DNA of 64,000 nt, from assembly GCA_022818135.1 (NCBI GenBank), contig JAFMSR010000010.1, forward strand, positions 8,417,557-8,481,556. The letters run 5' to 3'. A program made the translations under genes and the position numbers. The stretch comes from Saxidomus purpurata. Taxonomy: Eukaryota > Mollusca > Bivalvia > Venerida > Veneridae. Below, one piece after another: positions 1 through 64,000 of this stretch (positions are counted from its first letter, which is position 1; each line of letters opens with the position of its first letter). Under the pieces are notes generated by a model, which was given only the letters and a program-made list of their open reading frames with translations, was not told where the DNA came from and ran no database searches.

Positions 1-648
1 AAAAGGAATGCACGTTTTGGTGCACTCTAAAATATACCCTCAAAAGAACACATATTTTTTATGTTACTATTGGTCTTACACAAGGAGAACCATTATTTCG
101 CCTTTTATTATTACTCTTTATAACTGATGTCATTGATAATTTAGATATTGATTCGTTAACAGGCAGAAAAATTGATTGTTAACAATGTATATGATACTAT
201 TTGCTGATGATATTATATTGTTTACTACTTATCCAAAAAGCCTGCAGTCACAAATAAATAGTATTTATAAGTATTATGAAAAATGGGGCTTGGAAATTAG
301 TATTAGTAAAAAACTAAAATATGTGTGTTTGAAAAGCGTACATAAAATGTCTATCCTGACTTTGTCATAAATGGAGAAAAAATTGAGATCGTTGATAATT
401 TTATATACTTGGGTGTAAAATTCATATACACCGATAATATGTCAGGTAAAAGCCCTACAGGATCAAGCGCTTAGAGCTTATCATAATCTTTTGTCATTGT
501 TTCACAAAGTAAACCTTGATATTAAAACTAAACTCTGATTGTTTGACAAAATTGTGGTACCAATATTGTTATGGGGTGCTGAAGTATGGGGGATTTATAA
601 TAATACTAGTTACAAATGTGTTGATAAACTACATTTAAGATTTTGTAA
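1..648 (+). pseudogene. Non-LTR retrotransposon (LINE) fragment: reverse transcriptase
   Basis: Frameshifted open pieces match the RT core: 'GLTQGEP' (about 81-115), 'MYMILFADDIILFTT' with the FADD catalytic box (about 186-230), 'KYYEKWGLEISISKKK'-like, then 'LFDKIVVPILLWGAEVWG' (about 539-595). Several frame changes and stops show it is dead. The 5' part lies outside the window. Confidence 0.85.
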
Positions 649-1689
649 GTATCCCGTCGGGTGCCCTGAAATGACGATGCCCTATTTCGACGCCATTTTT
701 GTTTTGCTCTATATTAAGATGAAGTGACTTCTGATGACGTCATTTACTACTACACACTATACTAAACACAAAATACTTTCGCTTGACATAAAAATGTGAA
801 AAGTACGATGTGCAAAGGTAAGATTTTATAAAAATGACCTTTTTCAATATATTTTCATGTGATTTTACTAATGCCAAAAAATATGACATTGAATAAGCAA
901 TTTTCTTTGGAAAAATGAGCGTGGGAAAAATCACCGGCCATGTTTGCTACGGCCAATCATTTCTATTTCTCAGATCACGTGTCAGTCATGTGACCATTAT
1001 TTCATTATGTTATTTTTTCACCCTAGAGTAGGAACTACGCGTCATATATTATACAATAAGAATAAAATTTTAATGTTGTTGTTAATTGAAATTTAACTTG
1101 ATACTTAATCCGTGGAGTTGTCTTAAAGGTGTGGAATGTATACTGAATAATTTGTAATGTTATTCGTTTATTTTAGGTTCCATAGGGGAAGTGTAGGTGC
1201 CACGCACTTAGTTACTTCTCAGAATATTGAAATGGAGAAGATCGAACAGACAGGGGCTCCCATCATTGAGTAAAAAATATTGCAAAACATAGAGGTCTAT
1301 GTCATTTTGTTACATATAGAAATAAAAAGTTTAAAAACACTTTTCATGTGTTGATTTGTTGTAGATCCAGGTTACTGATACTGGTGGACAGCGTAAGTAC
1401 AAAATTAGCAGCGTGCAAGCTCCAATAGAGTGATAATTAAACTTTTATAAAGCATCCGATCAGAGGCGTCGTTTTAGGTCACTCTCAATAAAAATGGCTG
1501 CCCCCATATAGAATTAGGTCATGGCAATTTTGTAGACAATCATACGGGATAATCGGTTAAAATTTGGTACTTTTATTCAGATATAAAATATTTATTCAGT
1601 GAAACAATCTTTTCATTGAAACTACTTGTAACTATTTAACACAGGCAAAATATTGCTTATGGGCGTCGAAACTGGTCACTCTAGGATAC
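649..1689. mobile_element. 1.04-kb TIR element inserted in the LINE
   Basis: The LINE homology stops at 648 ('LRFCK') and resumes at about 1,695 ('VKKQTPNSAVLGELG'). The intervening DNA has two-part inverted ends: GTATCC (649-654) with GGATAC (1,684-1,689), and TTTCGACGCC (685-694) with GGCGTCGAAA (1,662-1,671). No coding capacity; a MITE or other non-autonomous DNA transposon. Confidence 0.65.
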
Positions 1690-2560
1690 CCTTGTTGTGA
1701 AAAAGCAAACCCCAAATAGTGCAGTACTTGGAGAGCTTGGAATATTCCCATTATCAATCATAATGAGAGAAAGATAAAAAAATATATAAAAAATTAAAAA
1801 AAAACATTATGAAAAATAGCGATTCACCTATGTTTAAAATGTATAATGATCTCTGTCAAAATGTACAATCAAATTGTTGGGCAACTAAAATTAATTCTGT
1901 GATTGATCATCTAGGTTTTAGTAATGTAAGAGTTAATTTTGATGTAAATGTAAATTATTATCGAATTATACAGCGAAGAATTCGGGACCAGTATATTCAA
2001 GAATGGAGAGAATCTATAAATATCATGCCAAAATATGATTATTACTGTAAATATAAAAACGATTTTGTATTTGAAGATTATCTTCGTAATATCGATGATA
2101 TAAGAAAACATTTTGCTAAACTAAGATTGTCGTCTCACAACCTTGAGATTGAATTTGGTAGATATAGAGGTACAGAAAGAGAAAATAGATTGTGCATATT
2201 ATGTAATCAAAATGCAGTTGAAGCTGAATACCATTTTATGTTATGCTGTGACAAATATAGATCAGTTAGAAGAAAATACTTTAACAACGTATCATGGCCT
2301 AGTGCACAGAAATTTAACACGCTTATGTCGATAAATAGTAAACGTCTGCAAGTGAAAGTATTTGGATATACTAAAGAATGTATGTTAATAGAAAAATTGC
2401 CCTGAAAAGTTTAACTGTTTCTTAAATGTATGCATATGTATATATACATAATGATTATTCATTACAATTAGTGTCTTTGCCATAGTAATTTTGTGTTTGT
2501 AAATGGCCAAAGGCAACGTGTTTGCTGATTATGACAATACATTTGAATTGAATTGAAAAA
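1690..2560 (+). pseudogene. LINE fragment, C-terminal region and 3' tail
   Basis: Starts KKQTPNSAVLGELG and breaks soon after. An open frame at 1,809-2,405 (198 codons) ends with 'LRLSSHNLEIEFGRYRG' and a Cys/His cluster C-x2-C-x(9-10)-H-x(4)-C. This is the C-terminal zinc-finger-like region of CR1/L2/Jockey-type LINEs. The tail 'atttgaattgaattgaa' at 2,541-2,557 is a typical short-repeat 3' end. Plus strand, antisense to TEP. Confidence 0.75.
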
Positions 2561-2591
2561 TTAAATATAGTGAGATAAAACAAAACGTCAC

Positions 2592-2763
2592 CATCAACAT
2601 GTTTGCAAGATTCCAGTTTACTGAAACAGGATGGACCATAGGAACTTCCAGTATTTGCCAAGGCATAGCATACTATTGACAATGTGTATGCATCAGCTAT
2701 GGTTGAAAGTTTGGTCTCCAGATACAGTTTTCCTTTATCTATTGCAGACGCAACTAGGTTTGC
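2592..2763 (-). CDS. TEP exon E30: TED, last exon in the window
   Basis: 57 codons: 'IDKGKLYLETKLSTIADAYT' and 'LSIVCYALANTGSSYG', matching 'A-x-x-Y-L-x-x-x-x-x-x-x-x-D-x-YT-x-A-x-x-x-YAL'. Acceptor TTTTAG is firm. The 3' border (GTGACG, phase 1) is my best choice, since the reading frame stays open another 17 codons. The next exons are expected left of position 1. Confidence 0.85.
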
Positions 2764-5700
2764 CTAAAACACCAAACGAAACATGAACACTTCAAATGAA
2801 ATTGAGAAACTTCAGTATTACATACAGGTACATGTATCATAATAAGACAAAGAAATTTCCAGTCACTAGCCAAATTATATGTTTATTCGAATATACATAC
2901 TCTGTAGATTGTTTAAAAACAATATTTTCTAAAATATTATAATGGATTTTTTTCACGGTAACAGCTTAAACGTTCCAGGAAATAAATTATTTATTTTCTT
3001 CTGAACACATAACCTCACTAAGATATATTTTCAACATTGTGATTTTTCTGAAAAAAGTCTTAGAACAACCACCGTGTTAATGTACACAATTAACTTAGAG
3101 ATCTAGACATCATGCCAAGACTTCTACATTTATGCACGTTAATGTACATATACCTGGATATTGGGTGTGTCTTTACATTCCATGATCGAGATCAATGTGA
3201 AGGCGGTGAGCTTGATTCCGGTTGAACTTGAAAAAATCTGGATAAGAAACACATTTTGACCACAAACTTTTCATAAGACGTTTTACCCAACATTTGCTTT
3301 ATAATACAAAATGTCACCGGTTAACGTTTTTTGTCTTCTGAATATGTAAATATATAAACTGTATGATTTAGATGCCCAACAGAACGAAACATGTAAGGAT
3401 ATCTCAAATTCTTAGTTAAACATTTTCTTTGGGATGAGCATTGTTTAGATTCAAGACTCGACAAAGCGTTTGGTCTCCGGCGTAATGTAGAAAAGTTTCG
3501 ATCATCATGAAGGCGAGACGCTCTGTATTTAATCGAAAGACCACAACTTTTCAGTGGTATAGTATGTAGATTTTCGGTAGATCTATGGCACAAATGAGTA
3601 TTACGAAAAGACAAAAAATCACGGGTAAAGGAAATTAAAGGTTCTTTTAGATACGAATGTACCAGAATGGGTCGACAGTTTTTGTATTTTTATCTTTCGC
3701 CACATTTGTGTACATTTAAATCAGTATGTTTTATGTTATAAACTTACATCTACATGATATATTGGCAACCGTTCTAAGAAGGATCCATCGCTTTTCTGTT
3801 GATTCAAAAGCCAACCCATTGCTGTCGTTAGATCGTGATTGTTAATGAAAATAAGCTCCCTCGCTTGATGAAAACATTTCAAAACATATGCAGTTAGCCT
3901 GTAAAGACACAGTGGTTTAGAGCAGCTGATACTTTGTTCGGTACTTTTTAAATATCTTCATCATTGTACTTTTGTAAATGCATTATAGCAGATCGCGGTT
4001 TACGGTTGCAGCTTAAATTATTCTTTATTTAGAAGAATATCAAGATACACATGTAGATACATATGAATTGAACTGATCTGAATTGCATTGAAATTTATTA
4101 AGATATTTAAATAATCTCATATAATTCATATACATGTACTCGTACGAATGAATGTCACTGTGCATGTTATTTTATTTATGCAATGTATTGATGTGCAATG
4201 AAAAGACTTTAATAAATAAATAATAAATAAATATAAAATAAACGGATTTGAAATTGAAATGATATTTCTTGACATACTGTTTCGTTGTTTTATCCTGTTG
4301 TATTCTTGGAAAAGACAGGGATCGATGTTTCGATAAACAATATGGCAAATAGGCGGCAGTAATTTACGTCTTTCTGCCGATTGTCTAAGTATGCAGCCGC
4401 GAATTTAAAAAACTCGAATTTGTTCAATGCGGAAAAGTCTAAAAGAAACACCTCGCAAATTCAAAGCAAATTACAGTATTTCCTACGACAGGTATATTTA
4501 TGACATAACATCCATTCCAGCGGTGTTCATCGTTTAATAAACAATGATTTGGAATACTGATACGCAGTTATTTACCACGAAGGCCGGAAGCGCATCAGGG
4601 GGCCGTTTTATCAACATAGGCGTAACTTACGCTAGTTTTCTGGCGTAACATAAACTTACGCATTTTTTTACGTTTTGCGCAAAGCGTTTTATGAAACACA
4701 TTTTGAATTGGCGTAACTCGCACTAGCGTAACTTTGGCGTAAATCGTAAAGAAATGCGTGACACAGTCAACAGCACCTGTTTCCGGTGACGTCATTTTAC
4801 CGCAAAAGTGTCAACTTGCATGGCCGCTAAACTGTCAAATAAAAAAATCGCCAGAAAAGAAAGATTACCTTACTGGTATAGATCAGAAAACAACTTTGTC
4901 ATTGGAATTTCCTTTCTTTTACTAGTATTCATCAACACAAGTTCACTAAATTAACAGAATTAGTTACCAAAACAAGTAAAATGTCTGTATTTTATTGACC
5001 TTGAATTGTACTGCATTTTCGGACAAGATTACATCTAAATACAGATGTGTATGCGTGGGAGGAGTTGGTGGGTTTAAAATCAGACCACGTCATATCAAAA
5101 GGGTAGTGACGACCGTGGCTAAGTATTAAATGTAAATTAAACATAAAAGAAAATAACTTTGCAATACAGTTTTTGAAGAATTTGCTGCATAATGCATTTC
5201 TTTCGGACTATACTTACACACTGACATTTTAAATGTGATACATATATCTATATTTACATTTGTGGTTTGGTACCGAGCATACATCTTGCTTGTTTCAGTT
5301 TTCATTACCTTTCTTCATGTATCTTTATCACTTATACACAGCAAATATTATAAATAAGAAATGATTGTATAAAAAAGCATACACAAATATAGTGACAAGG
5401 GAATATAGGAAGAGTATTTCTTCATCAAGTGAATCAGTGCCAGTGTTGTGGTCAGCAACATGCTTCAGTAATTTACAAATGCAATCACTTGTCAGTCTAT
5501 TCTTTAAAAGTTCCAGAAAACTACTTGGGTCTGAACAGTATTTGGAAATCATATTTTACCTTTATAAAGTATTTTAGCCTGGAACGCAGCACATTCCAAA
5601 ATGGAGAGCATTGTCATTAGAAATTACAGGAGTGCTCCAATACATTGATGCTAGCAAACATGCTGTTTATCTACTCCTATCTAGGTGATCTAGATATTTA

Positions 5701-8700
5701 CAAGCCAATAAAATATTTCAAATGGAAATTAATGAATAATTCAGGTAGAATGATACTTCTTCCACCGGAACTTCCTCGCAGTATCTTCTAGGTAAATGTC
5801 AAGTTGGCCGAGTTGTCATTAACCACTGACCAAATATTCTAGGTAAGAGTTGTGGCTCTAGTATATATACTTCAAACACAAACTATTTTTTTGTTCTGTT
5901 TATGTCTGCATGAAACTTTACCTCAAAATATGGGGTGGGGTTAAGAAAAATTAAAACTTTACTAATGCAAAGTACATTGTAGCCCCTCATTTGGCTAATG
6001 CTGAATACAATTTATGAAGTAAGGTACAAGCACGGATTGCAATAGGCACTTTTATGACATTTACTTGCAGTGTCTTCAATTTGATATTTGTAAACAGGCC
6101 ATATCAAATTCTTACTCATATATAGACAATGAATTAACTTGCGACTGAACCATTTATGGTTTCTAGCAGACCTTTATCTAAAAGTTTAAATTTTACATAC
6201 TTTTAGTGCCAATGAACAGGACTGTAATTAACAGGGTGAATGTATTTCACAGGAACTATTTCTGTATTAACAGTATAACAACAGTCATATAAAATAAGTC
6301 AATAATTATGAGGCTAGGTATAATACAGCTGAAAGTGTGTAAGTGATCACCTAAATAAAGCACCAGTATCTTTACACTAAATCAGCCTTTTGAACATGCT
6401 GAAGAGCTAGCAAAAAAATTCGCATTCAGCTTTAGACAGAATGATTATTGTGATGTAGCTTTAGACAGAATGATTATTGTGATGTAGCTTTAGACAGAAT
6501 GATTATTGTGATGTAGCTTAACACAGGTTTGACTGTACTTTAAGCCGCCATGTGTGTCTTTTCTTTTTTGCATGTCCTTTTAGGTGGGATCTTTGAACCT
6601 AGGATCTACTTAAATTACCGAATATTCAAGGAGTAAACACATTTTAGAGACTTTATTAAAACAAAGTTATAAAAGTTATTAAATACTTAGTTCTGCTGAA
6701 ATTATAATGGATACATAATTTGTGTGCAAAAGATTGCCTTAAAAGATTTCTTGTGATGTTGGTATGAAAGAGTATTTTCTTCCAAACACTACTTCAGATA
6801 TCTCAACATTATTAGTTTTTTATTTCTTTTTTTTTGAAACATTGTTGAAATACAAAACACGGTGCATGTATAACATGACACTATTCAAGTTCTTGTTTAA
6901 TGTCTCACTAGTACTTTGGTCTAAATAGAAGCAAAGTACACATATTTGACTTAATAGTCACTTCAGAGGAATCACGGTTATACTTGTGTGCATCAGAAGT
7001 TTTCTTCCATAGTGCACACTTCTGTTCTATGATTCTGTGTTGGCTGTTTTTTGTATTTTGTTACCAGTTAGGTAAGTGGGTAGCTGGAGCACATTCCTCT
7101 TAAAAATAAATTTACAGTAGGTTATGCTACAAAGGCACAAAGTTAATATTTATATGGCTTTTTTCTGCATCTGACACCTTTAAAGCTGTTGAATATTGTG
7201 TTCTCTCTTTGAAGTTTTCTGCATACTTGCATTAATCAATATCATACAGTCTCTCCACCTAAAATGAATACAAAAATATATGAATAAAGATTCTAGTACA
7301 TGTAGTTTAATTGTTGACAATTTCTCATCATGCATATCTAATTAAAGAATACCAATGTGTTTATTTCTACAAAGTTCTAAGAAAATAAATTTAGAAACTT
7401 AACAGAGATAGTTTATTGTCACAGTTATTAAAAAGTTTATACTGAAAAAAATCTCAATCAATGAATGTAAAAACAAGAATACCATGTTGGAGTCAAACAG
7501 TTCTATTTATTTACAATCAGTGGGGCTGGGATCAGTGCCCAGGTACCCAAAGTCCAGGTTGGGTAAAACAATTTCCAAATTTGTACAAAAATATTACCTG
7601 TTCCATTAAGTGTTAACAAGAAAAAAAAGAAGGATGAAAAATACAATGTAGAGCACAGGAAGACAGTTGGGATATACATGATGTATCAAGTAACTGATTG
7701 ACAATGACTGTTTAACCAAAATCCAGAATAAATATACTATTATGATAGCTAGTATTTTATTCTCATACTCAAGATTAGAAAGCCACTTTTTGTTCTTATA
7801 TTGCCAAACATGAGACTTTAGTGTAACTTAATTTCAGCAATATCTATTACTAGTGAAAATTTCTACCAATCTGACTTTGGTATTTGGTTAGTATTTAAGT
7901 GGGCACTCCAATGAACATTAAGTGTAACAGTGCATTGCTGAATGGGTGTATTTTAGAAATTTCATACTTAAATAATGATGCATTCTTCTTACACGATGAT
8001 GTAACTCGGTGTTTCAATTTAATCATTTGAATTGGAACCAAAACAAAAATACCTTTTGTCTCAAAGACATGATTCAGCATGAGTCCAGCCGTTGTTTGCT
8101 GCTATCACTAATTAATGATTTAACTGCCATGGTCATACCTGCAACAGAATAATTTCACAGATATGTTTAAATTTAAAACTCTATTAAAGAGACAAAAGGG
8201 CCAAGATGGCCCTATATACCTCACCTGAGACCTACTTATGACCATATAATTATGACAAAACTTCAACCCTAAACTTATATCATAGACTCAAACATCCGTT
8301 TGACCATGACAAGACAAACCTTCTGACCAATTAACATGATGATTGTCTATAAAATGACTTCTAGAGTACCAACAAGGTTTTCCTCGGAATTTATCTGGTG
8401 ACCTAGTTTTTAATCCAAGGTGATCCACACCAACATTTTGACCAATTTTCATGATGATTGGGCTGTTAAAGTAACCTGTATGGCATACACAAGGTTTTTA
8501 TCAGGGTGACCTAGTTTTTTTTACCTCAGATGACCCATATTCAAACTCCACCTAAATTTCATGAAGACAATTATACTGATCAAGTTTCATGAAGATGATC
8601 CAATGAAAATTGCAACCTCTATTGCAAACATAATGGTTTTCTATGATTTGAACCTGTGAACTAATTTTTTTACCATGGATGACCCATAAATTAAAAGTTG

Positions 8701-11700
8701 ATCTAGATGTAATCAAGGTTGGCATTCTGACCAAGTTTCATGAGAATCCATTGAAAAATCTTACAACTAATTAAGTTACGTCATTGGTGACGAGATTAAA
8801 AACAGTCAGTTTGAGCTTATAAAGTTAGTGGACGGTTCTTAGTGGACCAGACAGCATGTGGTATTTTCAGGGGTTATCATTGATGCCCAGCTCAACAGCT
8901 ATATACATTTCCACTGTATGGTCAAAACCTTCAAAGATACAGTGGAATAGTGTAGTGATCCTAGGCTTCAAGTTCAGAGTATCCAGAAGCCCGGTTAGCT
9001 CAATTGGTTAAAGTGTCTGACTTGCATGCAGGAGGTTGTGGGTTCAAATCTTGCACTTGGTAGATGTTTTCTCAATAAGTTACATCACAGAAAAAGTTAA
9101 TTAATTCAAACTCTTTCCAAATTCCTGTTTGGTTTTTCTAATTAAAATGTAATTTCTAGCTGTGTAAGCAGCTAAGCTGACTCCATGTTAGAGTAATAAT
9201 AGTTCTTAATTACATTCACAACCCCTAAATCATTTCTAAGTACACCAGCACGGATTTTAGATGATCTGTGCAAACAAACTGTTTCTTCCGGGATCGCGGA
9301 AACAGAAGACAATGGGGAAAATGCAGACGTTTCTCAGGGAATTTGAAGTTTATCTATCTTTAAAAACAAATACAATTCTTTAGAAAGTATTTCTACAACA
9401 TGTAGAATCAATAAAACCACTTTTAATAAAGCTGGTAAAAGTGATACTGCAAAGAAAAGTATTTTTACCCTTGTTTCCGATCATTCGCTTGCTTGGTTAC
9501 CGTGAAAGTAAGAAGTTGTGAAAATTATTATTTTAAGGTGTTACACCATCCACTACTGTAAAGTAAATTGTACTAGAGGCAGATTTTCTTTTTCAATCGA
9601 CGATAGCCGCCATCTTGATTTTGACTTGCGTAACTACTTGCGCCTGCTCTTGACATGGTGCAAAAGTTACGCCAATTTTTACGTCTTTACGTTACGCCAG
9701 CTGTTGATAAAACGCTCCTTACGCCAAACTTTGTAGTTACGCCAGAACTTACGCCAAAACGTTGGCGTAAATATGTTGATAAAACGGCCCCCAGAACGAC
9801 AAAGAGTTGTTTATTAGACGAGAACAACGCTGAAAAGGATGCTATTTCGATTCTAACATGACCAGATATCATAAAAGATTAATTCAAACATGACTCACGA
9901 TTTTGTCTCTATATACAAAGAGTAGAAAAATTATGTTATATTAAACCATAAACAACGTGGGAACCGAAATGCTGTAAACATGACGTCATATCGTGCCACA
10001 TTACGTTAAATGAGCGTTCGCGTAGAAAATATAGCTTTGTATTTACTCACCTTTTGTGATATCTGGTCTTGTTAGAATCGAAATAACATCCTTTTCAGCG
10101 TTGTTATCGTCTAATAAACAATAATTTGTCGTACTGGAACGGATGTTATTCCAAAATTAATGCAAATCGTTATTTTCTACGCGGATATTTATTTAACGTC
10201 ATGCGGCACAATATGACGTCATTTTGACGACATATCGTTTCTCGCGTTGTTTATGGCATAATAAAACATAATTCTCATCCTAATATCTCCTCTTTGTATA
10301 TAGAAACACAATCATGAGTCATGTTAGAATTCAAATTCTATGTAATTGTGTACTCTTCTACCAGCAAAAACACGTATGATGCGATTATTATCATTGATGA
10401 CATAAAAGTAAATTAGTAATAATTTAAACATGACCAGACGAAGTACCATGTGCTTCCGTAGTTATCTCTGCTCCCCCAAACACTAAAAGCACCATTACTG
10501 TGTCTAAATGTAAGCTCGTGTTGGTAACCTGAAACATAAACTTTTTATTGTAACCTATTTTTATAGATCCCCCATTCTTTTAAGTGCGTCCATAAGGACA
10601 TTCATTACAACTACAGATGAATTAACAGTGTAATTGCAATTAATACTGATAGGCCTACAGTAAAAACGTAACAGGTATGACTCATTCACTTAATTGGTAA
10701 TTAGTATGTAAAATCAAACAAATGACTTCCATCTTATTATTCGCCGCCAGGAGGCGGCGTATATAATGGAATGCCTTTTTTATTTGACATTGCACAACCG
10801 CAACTTCTTAGCTAAAACGTGATAAGAAATATCACTGAGGGAAGACGAATGACATTGAACAACCGCAACTTCTTAGCTACAACGTGACATATGAAAAATT
10901 CGGATCACACCGGCGCAAGAATGCCTGAGGTGATCCGATTGTAAAATGCGCTGGGCGGCGGGATACTACTTTACGCCGTTAGCACTTGATTGAAAACGGC
11001 TGGTGACACTTGTTACAACTTTGTATTACTTCAGAATTGCATCGCATATTCCATGTGTTCATTGTAACAATCTCAATTGTTCTATGAAGGTTTTGTCTCA
11101 GGATGTATGTTTGTTCCTTCAAAGAATACAGTTATTTTTTCAAAATCTTTCAACTGTTAACTGCTTCAGTATTGCAATGTTCATTTCATGTTCATTGATT
11201 TTGATATGTACATATTTTATTGTTTTCTCTATCAGTGTTTTTCAGTCTGAACAAAATCGATTAAAGGTTGCTCGTGGGTCATACAAAATATTAGGTTGTG
11301 CTTCTGCCATAGTTCATTCGAGTAGGGATGTCTCTTACTAGTTTTCAATCATCAGTTGGTTGATAGTTTTCAATAAATAAACTTCACGTGTTGATGAGGG
11401 CCAATGGGGAGATAGTGCACTTCATTTCAAACTTTTGACCGGATCACAACTGTGGTTGCTATGGTAACGAAATCGTTAAAAATTGGACTATCAGCGATAA
11501 CTATAAAAGTGTACACGATAAGTTCATGAAATTTCACATGTTGATGAAGGGCAATGGGGAGATATATTGCACATCATATTAATTTTGATCCGGTTAAAAG
11601 TCTTGTTGCTATGACAACGAAATCATAAAAAACGGGGCTTGGCTAGCAATAACTCTAAAGTATACATGATAGTTTCATGAAACTTCACGTGTTGATGAAG

Positions 11701-14700
11701 GGCAATTGGGAGATATCATGTATTTAAATAATTTTTGTGTAACATTGAGGCCATGGTTGGTCCATTTATGTACCGTAACATATAAACCATTCCTGACTAT
11801 AACCATTGAGCTTGTCAGTCACATGGCTTTTTATGAGTAACGTATCCTTACACTGTTATGGATGAATGCTCAAGGACACGGGAAATGCACTGATAGCTGT
11901 AACACGATTTAACGTAATAGTTACTAAACCCAATAGTCACGTTGTTCTGGATGTTCTTTTCTCATGTGTTTAAAAACACAAATTTGTGGCTTATCAACAT
12001 TTAACTTGTTGATCTACATGCTTTGCAATTTTAGGTTTCATGTTAGTATTGCTAACGGTGGCCATAGAAATCATTGCCAGCAACATAAAGACTTACATAT
12101 TGCCACGTTAATTGTTTCATTGCACACCATTCAGAATAAAGCCAGTATTCGAAAAATTACAAGACTTTTGCAGATTTTACTTTTCCGACCGCACCCTTCG
12201 TTTTGTATTCTGATTTTAAACTATGTGTGTCACTTTAATACTTAAGCCCGGCTTACAGAAGATATTTTCGGGGTCAGGCTAATCAATTTTAATGTCTCCG
12301 TTGGAGTTTTTTCTAATTCCATGCAACATTGCAAATTTGCCCTGATATGTTCAGATGACGTCATCTTGCATGAGGGACTTGCCTAGTTCAGAGCTGTTTA
12401 TTTCAGTCTCTGGACATCATTTGTTTGAGGTTGTAGAATTATGATGGTAGCATTTATTGTACAATATACTTATCAGTACACGTTTGAGAGGAAATGTCTA
12501 CGCTATTTTTAGCATCCATCGTACATACCACTTCGTATGTAGTTTAATGCTGTATTTTCAATGTATTTTGTCAACTGTCCAGTGAGGTTCATGTACTTTG
12601 TTAAGAAAACATCTGGTGCAAAATTCAACATTGTCTGTTCGCCGCAACCATTTGGCAGAGCTATAAGACTTTGCAAACCATCAATGCTGGGAATCATAAA
12701 GTCTCCTGTAATTTAAATGAAATATTCATGAATGTAAAACTGTCTAGAAGTCAGAGTAAAGGTTATCATAATTTCCTTTGTGATAGTACCAGATATTGTA
12801 TACTGGACACATTTTTACTAGGTCGTTGATTAAAAGATCGCCTATGGTGTTATATAGATCAATGACCCTTGATGTAAAAAAACTTTACTGTTTCGGTCTG
12901 TGTCTTATCTAATAACTGATAGCCAGATTGAAATTCTACATGTTGTTTTAATTCAAAGACGTAATAAGCGTAATTCATAATTGAAAAAAGAAATGATGCA
13001 AGTGCTGAGAAATGCATAGATAATCAAAGCGCTGTGAGCGCTGAGGGCCTGGGGGCTATAGGTTAACCTCCCCGAAAAACAACTTTTCACCTACGTGTTC
13101 TGCGTTGAATCTTACCTAAAGCGCGGGTCGAAATGTGCAGAGGACGAAATTCAATATATGACACAGAATGAATGATTCACAAATATATGGGTGACAGGGA
13201 AGTTTGTTTTATTATGAAATGTACGTTAAATGAAAAATAATCACATAGTCAACATTATAAAATGTTTCTGGGTTACCTTGCAGTTGTAATCAGTGAAACC
13301 GTTCACTGGGCCTCGACATGCAGCGTCCTCGATAAATGGCGGGTGAATTTGATCACGTTAGTTCCTTCTCGGGAATGTACGTAAATTATATCTTTTTTTA
13401 GAGACATTTATTTTTAGGTAAATATATATGTTATCGTTCGTAAATAACAAAGTTGTCAATGAAATAACATCGGAAATTTGAAAATCAAACTACAAACTCT
13501 TATATCGAGCTTCGTACGTTTTCGTAAATTTCCGTAAATATCCGTACTTTTCCGTAATCAGCTAACAGCGCATTAATTTCTAAAACAGAAAAAAATGTGT
13601 AATGCAGCCCGTAAGCTATATACCTTCCTGCAGTCGTTTGAAGTTTTATGTACTATTTTTATTTGTAACATGTTCTTATCATATGCGGCATTCAAACAGA
13701 AGATTGATCTGGTCTGTCTTGCACTACTTTCGCATAGCGCATGTTTACAGTTGTTATTCGCACATAGCACGGCTAAAATTCTTGCAGGGTTTGAAATGTG
13801 GTATACTAACTTAGGCCTTGGGGACTTTCAGTCCCCAGGCCAAAAACTGAATAATGTGGCTACCATTACTCATGCGACAATCTAACGATGTAGAGTACTT
13901 TTCAAACATACCGGTAATTTTTAGATGCATATGTTTTGTGCCATTTACCATATCTGGGTGATCTGTCAGAAGAAGTGTCTCTGTAAATGGTGGGCCGCCT
14001 GCACTGACATCCACTAGTCGTTGTTCATTTGTAGTCTTATGAACGCCATGCGGCTAACATTAATATAGAATATTACTGAAAACCTATTAATTCCACAACC
14101 TTATCTTCTGGTTATAATTACTATGTGGTTTCAAATAAACAGACTGGTTAATGTTCAAATTGAAATTAAATCTGTTTATAAAAGTACATTGAATTTAATG
14201 AAAGCTTACTAGACTAAGCAGGTCTCCACCTTCATTCTTCAGTCTGCATGGGAGGCAGTAAACATTCGAACATGATAGCTATTCCGCAACAACTCCAAGA
14301 CAGGCAACACATATATACTGATAACAACACTGACTATAAGCATAATTATAGACACTTTAATGCATAGGTCCATCCCAAGGCTTGAAATGCTGAAGCTTGT
14401 TTGTAGACAAGTCTTAAAGCAAGTGGTCCAACATAATTATGATCAATTTTGACTTCAAATTTGGTATTTTTTAACAAACTTGATATTATGAATATACGAT
14501 AACAATTTTAGTTTCTTACATGAGCACGCGGTTCAGATGGAAATATCCGTCACTTCGGGTAACTGTTTCGCGGGAACTCGGCAGAGCCAGAAACAGTTAC
14601 CCGAAGTGACGGATATTTCCATCTGAACCAAGTATCTCATGGTAGAAACTTTTTCTTGCATACCGTCTTGCACTTTAAAATAGATATTTAAATACAAACT

Positions 14701-15356
14701 TATCGAAATGATGCATTTTAATATAAAACAAACGTTATTCAGATGCTGTGTTCGGGAAAGTGACGTCACATTGTTTATAACGTTACGTCACAAGTAATTC
14801 ACGCGAGTCGTCTTACATAGGGGGTGTAAGGTGAGATTTTCCAGCACTGGTAAAAACTGCAGATATCCCGATCTGGTATGTAAGAAAAAACTATGTAACT
14901 TTCAGTATATACACAATATGAAAACACCAGATTTCTTAAGTTGAATTCAAAACTAATCGAACAAATCATTCCTTACCAGTACCATCACTTGTTTTTCCAA
15001 GGCATCCGTTGCAGATGTGGAAAAGAATCCCGCCTTTGCATGAACGTTTATTTTAAGAGCTCCAAGATTTTTCGGTGTAACGCGAACGTATGTGGAATGT
15101 CCTTCGTTTGGTTTAACCTGAATGCACACATAATCAGAACTAGTGTTATAATTACTTCTTTTGACGAGACACACCGTAAAACTGAGTGCAATTTCAAATA
15201 GCTTAAAACCTATGAGTTTCAGAAGTTTATTTGTGCTCTGTAGGCCACATAGTAATAAAAAAAAAAAAATAAATAATATCAAACAGGGAATGCCACGTAC
15301 CAAAAACACAGCATCTCCAAAACGAGCCCCACAGCACCCAGAAGTGCACACCACCA

Positions 15357-15412
<56 letters not shown>

Positions 15413-16340
15413 TACCAGCACTTGAAAAATGCATTGAAATATGTGAATGCAAGCATTTATACATAATATCATATTGTGATAGCCTTACATTGGTAGCGTG
15501 TCATAATATAGTTAGATGTATCTACATAACATAAAACATACGATTTGTCCAATAATTTGGAACGACATACAAAACACATGTGTATACACTAAGGTCGCAT
15601 ATTTACTAAACTACTTGTTAATAATCTGGTTTTCCGTTTAAATGACTGATGTAGAATCATGGCTTTATTTCAAATTATTGCCACATTTGTATATTACATG
15701 AAGTTACAATATTTGGTTATTGGTATCTGTGCACAAAAGAGATATTTTTCGACATAAGATCCTTAAAAATATATTTACACTGTATCACTTTTGTACATTT
15801 AATCCATTTTCTATATCTGGAGTATGCCTCCTTAATTTGAAAAATAAATCTTTAAGCAGTTGTTGTTAACTTAGAATGGCACGCTAATTTATGAAGTAAG
15901 TTGTGTCAAAGCCAGAGCAATCAGAGAAAAGTAATTCTTCACAATACCATCGTGGCAGCTGGAATAGGATTTGTCGGATCGTCAGACCTAACTACTTGAA
16001 GGAACACCTGAAACATGGTGAGAAATATGTAATAAATGCAATAAATTATTATCATACTTTATAAACAATTATCAACAAAGCATACAAAAAACTAGCAAGT
16101 CATTTGCTCAAATATTTTATGTTTGCCTTAGATGAATTAACTCGGACAATATACATTTATTTACAAAAGAAAAAGCACTACCTTTTATTTTAGAGAAAAA
16201 TATTCTCATCACAATAATAAACAGTTTTGACATTTGTTTGTTAATAATTCATACATACGTATGTCATATTTCTTAAAACCTACATGACCATTTAGACACG
16301 TGTTTGTTTGATGATTGGTCACGTCACGTGTAGGTACACT

Positions 16341-16403
<63 letters not shown>

Positions 16404-19400
16404 CTCTCTGTCTCTCTCTCATGATACAACATATTACAATACATATTCAATTTGCATGCTTTAAACGTTTAATTAACTGTAGCCGACCTATTTTGCCTAA
16501 AGTTGTTAAGCACATGGTCGAAGTACAAAACATCAATAAATATATGGCAGATAAACGTGCATCTTAAAAGATCTTACCACGACAGTTATATCAAATTCAT
16601 CTACTTTCATCGGTGTTAAGACTCAGTTTATGTAAGAGACGGAAAAAATATGAAACACACGTACCTGTTGAGGTAAGGTCATGTAGTTAAAAACTGTGAC
16701 CTGAACAAGGATTTCCTCGCCCAGTACAATCGAGGCTGGTAAATCCATGGTCATGAAAAATGGTTTCTTCACAATGATCTGAAACATTGTAAATGTGTTC
16801 AAGCATCGCAATGGATAACGGTACTCATTTAACCTATGATGGTTGTGTGTGGTCTAACAAAATGAATCGGCACTTAATTAGCGATCTACAAAGTTCTTTT
16901 ATAAATATAAGGCTGTCACTAAATTTAGACAAAGCTAGAAAGGCACCAGACAAGCAAATCAATGCAACCGATGTCGATGAATATCAAACTGAAGAGTGTA
17001 GATAAAACAGTGTCTTTATAAACAAAATAATATTGTAAACACCGTTTTGGTCATGTTTTTGTCTAGTTTATTGAATTGTAAATACAGCACGTTTACAGTA
17101 AACAATTAATAAATAGTTTATGATTTAATAATTTTTACTTTACATGGTTTCGTTTCATATGTATCATGCATGAGTATTCTTTAGTTTTCAAGCATATGTA
17201 AATATTACCGTCTGTTTTGCATCTGGTATTCCAAAACCAGTGTCTGGATTGGTAGCAAACAGAGAAGAAACCCACGCGGTAATAGCATCAGGTGCGGTTT
17301 TTGTTACAGTCAGACTTCCAGTGGGTCTGAAACAATAAGTATGAATTTTATGACAAGTTTAGCAAAAGTGAAGTGCAGGCATTATGAAAAGTTTAGCACA
17401 CATTTAATACAGATATCACTACACATTTTAGTTCCAAAAATGCAGGTATTATAACAAGTTTGGATCAAGTTAAGCACAGATATTATGATTTGTTTTAGAA
17501 TTCCTCATAGTCTCTCAAATTTAAAACTTATCAAGACTTTGTGTTTAAGACATACTTTATAAGATTTGGATCTGTCTCTTTTAACGTTTATTTTCATGAC
17601 GTATGCTTTTGAAATAACGTCCTTGTGCCTTTTCGTAACTCAATCCAGTACGTCGTTTGTTGTAGTTCACAAGTGGTTTGGAAGTATGTTTGCTTGTTTC
17701 ATGTAAAACGTATTTGTTTCTTATTTCAAAAATGTATCTATAATACGCACAATAGATCATTAGATCATAGAAAGCTCTTTTTCTCATTTTTTTATATTTT
17801 GTTGTGAAATTCTCTAAAACAGATTAAAATGTGAATTGTCATTGTCTATCTCCAAGTTCAAATTAATTTGTATTCATCTATAACTGTAAGTAGGTGATAT
17901 ATTCAATTTGATATTAAATATAGATAGACAAACGTTAGCAGCATAGTTTGAAACTTAATACTCAATATAGTATTCTTCCCACAGCCAGGTCTCTGGAAAC
18001 CGGTTGCGTAGAATCTCTCTTGCAGATATTCCAACTTAAAAAGAGATACATCAACTGTCTTATTTTTAAATCCAAGTTCGAATACAGCTTGTTACTCTAC
18101 ATACTGACAAAGACAGATGTCAGTGAGTTATACAAGGTTAGAAAAGTGCAGTAACAGAAAACTTTCACGGCTCTGGAAAATACTGGTACAATTTTTAACC
18201 AGAAAGAGGTAACGTTTTTCTTTTTTAAGTTACAGCAATTTTGACCTTAACTGTAGGGATCCAAAATGCAATCCTAGTCTATATCTCTTTATAAGCTACG
18301 TAGATACCAATTTTCATGGCAAAACCTCATACCCAACGCGACATCCGTAATGCAATCCCAAGCTATAGCTCCATATAAGCTACCTACATATCAATTTCAT
18401 GGCAAAGCCTCATTCATTCCGAAACCGTTTTTCTATTTTAATCGTAACGACCTTGACTTCAGGGTCACCAAATACAATCCAAACCTACATCTCTATATTA
18501 GCTACCTACATACAAAGTTTTATGGCAAAACGTAACTCCTAACTTAAGTTATCGACTGTTTGACGCCGCCCGCCCATCGACCCGCCAAAGGACATAACCA
18601 AGATTTCGTTGACATACTACTCTGTGGCTTTTAGGTCATAGATATCTCGGATGACAAAGTACATTTCTGTTGCAGGAAACTATTTTTAAGTATTGATGTA
18701 AATCAAAGTAAAACTTATTTTTTAAGGCCAGTCCCAACACTTATTTTGAATACCCGCAAAATGTCAACCATGGCTTGTTTGCTGTATCTTGAAGAAGACA
18801 CTGAGCCACTGCCATAGGAAATCTAGCGGCTCATTTAGTTTGTCAATATTTCATTATTAGGACAAAAAAGAGTAATTCAAAGATGATATCTAACCGACTT
18901 AAACAATAGCATGCGATCAACAACTTAAAGCCGTTAACATGGAATGACTGAGGGGATAACTTATATCCTTATAGTCTTGCAATGAAATAGGAAACTACGA
19001 ATCTAAAGTTATTGTTTTCAATGTAAGTATATATGATATGTGCTTTCAAGAAAAATGTATTACAAAGGATCCATACACTGGTCTTTATGTCAATACTTAG
19101 TCAGAATAAAGTGAATGGACCAGCTGTATATTGTAATTCATGCAAACGTCTGAATTGTGAGCCATATATCATTATAGAGCTATCTAAGGTAGTAAGTGCC
19201 TCTACTCTGCCTCTTTGAGAGGTCTGGATACACATTCCGGAAAACATAAAGTAATGAAAGCGAATAAATATCGAAGAAAACAGCAATTAGAACGAAAATG
19301 GTGGTTAAAGTTTTCCCTAAAGTCCTCTATCGTCGTTAAGATTTAACTATTTTAGTTGTTCTCATAACAGGAAAATGTTTCAAGTGGCATATAATTTAAC

Positions 19401-22400
19401 CAAAGCTTAAAAGTTATAGCGCCTTCACTCTGCATGTACGTCTTCTAAAGGTCGTCTGTTTATTAAACACTTGTATGTATGAATGAAAAGTAAGTGTATC
19501 GCAACAGTCATTTTTGTGAAATTGTACAAGTTGTTGTATTCTGAATGGAAGGAATAAACATTACTGGGAGCAAGTGGTTTATGACTTGTTAACAACAAAA
19601 CAACGATTGCTGCACATCAAGATGGGACCATGATGCTTTTTCAGCACTTTCAAAGCTAGAAGAATTTAACAATAACTACATGTGTATAAATAGGTCCGTG
19701 ATACAAACAAACGAGTTTTACAGTAAGTGTGTGTGTGTCGAGGCCCGAATCGCATGAGATGCCGTTATGAAGTGGTAGATCGTGGAGGTAGCGGACTTGA
19801 ATCCTGGATTAACGAACCCTGGTTAAATGTACCAAGATGTGATGAAACTCAATGAAATCTAACTAAAATTGCGTCTATAAGCGATATAAATGTCAGAGAA
19901 AAAATACATAGAATGTATGTTAAATGAGATGCAGAGATCCGGGAATATACAGCCATCGGAACTGATGCAAATTCGCATATCAATCGATTGTTAAATAACG
20001 ATTTTGCTATACGTTTCCCATAATTCATACGTCCTTGAAATAAGTTGGATTACATTTGCATTCAAACTGCATACAGCAATAGAAGAAATTAAGGACAAGT
20101 GCCTGCCTTGCCCAAGCTTTTAATTACCGGTATATATTCTTTTGCACTTTCTTGTGTGAGGTATATCTCAAAGAGTTCAATGTCACATTGGTAATTATTA
20201 GTGGTTTTATACCTAATAATGTTTGCATGAGTTGTACATGTACTTTGCCAACTCAGTCGTATGATCAGATAGTATTAGGTGACTTCTATTTATAAAATTA
20301 ATGCTCTCTATAACTATTGGTGTGTAAAGGGAATTATAACATGTTGGACAGTTACAAAGCTAGGATAAAGATGTAGTTTTCCTAGCTACATCTACTTATG
20401 ATTCAAGCAATTGTTATATTTCACAGATCAGGTAAATCCAGGTTTTCCCTTGTCCCAAATCCCTTGTATTGTCCGTCAATATCAGTTATTAATTAATTTG
20501 GTCATTGATACATTTGGTTAAATACCTTTTATCAAAATCTTGTTTACAATTAATAACTGTTACTGTCTTGAAGTAATTCATTAATTATGCTTAGGTAATG
20601 TCTGTCCTAAATTATTGTTGTGCAATGATTTGTTTTGCTTTTAGTTGCTTTTATATGTTTTCATTTGCTTTATGCTTATTCTTGATTTCTTGTATTTGTA
20701 GGACACCTTTTTGTCACATAAGATTCTACAAAGGAAATGATTGTATATGAATAACATAAATGTAGAAACTCGTTGAACTTATTTATTCCCTTGTGACCAC
20801 CCTCAGAGAGATATGTATACTTAAAATATACCAACAGGCACATCTATGAAAATTGTTTAAACTTCATATAGAGCTTATATCGCATTGAGACAAAGTACAT
20901 GGTGTTCGAGTCATAACTACACCTCGATTTATAGTTTAGTTGTCCCCATATTTATTTCTTTGAACAAATAACCTTGTTGATTAAACCCTTTTCGATTAAA
21001 AGGATTTTCTGTCCTAGAAGATATGTATTCGGCATGGTTCTTATCTTAAGCAATATCAAGTATGATCTAATGTTCTAGAAATCAGTACAATTCTATATTT
21101 TCTACAAGTCGTAACAAAATATCTGTAATAATCAAAACTTTATGTAAAGTACACATAAACATTCGTCATCCACCCACCCCAAACGGTTCCAAGATTAAGA
21201 TCATGTCATTAGTTATATGGAATTAAAATATTCACGCATGAGGTCGGTAACAATATGGATATAATCAGTTTTCCTTTGGCGCACTAGGCAGGGGATTGTA
21301 GAGCAATAATCTATATACCTGACAATTATGCATTTTAAAATAAGCATTTTCTGCGCACGAGTATATTTAGTTTGCGTATCTATGGTAATACACGTTTTTG
21401 AGAACGAAAAAATATTACCTGGAGCAGCAGTAGATACCACACCAAGAACTGAAAAAGACACAAGTACATGTACTCTTGCTAATTTGCTGCGTCAAATAGT
21501 AATTGTATGATGTTAAATTTTGTAACTATAAAATATCTACCATGCATATTGCCAAATATATACATCAATTTGGAATTAATATATTTGCGAACGTGACTTC
21601 AGTAAAATGTAATTTATATAGTAAATTGGTATATGAGAATAGTTTGTGTTAGCTTTCATCCAGTGAAACACTCTTCAGCTTCTTTTCAAAACGAATAACA
21701 AGCGCATTGAAAATGGGGTAATAACGTTTTTAATACCAAGAGGGCCATTAGGGCCCTTTCTAACGCAATACCGATGTGACGTCGTTTCTGATTGGTGACG
21801 TCGTTTAAATTTGCGACTATTAAATAACGTATATATAGTCGCAAACTTCAAACGGCGTTTTAATTATCGCATTTAGACACATTGTGCGTTAGAAAAGGGA
21901 TAACTATTTAGTGATTTTGATATTTGCGACCGTATATACGGTTTTAATGGTCGCAAACAGTTTTAACAGCTCCGGCTAACGCCGTCGCCGTTAAAAATAT
22001 TTGCAACCATTAAAAACCGTATATACAGTCGCAAATATCAAAATTACAAAACAGTTATTCCTATAATATCACTAGTCTGAGTAAAATTGCACTTTCTCAT
22101 GTAGACGTCAAAGCTGGAGAACCTATTCCTATGTACGTTAACTTAAAAATGTCTTATATAATCGAGAAAAAATGTGACAGGTAATGTCTCGATATACTTT
22201 CTTGTATGTTTATTCTTTTTAAACCGAAGACGACGTTAATACATAGATACAGTTTGAATAAATGCACATTCACTTTGTTCGAATTGAAATAATTTGCACT
22301 TGAACTGAAAATTTACAAGAGCGGTTCAGTTAGAAAAAGCTGCTTAAAACGAATAGGTAGACAATAAACGATACACACAGATATACTTACACTTGGCAGG

Positions 22401-25400
22401 GGTGTTTCTTGCATAAAGCCATACTAATGGTGTTCATAGAATGTCATTCAATGTTAAAGCTTTTAAAAGTATTATTCTCCAAAGACGCAGGACTCAGAGC
22501 TTAGATATCTAATGCGTGGCTCTGACTGGTAGTATATTAAATTTGTTCAATTCATGCCTCTTGGGTCAAAGTTGGCCATGCAATAGTGTCATATTTTTAA
22601 CATAGAAATATATAGCAAAACCTCTTGTCATAAATCACAAGACCTTGAGCTTAATTAGTTATTTGCTGTAAAGCATTAGGTAGTGGTCCTCTATCTACTT
22701 TGTTGAAAACATACCCCTTGGCTCAAAATTGGTCCTTCCGCAGGGGTAGCTAGTTTTATATAGCCTTGTATAGGAAAATGCTTTAAAACTTTTCTTGTTT
22801 AATACCGTAAAGCTTTGAACTTAGATATCTAAAACGATTGTTCATTTTGTACACCTGGGGTCAAAAAGGCAGCGGTCCAGTGTTCGCTTGTTTAAGATAG
22901 ACTTATATAAAGAAATACTTTAAAAACTTTCGTGTCCATCGCCGTTTAGAACCAAAGCTTAGAAAGTCGGCGTTTAGCATGGCCTAGCGGCCCTATCAAA
23001 ATAATTCAAATTATGCCCAAGGGTCAAAACTGGGCCGGCCCCAGTGATCATTAATAATATGAAGATTAAACTGAAAGATCTTCATGTCCAAAATCTTAAA
23101 GCGTAGACCTAAGCTATTTCATTTGTAGCATCGCCTAGTTGTTTACTACAAGGATTGTTCTAAATATACCGCTGGGGTCAAAAATGACTAGATCCTCGGT
23201 CGGGGGTAATTATTTCACCTAGACTTGTAGAGGATTAATTTTGTGAAAATCTTCTCGCCAATATCAAGAGTTCTATAACTTAGATAATTTGTACGTAGCA
23301 CTGCCTAGGGGTCCTCGCCCACTATTCATGCCATTGGGATCACACTGTTTCCCTACTTTCACTTTCTGTCTTTTTGTTGAAGTAGTGATGAAATATGAGC
23401 CACGTCTTAAGTTTTGCAAGTAGTTTTCAACGCTTACCTGGGATACCCTTTACTAGACCTGTTCATCTGATTTCTTGTTTTAGCAACAAATTAAAACCAT
23501 GTGGTCAATTGTGTTTCAACATTTAAGATCGATGACCCTGACTTCGATCTTTTGACCTTCTTTCTTGTTTGTAAACTTTGAACCAAGTATACAACAGTGT
23601 TGCTGACATTGCATAGTAAGTAGCCAATGACACCAAGGTGAGGAAGATGAGTTATCTAGGGCCAGCATAGCCCTCTTTTCTTTATTTTAGGTATATCGCA
23701 ATATTGTTTATGATTTTCATAAATAATAACAATTACACTGATCGAATCATAAACTTTCAAAGAAGCAAATTTGTCGTATGCTGTTATAGCACATAATTCT
23801 AACATTATCTATTTCAACTTTAACAGCTTTCACCTCTATTATTGTACACATCGTCTGACCAAAACAGGTTCGATAACATCTTGTATTTTTACAGGTTGTG
23901 TAAGCATTAGGATGTTCTGTTACATTCCGAAATTACATCCATGCGTGCAACATATCAGAAATGGATCTGGTATATGTGTGCAGGACTTACTAAGACGTCA
24001 CAAGATAAATTTAAATTGTTCAAGTAGCAGTACTGAACAGCAAGTATGCATGTTTATGTCCCGGAAAGAAGAACCCGGCAAAAATATTTTTCTTCAATTT
24101 TGGCGGTAGTAGTGTTTAGTAGTGTTTAGACAAGTTCAAATATATAATTATATCTATACATATTTTAAAAGTATAAGTTGAATGTAATACAGAGAAACTG
24201 CTAGATTTCAGAGAAGCAGATTGTAATGAAAGTATTTTTTAAACGTATACATATGTGACTAAGTCCTAATTCCTATGCTGTGACGTAAATTTCAGGGAAC
24301 ACATAACCCTACCAAGAATTACAGATGTGCTATTACATACCTGGTGCATACGTTTGACCTAGAATTAAAAGAAATAGATTAGAAGAAATGTTGGAATGCA
24401 AGTTACATTAAGTTACCAAACTGAAGTTCACGATACAATAATATGTAGATCTATTCCGCTTGTTCTGATAAGTAATAATCAATGTAGCACAATTACCTTT
24501 GCGGTCCATGATTAAGAAACAGTGAGGATAGCTCTAAAAACTAAAGGAGAACATTTTTTTCTGAACTTTCATTTGGCTTATATATTTAATTCTTCACTTT
24601 TTGTGCGAAGCTATAAAACTACGGAACACGAAAGCTTCTGTAACATGCAAGCTACCTACACACCGAGTTTCAATGCAATTGGTCACGCCCAACTCAAGTT
24701 ATTGGGTTGAAATCATTTTTCTTCTTTTAGTAACAGTGACCTTGATCTTGACCATAGTGACCCCAGTTTTCTCTTGACACAAGCTACTTACACACCAAGT
24801 TTCAATGCAATTGGTCACTCCTATCTAAGGTTATTCAGCGGAAACCAAACTTTTGACGCACACCCGGCCGCCCGACATACGAAATCGCTATTCTTATAAC
24901 CAGATTTCGTTGAAAACCTGGTTTATAATAAAAAGTTCGTCTTTGGAACATTTGTACATGCTTGTGTAGCTATAAGAAACACCAAATACATGTTTAGCAA
25001 ATAAGTGATTGTGCACGTCCATTCTTAGTATTACGCAAAATATCAATCAGGGCTTGTTCGATTATCTTAGAGAAGACACTGGACCACTAACAATATGTAG
25101 CGGCTCATGCAGTTTTCATACGTTTACATTATTAGAAATAACAAGTAAAGTTAAGATAATATATAACCGTCTAACCATCCTACGTCTGCTGAACGAACCG
25201 AACCTGAACTGTTAGGCGGATAAATTAAGTTTAAATTCAGGTTTCTTCGGTACGAACTTTACATCAATTGACGTTATGGTATTTGTTATTGACACTCGTT
25301 GAAAACGAATTGGTTGCGAAAGTAAGAAATTTAAAATAACGGTGTTTTGTTAGACGATTTACTCAGTTTACACAGGTATGTTAATTGGAGAATTACACGC

Positions 25401-28400
25401 CTTTAAGAAGATACGAAAAACCAGAAACTGCAAATGTCCAAAATGCTTATCATACATGTGGGCCGTTGCCGAGCAAATGAACACAAAGGGGCTGTGTAAA
25501 CAATTACTTCTCATGACAAAAACGAACGCCTGCTCGAACAGGACCGTTATCCCGTTTATGGTTTAATCAGAAATGGAGAAATATAATTATCATGATATAT
25601 GAATCTGTACTTATGCTTAATCATACAAGGCTCAAATGGGATCAACTTAGTATGATTTTCATCGCTGTTGTGTGCTTTGTGTGTGATAATATGTGCTATT
25701 ACTTGTATCCACTTTCACCACTAAGGATTAAAATAAATAACCATTCAGCTTGTCATATACAATTCAACACTAAAATAAGGAAGTCCATTCTATAAAATTT
25801 ACGCCGTGAAGCGCATACTTGTTACAATACAAACAAGTATGAAAAATAGCTTTCACTGGTTGTGATTACTATCCCCGCTTATGCACTGGTCACTATGGCA
25901 CTAAAGTACTCTGTGATACTGTAAAATAATGTAGTACTGTAAAGTACTGCATTTATTAAGTTTTGTTTCTATATTTAATAACAGCGGCCCATGTGTGCAA
26001 TGGATCGGAAACATTTCCGGCTTTTGAAAGGGGACAATGCATGGGTGCTAGAGAACAAGTTTGGTGACATTCCATCCATTGGTTCATGAGAAGAAGCCAT
26101 TTCAAAATGGAAACATTAGTCAGTTAGTTGAAGTTCTACAAATCAGTACAAGAATACCGTTGATGCAAAGCATCAAGTGGCGCCGAAAATAGTTTTGTGC
26201 ATGTGTGGCGTTAAATAGCTAAAATTAGGTTTTTGATAAGCAATCATTATTAGTTTGATTTGAACTCCACTCGTAAAATTAGGCGGTCATTAGCTTACCC
26301 ACTACACTACGGAGACTGACTTTAAAGCACGTGGTAAAAAATAAGCTGATATTATAATTTTGCAAAACCGATAAGGGAGAAGTTGTTTTCGTATTTTTTC
26401 TAAAAGATATGAAAATGAACATTACAATTAAACAATTACGTTTTAATGAAGGAAATGTGTATAATCAATATTTTAATGTCTATTTCGTATTATTTTAGCA
26501 TACAGTTAAAACCATTTTTCTTCGCATTCTAATAACCGCTCCTAGCATGTACTTCCGGAAAAACTATTCCATAATAGGCCGCCGCCGTCATCAGCGGCGC
26601 CAACAATACTAAATTTTCAACAAGCCTTTACAAAATATATCTGTAATAATCAAATTTTTATGTCAGGTTCATGTAAACGCTAGTCATCCAATGGTCTATA
26701 AGATAAAATCATGTCATTATTTTGCGATTTTAATATTAACAGATGAGGTCAGCTGAATTTGAAAGGATATGGTCAGTTATCCTTTGGCGCACGAACTAGG
26801 GCATTAAATGGCAATAATCTAGATACTTATATAATTATAATTATGCATTTTATAATATTTTTTTCCGCGCTCGAGTATTCTTAGTTTGCAAATCTATGAT
26901 ATTAGTTTTTGAGAAAGACAATTTTTTACCTGGAGCAGGAGTCGGTACCATACCAGGAACTGAAAAGACATCAGTACATGTACACTTATTAATGTGCTGC
27001 GTCACAAAGTTAGATGTCAAGTTTTACAATGTTGAACTACTAAATACCTATACATATTAGCAAATATAAACTTAGTGTTTGAATTAATGCGAAACGTGAT
27101 TTCAGTAAATACATGAGAAATATTTGTGTTAACGTCTCACCAAGAAAATAAGTCTTCATCTTCGTTTCAAAGCGAATTACAAAGCGAAACGTGATTTCAG
27201 TAAATACATGAGAAATATTTGTGTTAACGTCTCACCAAGAAAATAAGTCTTCATCTTCGTTTCAAAGCGAATTACAAAGTTTTAAACAAAGAGGGACATT
27301 ATCACCATTAGTGCCCTATATCACTCACCTGACTATAATTGCACTTTCTGATGTAGAAGTAAAGTCTATGCATGATCACTTGGAACTGTCTAACATAATC
27401 GAGTTTAAATGTGACAGCTATAACCCTAAGAGACTTTCCTGCATGTTTATACACCGACTATTTATTTTTATTATACAATACTGAAGAAGACGTTAATACA
27501 CGTAAACAGTTCACAAAGCTGCATATTCACTATGTGGAATTGAAAGATTTGAATTTAAATTAATCAATAATCAAATTCAGTGAATTTATATACCCCGCCA
27601 AATGAAGCTAATAGCTGAAAAAGAAATTTGGAAAGTGTATTAGTCTGCCTGTGTCAGTGAAAAACCCATTTTAAAATTTCACCATTCTAAAAGGGGCCTC
27701 ATCTCAAAAGTGATTTTGTTTATCTTCAAGTTACAGTCATAAAATACGTATTTGTTGTAAGTTTAATCAAATCAGTACTGCTCATTTCAGACAACAAGCA
27801 TTGTTAAGTTCCTATATAGAATAGTTATGTAAGAAAAGTACTACATCCCCTTACATCCTCATTTCTGTGAGAAACCAGTTTCTGAATTTTCCATTGTTAG
27901 AGAATACAAAGTTGATTATTTGTGCAAAAAAAGAGAAAATGACAAGTCTTTTCAGAAAAAGAAGCATTTTTAAAATATCACCATCTCATTGGGGCATCAT
28001 CTCTGATTTGTTTTTGCATCTTGCATTGATACAGAACACAGTTGTTGTAAGTTGAATTAAATCAGTACTATAAGTTTCACAAAACCAAAATTTATATGTT
28101 TCTAAATAGAATATTTAAGAAAAGTGCTACATCCCTTTAAGGGGTCTCATTTCTAAATAAATCAGGACGTGTAGAGGATGGATATTAGAAAGAGTGATCA
28201 CTTAATTATTTTGAGCCAGATACTATATAATTTTGATAACTGGTTTCAGATGAATTGAACTTTAATTTTTTATATTGAATGTAGAAGAAAATAACATTTA
28301 AAGGGCAATTACTCTCGAGACACTAATCCAATCTTGACGAAAGTTGTGTGTGCTCCGCAACATCAGCTATTGTACACGTAAAGTACGTTTCGTGAAATTC

Positions 28401-31400
28401 TATCTATTGGTTCTTAAGTTATGGCCCTGGACGGACGGACGGACAGACTGACGGACATCGCCGAAACAATATCCCTCCGCCTTCTGCGGAGGACAAAAAA
28501 CAGTTTGAACGAATATGTATAGTTGGTCAATAACATGAAAAGGATAAATGTACATATAAATATGCCTGCCCAACATAGAAGAAACATATAAGATATATGA
28601 CATATACCCGGGAGAAAGCACTTTGCCGATATTAATGAAACTTGGCAGGGATGTTGAAAAGAAGCCAGTTTCAAAGAATTACATACAAAGCAGAAAACTT
28701 CTTTTAAAAAAAATTCTCCAAAACCGGAATGCACAGAGCTTAGATATGTGGTGTATGGCACTGGCTAGTAGACCTCTATCAAATTTGTTTAACTCCTGTT
28801 TCAAAGGTAAAAAATGGCCACGCAAGGGTCATATGTTTAACATAAAATAAAGACGTAGAGCTTAGATATTGGGTGGGGCTCCTGTATCAAGTTTGTTCAA
28901 GGCATGTCCCTTGGATCAATTTTGCTCTCTCCTTGGGGTCACTTATTTTATAGGAAAACTCTTTTAACTCTTATTGATTAATGCCATAAGACGTTTAGTA
29001 TGTACCATCATCTAGTAGTTATCTATACGAAGTGTTCATTTTGTAACCATGGGGTAAAAAAAGTCACGGCTCAGTGTTCACTCGTTTTAGACTTATAAAA
29101 AGAAAATTAAAAATGTTTATTGTCGACACGCCTTAGAAAGTTGGTGTATGCATTGCTAAATGTAGATTTAAACTAAAAAGATATTCATGTCCAAAAACTT
29201 AATGTACAAAAATGTATATACCTTAGTTAGATATTTAATTTGTAGCATCGCCTAGTTGTTTTCTACAAAGATTGGTTCCGCCATTTCGATCTACTTTCTT
29301 GTTGTTGAAGCAGTGATGAAATTTTGACCGTGTGCTAAGCTTTGCAAATAGTTTTTAACGCTTACCAGGGATGTTGTTGACTTATTATTTGTTTCGTAGT
29401 TACACCAACAAATTAGAACCAGGTGCTTAGTTTTATTTCATTATTTCACCTCACTGACTGTGATCTTTTGATCACTTTCTTGTTTGTTAATCTAAATTCA
29501 TGAAATATGGACCATGTGTGCAATTTTGTAAGTGTTTCAATGTTTTGTTGTGCACCTTTTTCATTGATGACCTTGAGTTTTATGTATTTTGCTTTCATTC
29601 AATCAACATAGACTTTGTATAGACATTGAAAATAACCCTGTTGTTGACCTTGTATAACGGCTAACAGTGAGCGATGATGTATTTATGTTAAGGTATATCG
29701 CGATATTGTATGATGTTCATAAATAATAACAATTAAACTGATTAAACCATAACGTTTCAAAGACGCAAGTTTGAATAGCGAGTGTTCGTATGCTGTAATA
29801 GAACATAATTCTAACATCTCGATAATTATACTTGACAAAGATTAAAAACACAAAAACGTTAATAAATTTAGTTTAAATAGATGCGCATTTCCCTTGTTCG
29901 AATTCAACTATTTTTGCAGTTGAAATCTAAATTAACAAGAGCGGTTCAGTTAGCAAAGCCTGTATCAACGAATAGGGAGTAACTTGATCAATAGATATAC
30001 TTACCATATGTAGGATAATGTGCTGTAAAATAAATGCCACATGTATGATATAAACATGCAGAATTGTTATCAAAATCAAAGAATTAAGCAAATGTAATTC
30101 TTTCAGATTAGGAAACATTTCTACAACCTAACCCGGCCCTTGTTATCTTTACCCTTACCCTGCTTGCGATAATGTATTGCGCAATCGTCCTTGCAACCAG
30201 TGCAGATCATGATCATTCTGTCCATAGGGTGAAGTCTGATTATGATAATGCACCGTTTAGTCAGTAACTTTTCATTGAACACCCACTTTAGCACGTAGCA
30301 GTACTGTCGAAATGGAAAATTGAACAAGTCCATATGAGAAATTTACATGTAGCCGGGTAAGAGTTAAATAGTTCATCACACACGCAATACATTTCAAATG
30401 TATTCAAAGTATTCATCGTCTGACCAAAGCAGGTTCGATAACATCTTGTATTTCACAGGTTGTGTTGGCATTAATGACGCTCTGTTACATTCTGGAATTA
30501 CAGTCATGAGTTTAATGAAACAGAAATGGACCTGATAAGTTTGCAGGAAATTACTAACTAATTTACATTGAAAATGAATTGTAAAAAGTATTAGTCCTGG
30601 ACAGCAAGTATGCATGTTTATGTCCCGGAAAGACGAACCAAGCAACAATACATTTCTTCGTTTCCGACGGCAGTAATGTTTAGACAAGTTGACATATAAA
30701 ATTATATCTAAATATTTATTCAGTATAACTTAAATTAGAAGAATCTTCGAGACATTTAAGGGTAATACATACAAACTGCCTCAGAGAAGCAGATTTTAAT
30801 GAACGTAATGTTCTTGAAACGTATACCGGTTCCAGATATGCGACTTATTACTGATTTCTATTTTGTGATGTAAATCTCAGGGAAGACATAACCATACACA
30901 GAGTTGCAGATGTGCTCTTACATACCTGGTGCATACGTTGAACCTAGAATTAAAAGAAATGAATTAGAGGACATGTTGGCATGTAAATTACAGGAAGTTA
31001 CCAAAATAAATGTCACAATACTCAATCTCCCATACGATTTTATGTAAATCTATTCCGCATGTTCTGATTAGTAATTATCAATGTACCACAATTACCGATG
31101 CGGTCCATGATTTAGAAACAGTGAAATGCACTTAAAACGATATGAAACTATCTTTTGTAAACATTGATTTGGCTTGTATTTAATTCTACACTTTTAAAAT
31201 AAAATAAACAAATTGACAAAATAATGAAAGGCTACATTATCGTCTTTGGAACATTCGTACACGCATGTGTAGCTCAAAAGGTTACAGACCTTTTCAAAAC
31301 CAACATTACCAAACACCGAATATTGATTTAGCAATTAAGTGATTGTGCACGACCACTCTTAGCATTACGCAAAATGTGAAACATGTCGTAGAGAAGACTC

Positions 31401-31907
31401 TGAGCCATAAAAAAATTTATCGGCTCATGCAGTTTGTAAGTTTTCATTATTAGAAACAACGAGTAAATTGAAAGATAATATCTAACCATTTTAAGCAATA
31501 GCACGTGATCAGCGAACTGAAGTCAGGTGCATAGTATGACTGAGGGGATAAAATAAATAATTATTGTCTAGTAAAGAAACTAAAGATTGTTTTTTCACGA
31601 AAAAACGTATGTCTCCCCTCTATGACCTTGACCTTTTAGTAAGTGACCCCAAATTATAATATGCACAACTAGACTACATACTGATGCTTCCTGCGAAGTT
31701 TTATGAAAATCAAGCAAGGGGTTTTGGAGGAGTACGGAATATTATTTTTTGTTTTCAGGCCCCTGTGACCTTGACCTTTAAGTTAGTGGCCCTAAATTAT
31801 AATATGCGCAAATAGACTTCATACTGATGCTTCCTGCAAAATGTTACGAAAATCCAGTGAGGGGTATTGGAGAAGCAGCACGGAAAATATTTCACTGAAT
31901 ATTATAT

Positions 31908-31968
<61 letters not shown>

Positions 31969-33435
31969 AAATCTTCGAAGTCCTATAACTCATACAAAAA
32001 TCAATGGAGCAGAAAATCCTGACGTTATGCACATTCACTACACTTGGTACTAAACATTTCTACCAAGTTTTAGTAAAATCCATCCAGGCGTGTAAGAGGA
32101 GTTGCGTAGACAAACTTTTGTGACAGACGGACGGACGGACGGACGGACGGACAGACAGACGGGCAGCACCAAATCAGTATGTCTCCCCCCACTGAGGGGA
32201 GACATAAAAAGAAGCTACTAATCTAAGATTTTATTTCCAATGTGTTTGGTTAGACGATTTATTCAGTTAACACACGTATGGTAATTGGAGAACTACATGC
32301 TTGTCAGAAGATATGAAGAACCAGAAACTGAGAAAATAGACACAAAATGGCTGTGTAAAGATATGACAACCAAATCTTGGTAATAATTTCTAATGACTAA
32401 AATGAACGCCTGCTCGAACACAACCATTATCTTGTTATGAACTCTAGAAATAATGGAGAAACATTATAATGATATACGAACCTGTACTCATGCTTATTCA
32501 TACAGAACCCACATGGGTTTTCAAATTTGGATGATTTTAATCACTGTTTTGTGCTATGTGTGATAATATTTGCTATTATTTGTATGCACTTTTACCACAA
32601 AGGATTTAAGTGTGGAAAAGTCTTTTCTGTATCATTAACGTCGTGAAACGCATACTTGATGCAATACAAACAAGCAAATTCAGTGCATTTATATCCCCCG
32701 CCAAACGAAACAAATAACTGAAAAAGAACAACACGAACGTGTATTGGTCTGTCTGTTTCAGAAAACAAAGGAATTTTTAAAATTTCTCTACCCCACTTGG
32801 GCTTCATTTCCGAGGGGATATTTTTTTTCTTCAAGTTACAGTCACGCAGAACTTACTTGTTGTAAGTTAAATTAAATCAGTACTACTAGTTTCAGACAAC
32901 AAGAGTTCTTACGTTTCTATATAGAATAGTAATGTAAGAAAAGCACTACATCCCCATTTCTGTAAAAATCCAGTTTCTAAATTTTCTGTTGTTATACAAA
33001 ATCGATTAATTGTGCCTAACAAAATCAAATTCTGACAGGCCTTTTCAGAAAAAAGAAGCATTAAAATAATTTCACCAACCCATTGGGGCCTTATTTATGA
33101 GGGGTATTATTTTCTTCCGATCTACAGAATAATTAAGAAAAGTGCTACACCCTTTGAGGGCATCATTTCTAAAACAATCCAAGGGCAGAGTGTGGATATT
33201 AGAAAGAGTAATTATTACATTATTTGAACCAATTACAAATTAATTTTGATAACCGGTTGCAGAAAAAAAGAATTTTAATGTTTTTATATCGAAAAAATAG
33301 CAAAAATACCAATTAAAGGCAATAACTGCAGATACTAAGCTTATCTTGACAAAATTTGCGCGTGCGCCGCGGCATTATTCCATTGTATATTTATTTTAAG
33401 TTTCATAAATTTCTATTCATTGGTTCCTTAGTTGT

Positions 33436-33482
<47 letters not shown>

Positions 33483-36400
33483 GGAAAACGCCAAAACAAT
33501 ATCCCTCTTGCAAGGGATAACAAGTATAAAGACAAGCTATCACTGGAAGTATGCGCTGGTCAACATGGCACTTAAGTCATGTATGATACTTTAAAATACT
33601 GTGGTACTGTAAAGTATTGTATGTACTGAAGGAGCCATTTAAGGGTAATTCTAATTTTATTAACAGCGCCCTCTATGAGCAATGGACCTAATGTATTTCC
33701 ACTTTTTGAAAGGGAACAATTCAATGATGCTACAGAGCAAATATGGTGACATTCCATCATTAGTTCCCGAGAAGAACAGCAGCCCCTGGGTGCACTGGAT
33801 CGGAACGATTTCCTGTTATTTAAAAGGGACAATCTAAGGATGCTACAGAAGTTTGGTGATATTCCGTCCATTAGCTTATGAAAAGAAGCCGTTGAAAGGT
33901 TTTTCTATTTCTAGTAACAGGTGTCCCTGTTTGCAACAGATCTGAACCATTTCCTGATGTTTTAAGGGGGTTAATGCAAGGACGCTACAGAGCAAGTGTG
34001 GTAAAAATCTGAGATGCAGTTTGTGAGTAATACTTGACTAAATGTACGACTGGACGGGTCAACGTGCGTGATTCCTATTTTGTCTCCGCGTTACTACGTA
34101 AAGCGGGTGTATCAAAACGTACAATAAATTCATAAAATACCTGGCGCTGGTGTTGGAATTATATCTGAAAATATAAGTAAAGAAAATTGAAAGTTCAATT
34201 TAGTAAAAATTCTTCGGGAACAGAATAATAAAGACCGTGATAGAAAAAGACTACAGAGAAGTTGCAATTACCAAGTTCTTATATAGTTCTAATATTTCGA
34301 CAGGAAAATGTTTCAAGCAATAGATCATTTAACCAAAACGTAAAGGTTATAGAACTCTCACTCTGCAGGAATGTCTTTTAAAATTCGGCTATCTCTATTA
34401 GAAACATGTATTTAAGAATGAATAATACAAAATAATATTTCCACGAGAACTACTGAAGCTGCCGCATTGATAGAAAGTACAGGGTGTTAGAGCCATAACT
34501 ATACTTCGATTATAGTTTAGTTATCCACATCTGTTTTTTTTTCTGTGACCAAATAATTTTGATGCATAAACCCTTTACAGTATTTGTGCTGTCTTGGTGG
34601 GAAGAATATATCCATCGTGATGACTTAGGCAATATAAAGTGTTATCTTGTTCTTCATTTTTGTTTTCGCATTCAAAATAAAAACCGATTTACTTACTTGG
34701 AGCGTATGTGATACCTGAAAAAGAATTATAAGTCAGTGAATTAATTTTTACAAATCATTACATGACTATCTTTTCGACAAATCTTCACAAAATATCTGTT
34801 ATAATCAGAACTTCATGTCAGTTACATGCTGAATTTGAAAGGTAACTATATGGATGTAATCAGTTTTCCTTTGACAGACAAATAGTAGCAATAATCTAGA
34901 AACATTATGATTATTACTTAGTATGCACTTTATGTGAATCATTTTTTTTGCGCTTAAGTATTCTAAATTTGCAAACTAGTTTTTGAGAAAGAAAATTATT
35001 ATAATGGCATATTTCTGCATAACATAACCAAGACAATATAAAAAATTATCTTGAAAATAAGAAGACTTATCATGAAAAATTTGTTTTCGCTAAAAGTTTT
35101 TTTGCTAGTTTCCGCTACATAATAATTTAATCCAAAGGGGAAAAATCATGATAGTGCCCAATACTGCTACGATAATAAATGAACGACTGAGCTATAATTA
35201 CGTAGCTATCAATAGAACATTATAATTGGAATTTATCCCTATTTATATGCGAAAATAAAAAAGTTCATCTTAAAATTCGTATGGAAAACCATACATTTAA
35301 GTCTAATTCTAAGTCCTTATCATTTTTTACATTAAATATAAAATTCCCTTTTTTCACATTACTATTTTAACCAATGATATTTCAGGATAAAATCATGTGA
35401 TACCTGATTAGCAACCAATAAGCATACATTTCTGTTTTCTGCTTTACTGTCTAGGAAACCCATATTTTTCAAATTAAGCCGGTTACGAAGTACTTGCTAC
35501 CAGATTGGCTTTTCAGCACCTTTCATTGTTATATAACTTTCATGCAAACTTAGTTATTACCTATGTTTTCAAATATTAATATCTGTTTAAATAGCAAAGT
35601 CACAAATGCCACTGAATTAAGAATGCCAAAGAAGATTACGTTTTTAAAAAAAAAGAAATCTGCGATTGGCTTTTAACTGATTAATTTCTATCACCCATGA
35701 GAAGTTGAAAATCAGATTGAGTAATTGAAACTGGTGGAATACAAATCATATATAATTCAAATGGGTTAAATCAACGGGATTGTTAGTTTGGTGTGTGACA
35801 AGGGCCGAATAACATTAGATGGCGTAATGAAGTAGTAGATCGTTGAGGTAGCAAACTTGAATCCTGGTCAAATTTCTTTCAGTTACAAGAAAATTTCAAA
35901 CGAGGACGGGGTCAAACTTGCGTATTAATCGATTGTTAAATGTTGATTAACTACCTTGCCTATTTAAACGTCCTTTTTATTGCGTTTTCCTGCACTTTTT
36001 ACGGAAACAATGTACATTAAAACCACATAAAACAATTGCGGAAATTTACGGTAAGATCACAAACCTGCCTGCCCTGTCTCATTTTTTAACTATTTTTTTC
36101 TATTGCTCTTTCTTGTTTGAGGTATATTTCAAAAGGTTCAATGAGAACTATTGAAGCTGCTGTCAGAGTAAGATCGCATTGATAAAGTACAGGGTGTTAG
36201 AGCCATAACTATACTTCGATTTTGGTTTAGTTATCCACTTATGTTTTTCCTGTGATGACTTTGATGCATAAACCCTTTACTATTACAGTATTTTTGCTGT
36301 CTTGGTAGGAAGACTATACCCAGCGTGATGATTTAAGCAATATAAATCTGCTATCTTGTTCTTCATTTATGTTTTCGCATTCAATATAAAATTTGATTTA

Positions 36401-39400
36401 CTTACCTGGAGCGTACATGGGACCTGAAAAAGAAATATCAGTCAGTGAATTAAAGTTCTAAAGCTTCACTGCGAGCACGGAGGTAAACACATGAAATTCA
36501 ATGTCATAGTTGAAATTGGTGCCGCAAAAACAACAACAGTGCAACTTGTTTACAACACTGCACTCGTTTCATGATAATATTTCATGATTTTGTGTCAATA
36601 ACAAGAATCATAAAGGTTAAATACAGAAGTGTACACGTAGTTCAATTTTGGTTACCGGGGCTTCAAACAGCAGAAAGTAGTTTAAAAGATAAAGGGCATC
36701 CTAAACCAGGAAATCTGTTTCCAAATCTTAACATATAAGAAAGTAGGTCAAAAGGGCGGGGCCAAATTTAACCCAAGGAGTTTAACTAAAATAGTCATAA
36801 GACAATGGTACATACCAAATATCTAAGCTCCCGACCTTGCAATTATGGAAGACTTGTTAAAATGTCCGTTATAAGACCGTGTAAAATAATTAACAACGGG
36901 CTGGTGTCAGTGTTGACCCTTGGTACATAATTTGAACAGTATTGGTAATTAGATATCAATTATCTTAGCTCTATGCGTAATGATTTCGTACAAGAAGATT
37001 TTTAAGTTATTTCGTTACGTCTTATATAAGTCTGCATAAAATAACTGACCAATAGGGCGGTGACAATTTTACACCAGCGCTATATATCAAACAGTTTTGG
37101 TAGAGGACCATCAGGCAATGCTACGCACAAACTACTGGTATCTAGGCTCTAAGCTTTAGTTTTGCACAAGAAGATGTTTTTTAAAAGACATTTTCTTAGG
37201 GCGGATCCCATTTTGACCCAAGTGGTTGGGGGCTGTAATCTGATCAATATTGATAGTGGATCATAATTTATATAAAGCAAGGTTACATACCAAATATAAT
37301 AATCTTGAGACCTTATGACTTTCAACAAGTAGATTTCTTTAAGTAATCAGTACATACGTTTATACAAAATGGTACTATATCGCTCACCTGAGTATCATTG
37401 CACCCTAAAATAAAAAAGCAGGTCAGATGGACATCATCAAGGTCAGTCAAAGGAATCTCTAGCTTGAAAACAACAACCAGGCCAAATGTCGAGGTCAGAA
37501 CTGAAATCTGCAAATCTGCTTCATAATTGAAATCTGCTTTATAAATGTTTAATCAACGGTAGATGATTAACATTATATTGAAGTCAGTCCATATATAAGT
37601 AAGACCTAATGAATCTAATAACGATTTTACATGGAATGCCCAGCACTTGTTATTATTACTTTTACACTGATCAATGAAAGCTCTTTGAATCGCTGAACAG
37701 TGTTTTTCATTATCTTAAACCAGTATTTTAAAGCTCTTACTTTACAAATTACAGATAAAGGGTATTTACCTACTTCACCCAAAACTGCGAAAGTTGATGT
37801 ATGTTGGCGCACACCTTGTATATTTTTACAAAACTTTATCTATTTCTTTAAAATCATATATTCCTCAGACTTCTGCTCCATATAATATAGTAGGAGCTAC
37901 AACACAAACTAGGTATAACCAAATGTAAATTTGTTGCATCACATGTATCAAAATGGACTTGGTACAACTTGAAATAAGAACAATCAATATCAATATGAAG
38001 CGATAATTTATTAATGATTTTAACACGATCTATATCATGTCCCGATGTAACAAAGAGGGATCTGGGGTGTATTTAGATTGCATAATTTCCTCTAGAGAAT
38101 GCAGTTCTTCCTCCGTGTACTCGGGTTCAAAATTATACGGTACAAGTCCGTGATCATCCATTATAAAATAAGTGTTTTACTTGCAAATGCTGCACAAATA
38201 CTGTTGACGTAAATTTAAATTAATCTTCGCATTTTGTCTCATTTGTTTATAAGTAACGGGTGAAAATTGCGCTGCAATTATCGGTCCCTAATAGAATCTA
38301 ATTATGTAGGATCGAAAGGAATTTGTCTTGAAAACTGTGAAAGGCAACAATGGTAAAGAAGCTCGTTATAGATAATAAAAGATATAGATAAAAATAAAGA
38401 TTGTTGTTGTTGTTTGATAATAAAAGAGTTTTTTTAATTATGGATCAAAGGAAAATGTCACATATATACTATTAGCAATTAAAAGAAAAAGGTAGCGCTC
38501 GCTTGCCGCCGATACTGATAAGTTTAGTGTGACGTCCCATATAATGGGTCACGTGACTCAATAAAGCAAATATGGCGAGTTACATTGAGCGAGCGACCGG
38601 CTAAAAATTGACGTTTTAAATCAAGTATAGCAAAATTAATATCGCATTAATTTTGATTGCAAGAAAGCGATTCTGTATAAAATTGTACGGACTACAACAT
38701 GGGAATAAATTTTGTTTTGACTTTCGGTTCCCTTTAAGCACCTTTCAATGTTATATGCAAACTAAGTTATTACCTATGTTTTCAAATTTGTTACTTAATA
38801 TCTGTTTAAATAGCAAAGTCACAAATGTCACTGAATTGAGAATGCCAAAGTAGATTACATTTACAAAACAAAGAAATCTGTGAATGGCTTTTAACTGATC
38901 AATTTCTATTTCCCATGAGAAGTTGAAATTTTAATAATTAAAAATATACCCAGTATTGAAAAATGACCAGAAATATTATGTGCAAAATAGAATTAATAAA
39001 ATAGGAAAAAATACTCAAAAATGTGCAGCAAAACACATATGTTCCATTTCTTCAATCTCTGTATGTTTTCATATTTTGAAAAGGATCTCTTTTGTTTTAA
39101 TATACAGTGTTTTGTTGGTTGAGAGTGTAAGGGAGTTATACGAATAATAAAGAAGGGACGAATAAATACCTCTTGAGCAACTTGGACAAGCATGTGAAAA
39201 ACATATTAACTATGAAAAACATAAACATCACAATGGTTTAAAAATAAGTGTATTTATACATCTTGCTAACTAAATAAGTTGAAAGTATCTCACTTACCCA
39301 TTCTACAAAGCACGAAGTAAATCATAATTTATCGTTATTGCTATTCACTACGTGCAAAAGTTACACGTATTAAATTGATTACCAATTGAAACTTGAAATA

Positions 39401-42400
39401 TTGTAATCCATCGAACAAATTGTTTGAGAAATTTATTTGAGACTTGTTGCACATACAAAATAAATAATGCCATTTTTTTAAAAGAAAAAAAACTTGTATA
39501 TAAACATACATGTATAGTCTTAAATTTATGGAAACGACAACTTGGAGTCTTTCTGATTTCATCGGAAATTGGTGGCTTAAAACAGCCGATTGCTTACTTT
39601 AGCGCTGCTGATGTTGCGCTAATTCAAGTACGCGCTAATAAGTTGAAACCACCCAAATCATGGCGTTTTCGCTAAAATTTAGCTACACTAAGAGTACTGT
39701 AACGTCGTACGCGGAGATGCATCATGTGTTTTGACAACCATGTATTTTAGAGAAATCAACATTTCTTGAAACTTTTAAGTTGAAAGTCTACAAATATCAC
39801 ACATGTGGACTTATTTCAAAATTTGACCAATGGTTTTTAAGTTTTTAATATTGCCATAAAAGGGAAACTACGGTATTTCAGACCTCTTGCAGACGAGCTT
39901 TTGACGAAAACACGGTGTCTCTCTATGAATATTTCATATTGTGGATACTTTTTGAAATACAAGTTAGATTTTGTTGGTTCGTTTTTCGTAATAATAGGTC
40001 TAATAAAACAGAAAAAAACCTAGCAGTCACATATTGACCCGAGAGGAAAACATTTCACACATTGAAGTGGCCTACTAGACAATCTGCACATCGAGTCTTG
40101 CGGTAAAGGACATTTCCAAAGTCTTTTATATATGGCATTATAAATAGATTTATTAATCTAGCATTGTGATCCAGAATGCTGATCTTGCCCAAGTAGTGTG
40201 TCAGATCATACGAGTATGATCCCACCGCTCCCATAGTCAATCCGGTATCTCGGTCACATTTTTATGCTAATTGCACTTTTATTATATACATTTGGATACT
40301 TGTATACATTTACATCTGCTTTCAAATGACATAGAAGCGTGTAACAGAAGGAAAAAATACCTAATAAGCATGATGTAGGCTTTATAAGTGACGTCACTGA
40401 GGTCATTGGGTTGGCGTATTTGCATAAACAAGACGTAGAGGTCCAATCATAAGCGACGTAATGAATGGATAGGACATGCAATAACTTTCTATGGACCAAC
40501 GGTAAACTGCCTTACACAAATAAATACTGATTAACATTATACATGTACTGGAGCCGTGCTGAACGGATCTATCGTCGATTGTTGCGTAAAATACATATCA
40601 ATGCTAGGTATATGATAAAACAAATGCATACACAGATGATGCCAATTCGACCCCATGGACGTTATATGATTTCATAGTACATTTTGTATATAAGTATTAC
40701 TAAGAAGGCTACTGTAAATTGCTTTGAATTCGCTAGGTCCTTTTATGCGATTTTCCCGTTTTTTAAATATTTTTCGCGAGGTTTTAAATTCGCGGCAGAA
40801 TGCCTTGATAATCTGCAAAAGTTGTAAAAGACCGACATGTTTTGTCTGGTTATGCTCGAGGCCGCCGATTTGCTATTTCTTTTATGGCTAAAACGAAGTT
40901 TAGACAATGCAACACACCAAAGCTCTTGGACTTTGGTTTGCGTCAAGAGTGCACGGAATGGAATACTTTGAAACACTTAACTAGAGGGTCATCCAAACAA
41001 AAGCCTTGCCACGACTTACATAATTACGTTTTACATGAGATGTCGTTTTTCGAAAATGATGGGCGGAATGATGGATGAATGGACGTGCAACGACCGTTGG
41101 GCAGTAGACGATGATCGGTCACAATGGCTCAGTCTGATCATATTTGCTGGTAAATTAAAGATATCTTTTTGTTTCCAGAGTTATCTTGATGTTTTGTTAT
41201 CAATACGCGAACAGTCAGACATTTTCACGAACGAGAAGTACAATTATGATTCTTGTTATTGTTATTAAATTATCGTAAGTATGTGCATAGTTTATGTTAA
41301 CACAGCGACAATAGGTGGATCACCAATGATATATTTTATTTTCTATTGGTAACATATTGAAAATACAATTATATTGAACTATCCAAAATAAAAGGAACTG
41401 TTTCCATTACAGAACAAGTGGTTGCAAAATTTGAACAATGCATTCAAGATTACTTACCAGTAGCAGGTGTAGTTGTAGTTGTCGTTGTTATATGGATACC
41501 TAAACAGAAATTAACAAAGATTAAAAGATCAAAATATGATGCTTTACATCAAAGCTGGATTAACACCCAACAGATATGATCGAACTCGAAATAACATGTT
41601 GTCTTGCATTGATTCAAGGTCGTTTATCATAAACACGAACATATACTTTTTCTGTGTAAATCCTGCAATATTTCAGGAATGAAAAACATTTATTCAGATA
41701 ACTTTTTTCTGTATATCACAGTGTGGATATCTGTAATACTTGAGTCGTGACGCTACATGGATTTGTCATGAAACCAACCGTCATTCATAATTGACATAAT
41801 TTACGGTTCTTTGTTGAACATGGAGATCAACTGCGATAATACGTTCTCATTGTTTGAATCTGTTGTCAAGTCTTGACCTTCCGAGCACATGGAAGTATAG
41901 CTTTACACACTCAATAAGAGCAGTACATTCACATCATGAAATTCTCTGTCACTAATTTAAACAAATACAATTTATGATGCGGGACGTTCTCTGGCAAGAT
42001 ACTAAAATTATTATATACGCAGTTTATTAAGTCAGGCAAATATTTTGTTCTTCTTATTATGAATAATAAATGACCTTGGAGGATCAATTCGGACGATGTT
42101 AAAAGTTCTCGCTGTTTATATCCATAGCTCATGGCCTATCATAACATTTAGGTGAACAGATTGAATGAATATATCGATATGGAATATATCGGGCGCCGCT
42201 TTGCTAATTATCATTTATTTTAGTTTTGATATAAAGAAGTTGTTTTTCATACATAAAAACATGTCGCCATATCAAAAGACCTTCTTCTGAAATACAAAAG
42301 ATCAAATGCCTGGAATCAAAAATTCGTTCTTCAAACCAATTCTTGAAAATTGAATTCTATTGAAATCCATTTTATATTAATGCGTCCGTGTTCGAGTGGT

Positions 42401-43435
42401 TAGAGTCACTGACTTGAAATCTTTGTAACCTCTCATTGATTTAGGGTCACGGGGCCGAGCCCGGCTATCGACCATGTCTCTTTATGTGAGACAGTTGGCA
42501 GTTTCGTACGTAGTATATGAGTATAGTACTTGTTCTTCCCAGGAAGGATAGTTACGTAAACTATTCACCTGTAAACAGGACCAAAGTAGGTTGTAACAGG
42601 CGTTAAACAACAACTGCGTCATGTATGATAAGATATTCTAGCATGCATTTGTAAGTTCATACAACGATTATAAGTTAAATCTTACATTTCTGAGAAAAGG
42701 TTGTATCAAACATTAGCAAATTGCTAAAGTCTGTCTTCGCAAACATAATCAAGTCAGACAAAACCACAACGCCTTTATTCTGAAAAAATATATATTAATT
42801 TAGTTTTTCGTATGATATCGGTAAGACAAATGGAAACAATCCAATATGATCCCAATCCGGCAATAAGCTGTTATAATACTTATGTTTATATTAATGATAC
42901 TATTCATTTCAAGATCTTTTGCATCAAATTATGTTATTGTTCTCACCTTTTCCTGGTGATACCGTTTCAACATGGACCGATCGGTTCTTAATATTGTTCG
43001 GATTGCATTCTGAAAGGGAAGCAGGTATTGTTTGAAGACCGTATATTTCTATGCATTTCATTCTGCGCATTTTAATGAACCTTCGTCTAATAGATGTGAT
43101 TTTACTGAATTCATTATGTGCATCATGAAACAGTTTTCTAGAGAGTCTGATCCTTTAATCATCATCTACGCTATGAAGAGAAATCATTAAGACATCTTCC
43201 ATAGAAATACTATGCAGCTACATGAATGGTTGAATTTTACAGCCGCTAATTAGATATAAACGTATGTCCTCGAGATATAATTATAAATTTCTAATAGTAA
43301 TATACTGATTGCAGATATATCAAAAAACGTATCAGTTTATCAGATGAGAAAATACAGCGACCGAATGCCCGGATATTCGTTCGGAAGGCTGACCGAATGT
43401 CCACATACCAGTTTGGGTATTCGTTGACATCCCTA

Positions 43436-43487
<52 letters not shown>

Positions 43488-46400
43488 TATCAATATTAGT
43501 AAGACCTTTCGAATTATTGATCACATTTTCATAAGAACAGGACAATTAGTATCTTTAAAAAGCTTTCTTTTTCTGAAAATATGACTCATTACCAAGTCTG
43601 TTGAAAGCAGTGTACTTTCTCTACCTTAGAATCATATTGGAATCTACATCACATTTGTATCTAACTTATACAAGTACATATACAAATTGATGGAAATTTC
43701 GTGTCTGAATCAGAACGTACACTTGTATAAAACGTGTATAAAAATTCAATATGACTATTAAAGCAACGGAAATGGCTTGTGTTCAAGAACTATTATGATA
43801 TTCAGATTTTTTTCGCCATAAAAGATGAAATTTAAGGCGTTTACCCTCTTCTGATAATTCCGTTTCCACAAAGAGCGATAGCTTCCTGTAGCCATTCGTT
43901 TATCACTCTGAAATGAAACACTATTCTGTTCGATATTCTTTATCTTAGCAGATATTTTGAATAATATGAGCTACATTTGGTATTGCATTTATATTGCTAA
44001 AAGATACTTTTATATTGATATCGCTTATCTACCATGTCTACTATAATTATACGAGATAAGGATTTCGCCTTAACACACACACACACGCACGCACGCACGC
44101 ACGCACGCACACACACATATATATATATATTAGTAGCCTGAGATTCTTTATTGACAGAAGTAACATTGTGCCTTTTCACTGATATTTGGATTTACCTGTC
44201 GGCGTATGTTTGAACGTCTAACATTTTGACTTTGTTTCTGAACCTTTTCCTCAATCTGTAAAACAATTTTATTAATTACTATTTTTTATTATTTTTGTAT
44301 TATTACTACTTTATTTTAGCTTAATGGTAAAGAAACCTTGAAGCTTATCGAGTCACTCCCGAGTCCGCTTCCTGTAAAAACCAGTACTGGTGTCATATGA
44401 GGAGGTATGGTCGTTAACCCAGTGGAGCTCGAACCCGCAACCTCGGGGTTGAGCGGCATCACAGCTCCCCTCATGTAAAATAATGAACTCTTGAAGTAAA
44501 ACGTAATTCACATGAAATATACATGTAGTTAGTAACTTTGATGAGTCGAAATTGTGCTAACTGCATTTCCAAAAAGAAAAAAAGACACTGCATGTTAAAC
44601 AGTATACTGAATAAATACTGGCCTTATGGCTCGTAGTATGTTGCTTGTCTCTTAAATGTACAAATAACACATATACCGACTCTCTCCTATAACATATTTA
44701 TTGGTTGTTATGACACGTGCTGCGAGTGTCAAGAACTATACCTCGCTCAGAAAGATATCATTGTCTGTACCAAGTAGTCTGTTCTTTTCATCTTCAGTCA
44801 TGATATATACTGTGGAGTTGGGGTCAGCACTGATATCCATTCTCAGACCCTCCCTTGGCGCTAATGACGTCACATTATATTTTACAGAAACCTGTGGCAA
44901 TAAAAACGAGAGTATAAAAACATTATAACTTACATATATGCAATGTTGGTGGTTTTGAGACAGTTCGTGTCTTAAACATGATCAAAGCACGAATGATGTA
45001 CTAAATATAGAGATTTGATTATCAAAGATGAAGTTTGACTCTCTTCCATTTGCATTATATTTTTGTATCACTGAAGTATGACTGTGTTGTTCAGTCATCC
45101 AGCTTGGCAAGGTACAACCATTCATCATTTTTGTATATTATGTCATAATAAATTCTTTGAGATACTAAGAAAGGTACTGAGGTGGACTACGCATTTTATG
45201 CTTTCACATTTCATTATGTTAGTGTGTATGTTGCAATAGAGCTGTGCATTTTGCGTAAGTGTGTCTGTGTGTATGTTAAGTAAAAATACTTGCAATTGTT
45301 TTACCTTGTTTCTGCAAGGAGACCCACCAACTTTTAGTGTCACATAATCTGACAGAAGGCTTCCTGCTGTAGTCACGTGTGTTGCAACCACATAAACCTG
45401 CGGTACCATATCGCCGGTAATATCCAAATCTATATATGTGTGTTTTGCATGAACCAGTCTGTTAACTATCGTTTTCAGCAGAATTCCACGAGCATATATC
45501 TGCATAGTAACAGAAAGTAAGAAGATTACAAAAATGTCAAACTACATTAACAAGGAATTCTTTATCAAGATATGTCTTATAGAAGTCTACGACAAAACTT
45601 CGATTACTTTTCAATAGAGATATCAGACAGCGATGAATAAATAAAATGTTTTGTGCAAATCGGAAATCAGGAGAGTGTAACTAAAACATTAATGCGGTAT
45701 AAATAATGCGACAATAATTTTATTTAGGTAAGCTTAGGAGTAGAATCATGTAAGTCAAGGAGTCGAATTGTAGTATACTTTGATTGTTTATATAAATATC
45801 ACCTTGAATGGAGATGCGGATGGAAATATTGCAACTATAAGTACATGCGTTACCGAATATATTTTATGAAACCGAAGAAGATTAAAACATTGTGTAATAA
45901 GATGGTCTGTTTTGGATTAACAACAAAATGACGGGCGGAGGACGTCTTACAAAGATCAATCACATGCTATTTGGTAGTATAGTCACAGTATAAGGTACTG
46001 ATATTCATCATGTAGCCATTTTAGTTCAGTGCTACCAACGTATATTAGAAATAACTCAATCATTAAAATAATATTACTCAATTATTAAAATTACTCAGTA
46101 TATTACTTATCAAATGACAATCAAAACATAAACAGACCCTTTTATCAAATACAAAGTCTTTTTAAAAAGACTATTACAGTATTGTGCAAAAACGACTAGC
46201 AAGCTGTGACAATGTGAATCGCTGTAAGTGTTTTATTCCTGTTGAATATATGCATATAATGTAAAACCGTGAAAGTCTGAGTATTATTGTCAAAATGTGC
46301 ATCCAATTTGTTCAGTTTATTTTTACTTATAGGTATAAGAAAAGTTACTCTGTTTAACTTAACTCTCAAATGTGTATTCAAAGCATTCCTATAGTGTTTT

Positions 46401-49400
46401 ATGCATTTTCTAGACCAAGTCATTTGAACAGTAACATAATTTTAAGAAAGGTACAACAAAGGCATACTGCTGAATTAGGATTTGACGAGGTTGACGCCTT
46501 TAGATGTAAAGCAAATTCAAGTATACATAAATTACAAATTCCAGAAGAATAAAGGCTACAAGTATTGTACCTGTTTATAAATATGGAGATATAAACGATC
46601 CATGCATCTATCTTACCAACAATATCCAAAATTCGAACGACCTATTGCTACCCTTCATGACAAAACATATAGCAAACTCAGACGGGCTTTAGAAGAAATC
46701 ATTCAAGTCGATAGTCTGACTGACACATTGTTAAAGTAGAAATAAAAAGACAGCATTATTACACAATCGATGACTAAATAATTTTTAATCAGGAAAGATG
46801 AATAATCCTATTTTCTTCAGAATTTCTGTAGCAGAATACTATCTTTGGAGTTAATGAAATAGATCTGAACATATAAAAAACATGGACATTTAATTTCATC
46901 CTGTCTGAATAACTTTTGACCAATGATATGTTAAAACAGTATTTTGTAATTCAGTGTATATAAATTCAATCGTATTTGTTGTCGTGTGTTAACTTATATG
47001 AATGATATCTTTAGCTGTGAACTAGAATGAAATATTGCTTATCTTACCTCGAAAGAAATTAATCCACTCATTTGCATCGTTGTTTCCGTTAAAACTGACA
47101 CTTTGTCACCAACCTACAAAATGACTAAAGCTCAATGTTTTATTTCAACAGGGGTAAATTGTAATATTTACGAAAACATCTGTCTACATTTAATGTAAAT
47201 AAGAACATATCATAATTCCACAAGACATGTAATTATGTTCCCGTTAAAGGTAAGTAAATTATCTACAACATCTAAACTATTACTGTTTCATCATTGAAAA
47301 ATGAAAATAATGTGCTTTATTTGTAACATGTACTTTCGATAAAGAAAGCAGTTTTGTACAACATTTTTAATAATGGTCAATTTCGCCTGTAAGACACCTT
47401 TCGTGGTAAAACAACAACAACGAGTAAGTGATTACGAGATTTTCACATTTAACCAAACTACAACGTGCTGAAATATACTAATTTACTGGATCCATGGTCT
47501 ATGATTTAACTTTTACTAATCTACCTCAATGTAAAACATATCAGTCTTCTGTATAATTAACGAATTAATAATATATACTTACATGAACATAAACTTTATT
47601 CACATTTAATCGCAGTTGTTCAACTGGTAAACTTGATACAGAATAGATAGTTATGTCCCGCTGGATTGTCGCATATCTTAACTGAAAGAGTAATCAAGAC
47701 TTACCGATAATGCAGGGGAGGAAATGCACGAACTGATATTATATACTTACATAAATATAAGCTTTATTTACATTCATTCGCAGAGGAAATGTAATCCCAT
47801 GTACCAGTTTACTTGATCTCAAGAGCAAATGAAATCATATTCATGAGCAATGATCCATTATCATAATGATAAGGTTAAACATTATTATTAGATAATAATC
47901 CCCATATTTTACCTTGAATACTATTTGGTCTGTGTGGGCACTGACTGGAACATTTAGAGCTGCATATCCAGATTCATCGAAATTAAGTGTAAAGTTTTGG
48001 AGAGTTGTTGTTTTTAAGTCAAGCCATTTGGTTGGAGGGTTGTTCAGAAGACACGAGGTAATTACAGCTGTTGTGACAGTTGGAGTTACGTAAATAATTC
48101 CTGGAGAACCAATTGGTTCTTCATCATTATATCCAACAAATACCTATAAGTGTATATTTTTCGAAAATAACTTAGCGCTATTCTTTTAAAGTTCTGAAAT
48201 ATAGAAGTAGCTGTTTCAATTGCACTAAAAATAGATATTTGCAAAAAATACCAACATAAACACAATTAAAACATTAACTTATTCTGAACTATTTATTCAA
48301 TCGTTAGAACAGAGTTGTAAATATGGCTATCTGTATTTCGTACAAATCACTGACTTACATTTTCTTTCCTGTAAAAATATAGAATAGAAAACTATTGCAA
48401 TGGAAACTTAGGTGGTCATTAGCAGAATATATATGTCTATTTAATAAACATATTCGGAAATGCGAGCGACATACAAGTACATTAAGGCATCTCATTTTTT
48501 CACGAACTAAAAGAAAACAACAGGATCCCGTTGACTTTAACAAGAGGCGGTGATTGTTTACCGTTGTGTGATATGTAAGCCCAGGTACAAATGTGTCCCT
48601 AAAATCAGCCAGTCCAAAGTTAAGTGTCTTTTGCGGTTTGTATGTCGTTGAATCAGAGCTGAACTTCAAGTCTTCTTCTGCAGCAATGGTCAAAGCTGTT
48701 GCAGTATCTGTAACTAAAGCTCGAACGACAATTTCTTGATAGCTTGAAAATTTTGCCGTAATATCTGTCATTGGAATGGTGTAGTTCACTGCCCCTTTGA
48801 TCTGAGCATCAAGAAAAATAGATACAGTGATATACATTGGCGTCATGACATAGTCAAAATTTAAATCTAAGGTTTTATGTTGCTCTGGTAGAGTCTGAAT
48901 CACCTTGAATCTTGTATGTTCGAGGTAAAAATACATTCCACGATATTGAATTAAACTTCATCTGCAGCATCAAATACTCATCGATGACACGTATGAAAAA
49001 AGGGTAGTGACTTTTATTTAGAAACAAACGTTCTAACAAGTTAAGATATATTGCGATTGTTTTTATGTATTCGGCTCTTGTTGACTTTTTCTGTAACTAC
49101 CTGTTTGAAGTATTCTAAGAAACGATTGGTGTTTTGTTTATCGTAAATTTGAATTGTACAGTTTCCAAGGACATCAGCATTGAAAGTAAATCTGAAATAA
49201 GATTGATATGTCATTATACAATGTACAAGGCTAAATAGTATGGCTCTACTATAATTAAAATTACAATCATGTTCACAGTGTACAAATATTTTGTGAATGT
49301 GCGTACTATTCTGTGGTTTTTAATGCGCCTGTTCAATGAAAAGCAGTATCAGAATTAAGGTGAAAGTGCATTTGAATTTAAAGTTATTGTTATGTTTCTC

Positions 49401-52400
49401 TCAGCCATTGCAACATCATTAGATAGAGCAAACATAAATAGTAGATTATGAGCAACACGTTTAATGTGATTAAACAACACATATGATAAAAAGGGGAAAG
49501 TTTTTTTGGTCGTTTTGTTGTCTCTATGTCACCCAATTTTCAGTAACATTGTCAAAATGCACGGTCAAATGCAGAGTGATGGTATGATTTACTTAGTGAC
49601 CTCGTGTTTCCCCTATTTGATGAAGTTTTAAACTCGGTCTTAAAATTTCCATGACAGATAATATGATACTATTCCTGACGACAATGAAAAACTGTGCTCT
49701 CTTGATTTTAAAGAGGTTTTCCTTTGATATGATTTTCTGTTCTGTTTTCAAGCCTATTTCGTGTTCAAGTTTTGAGTTCGACTTACAGATCATCAAGTTG
49801 AAGACACACTATGTCAGATAGGTGGGATAAGAGACATTTCTGCTGACTGCGAAAAATATATATATGACCTTTCAAAGATTGCATATAGACTTTAGATTTC
49901 GTTAAATCTCTTGGCCGCGATTTTGAATCCGTGTATTTCATTTCAAAACTTGACCTAGAAATAATTCTTGTTAGCACTTCTGGCAAATTGTCATTCATGA
50001 TAATGTGTTATGATGTGTTAACAATATGTGTTAACAACTGATGATTCACCCGGGCCAGGTGACCCAGAGTTATACTCGACATAACGATAATAGGGAAGGG
50101 TTCTGACATCTTTTCCCGATAACGTGGCACAAAATGTGGCCTTTTGTCTTTGATTTAAACTGTTGACTCAGGTTTAAATCATTTTATTCATTTTCTGATT
50201 TCATGTTTGCTCATCACGCTATATTTCCAGATAATCTAGGAGAAACGGATATCTGTAGATGCCTACAATTAAGTATGACCAGTATATATATTAAATTGTG
50301 AATGTTTGCACCACAAATAGAGACTTTGTTTTGAACAAAATACTACCTATAATAACTACCTAGGATTGACCGAGGCGTTCGTTATCAATTTGTACAAAAT
50401 GAAATATGATGCAGTTCGTAGAAGCATAATAAATATGGTTTATGCATATGTACTGGATTTTCAAAAAAGGCTTAAATTTATGTCAATACCACGAGTTTTC
50501 TAATCTGTACAGATTTAACTCCGAGGTTGCACTGAAGGTAAACGAATGCCGTTTGATCATATACATAATTATGCGTATTGAAAGATATAATGATGCTTTT
50601 TGTACAAAGAAAATTTGTTTCATTATCTAAAATTTTTTTTCTGTTGACTAGCCCAGCCTTGTACATGTCATGTTATTGTCATATAATGCGTATTTCTCAC
50701 CTGACACAGAAATAACTGCACCATCAAATTGGATAAAATGTATATATACTTACTTAGCTGTGATGCCGATATCTAGGGATGAGGTTGATGTCCACTTTAT
50801 GTCAGCTGGTAACGCTATGTCCACCCTGAATCTAGGGACAACTGCAATAAATAAGGTGTTCAAGAACTTCTTTTATATACAAATCAACAGAAGCGGGTTG
50901 AGACTATGTTATACGGGCACACACCGAAACACAACGACCATGCGCGCTTTTTACAAATTATAACAAGAAAATATCAATAAGTTATTGCCAAGTTCCAATT
51001 CATTGTTTTCTTTCGAGAGACAGCTTCCTACTTTTTTGTAACATGAGCAAAAATGTTCGACATATTACAACTTTTATCTTAAAGAGACTTTACGCTTTAA
51101 AAAAGCAATGACAATAATTGATGATACCAACACTACAATTCCTTGTTAAAAAGAAAATGTAACAGATGTTGATACCTGGCATCAAGACGAAGCAAACATC
51201 AAAAACTGGTGTAATGTTTAGTAAATGCATGTTACAGTATCGGAAATATATGCAACCCATTCACGCTACAATCAGCAATCGAGTGAATATATTGTAAGCT
51301 ACTGATTACTACTAATTGTATCTTAAGCTACACATTAAAGAGAGATGTTTATCCATTCGTTATCTTAATTTCGCAGGCAATTTTCATTCATTTCATAATG
51401 TGTCAAAGACCTATCCACTATTTCAGTTACATAAACATTTTCCATAGCCGTCCTAAATATAGTGGGCCGCTGACCGATGCTGGTGTCCAATAAAAACTGT
51501 TCACTACTTGCTAAACGTGTTCAAAGAACTATTCACTACTTCATTTACATAAATATTTTCCATAGCCGTCCTAAATATAGCGGGCCGCTGGCCGGCCCGG
51601 AATAAGGAACATAACTTGTAGTTCATTCTACCGTAGTTGAATTTTCGTTGTTGATATAGAGATATGGATAGAAATAGTTCAGAAATTTGCTTTGCATATT
51701 ATAAATTGCCTAACAAGCGGGCTGCTTTACCTTCCACATAGTAACAGTGACATCCACAAGTATTGTTGTCGAAAGTGACTTAGTCAACTTTGAGCTTAAA
51801 ACAAAATTGCTGCAGAAATACAAACTTACAGTCCCTTACAGAATGTTGTGTTTTAATACCGGCTTGACTAACCTATTCCTCGGAACATATTAATGAATGT
51901 GAAATAACGTTATGGTCGTTATGTAGAAGCTCAATTCAACATAGAATTTTGGGGCAATTCAAATTCTAACACATGTATGTTTAAATAGAGTTTAATAAGA
52001 CACTTTTAACTGCAAAAAAATGGATTTAAGTTTACGGTTGTTATTCAAGAATTGAAATTAAATCGCTTACCATAGTCGTTTACTTCAAACGATTTTGTAA
52101 ACGATTCTGTCTGAAAACACATGCAATTAGTTTGATCATATTTTATGCCATAAAAGACAACAACAGATATAAAAAGGAAATGAACAAAACAAAACTTTCA
52201 AACATAACGGAGTATGTGGAAGTAACACAAATAGGACATTACCTGCAAAAGGATCCGGCAACAAGTTTAGTAACACACCCCCCTTCTTAAACTTATGGTA
52301 ACATTGTACTTCTATCGCTATTAATCTCTTAATGCCATAGGTTTTAGCTTAACTTCTCTTAAATTATATTTAAATCATTTCAAATATGACTCATTTACAA

Positions 52401-55400
52401 ACCTTTCATTCATAGATTTAATTAATCGGAAGTTACAAATGTAGTTTAGTTTTGATATTTCGTCGGTCATTAAGAAGCGCCGGATTGACCTATTCGACAT
52501 TTGTTTGGGCTATGTAGGTAATTTCATACCTAAACAACGCATTTTCTTACCCGAGCATCGATATGTATTGTCCATTTACCAAAGACAGGTTCCCGGCTTA
52601 GTTGTAATTTACCAGTGACAACTCCATCCTTTGTTCCCCTATAATCGGTGACTTCGATTTTGTTGTCTTTCCCATCCTGCATGTTAAAATTATTATTCAG
52701 AACAAATCGTTTTTTTGGTGGCTAGAGAACGGAAGTTGTGATAAAGACAAAATCACATGATCTACAGTAGACAGCTGTATTCTAATAAACGCGTTTACAA
52801 TATACATTCATGTGTTCAATCAAAGTTTACAAATGCTAACGAAATCGACCTTCAGAGGCACGCTCTTCATTTAAAACATTTCTTGTCATTGTAGTTACAG
52901 ATTTTCTGCGACTATGTATAACATTTGTATACGTATGATCATTATCAGGAAACGTTCAAGCGAGAAATAAAAAATATTTCAAAAGAAAGCATATCTTTAA
53001 AAGTCATGATATATCACATCGTTATTACAGTTCGTCCACTATTGAAACATGAAGGAAATTTTCGTAAATAAATAAGACTTAGTGTAATTTGTTAGCTTTT
53101 TATTTTATGAAACTGCATTTTTAATCTTTGTAAATTGCCATATTAAGTGATTTTTGTCACGCCACTCTTTTCAATGTACTTACATGTATTGTTATAGTAA
53201 AGAGTCCGTTGAATCCAAGTAAATTCGGGTGCAACAATATCGCTCGGTACCTCACTGATAAAAGAGGAGAATATGTAATTGTGGATCAACATAATGAAAG
53301 TATTGTCGCATATACCATTCTACTTGTCAAAGGTTTAAACAATTGAATCAAATGACTTCTAACCACGCATTCAAAGTAGAAAAGTCAAATTATTTGAATG
53401 TGATAATTGTTTTAATATTGGTTTACTGAAATCTATACAAAATATGACATCGAACAGTCTTTTTTATAATGTCACAGATAGTCCCTTAAGCTGTTCTATT
53501 TACATGTTCTGTCAGATTTTTATATGAACTGATTCGGTATTATAATGCAAGGCTTGTTAATTGTACCCTGCGGGTCGAGATCTGCAGAGCACGAAATTCA
53601 ATATATGACACAGAATGAATGATTCACAAATATATGGTTTGCAGGGAAGTTTGTACGTTAAATGAAAAATAATCACATAGTCAACATTATAAATTGTTTA
53701 AACCAATAAAAATAATTCGATCTGCGCTTTGTACAACTTCAAGCGATATGATCTGATGATGTGGATCGATAATTATTGTGTACGAAGGACAATACATTGA
53801 AACAGAAATAAACAAAGCAATACATTGTACCAGCAATGAAATATAAATATAGTACTGTACAATGTGTATAACAGAGAAAGCCAAAAATGATTCTGGGTTA
53901 CCTTGTAGTTGTAATCGGTGAAACCGTCCACTGGGCCTTGACATGCAGCGTCCTCGATAAATGGCGGGTGATTTTGATCACTTGAATTCCTTCTCGGGAA
54001 TGTACGTAAATTATATCTCTTTTTTAGAGAAATCTATTATTAGATAAATATATATGTAATCGTTCGTAAATAACAAAGCTGTCAATGAAATGACGTCGGA
54101 AATTTGAAAATCAAACTTCAAACTCTTATATCGAGCTCCGTACGTTTCCATAAATTTCCGTACTTTTCCGTGATATGCATATGATTATCTTCCGTAATCA
54201 GCTAACAGCGCATTAATTTCTAAAACAGAAAAAAATGTGAAATGCAGCCCGTAAGCTAAATACCTTTCTGCAATCGTATGAATTTGTATGTACTCTTTTC
54301 ATTTGTAATATGTTCTTATCTTATGCGACATTCAAACAGAAGATTGATCTGGTCTGTCTTGCACTACTTTCGCATAGCGCATGTTTACAGTTGTTATTCG
54401 CACATAGCATAGTTTTAAATTGTTTGCAGTGTTTGAAATGTGGTATGCTAACTTAGGCATAGGGGACGTTCAGTCCCCAGGCCAAAAACGAAATAATTTG
54501 GCTAAAATCTTATCACCAGAGACACCAAGCGCCATATTTTAACACGATCACTTTACACACAGTAGCGTCGGATTGTCTTATTGTTTTCGTGATGATAAGC
54601 ACAATCCTGTCTAAATGATTTAAAGCAAGATAGTGCAGATTGTTGTTTCCAGACAGAAACAATTGTTTTACCGGAGTAGCTAAAATTCGCAAATAGCAAT
54701 TTTCGCGAAAATGTAATTCCAAATGCGAAAACAGATTTCGACTGGATGAAGCATTTTTAAATAAAAAAGCCGTCTTTATATTATTAAGGATTCTGCTATT
54801 CAAAGATTTTTTTTCTTTCAAGGCTAGGCTACTCACCTTAATTTGAGAAGTATGCACACCCGACCGCCTTTTAGTACTTTGATTTACATATGGAGCTATG
54901 GTAGGCCTCTTTTATGAGTAACATATTACCCATAGACAAAACACTTACGGAATAAAATGGAATTCAACTTTATATTTAGTCTATGTTTAGAATGTACTTG
55001 TCGTAATCTGTTTTATAATGTTAGGCAAATATAGAGTCTACAAAGAAACAAGAACCAAGACGCAAGATCATATTGGTAGGTTCTTGTTATGCGTCTTATC
55101 CTAAAATAGGCCAGTTCGTTTACAGACAAGTAGATTGGCAAATGTTAAGTGCACGCAATAATAGTTCACTCTGTCTGATCCGCATTTTAAAAGTTATGTT
55201 AGTTCAACAAGCCCTATATGTTACACTTTCACATCAAACCTTCTTGTCCTGCCGAATAGCGTGTCTTATCAGTCTGTAGAAATATGAACAGGTTGTTGTT
55301 TTCATATCGTATGTTTGATTCGTTCCTGAAAGTCAATCCTCCTGATCCTGTTACGGAAACTTTGTAATTAGAGAATGACAAGCCCTCTGGCACCTACAAT

Positions 55401-58400
55401 TATGTCAATGTCGTAAATAGATTGTGCAAACAGGATCCGAAGTTGAAAAACTTGCAATTTTAGTCTAATTAGCACATCTTGCAAGTTCAATAGAGTTGCT
55501 TTTGATCTCGATATTAATGGGCTTAACTATAAACTTTCTTGACCAGCAAACTGTCATTCAACACCAATTTTTTAAGTGATCTATCATTATTACTATGACA
55601 TGATATTGTACATAAAGGACAAAAAAACAACACGAGAAAACTAGAATGCACCAAAGAACGCTGCACAAACGATACACATGCTATATGTGTTAATTTAGTG
55701 ATTCTTTTTAATCGGACGAGTACAGTATTGTTGATGTTGTAATTCTAGAGAGCACCCTGTTAACTCACTTAGTAGCCAATTAAATACAGTGACAGTTTAT
55801 GACGACATGTCTATAAGACTTTCACGTCAGACAAAAATTTATTTCAGTTTTCAGGTGTTTGGCATGCTTATAAACCTCTGAAAAATGTATTCATTTTCTG
55901 TTGTTACTGTAGTATTATTGGGTATATATCGACATGGTTATTTGAACAAATTGTTATTAATTAATGCTAAATCAATTAGATATGATGATAAATCTTAACT
56001 TCTTTATATAATCAGAGACTGCAAAACTTGCATCATGGTGTGAAATGCTGAAATAAAATGCGGTTGATCACAATTAAAAGACTATCACATTTCAGTAGCT
56101 TTAGAAAGTATTTTCATTATACTACTAATGTGCTTACCTTAAGTGTCACTGTGCTCGGAATACCTAAAATAAAATGTTAACCATAGTGATTTGATTATTT
56201 CAATACATATAAAGAGAATGGCCCAACAGAATTTCCTCTGTGAATCAATACACTGTCACAATAGTCAACAGGTAAAACAAAAACGTTTGATAAATTTAAC
56301 ACTTGTTTGAGATAGGTACCCTTGTAAAGTGGGAACATTGGTTGTTGATGATAATCTTAAGGCGCAGGCAGAGTATGTTTGAGTGAAGAATGTTTCATGT
56401 TACAATCATTGTGTTTTGATAGAAAGATGAATAATTTGAATCCAATTACATGTACTTCTAATACAGAAAGCGTCTCTGATTAGGACGTTTCATGCTGATA
56501 CCGTTAAAAACAATTATTTCTGTCCTATAAAAGGCAACGGAACATTGTTCTGAATTTGTATGTCAAGGTAAATGCCAAATAGATTACAATAGAAGCCATT
56601 TTATATTTGCATAAACGTATATAGCCTTACAGTTCATGGGCTGATAAAATGAATGAAGAGGCAATGGCGATTTGGTCTTGACATTGGCAACAATTATTCT
56701 GTTTATTTGGGTCAGTAGACAAAAGATCTAGATCTTAGTGCCAGTAGATCCTTTACTTGAGAGAGCAGAGCTTATTGCCATTTCATTGCAACATGTTAAA
56801 ATCAAGGTTGGTTACTGCGAGGATGCATTTTATATATTATTCAATTGGGGTTTTCAAAGTGTTTAAACGATGAATTAAATAAGTCTTAATACAGAGTTTG
56901 CAAGGAAACTGCGGATTTGTAAAATAATATAGTTCATTATAATAATATGTTCCTCAAAAGTGTCATTAATTCAAACTTGTAAGACCACTGAAATTCTTTC
57001 AAACATAACATTTGATTTCAATACACTCCATACAATAAGTAGTAGATGTATTTACATGTTTAACAGCTTTCGATGCGCCAGAAGTTAATACACTAAACCT
57101 CAACAAACATTACAATGACAGCGGAATACAAATTGGTCATGTACGATGGTTGTGTGATTCTAGATATAAATCTAAATATAACAAAACCGCGTTTGATAGA
57201 AATTGAAATACCATTTGTAACTGTTCCAGACGTAGACGTTATTATTGAGCTGTTCTGGGAATAATGCAGCGTTGCCACGACCTGCACAGGCCCTGTTGCT
57301 CCGATGATAGTCACTCTAGCACCCAGTTTGACACCAGGGATCAGTGAGTTTGGGAATGTTACAATGTAGGACCTACAAATTTACTTTGCTGTATTTCATT
57401 GAAAATGAATAGTATCCATTTCGTTTATGTATAAAACGAAAACACAAACTTAAAATAATATCAGAAAACAATTACCCTTTTAATCAAATTTCCCAAAAGT
57501 AAAAACATAATACTTGCTACAAATGTGTGTTACTAGAATATGGTACCATACTGTATTAAAATAATCGATTATTGCATGCAAAGCAAGTCAGAAAACAATT
57601 TATGATCCAGCTGGGTTTTGTTGGAAATCAGGCATTGAGGGTCTTTACATAGTCACATTAATCTTTTTAAGTACTGCATTACGCTGGTAATTTTCTGTGA
57701 CACTCTTCCGGTTTATTTGATGTTGACGCTCGTCCAACCGTATTTTGGTCATTTTAACCAGCGGACAGTTTGCCTTACTGTCCTTCCTGGGAAAACCAGT
57801 ACTAGACTCATATCCTCCATACGAAACTGCCAACTATTTCACATAAAGAGACATGATTTGTAGCAGAGCTCGAAACCATGGCTCTCAATATATGAGAGGT
57901 TATAATGATTTAAAGTCAGCGACTCTAACCACTCGACCACGAAGGCGGGAGATTGAATTAAAATTATATTACATGTAAAAGAATACACAATTAAAGGTCC
58001 AATATTAAAGAAAGCGAAAACTCCAATATATACTTTAAAAAGCAAAGAAATAAGTTATTTTTAATAAAAAATGAAAGTTAGTATGCACAAATTCTAAATA
58101 AATCACAGTACATGTACAATTATTTTTCTATGCATTATGAAGAAAGTTAAAAAGACCTGGGTAGTCATTTTGTCGATTCACTGAGATTTCAACATAATAC
58201 ACATACTTTTCTTCGTGCTCCATATATTTTCTGTAAATTTTAACCTGCCAGTTTTCATTATTTAGTGTCTTGCATAAGGTAATGTACTTGTCATTGAAAT
58301 AACTGTCACTTAAATTTCGCTTAGTAGTGGACCTTTAAACCTATGCACTGACTAAATTTAACAACATAATTCTAGTCTCTTGTATTCATCAGTCAAAAGA

Positions 58401-60162
58401 TGTAGGATTTATCTTGCTAGAATTAAATAGACTTTAAAAATGTGTCGCAGACAAAAATAAACTTTGGATAGTTTAATCCCAGCAGCATGTTATATGTCGC
58501 GAATGATACATGTACACCTCGTGTTATTTTGTATCCGATTAACGACCATTTTCATGAACAAAATACATCTGTTACTTAAAATGTGACAGTGTTTTATTCA
58601 GTTTTTACCAGTGTTTTAAAGATATTCGCAGGATACAATTTGGATTACTCCATAATAATGAAGTTTATTATATACCTATAAATATTATGTAAAAAATGAA
58701 TCATATATTCAACCGTCAAATACGGCCTGACAGAAAAAAAAAATCCGTATTGTATGTACGTGCAATACAAATATCGCGGCATAATTTGTAAGAGTGCATT
58801 CAATTGGCCCTAAAATGCACATGACGTTAATAACGTCGCGTTTGACTGGGTCGTTACTATTTGTTTATACGATGACGTCAATAAATTGACGTCGCACACT
58901 ACGTATATTTCGCGCTAAAAATGGGTTTTCTTCAATTTTATGCTTAGCCTGTCATTTTAATTTAGTTTATCGCGCAGACAAATGTCAAAAGGTATATAAT
59001 AAAAGGGTTATTAGTTTAGTAATGTGATCCATAAGCCGGATTGGCTCTCGTCGAGGTCGGATCAAACTCGTGCTACGCACTCGTATGATCCGACGCACGA
59101 CTCGAGCAAATCCGGCATGCTGGATCACGTTACTATACTAATAACCCTATTGTATTGACATTTATTTCTAGCCTCGCCACCAGGCTAGATGATAATCTAT
59201 TTTATCAAACTCAAGCAAAATACTTTCACCTTTTATTTTAACACGGCTTGATCATCTTACATTTTATGGAAGTAAAGTCTGTTAATTGAGTAAGAAATTC
59301 TGCTGTGGGGCTCGTTTTGGGGAGGCTGCGTTTTTGGTGCGTGGCATTCCCTGTTTGATATTATTTTTGTTTTTATAGTAAATTTAAGGACTGAATGCCA
59401 GTCTAACTTATATCATAAGTGACATTAATGGATAGTGTCTATCTACACGTGAAGCCACTTCAATATCAGTGAAAACAAACAATAAATTGCCACACAAACA
59501 AGTATCAAACTCATATCCAGCATAAATAACTTTATGAACTTTATGTACTGAAACACAACACGTATCTAATGATCTATTTGTAAGTTAGAATAGAATTATC
59601 AACATACAAAATGTACAGTTCTTCGAATTTACCAAATTGATACCCTCTACATTTCGAACCCCTTGTATATATTAACATGTAAACTGTCTTGATACGCACG
59701 AAAACAAATTAGTTTGATACACTGATTAAGTTATTTTGACACCAAACTTGAAGTCTATATTTTCTTTTCTAAATAAATAATTAAAACAAAATACGGAACA
59801 AATGAAAATTAAAACGATTTCAAAACCACGGCTGCACATTTCAAATATTGCACATTTTATTTTTGGCCTTATCAGTTCAAGGAATGACCGAGTTTCCTTT
59901 TCTCAACGATGAATGGATATTTAAAATTATGTTTAATAAAAAATGACAGGTCGGTTCAAAGTCCATTGATTTTCCTCTTTTTATGAAGCTCAAACTCGTC
60001 TGTTGGCAGAAGTCGTGAACTTTTATGTAAAGTATCTCTGTTTTTCTACTATAAAACCATAACACTATTAAAAAGAAAATGTATTTGACAGATAAACATG
60101 TCTACTCACCCAGCATTTATAACTGTTGTAGCTAAACTTATTACAAACAATTCCGACAACAT
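2592..60162 (-). CDS. TEP: Thioester-containing protein (alpha-2-macroglobulin/CD109 family), multi-exon, 3' end outside window
   Basis: Secreted or surface innate-immune protein. Family members are cut in a bait region, then use an internal Cys-Gln thioester to attach covalently to microbes or proteases. Seen: signal peptide (E1); MG1 start 'SYIVTFPNSLIPG' (E2); MG2 start 'IFLQTDKTRYSAGQE' (E4); 'FEVNDYVVPRF' MG2/MG3 junction (E7/E8); 'TTYKPQKTLNF..DTFVPGLTYHTT' (E10); MG5/MG6 (E13-E15); bait and microexons (E16 to E20); 'RFPETWLW' (E20); MG7 'KKPFFMTMDLP' (E22); thioester 'PNGCGEQTMLNFAP' (E26); TED helices (E27-E30). The exons have GT/AG borders, and phases agree at every junction except one around E17/E18. 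The end of TED, the second CUB half and the receptor-binding domain are missing because the gene leaves the window. Without the C-terminus, CD109 (GPI-anchored) and secreted TEP cannot be told apart. The protein fragment is about 1,200 aa; the whole family is usually 1,400-1,900 aa. Confidence 0.95.
3154..3237 (-). CDS. TEP exon E29: TED
   Basis: 28 codons: IFSSSTGIKLTAFTLISIME then CKDTPNIQ. Replaces the usual 'H-x-x-M-x-GG..-x-LTA-x-V-x-x-x-L-x-E'; the Gly-Gly turn is not conserved. Acceptor TATCCAG, donor GTATAT. Phase 0 on both sides. Confidence 0.88.
3748..3898 (-). CDS. TEP exon E28: TED
   Basis: LTAYVLKCFHQARELIFINN then 'HDLTTAMGWLLNQQKSDGSF'. 'W-L-x-x-Q-x-x-D-GSF' is a TED landmark. 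Acceptor TTTACAG, donor GTAAGT. Phase 2 in, phase 0 out. Confidence 0.94.
6428..6514. repeat. 29-bp tandem repeat, three identical copies
   Basis: Unit starts agctttagacagaatg. Three exact copies in a row, inside the 5.2-kb element. Confidence 0.97.
8160..8765. repeat. Dispersed repeat with 'gggccaagatggccctatatacctcacctga'-type start
   Basis: Starts with the terminal motif also seen near 21,745, 27,310 and 37,375, followed by degenerate internal units ('gaccaagtttcatgaagat', 'ggtgacctagttttt'). I know this pattern as common in bivalve genomes; its class is not clear to me. Confidence 0.6.
8993..9065 (+). repeat. tRNA-like sequence (SINE head or tRNA pseudogene)
   Basis: 'ggttagctcaattggtt' resembles an A box and 'ggttcaaatctt' a B box. 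The cloverleaf stems do not pair well, so this is not called a functional tRNA. Confidence 0.4.
9793..10345. repeat. Cluster of inverted repeats
   Basis: 9,793-9,870 is the reverse complement (imperfect) of 10,058-10,138, and 9,885-10,035 is that of 10,160-10,345. A further copy of the first module lies at 4,500-4,560. Looks like MITE-type modules rearranged around the 5.2-kb TIR element. Confidence 0.65.
10447..10528 (-). CDS. TEP exon E27: TED
   Basis: G-YQHELTFRHSNGAFSVWG then SRDNYGST plus two bases of Trp. Matches 'GYQ-x-E-L-x-x-x-x-x-D-G-S-x-S-x-F-G' and 'GSTWLTA'. Donor GTACTT was chosen over two nearby GT sites because it gives 'GSTW-LTAYV' with E28. Phase 1 in, phase 2 out. Confidence 0.94.
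10741..10990. repeat. GC-hairpin repeat fragment
   Basis: Starts with the palindrome CGCCGCCAGGAGGCGGCG and contains two copies of 'acaaccgcaacttcttagct' 76 bp apart. Similar GC-rich palindromic bits occur near 26,580. Probably a mobile-element piece. Confidence 0.45.
11381..11750. repeat. Tandem repeat of about 150-160 bp, three copies
   Basis: Units start near 11,381, 11,531 and 11,692 with 'acttcacgtgttgatgaagg', containing 'gggcaatggggagatat' and 'gttgctatggtaacgaaatc'. Copies are diverged. In the E26-E27 intron. Confidence 0.85.
12529..12705 (-). CDS. TEP exon E26: thioester motif exon of TED
   Basis: G-DFMIPSIDGLQSLIALPNGC continues GEQTMLNFAPDVFL. GCGEQ is the intact thioester (Cys and Gln form the bond), so the protein is predicted to be thioester-active. 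The following helix 'FLTKYMNLTGQL' and 'NYIRSG' also fit the family. Acceptor ATTACAG, donor GTATGT. Phase 1 on both sides. Confidence 0.98.
13120..13860. repeat. Dispersed element, copy A
   Basis: About 740 bp repeated at 53,570-54,490 in the same orientation. Both copies end 'gtccccaggccaaaaac' and contain an exon-like segment on the minus strand (see findings). Lies in the E25-E26 intron. Confidence 0.85.
13912..14053 (-). CDS. TEP exon E25: first half of CUB domain
   Basis: Begins PHGVHKTTNEQRLVDVS, the equivalent of 'V-x-P-E-G-x-x-x-x-x-x-x-x-L-x-D', and ends HMHLKIT plus G. Contains an N-glycosylation site (NGT). Acceptor ATGTTAG, donor GTATGT. Phase 0 in, phase 1 out. Confidence 0.92.
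14530..14629. repeat. Perfect 40-bp inverted repeat with 20-bp loop
   Basis: 14,530-14,569 and 14,590-14,629 are exact reverse complements (40 of 40), separated by 20 bases. In the E24-E25 intron; an RNA of either strand would form a strong hairpin. Could be a foldback element or a recent palindromic insertion. Confidence 0.97.
14977..15117 (-). CDS. TEP exon E24: MG7 end
   Basis: 47 codons: VKPNEGHSTYVRVTPKNLGA, then 'LKINVHAKAG' and 'DALEKQVMVL', matching 'LG-x-x-x-I-x-V-x-A-x-S-x-x-x-S-D-A-x-E-x-x-x-x-V'. Acceptor ATTCAG, donor GTAAGG. Phase 0 on both sides. Confidence 0.94.
15361..15407. repeat. (CA)n microsatellite
   Basis: Uninterrupted CA run in the E23-E24 intron. It produces spurious open frames of repeated Cys-Val or Thr-His. 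Confidence 0.95.
15948..16007 (-). CDS. TEP exon E23: MG7
   Basis: 20 codons: VFLQVVRSDDPTNPIPAATM, acceptor TTTCAG, donor GTATTG. Phase 0 on both sides. Follows 'FNYMTLPQQ' in frame. Confidence 0.88.
16343..16420. repeat. (TC)n microsatellite
   Basis: Dinucleotide run, slightly interrupted at the 3' end, in the E22-E23 intron. Confidence 0.95.
16665..16778 (-). CDS. TEP exon E22: MG7
   Basis: 38 codons beginning IIVKKPFFMTMDLPASIVLG and containing 'VTVFNYM'. 'KPFF-x-x-x-x-LP-x-S-x-x-x-GE' and 'V-x-V-FNY' are the strongest MG7 motifs. Acceptor TTTCAG, donor GTACGT. Phase 0 on both sides. Confidence 0.95.
17209..17326 (-). CDS. TEP exon E21: MG6 end to MG7
   Basis: Contains PTGSLTVTKTAPDAITAWVS then DTGFGIPDAKQT. 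'PDxIT-x-W' and 'GFGI' are family landmarks. Acceptor TTTCAG, donor GTAATA. Phase 2 in, phase 0 out. Confidence 0.93.
17962..18034 (-). CDS. TEP exon E20: FPETW exon
   Basis: 73 nt, acceptor CTCTTTTTAAG, donor GTATTA. Reads V-GISAREILRNRFPETWLW then EEYYI. 'FPETWLW' is the hallmark after the bait/linker in A2M, C3 and CD109 proteins. Phase 1 in, so the microexon frame is fixed independently at this end; phase 2 out. 'REILRNR' just before it gives further basic cleavage candidates. Confidence 0.9.
18240..18600. repeat. Diverged tandem repeat with 'gaccttgac..gggtcacc' motifs
   Basis: Three diverged units of about 110 bp ('tataagctacctacatacc..ttcatggcaaaacc'). Related pieces at 24,640-24,870 and 31,620-31,870. 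E20-E21 lie just to the left. Confidence 0.6.
19300..21460. repeat. Segmental duplication block A1 (with microexon 9)
   Basis: Matches 34,290-36,430 in pieces: 'caggaaaatgtttcaag', the tRNA-like segment 'gaagtggtagatcgtggaggt' (19,770), and 'gagtcataactacacctcg' (20,910). Same orientation. Part of the expansion that built the microexon array. Confidence 0.75.
21419..21448 (-). CDS. TEP microexon 9 (PTPAP class), V-LGVVSTAAP
   Basis: 30 nt, acceptor TTTTTCAG, donor GTAATA, phase 1-1. Paralogue of microexon 6. Proline is replaced by Ser/Ala in the PTPAP core. Last cassette before E20. Confidence 0.82.
21755..22064. mobile_element. Two adjacent MITE-like palindromes
   Basis: Palindrome 1 is 21,755-21,899 (ends CCCTTTCTAACGCA / TGCGTTAGAAAAGGG). 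Palindrome 2 is 21,899-22,064 (arms with GATATTTGCGAC / GTCGCAAATATC). The paralogous place at about 27,315 lacks both, reading 'gtgccctatatcactcacc' straight through. Confidence 0.75.
22393..22407 (-). pseudogene. Decayed HYPTY-class microexon 8 (E-TPLP)
   Basis: Homologous place to microexon 5. With acceptor ATGCAAG and the strong GTAAGT donor the exon would be 17 nt and shift the frame. With the weaker GTGTAAG donor two bases earlier it would be 15 nt, phase 1-1, encoding TPLP. Either a broken microexon or one using the weak donor. Confidence 0.4.
24341..24358 (-). CDS. TEP microexon 7 (TYAP class), G-QTYAP-G
   Basis: 18 nt, acceptor AATTCTAG, donor GTATGT, phase 1-1. Paralogue of microexon 4. 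Confidence 0.82.
26255..26325 (-). repeat. tRNA-like SINE head (minus)
   Basis: The minus strand reads GTCTCCGTAGTGTAGTGGGT (A box) and GAGTTCAAATC (B box). Pol III-derived; no intact cloverleaf seen. Confidence 0.45.
26930..26959 (-). CDS. TEP microexon 6 (PTPAP class), V-PGMVPTPAP-G
   Basis: 30 nt, acceptor CTTTTCAG, donor GTAAAA, phase 1-1. Paralogous to microexon 9, with matching flanks of several hundred bases. Confidence 0.82.
27089..27278. repeat. 95-bp tandem duplication
   Basis: Two essentially identical 95-bp copies (27,089-27,183 and 27,184-27,278), starting gcgaaacgtgatttcag. Very recent by appearance. Confidence 0.95.
30005..30022 (-). CDS. TEP microexon 5 (HYPTY class), HYPTY
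   Basis: 18 nt, acceptor TTTTACAG, donor GTAAGT, phase 1-1. Encodes A-HYPTY-G when joined to its neighbours. Its paralogue at 22.39 kb is decayed. The flanking 'caagagcggttcagttag' is shared by both copies. Confidence 0.72.
30926..30943 (-). CDS. TEP microexon 4 (TYAP class), G-STYAP-G
   Basis: 18 nt, acceptor AATTCTAG, donor GTATGT, phase 1-1. Nearly identical in exon and flanks to microexon 7 (24.35 kb). Only the first bases of the exon differ, changing Ser to Gln. Confidence 0.82.
31905..31966. repeat. (TA)n microsatellite
   Basis: Long TA run inside block B2. Confidence 0.95.
32125..32165. repeat. (GACG)n/(GACA)n repeat
   Basis: Tetranucleotide run followed by 'agtatgtctccc', a common end of mollusc dispersed repeats. 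A smaller related run is at 28,431-28,447. Confidence 0.9.
33437..33482. repeat. (GACA)n repeat
   Basis: About eleven GACA units, at the place equivalent to the runs at 28.4 and 32.1 kb. Confidence 0.95.
34141..34164 (-). CDS. TEP microexon 3 (PTPAP class), IIPTPAP
   Basis: 24 nt, acceptor ATTTTCAG, donor GTATTT, phase 1-1. Shares the C-terminal 'PTPAP' with microexon 6. Six nucleotides shorter than the other members of its class. Confidence 0.78.
34697..34714 (-). CDS. TEP microexon 2 (TYAP class), G-ITYAP
   Basis: 18 nt, acceptor TTTTTCAG, donor GTAAGT, phase 1-1. The last base is A rather than G, so the junction codon differs from the others (AAT Asn with microexon 3, AGT Ser with a TYAP exon). 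Paralogous to microexon 1. Confidence 0.82.
34985..35020 (-). pseudogene. Lost PTPAP-class microexon site
   Basis: The 300 bp here (34,735-35,010) match the flanks of microexons 6 and 9 up to 'gtttttgagaaaga'. The donor and exon sequence that should follow is replaced by unrelated AT-rich bases. A duplicated unit whose microexon has been erased. Confidence 0.5.
36406..36423 (-). CDS. TEP microexon 1 (TYAP class), G-PMYAP-G
   Basis: 18 nt flanked by acceptor TTTTTCAG and donor GTAAGT, phase 1-1. Its surroundings are homologous to microexon 2, including the acceptor tract and the flank 'gtcagtgaatta'. First in transcript order of the Pro-rich microexons. Confidence 0.82.
36424..41457 (-). other. 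Intron between E19 and microexon 1
   Basis: 5 kb. Contains part of the array-region duplication (38,740-38,920 resembles 35,520-35,700) and a 'ctatatcgctcacctga' repeat near 37,375. I checked splice-like 'ttacc' sites (39,160; 39,290; 40,360) and found no convincing exon. Confidence 0.5.
41458..41499 (-). CDS. TEP exon E19: Thr-rich linker exon
   Basis: 42 nt, acceptor TGTTTAG, donor GTAAGT, phase 1 on both sides. Encodes G-IHITTTTTTTPAT-G. A run of seven threonines followed by Pro suggests an O-glycosylated, mucin-like stretch. It opens the series of phase 1-1 cassettes. The phase-0 frame has a stop. Confidence 0.8.
42380..42555 (+). repeat. tRNA-headed SINE copy (plus)
   Basis: Starts 'gtccgtgttcgagtggtt', a tRNA-like A box, with a degenerate B box 'ggggccgagcccgg', then the tail 'catgtctctttatgtgagac..ttggcagtttcgta' shared with the minus copy at 57.8 kb. 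tRNA(Ser/Leu)-like head by appearance. Confidence 0.65.
42947..43009 (-). CDS. TEP exon E18: linker
   Basis: 63 nt, acceptor CTTTCAG, donor GTGAGA. In phase 1 it reads CNPNNIKNRSVHVETVSPGK plus G, with an N-glycosylation site (NRS), and joins E19 in frame. In phase 0 it is also open (NAIRTILRTDRSMLKRYHQE and K), but that frame hits a stop in E19. Phase 1 is preferred. Confidence 0.65.
43436..43487. repeat. (TA)n microsatellite
   Basis: About 26 TA units in the E17-E18 intron. Confidence 0.95.
43593..43620 (-). CDS. Candidate TEP exon E17b bridging the phase change
   Basis: 28 nt between a poor acceptor (TAAGGTAG) and donor GTAATG. It reads RKYTAFNRL plus one base. It is the only stretch I found in this intron that turns phase 0 into phase 1, as E18/E19 need. 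Its weak acceptor makes it tentative. Confidence 0.3.
43845..43907 (-). CDS. TEP exon E17: basic bait-region exon
   Basis: 63 nt, acceptor TTTCAG, donor GTAAAC. In phase 0 it encodes SDKRMATGSYRSLWKRNYQK and R. Many basic residues, so a candidate protease target. Phase 1 is blocked by a stop, so a frame change must occur downstream of this exon to reach the phase-1 microexons. Confidence 0.65.
44072..44130. repeat. (AC)n/(GCAC)n/(AT)n compound microsatellite
   Basis: Runs of AC, then GCAC, then AC, then AT in the E16-E17 intron. Confidence 0.9.
44196..44255 (-). CDS. TEP exon E16: basic bait-region exon
   Basis: 60 nt between acceptor TTTACAG and donor GTAAAT. In phase 0, set by E15, it reads IEEKVQKQSQNVRRSNIRRQ. 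It is rich in Arg/Lys with 'RR' pairs that could be cut by trypsin-like or furin-like proteases, as expected in a bait segment. A second frame (phase 2) is also open. Confidence 0.7.
44340..44475 (-). repeat. tRNA-headed SINE copy (minus)
   Basis: The minus strand has a tRNA-like head with B-box-like GGGTTCGAGCTCC. It shares the tail 'gtaaaaaccagtact..atat..ggaggtatg' with the copies at 42.4 and 57.8 kb. A Pol III-derived retroposon in an intron. Confidence 0.5.
44742..44891 (-). CDS. TEP exon E15: MG6 first half
   Basis: 50 codons, VSVKYNVTSLAPREGLRMDI, SADPNSTVYIMTEDEKNRLL and GTDNDIFLSE. Equivalent to the family 'P-G-x-x-V-x-L-x-I-x-A-x-P-x-S' segment, with 'MTEDEKNRLL' where 'AVDKSVLLL' usually stands. 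Donor GTATAG. Phase 0 out, which fixes the frame entering the bait region. Confidence 0.92.
45305..45499 (-). CDS. TEP exon E14: MG5 to MG6
   Basis: 65 codons with DLDITGDMVPQVYVVATHV and ending GGSPCRNK before donor GTAAAA. 'I-T-x-x-M-x-P-x-x-x-V-x-V' is the conserved MG5 end. The CRNK cysteine is expected to pair within MG6. Phase 0 on both sides. Confidence 0.93.
46604..46740 (+). pseudogene. Short plus-strand ORF, possible gene or element fragment
   Basis: A 45-codon open frame (MHLSYQQYPKFERPIATLHD...) on the strand opposite TEP, in the E13-E14 intron. A second open stretch in another frame lies just before it (46,370-46,552). The composition looks protein-like and the frame change suggests decay. 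I do not recognise it. Chance is also possible. Confidence 0.2.
47048..47113 (-). CDS. TEP exon E13: MG5
   Basis: VGDKVSVLTETTMQMSGLIS then FE. Acceptor TTTGTAG, donor GTAAGA. 'VG-x-x-V-x-x-x-x-x-T' is the typical MG5 strand. Phase 0 on both sides. Confidence 0.9.
47583..47681 (-). CDS. TEP exon E12: MG5
   Basis: 33 codons, LRYATIQRDITIYSVSSLPV to NVNKVYVH, with acceptor CTTTCAG and strong donor GTAAGT. Corresponds to the start of MG5. Phase 0 on both sides. Confidence 0.9.
47751..47815 (-). pseudogene. Partial duplicate of TEP exon E12
   Basis: The minus strand reads ...LRMNVNKAYIY followed by donor GTAAGTATA, closely matching the last 11 codons of E12 (LRLNVNKVYVH) and its donor. The upstream half differs, and no acceptor gives the phase 0 entry E12 needs. 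It is either a decayed exon copy or an alternative exon with a different acceptor. It lies 70 bp upstream of E12 in transcript order. Confidence 0.6.
47913..48143 (-). CDS. TEP exon E11: MG4
   Basis: 77 codons: VFVGYNDEEPIGSPG at the start, LNFDESGYAALNVPVSAHT near the end, donor GTAAAA. Matches the MG4 pattern 'V-x-D-x-D-G-x-P' and 'T-D-x-x-G-x-x-x-x-x-I-x-x-P'. Contains an N-glycosylation site (NFT). Phase 0 on both sides. Confidence 0.92.
48562..48894 (-). CDS. TEP exon E10: MG3 and start of MG4 (largest exon)
   Basis: 111 codons ending KFSSDSTTYKPQKTLNF...DTFVPGLTYHTT before donor GTAAAC. 'F-x-PGL-x-Y' is the MG4 family motif. The 3' end is firm. The 5' border is less so: I chose ...GATTCAG at 48,895-48,896; an alternative in-phase acceptor (TTCAAG) would start at 48,903 and add three codons. 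Confidence 0.88.
49101..49191 (-). CDS. TEP exon E9: MG3
   Basis: FTFNADVLGNCTIQIYDKQN, then TNRFLEYFKQ. Acceptor ATTTCAG, donor GTAGTT. It occupies the place of the usual 'Y-x-Y-G-K-P-V-x-G' strand and contains an N-glycosylation site (NCT). It lacks the usual GKPV turn. Confidence 0.88.
49192..50753 (-). other. Intron between E8 and E9
   Basis: 1.56 kb. No exon or named repeat recognised. Short open frames exist on both strands, but none has domain-like content or good splice borders. Confidence 0.5.
50754..50841 (-). CDS. TEP exon E8: MG3
   Basis: Begins V-VPRFRVDIALPADI and ends DIGITA plus two bases, with donor GTAAGT. This is the first MG3 strand pair. Phase 1 in, phase 2 out. Confidence 0.92.
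51402..51593. repeat. 72-bp direct repeat, two copies 120 bp apart
   Basis: 51,402-51,473 and 51,522-51,593 share 'ccatagccgtcctaaatata' and flanks. In the E7-E8 intron. Confidence 0.85.
52071..52110 (-). CDS. TEP exon E7: MG2 to MG3 link
   Basis: TESFTKSFEVNDY plus one base, between acceptor TTTCAG and donor GTAAGC. 'F-x-V-x-x-Y-V-x-P-x-F' across the E7/E8 junction is one of the most conserved motifs of the superfamily. Confidence 0.92.
52551..52676 (-). CDS. TEP exon E6: MG2
   Basis: 42 codons with acceptor ATGCAG and donor GTAAGA. Contains GVVTGKLQLSREPVFGKWTI, the family pattern (G-x-F-x-L-x-x-x-P-x-x-G-x-W-x-I) of MG2. Phase 0 on both sides. Confidence 0.93.
53184..53254 (-). CDS. TEP exon E5: MG2
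   Basis: Acceptor TTATCAG, donor GTAAGT. Encodes RYRAILLHPNLLGFNGLFTI followed by TIH. Continues the MG2 core after GQEV. Phase 1 in, phase 0 out. Confidence 0.9.
53570..54490. repeat. Dispersed element, copy B
   Basis: Second copy of the element at 13,120-13,860, with about 190 bp of extra sequence at 53,697-53,890. In the E4-E5 intron. Confidence 0.85.
55240..55393 (-). CDS. TEP exon E4: end of MG1 and start of MG2
   Basis: Starts VPEGLSFSNYKVSVTGSGG and ends IFLQTDKTRYSAGQE plus one base. The 'F-x-QTDK-x-x-Y-x-x-GQ' motif is the family signature where MG2 begins. Contains two possible N-glycosylation sites (NES, NIR does not count). Donor GTTTGA is weak, but the junction with E5 (E-V-R-Y-R) restores the family motif GQ-E-V-x-F/Y-R. 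Confidence 0.92.
56138..56163 (-). CDS. TEP exon E3: MG1, small exon
   Basis: 26 nt between acceptor TTTTAG and donor GTAAGC. Encodes G-IPSTVTLK, joining E2 in phase 1 and E4 in phase 0. Short but well bounded. It supplies the MG1 strand before 'VPEGLSF'. Confidence 0.8.
57212..57372 (-). CDS. TEP exon E2: MG1 domain
   Basis: Acceptor TTTGTAG, donor GTATTT. Reads SYIVTFPNSLIPGVKLGARV and continues to an N-glycosylation site 'NSS'. The opening matches the classic MG1 start of A2M/CD109 proteins (YxVxxPxxLxPG). Phase 2 in, phase 1 out. Confidence 0.92.
57760..57960 (-). repeat. tRNA-headed SINE copy (minus)
   Basis: The minus strand starts 'ccttcgtggtcgagtggtta' (A box), then 'ggtttcgagctctg' (B box) and 'catgtctctttatgtgaaat'. 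Clear relative of the plus copy at 42.4 kb, better preserved. In intron 1. Confidence 0.75.
59004..59149. mobile_element. Palindromic MITE-like element
   Basis: Imperfect palindrome with arms of about 70 bp centred at 59,076, from 'gggttattagt' to 'actaataaccc', meeting at CTCGTGCTACGCACTCG. In intron 1. Confidence 0.8.
60110..60162 (-). CDS. TEP exon E1: start codon and signal peptide
   Basis: Encodes MLSELFVISLATTVINA and two bases of a Gly codon, then donor GTGAGT. The peptide is a plausible signal peptide (hydrophobic core FVISLATTVI, small residues at the end). The start was chosen because this frame joins E2 in phase. Another ATG 7 nt upstream (60,167-60,169) is in a different frame with C at -3; the chosen ATG has G at -3. 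No lysine or arginine precedes the core, which is slightly unusual. Confidence 0.75.
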
Positions 60163-60272
60163 TTCCCATGAGCTGTGCCGAAAACAACCTAATAAGATTA
60201 CAACTTAAAGAACACAGAAACTTGCTAGATCAAGTATTACTGTGGTTCAGGAGAAAATTGAGCAGCCGACGC

Positions 60273-60278
60273 TTTATA
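60273..60278 (-). promoter_or_regulatory. TATA box of the TEP gene
   Basis: The minus strand reads CATATAAAGC here, 111 nt upstream of the start codon. This predicts a start site near 60,245 and a 5' UTR of about 80 nt with no intron. A kappa-B-like GGATATTTCC lies just upstream (about 60,285-60,294). It is degenerate but fits an immune gene. Inferred from sequence only. Confidence 0.6.
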
Positions 60279-60728
60279 TGAGACGGATATTTCCTTCTGC
60301 TGTCTTATCGTCTTAATTCTATTGGTTCATTTTATGTAAATTATTTACGATAAGAAGAGTGTACATGTATCGCAATACAACAAGTTAATCAAGAGTAAAG
60401 ATCAATGAAACTTTTTTTTTTACTCCCCAACACATAGCGAAACTGAATTTTGGATTCACATTATTCAGTCCGCCCGTAACATTTTGTGTTTGCCGCAACA
60501 TAACGATGGATTTTCATTGGTCAATCTTTTTACCAAATCATTGCAGTACGCCTGTCTTGTATTTCAGCTGCCCCGACTCAAGATCGGAATATGATCGTTG
60601 AAGACGTGTTCGTTCTGTATCCACCTCACCATAACAAGAGTGAAGCTTACATTTTCGATAGTTCCAAGTTAATATCGATTACAATTTCTGTCTGATAATT
60701 GTCTATGTCGCATGTATAGGAAGTAGGC

Positions 60729-61311
60729 AGTAGCAGTAGCACATCAGTAGGAAACGTGAAGTTGGCAGTAGCAGTAGCACAGCAGTAGCAGTAGCTCAGC
60801 AGTAGCAGTAGCTTAGCAGTAGCAGTAGCATAATTATAAAACGTGAAGTTGGCAGTAGCAGTAGCTTAGCAGTAGCAGTAGCTCAGCAGTAGCTGTAGCA
60901 GTAGCATAGCAGTAGCAGTAGCAGTAGCAGTAGCAGTAGCTCAGCAGTAGCAGTAGAGCAGCAGTAGCAGTAGCTCAGCAGTAGCAGTAGCACAGCAGTA
61001 GCAGTAGAGCAGCAGTAGCAGTAGCTCAGCAGTAGCAGTAGCACAGCAGTAGCAGTAGCTCAGCAGTAGCAGTAGCACAGCAGTAGCAGTAGCAGTAGAG
61101 CAGCAGTAGCAGTAGCTCAGCAGTAGCAGTAGCACAGCAGTAGCAGTAGCAGTAGCTGAGCAGTAGCAGTAGCTGAGCAGTAGCAGTAGAAGTATCTCAG
61201 CAGTAGCAGTAGCAGTAACACAGCAGTAGCAGTAGCTCAGCAGTAGCAGTAGCTCAGCAGTAGCAGTAGTTCAGCAATAGCAGTAGCTCAGCAGTAGCAG
61301 TAGCAGTAGAT
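60729..61311. repeat. GCAGTA-based minisatellite upstream of TEP
   Basis: About 580 bp of 6-bp units GCAGTA arranged in roughly 15-18-bp higher-order units ('gcagtagcagtagctca', '...gcaca', '...agagca'). Begins about 450 bp upstream of the TATA box. Open frames on the minus strand (Leu/Tyr/Cys) are products of the repeat. Confidence 0.95.
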
Positions 61312-64000
61312 TTTCAGTTTTCTAAGATATTTGTGACATCATTATAAATAAACGTAAATGATGTGCGTTTATAACATCAGAATGCGCGGTGCTAATAAAG
61401 TAATAACAATTTAGTATGGATATGTTCGTCTGATTTTAATGATAGTATATGTTTTTGAAAATGTAAATCATTATAGTGGCATACCGTTGACTATTTCTCG
61501 AATGTCAGGGGAGCCCGGGAATAAAAGATTATTTTATGAATTACATGCTATGATGTGACAAATTAAACTGTATGAACTACATGTACATGTATATGGTTTT
61601 TAATAATATTTTGATTGAATGTGATGGGTGCGAAAGTAATAATGTAATTAATTTAGTGTTATCTGGGAACGAGACTGTCAAGTGGACACTATATGACTTC
61701 TTTCTTTACGTGTTACTTTTCAATGATATTGGTAAATCCGTGTTTAACAATTACCCATTCTTTAAACTTTTCAACAGAAATGACTTATAAGATACTGTGA
61801 AAAAAGAAAGTTTTTCCTAAAGTATGTACATCGTAGGTAAAGTTGACTTGGGAAGGAGTACGTCAAGTTTAATCCATACTTCCCGTTATATGTATGTATA
61901 TGCAGGACCGAATTGTAAATTACAGGCCTTAAAAATAATATTTTTTTCCGGTGTCTGCAGAAAGTGCAGAAACATTTCAGTGATGTTAGAATTGGAAGAC
62001 GTACATGTTTAAACACATCTTTGTCTCTGAATGTGTAGCCTTAACACAGGTTTGTTTGTATGCTGAACATCCGCTGGTACAATGTAATAACGTGCACAGC
62101 TTAGCTCTTTACGAAAACACCCCTTTGCTCTCTAACGTGCCGGACGGTGTAGCACTTATCTGCACGAGACTACCTCCGGGTTTCTAACCAGTTCATATCT
62201 AGATGGGTGGCAAACACTGATCATTTTTCTAAATGTCCATGGCGCAGGCCGGGATTTTAACCGGGAATCTCTTTATTGGTAATCCAAATCAATAACCACT
62301 TCACCATCGTATAACCCTATACTTTTTAAATTTTATATTTTCTTTCAAAACGTCGTTTTGCGGTGTTAAATACCGCTTTCATTAAAGGACGGTTCCAAAA
62401 TCTTCTGTTACGAGAATATATCTAAGTAAATGCGTTTTGTTTTTTGTTTTGAAGCAGCTTCTGAAATGCATAGAATATAAATTCTATCATGACCTCTTGC
62501 AAAAATCCCAGTTTTCCGAAACATGTGCTACATGTATTGTTTTACCTTTAATAGATATATAATTTGTGTATGAAAACGATATACACAGTCTATATGACCC
62601 TATTTTCTTTAGTACAAACACGGTCATATTTTCCTTCTTACTTTAATATGAGTTACAACCTTGTTGCACTAAACGGATTGTATTAAATGCGATGTACAAA
62701 TGTAATTAATACACTGATCATGGTTCTATATCAGCTAAAGATTTGAAAGTAAACTAAGTTTGCCAGTGCTTTTAGAAAACGAAACAACAACCATGATAGT
62801 TAAATGTGCCCACATGATTACACTGAAATCGAAAGTCTTGTACCGAATCGTTAAAATGAACAAACGACATGTACGTCAGAAAGAAATATGCTAGTACTCG
62901 GCACTATAAGAAACGACTTTCGCGATAATTATGTAAATGCTTTAGGTTAGGTTTCAGTTAAACTTCCGTTCTTCAACACTATTTCAGTCATGTACAGGCG
63001 GACTCAGCATTGTTCCTGGTAAGGACCAGCACGAGACCTTTATCCTGTGTATGAAACTGCAAACTTTCTCACAGAGTCGTTATCATTAACTGTTACTTTC
63101 AACATTTTCGAAAATTTGACCGTGTTTTAAGAATCGATGATGTTATATAGATTCAAGAATAAACATCAATCACCCATGTAAACATTACATTTTTATAATC
63201 ACTCCAGACCGACTTCCGACAAGATACAGTTTAGAGTGTGAAGGTTGTGTAAAATGGTTCATCATTGGCAGAGATTTGAATGGTGTATTCTGTGAAGTTT
63301 GAAGATTTGTTTCTGAATCATTACCATCATGAAAAAAGAGAGTTTCTGGTCCCGTGCTTATAAAACTTTATTTCCAGAACAAACTGATCTTTCAGACCTG
63401 TAACGGACTCACATTGAGTAAACTTATGATCACATTTTGTCTATCAGAAACCAGAGATTTTAGCTTTAAAAAGGGACTATGATCAGGATACTTTTTCGTA
63501 AACACAGGCCGATATTAGCACCTTGATTTGCTATGTACCAGACATTAGTATAAGGTATTGGGTATATCCCATTACAACGGTACTTTCCGGGCAGAAAACA
63601 AGGATCACCACATTCAGAACTGCTATTACTATTTTGGTAAATTTCGGCAACCAATTAAAACAATTTAGGCAACTATTGACTGTAAAATTTCTTCTACTTT
63701 TGACTCCAAAAAGCTCATTTCGGTAATATAGGCATGATGAGAGATATGCCTGGTCTCATCCACGAACATACGCTAACACAAATGCTCTCATGGACGGACC
63801 TTGATAAAATTCTATTCATCTTGGTGTCAACAGCACACTCTTCATCTTGGTGTCAATAGTTTTCTACTATTCACACTGAAGTAGAACACTCGGCTGGCGG
63901 CAATCATCAGCATTTTTGTTTGAAATGCTAATACTTGTTGTTCAATTATATTCCTTGTAATCGTCAATGAAAAGTTGCTGTTTTCTAAGATACTTGTATC
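61312..64000. other. Upstream flank of TEP with no gene recognised
   Basis: Several short plus-strand frames (up to 72 codons) have no recognisable motifs or splice borders. 62,245-62,310 has a minus-strand tRNA-like piece ('ggtgaagtggttat', 'ggttaaaatccc'). 63,000-63,070 resembles the SINE tail ('gtatgaaactgcaaactttctcac'). Confidence 0.5.

Follow-up and report, generated by a model that had tools for sequence, protein, structure and literature searches.

The analysed window is a stretch of 64,000 nucleotides of Saxidomus purpurata DNA, and it carries on its minus strand a gene of the TEP/CD109/A2M family, as identified by a Pfam profile search and by alignments to solved relatives. The gene product matches A2M (1e-19), A2M_BRD (3.8e-13) and MG3 (1.8e-8) above the Pfam cut-offs, together with TED_complement (6.8e-13) and an MG2 match that lies under its own cut-off, and CD109 is the best relative of known structure (149 bits). 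The thioester motif GCGEQ of the TED domain, by which, along with the family domains and the FPETW motif, membership of the TEP/A2M superfamily and its iTEP/CD109 branch was judged, is present in a minus-strand exon of the same gene at 12529..12705 (PNGCGEQTM). The gene appears to continue beyond the low-coordinate end of the window, the end at which a C-terminal Cys stretch (iTEP) or a GPI signal (CD109) would lie; by eye, the final TED-like piece is at about 2.7 kb. An Rfam search of the whole window at gathering thresholds returned a tRNA alone.

Two constant exons on the minus strand, 42779-42686 and 18034-17962, enclose an array interval of 24.65 kb. The former (NKGVVVLSDLIMFAKTDFSNLLMFDTTFSQK), read from its splice sites, is the last constant exon ahead of the array and ends in phase 1; it falls outside the alignments to solved relatives, and by eye it is tentatively placed as an MG6 strand. 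Three K/R-rich exons of phase 0-0 (44255-44196, 43907-43845 and 43009-42947, minus strand) stand directly upstream of the array. The exon at 18034-17962 encodes xGISAREILRNRFPETWLWEEYYIE and passes from phase 1 to phase 2; its acceptor scores -1.9 and its donor -8.2, the lowest among the 15 constant donors scored, and it is followed by an alignment-supported constant exon at 17209..17326 on the same strand (PTGSLTVTKTAPDAITAW...). A choice among several FPETW exons is ruled out, because there is a single FPETW-like match on the minus strand of the window. A basic ORF at 17823-17584, considered as an alternative last exon, was set aside; it has no Pfam match and, by our own estimate, a length ordinary for the base composition.

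The interval contains a Thr-rich exon of 42 nt and eight microexons of 18, 18, 24, 18, 18, 30, 18 and 30 nt, 216 nt in total, separated by introns of 0.5-5 kb, and each of the nine has an AG acceptor and a GT donor. All lie on the minus strand. The splice-site scan places the Thr-rich cassette (IHITTTTTTTPAT) at 41458..41499, a 24-nt microexon, (D/N)IIPTPAP, with a weak donor of 1.5 at 34141..34164, and the 18-nt (A)HYPTY at 30005..30022. The scan and block alignment together place four 18-nt exons, GPMYAP (36406..36423, a duplicate of the 34.7-kb exon and the sole microexon without Thr), GITYAP (34697..34714), GSTYAP (30926..30943, a duplicate of the 24.3-kb exon) and GQTYAP (24341..24358), and two of 30 nt, (V)PGMVPTPAP (26930..26959, a duplicate of the 21.4-kb exon) and (V)LGVVSTAAP (21419..21448). 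The eight well-supported microexons and the Thr-rich exon proposed in the first-pass annotation were all located, and its peptide classes (xTYAP, HYPTY and PTPAP-like) are correct. Its doubtful ninth microexon, given without a position, has no resembling in-frame candidate in the splice-site scans: the best extra candidate, 24917-24864 (54 nt), encodes a peptide unrelated to the array set, and lower-scoring candidates are unlike that set as well.

All nine array exons are of phase 1-1 and have lengths that are multiples of three, so any copy can be added, skipped or lost with the frame intact. The earlier proposal that any subset would remain in frame is borne out by translation, in which 512 of 512 ordered subsets are open without a stop, each encoding a different protein; with every exon included, the product gains 72 residues. 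The earlier list of junction residues (Gly, Val, Ala, Asp, Asn and Ser) is correct; Thr and Ile are further options, the first junction can also give Cys, Tyr, Ser or Phe, and the 34.7-kb exon ends in A, which changes the downstream junction codons. Alignments, Pfam and subset translation likewise support the assignment of the cassettes, in their in-frame layout, to the bait/linker position of a TEP gene; query residues 480-647, where the array product is located, have no match in the CD109 alignments. Combinatorial splicing is possible on this anatomy.

Two splice scans bear on whether the array could arise by chance. The first, whose cut-offs were fixed before the scores were known yet after the exons had been read by eye, found six in-frame candidates in the sense direction, every one of them on the earlier list, and one in the antisense direction. 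The second, with a lower cut-off picked to admit all listed exons, gave ten in-frame candidates, nine of which are listed exons, against one on the antisense strand and a mean of 2.0 (maximum 7) in 200 shuffles. When the frame filter was removed the scan returned 24 candidates, some nested inside listed exons, of which 11 are not multiples of three; three of these score at least 9.4 (37404-37388, 27347-27329 and 30217-30159). Splice scores by themselves cannot tell true from false exons here. Codon runs for T-[Y/P/A]-A-P, a motif chosen, like the 4.5 cut-off, once the exons had been seen, occur six times on the minus strand of the 64 kb, and all six abut a donor-like GT; none was so placed in 200 shuffles.

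Block alignments within the window identify three duplicate exon pairs, at 36.4/34.7, 30.9/24.3 and 26.9/21.4 kb. Six older within-class comparisons, which are not independent, place 26 of 39 differences at third positions, more than half in each, with synonymous/nonsynonymous codon counts of 2/2, 2/2, 3/1, 3/1, 4/2 and 2/4; this predominance of third-position differences among older paralogues suggests that the array exons are coding. Their resemblance may reflect either a common origin or a convergent peptide. The three recent pairs show no synonymous and seven nonsynonymous codon changes, and the 36.4/34.7 exon is 72% identical against 86% for its surrounding block, so that no purifying selection is visible in the recent pairs. 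When exon and splice sites were compared with the block, equally high windows made up 2.8% for 30.9/24.3, 15% for 26.9/21.4 and 60% for 36.4/34.7; stronger conservation of exons than of flanks was therefore discarded as a general rule, being clear in one of three pairs (30.9/24.3). Block alignment also reveals, on the minus strand, a counterpart of the 26.9/21.4-kb exons at 35004..35033, in which exon and acceptor are not recognisable, and a counterpart of the HYPTY exon at 22391..22408, in which the donor side is retained (GTAAGTATATC) and exon and acceptor are likewise not recognisable. The duplicate pairs and the copies without an exon point to turnover of the cassettes.

Across the eight microexons, the 50 residues encoded by whole codons include no K, R, D or E, although Asp can arise at a junction. 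The first-pass annotation had suggested that the array tunes bait length, rigidity or protease choice; the absence of these residues weakens the last, and length and rigidity fit better. With the exons joined in genomic order, each of the seven microexon Thr is followed by Pro at +3, that of HYPTY only through the next exon (26.9 kb), and two also have Pro at -1 and +1; in this Pro(+3) test, which was likewise chosen once the exons had been seen, one of 200,000 residue shuffles matched 7/7, and without the copies at 34.7, 24.3 and 21.4 kb the count is 4/4, reached by 766 of 200,000. A Pro at -1, +1 or +3 of a Thr is the pattern expected of a mucin-type O-glycosylated stalk. A snail GalNAc-transferase acting on a Muc2 peptide first uses the Thr that has Pro at positions -1, +1 and +3 (PMC4245494), a context also present in P-T-P-A-P. 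The same enzyme tolerates Ala at +2 less well than it does Gly or Arg, and the paper cites work in which transfer is lost next to large aromatic residues (PMC4245494), which counts against the T-Y-A-P sites. Judged from sequence context, the microexon Thr with Pro(+3) are probably favourable mucin-type O-GalNAc sites and the stalk is probably O-glycosylated.

It is very improbable that the array consists of chance splice-like sites within a long repeat-rich intron. Such an origin would suit the share of unfiltered candidates that are not multiples of three and the duplicated blocks that fill the array region; it is opposed by the motif-at-donor counts, the third-position differences and the match in phase with both constant neighbours. 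We propose, with a probability of roughly 60%, that all nine small exons truly belong to the coding sequence of one TEP gene, where they specify an extendable bait stalk that affects triggering. Once included in the mRNA, as we infer, they would form a stalk rich in Pro, Thr, Ala and Tyr at the family's bait position, with the segment that ends in FSQK on one side and the FPETW strand on the other, each microexon adding 6-10 residues and seven of the eight adding one Thr with Pro at +3. The cleavable segment would be ISAREILRNR ahead of FPETW together with the basic exons upstream; the stalk may set its stand-off from the body and its shielding, and these in turn would determine how easily a protease fires the thioester. 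The array has expanded via block duplication, with exons gained and lost.

The extendable stalk could be spliced in several ways, and our proposal takes no side among them. Constitutive inclusion of all nine exons, giving a fixed 72-residue stalk divided among tiny exons, is plausible at somewhat below even odds: cassette acceptors score 3.7 against 1.9 for the constant exons scored, and donors 5.0 against 2.25, so constitutive inclusion fits as well, and in genomic order the HYPTY Thr obtains its +3 Pro only from the 26.9-kb exon that follows, but the related blocks with and without an exon show that exon number has not been fixed over evolution. Regulated combinatorial use, with subsets chosen by cell type or infection to give many stalk lengths from one gene, is a possibility that we place clearly under even odds; every ordered subset is open and distinct, and very short exons between long introns, such as those of 0.5-5 kb here, are frequently skipped. 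Other invertebrate TEPs splice the bait alternatively, and BgTEP2 band patterns differ by tissue (PMC7016707); against this mode, the cassette splice sites are not weak, and symmetry is equally expected from copying a symmetric exon. Mutually exclusive choice of one microexon per class per transcript, the mode known from BgTEP2 and the scallop TEP, seems distinctly unlikely, although the gene position is the same, the span is similar (24.65 kb against 30 kb in BgTEP2; PMC7016707) and paralogous exons are arranged in a row. The reading frame gives no reason for exclusivity, the array exons are very short and fall into several classes, and docking/selector RNA pairing, looked for with a crude method in 36 tests, did not exceed controls: measured against 120 control windows, the best flank reached no further than the 6% tail.

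Elastin, the immunoglobulin hinge and titin PEVK also use duplicated symmetric exons for extended, often Pro-rich segments, in larger exons and in other families than the array here; the alternatively spliced exons of fast skeletal troponin T (TNNT3) are small. Like TNNT3 exons 4-8, the array is a run of exons whose combinations would diversify a single part of a conserved protein, whereas TNNT3 is an intracellular muscle protein with unrelated peptide and established alternative splicing (PMC2447309). Schistosome MEGs likewise have very small symmetrical exons (18-30 nt and phase 1-1 here) with in-frame skipping in host-interface proteins, but most of a MEG's coding region consists of microexons, while here the small exons, counting the Thr-rich one, contribute no more than 72 residues alongside many ordinary exons; MEGs are said to appear platyhelminth-restricted, and VAL-6 is described as a gene with MEG-like structure in one part (PMC4350168). 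Twelve A2M splice isoforms are reported in a fish (PMC6650032). BgTEP2 of Biomphalaria glabrata has 12 mutually exclusive bait exons, arranged like those here in a row, across 30 kb, and the scallop TEP (CfTEP, Chlamys farreri), as cited there, has six (PMC7016707). Our gene shares with both the family, the variable region and several candidate bait exons (nine, between 42.7 and 18.0 kb); those genes pick one of 12 or of six, whereas here the 18-30-nt phase 1-1 exons can be joined to one another. The bait exons of BgTEP2 have a conserved C-terminal part (PMC7016707). The novelty claimed in the first-pass annotation holds in part: alternative splicing of the bait was already known, and cassettes of 18-30 nt are not described in the available part of that source (PMC7016707). 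No TEP/A2M bait microexon array was found among titles and abstract openings of the open-licence literature on TEP/A2M bait splicing and microexons. Molluscan TEP bait splicing is known via mutually exclusive exons, and the microexon array would be a new form of it.

In a thioester protein the bait determines the moment of firing. If bait length and glycan cover can be set exon by exon, one gene could provide graded triggers with the rest of the protein unchanged. In a bolder version, which we consider rather unlikely, each microexon would be a one-glycan spacer and the animal would pick among nine cassettes (up to 512 forms), setting bait length and glycan shield and hence the threshold at which the thioester fires, while the cassette set turns over by duplication and loss. 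Exons of 18 nt tend to escape standard annotation, so such arrays may be under-reported. If true, the microexon-array design of schistosome secreted proteins would extend to a host-defence protein.

The array lies in a minus-strand TEP gene whose TEP-like exon pieces are spread between roughly 57 and 2.7 kb (the outermost ones judged by eye only), with the thioester motif PNGCGEQ encoded by the exon at 12705-12529 (minus). The query for domain and structure comparison was a partial product of 867 residues encoded between about 55.4 and 12.5 kb. In Pfam, its matches to A2M, A2M_BRD, TED_complement and MG3 exceed the cut-offs and that to MG2 falls short; its nearest solved structure is CD109 (149 bits), followed by A2ML1 and A2M and then thioester-containing protein I. 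Query residues 480-647, which comprise most of the basic exons, the 42.7 kb exon, the array and the beginning of the FPETW exon, fall outside both CD109 alignments shown. Both Rfam and ARAGORN predict a tRNA-Ala (TGC) on the opposite, plus strand (8989-9062) within the TEP gene span, and a long GCAGTAGCAGTA-type tandem repeat (60765-61309) is upstream of the first recognised exon.

The end of the constant exon 42779-42686 and the start of the constant FPETW exon (18034-17962) are both in phase 1. Between them are a 42-nt Thr-rich exon (41499-41458, minus; whole-codon peptide IHITTTTTTTPAT) and eight minus-strand microexons, at 36.4, 34.7, 34.1, 30.9, 30.0, 26.9, 24.3 and 21.4 kb, whose whole codons encode PMYAP, ITYAP, IIPTPAP, STYAP, HYPTY, PGMVPTPAP, QTYAP and LGVVSTAAP, respectively; the introns range from 532 to 5034 nt. 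Every one of the 512 ordered subsets translates without a stop, and no two yield the same protein; the array adds 0 to 72 residues depending on the subset. The codon at the first junction reads Cys, Tyr, Ser or Phe, as set by the exon that follows; later junctions read Gly, Asp, Ala or Val, or, where the 34.7-kb exon precedes, Ser, Asn, Thr or Ile. Three consecutive phase 0-0 exons rich in K/R (60, 63 and 63 nt; 44255-42947, minus) encode NVRRSNIRRQ, GSYRSLWKRNYQKR and RSMLKRYHQEK with several dibasic pairs; the last two look duplicated by eye, and in-frame skipping of all three is also possible.

The array was weighed against chance by scanning the interval with a general splice-site matrix based on consensus frequencies. 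With cut-offs fixed before any score was seen, six in-frame candidates were found on the sense strand, all of them among the nine exons listed by the first-pass annotation, and one on the antisense strand; the same cut-offs gave none in six other scans (three window stretches, 17.6 kb in total, both strands). At a lower cut-off, picked to admit the whole list, nine of ten in-frame candidates were listed exons (antisense, one), and 200 dinucleotide shuffles gave a mean of 2.0 candidates (maximum 7). Eight candidates were rich in P/T/A/Y/G/S/V and scored at least 4.8; the shuffles averaged 0.2 such candidates (maximum 3). Without the frame filter there were 24 candidates, split 13, 7 and 4 among the three length classes modulo three (8, 2 and 2 at scores of at least 6.4), many of them out of frame, so splice scores alone are no proof. 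Strong false splice-like sites occur at 37404-37388 (17 nt) and 27347-27329 (19 nt), both minus; their common CAGGTGAGYGATATAG may be the terminus of a dispersed repeat. As evidence for exons, the peptide motif outweighs the splice scores. Across the whole window, the minus strand carries six runs of codons for T-[Y/P/A]-A-P, each immediately 5' of a donor-like GT, although the motif was chosen after the exons were seen and four of the six occurrences are two duplicate pairs; the plus strand has one, with no donor-like GT after it, and 200 shuffles gave a mean of 0.39 (maximum 2), none ahead of a donor. The array first noticed from the sequence alone is real, and its nine small exons are very probably functional.

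Self-comparison revealed three duplicated stretches containing microexons, 36.4/34.7 kb (84%), 30.9/24.3 kb (74%) and 26.9/21.4 kb (70%), and other collinear pieces suggest copying of several-kilobase blocks. The exon is absent from related stretches at 35.0 kb (PTPAP site), at 22.4 kb (HYPTY site, donor side retained), and near 21.0 kb and, with less certainty, 26.6 kb (TYAP); these may be losses or may mark later gains. In six older within-class comparisons, third positions account for 3/5, 3/5, 4/6, 4/6, 6/7 and 6/10 of the differences (26/39 pooled, the comparisons not being independent), and synonymous/nonsynonymous codons number 2/2, 2/2, 3/1, 3/1, 4/2 and 2/4. The three young pairs have no synonymous and seven nonsynonymous changes, third positions not being favoured; conservation clearly exceeds that of the surroundings at 30.9/24.3 kb alone, and in the 36.4/34.7 exon it is lower than around it. 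Small as the numbers are, this pattern fits retention of the C-terminal motif while the residues before it vary freely. The array also contains a 95-base tandem duplication (27089-27279), probably recent since its copies match at 100%, and a hairpin of ~167 bases (22062-21896, 83% match to its own reverse complement).

Cassette splice sites are not below those of the constant exons scored, for acceptors (3.7 vs 1.9; n=9 and 16, P 0.12) or donors (5.0 vs 2.25; n=9 and 15, P 0.06). Very short exons need strong splice sites anyway, and site strength therefore does not discriminate between constitutive and alternative splicing. A crude search found no RNA pairing of the kind typical for mutually exclusive exons. 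The FPETW exon has a GTATTA donor at 17962 (minus) scoring -8.2, far under the other 14 constant donors scored. Between the FPETW exon and the next one, a basic open frame of 80 codons (17823-17584, minus) begins at an acceptor-like site. Its end is overlapped by AATAAA at 17592, and its phase suits a cassette exon and not the FPETW exon; it is possibly an alternative last exon, or chance.

The array occupies the place of the BgTEP2 exon array, with 12 mutually exclusive exons across 30 kb (PMC7016707, which also cites a scallop TEP with six such exons and Drosophila TEP2 with five isoforms), and has the architecture of schistosome micro-exon genes, built mostly of very small symmetrical exons (PMC4350168); troponin T exons 4-8 are the subject of PMC2447309. 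No microexon array of this kind in a TEP or A2M gene was found among the open-licence papers covered by the literature searches.

The proposal that the array tunes the bait region holds better for spacing than for protease choice. The 50 whole-codon microexon residues (14 P, 8 A, 7 T and 6 Y among them) include no K, R, D or E, Asp being possible at a junction, and would thus offer few sites for trypsin-like proteases; basic residues are instead in the constant FPETW exon (SAREILRNR) and the three K/R-rich exons immediately upstream of the array. This makes spacing the likelier role and protease choice the less likely one, with cleavage by Tyr-, Ala- or Pro-cutting proteases a possibility. With all exons included in genomic order, all seven microexon Thr residues are followed by Pro at +3; for two of them, Pro also occupies -1 and +1. 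A snail GalNAc-transferase glycosylated Thr in the latter context first in one mucin peptide and favoured Thr over Ser in vitro; Ala at +2 is less favoured, and large aromatic neighbours abolish transfer according to work cited there, both counting against full confidence (PMC4245494). From the Pro context and this preference, with its caveats, we infer that the array product may form an O-glycosylated stalk. Combinatorial use of the cassettes is possible.
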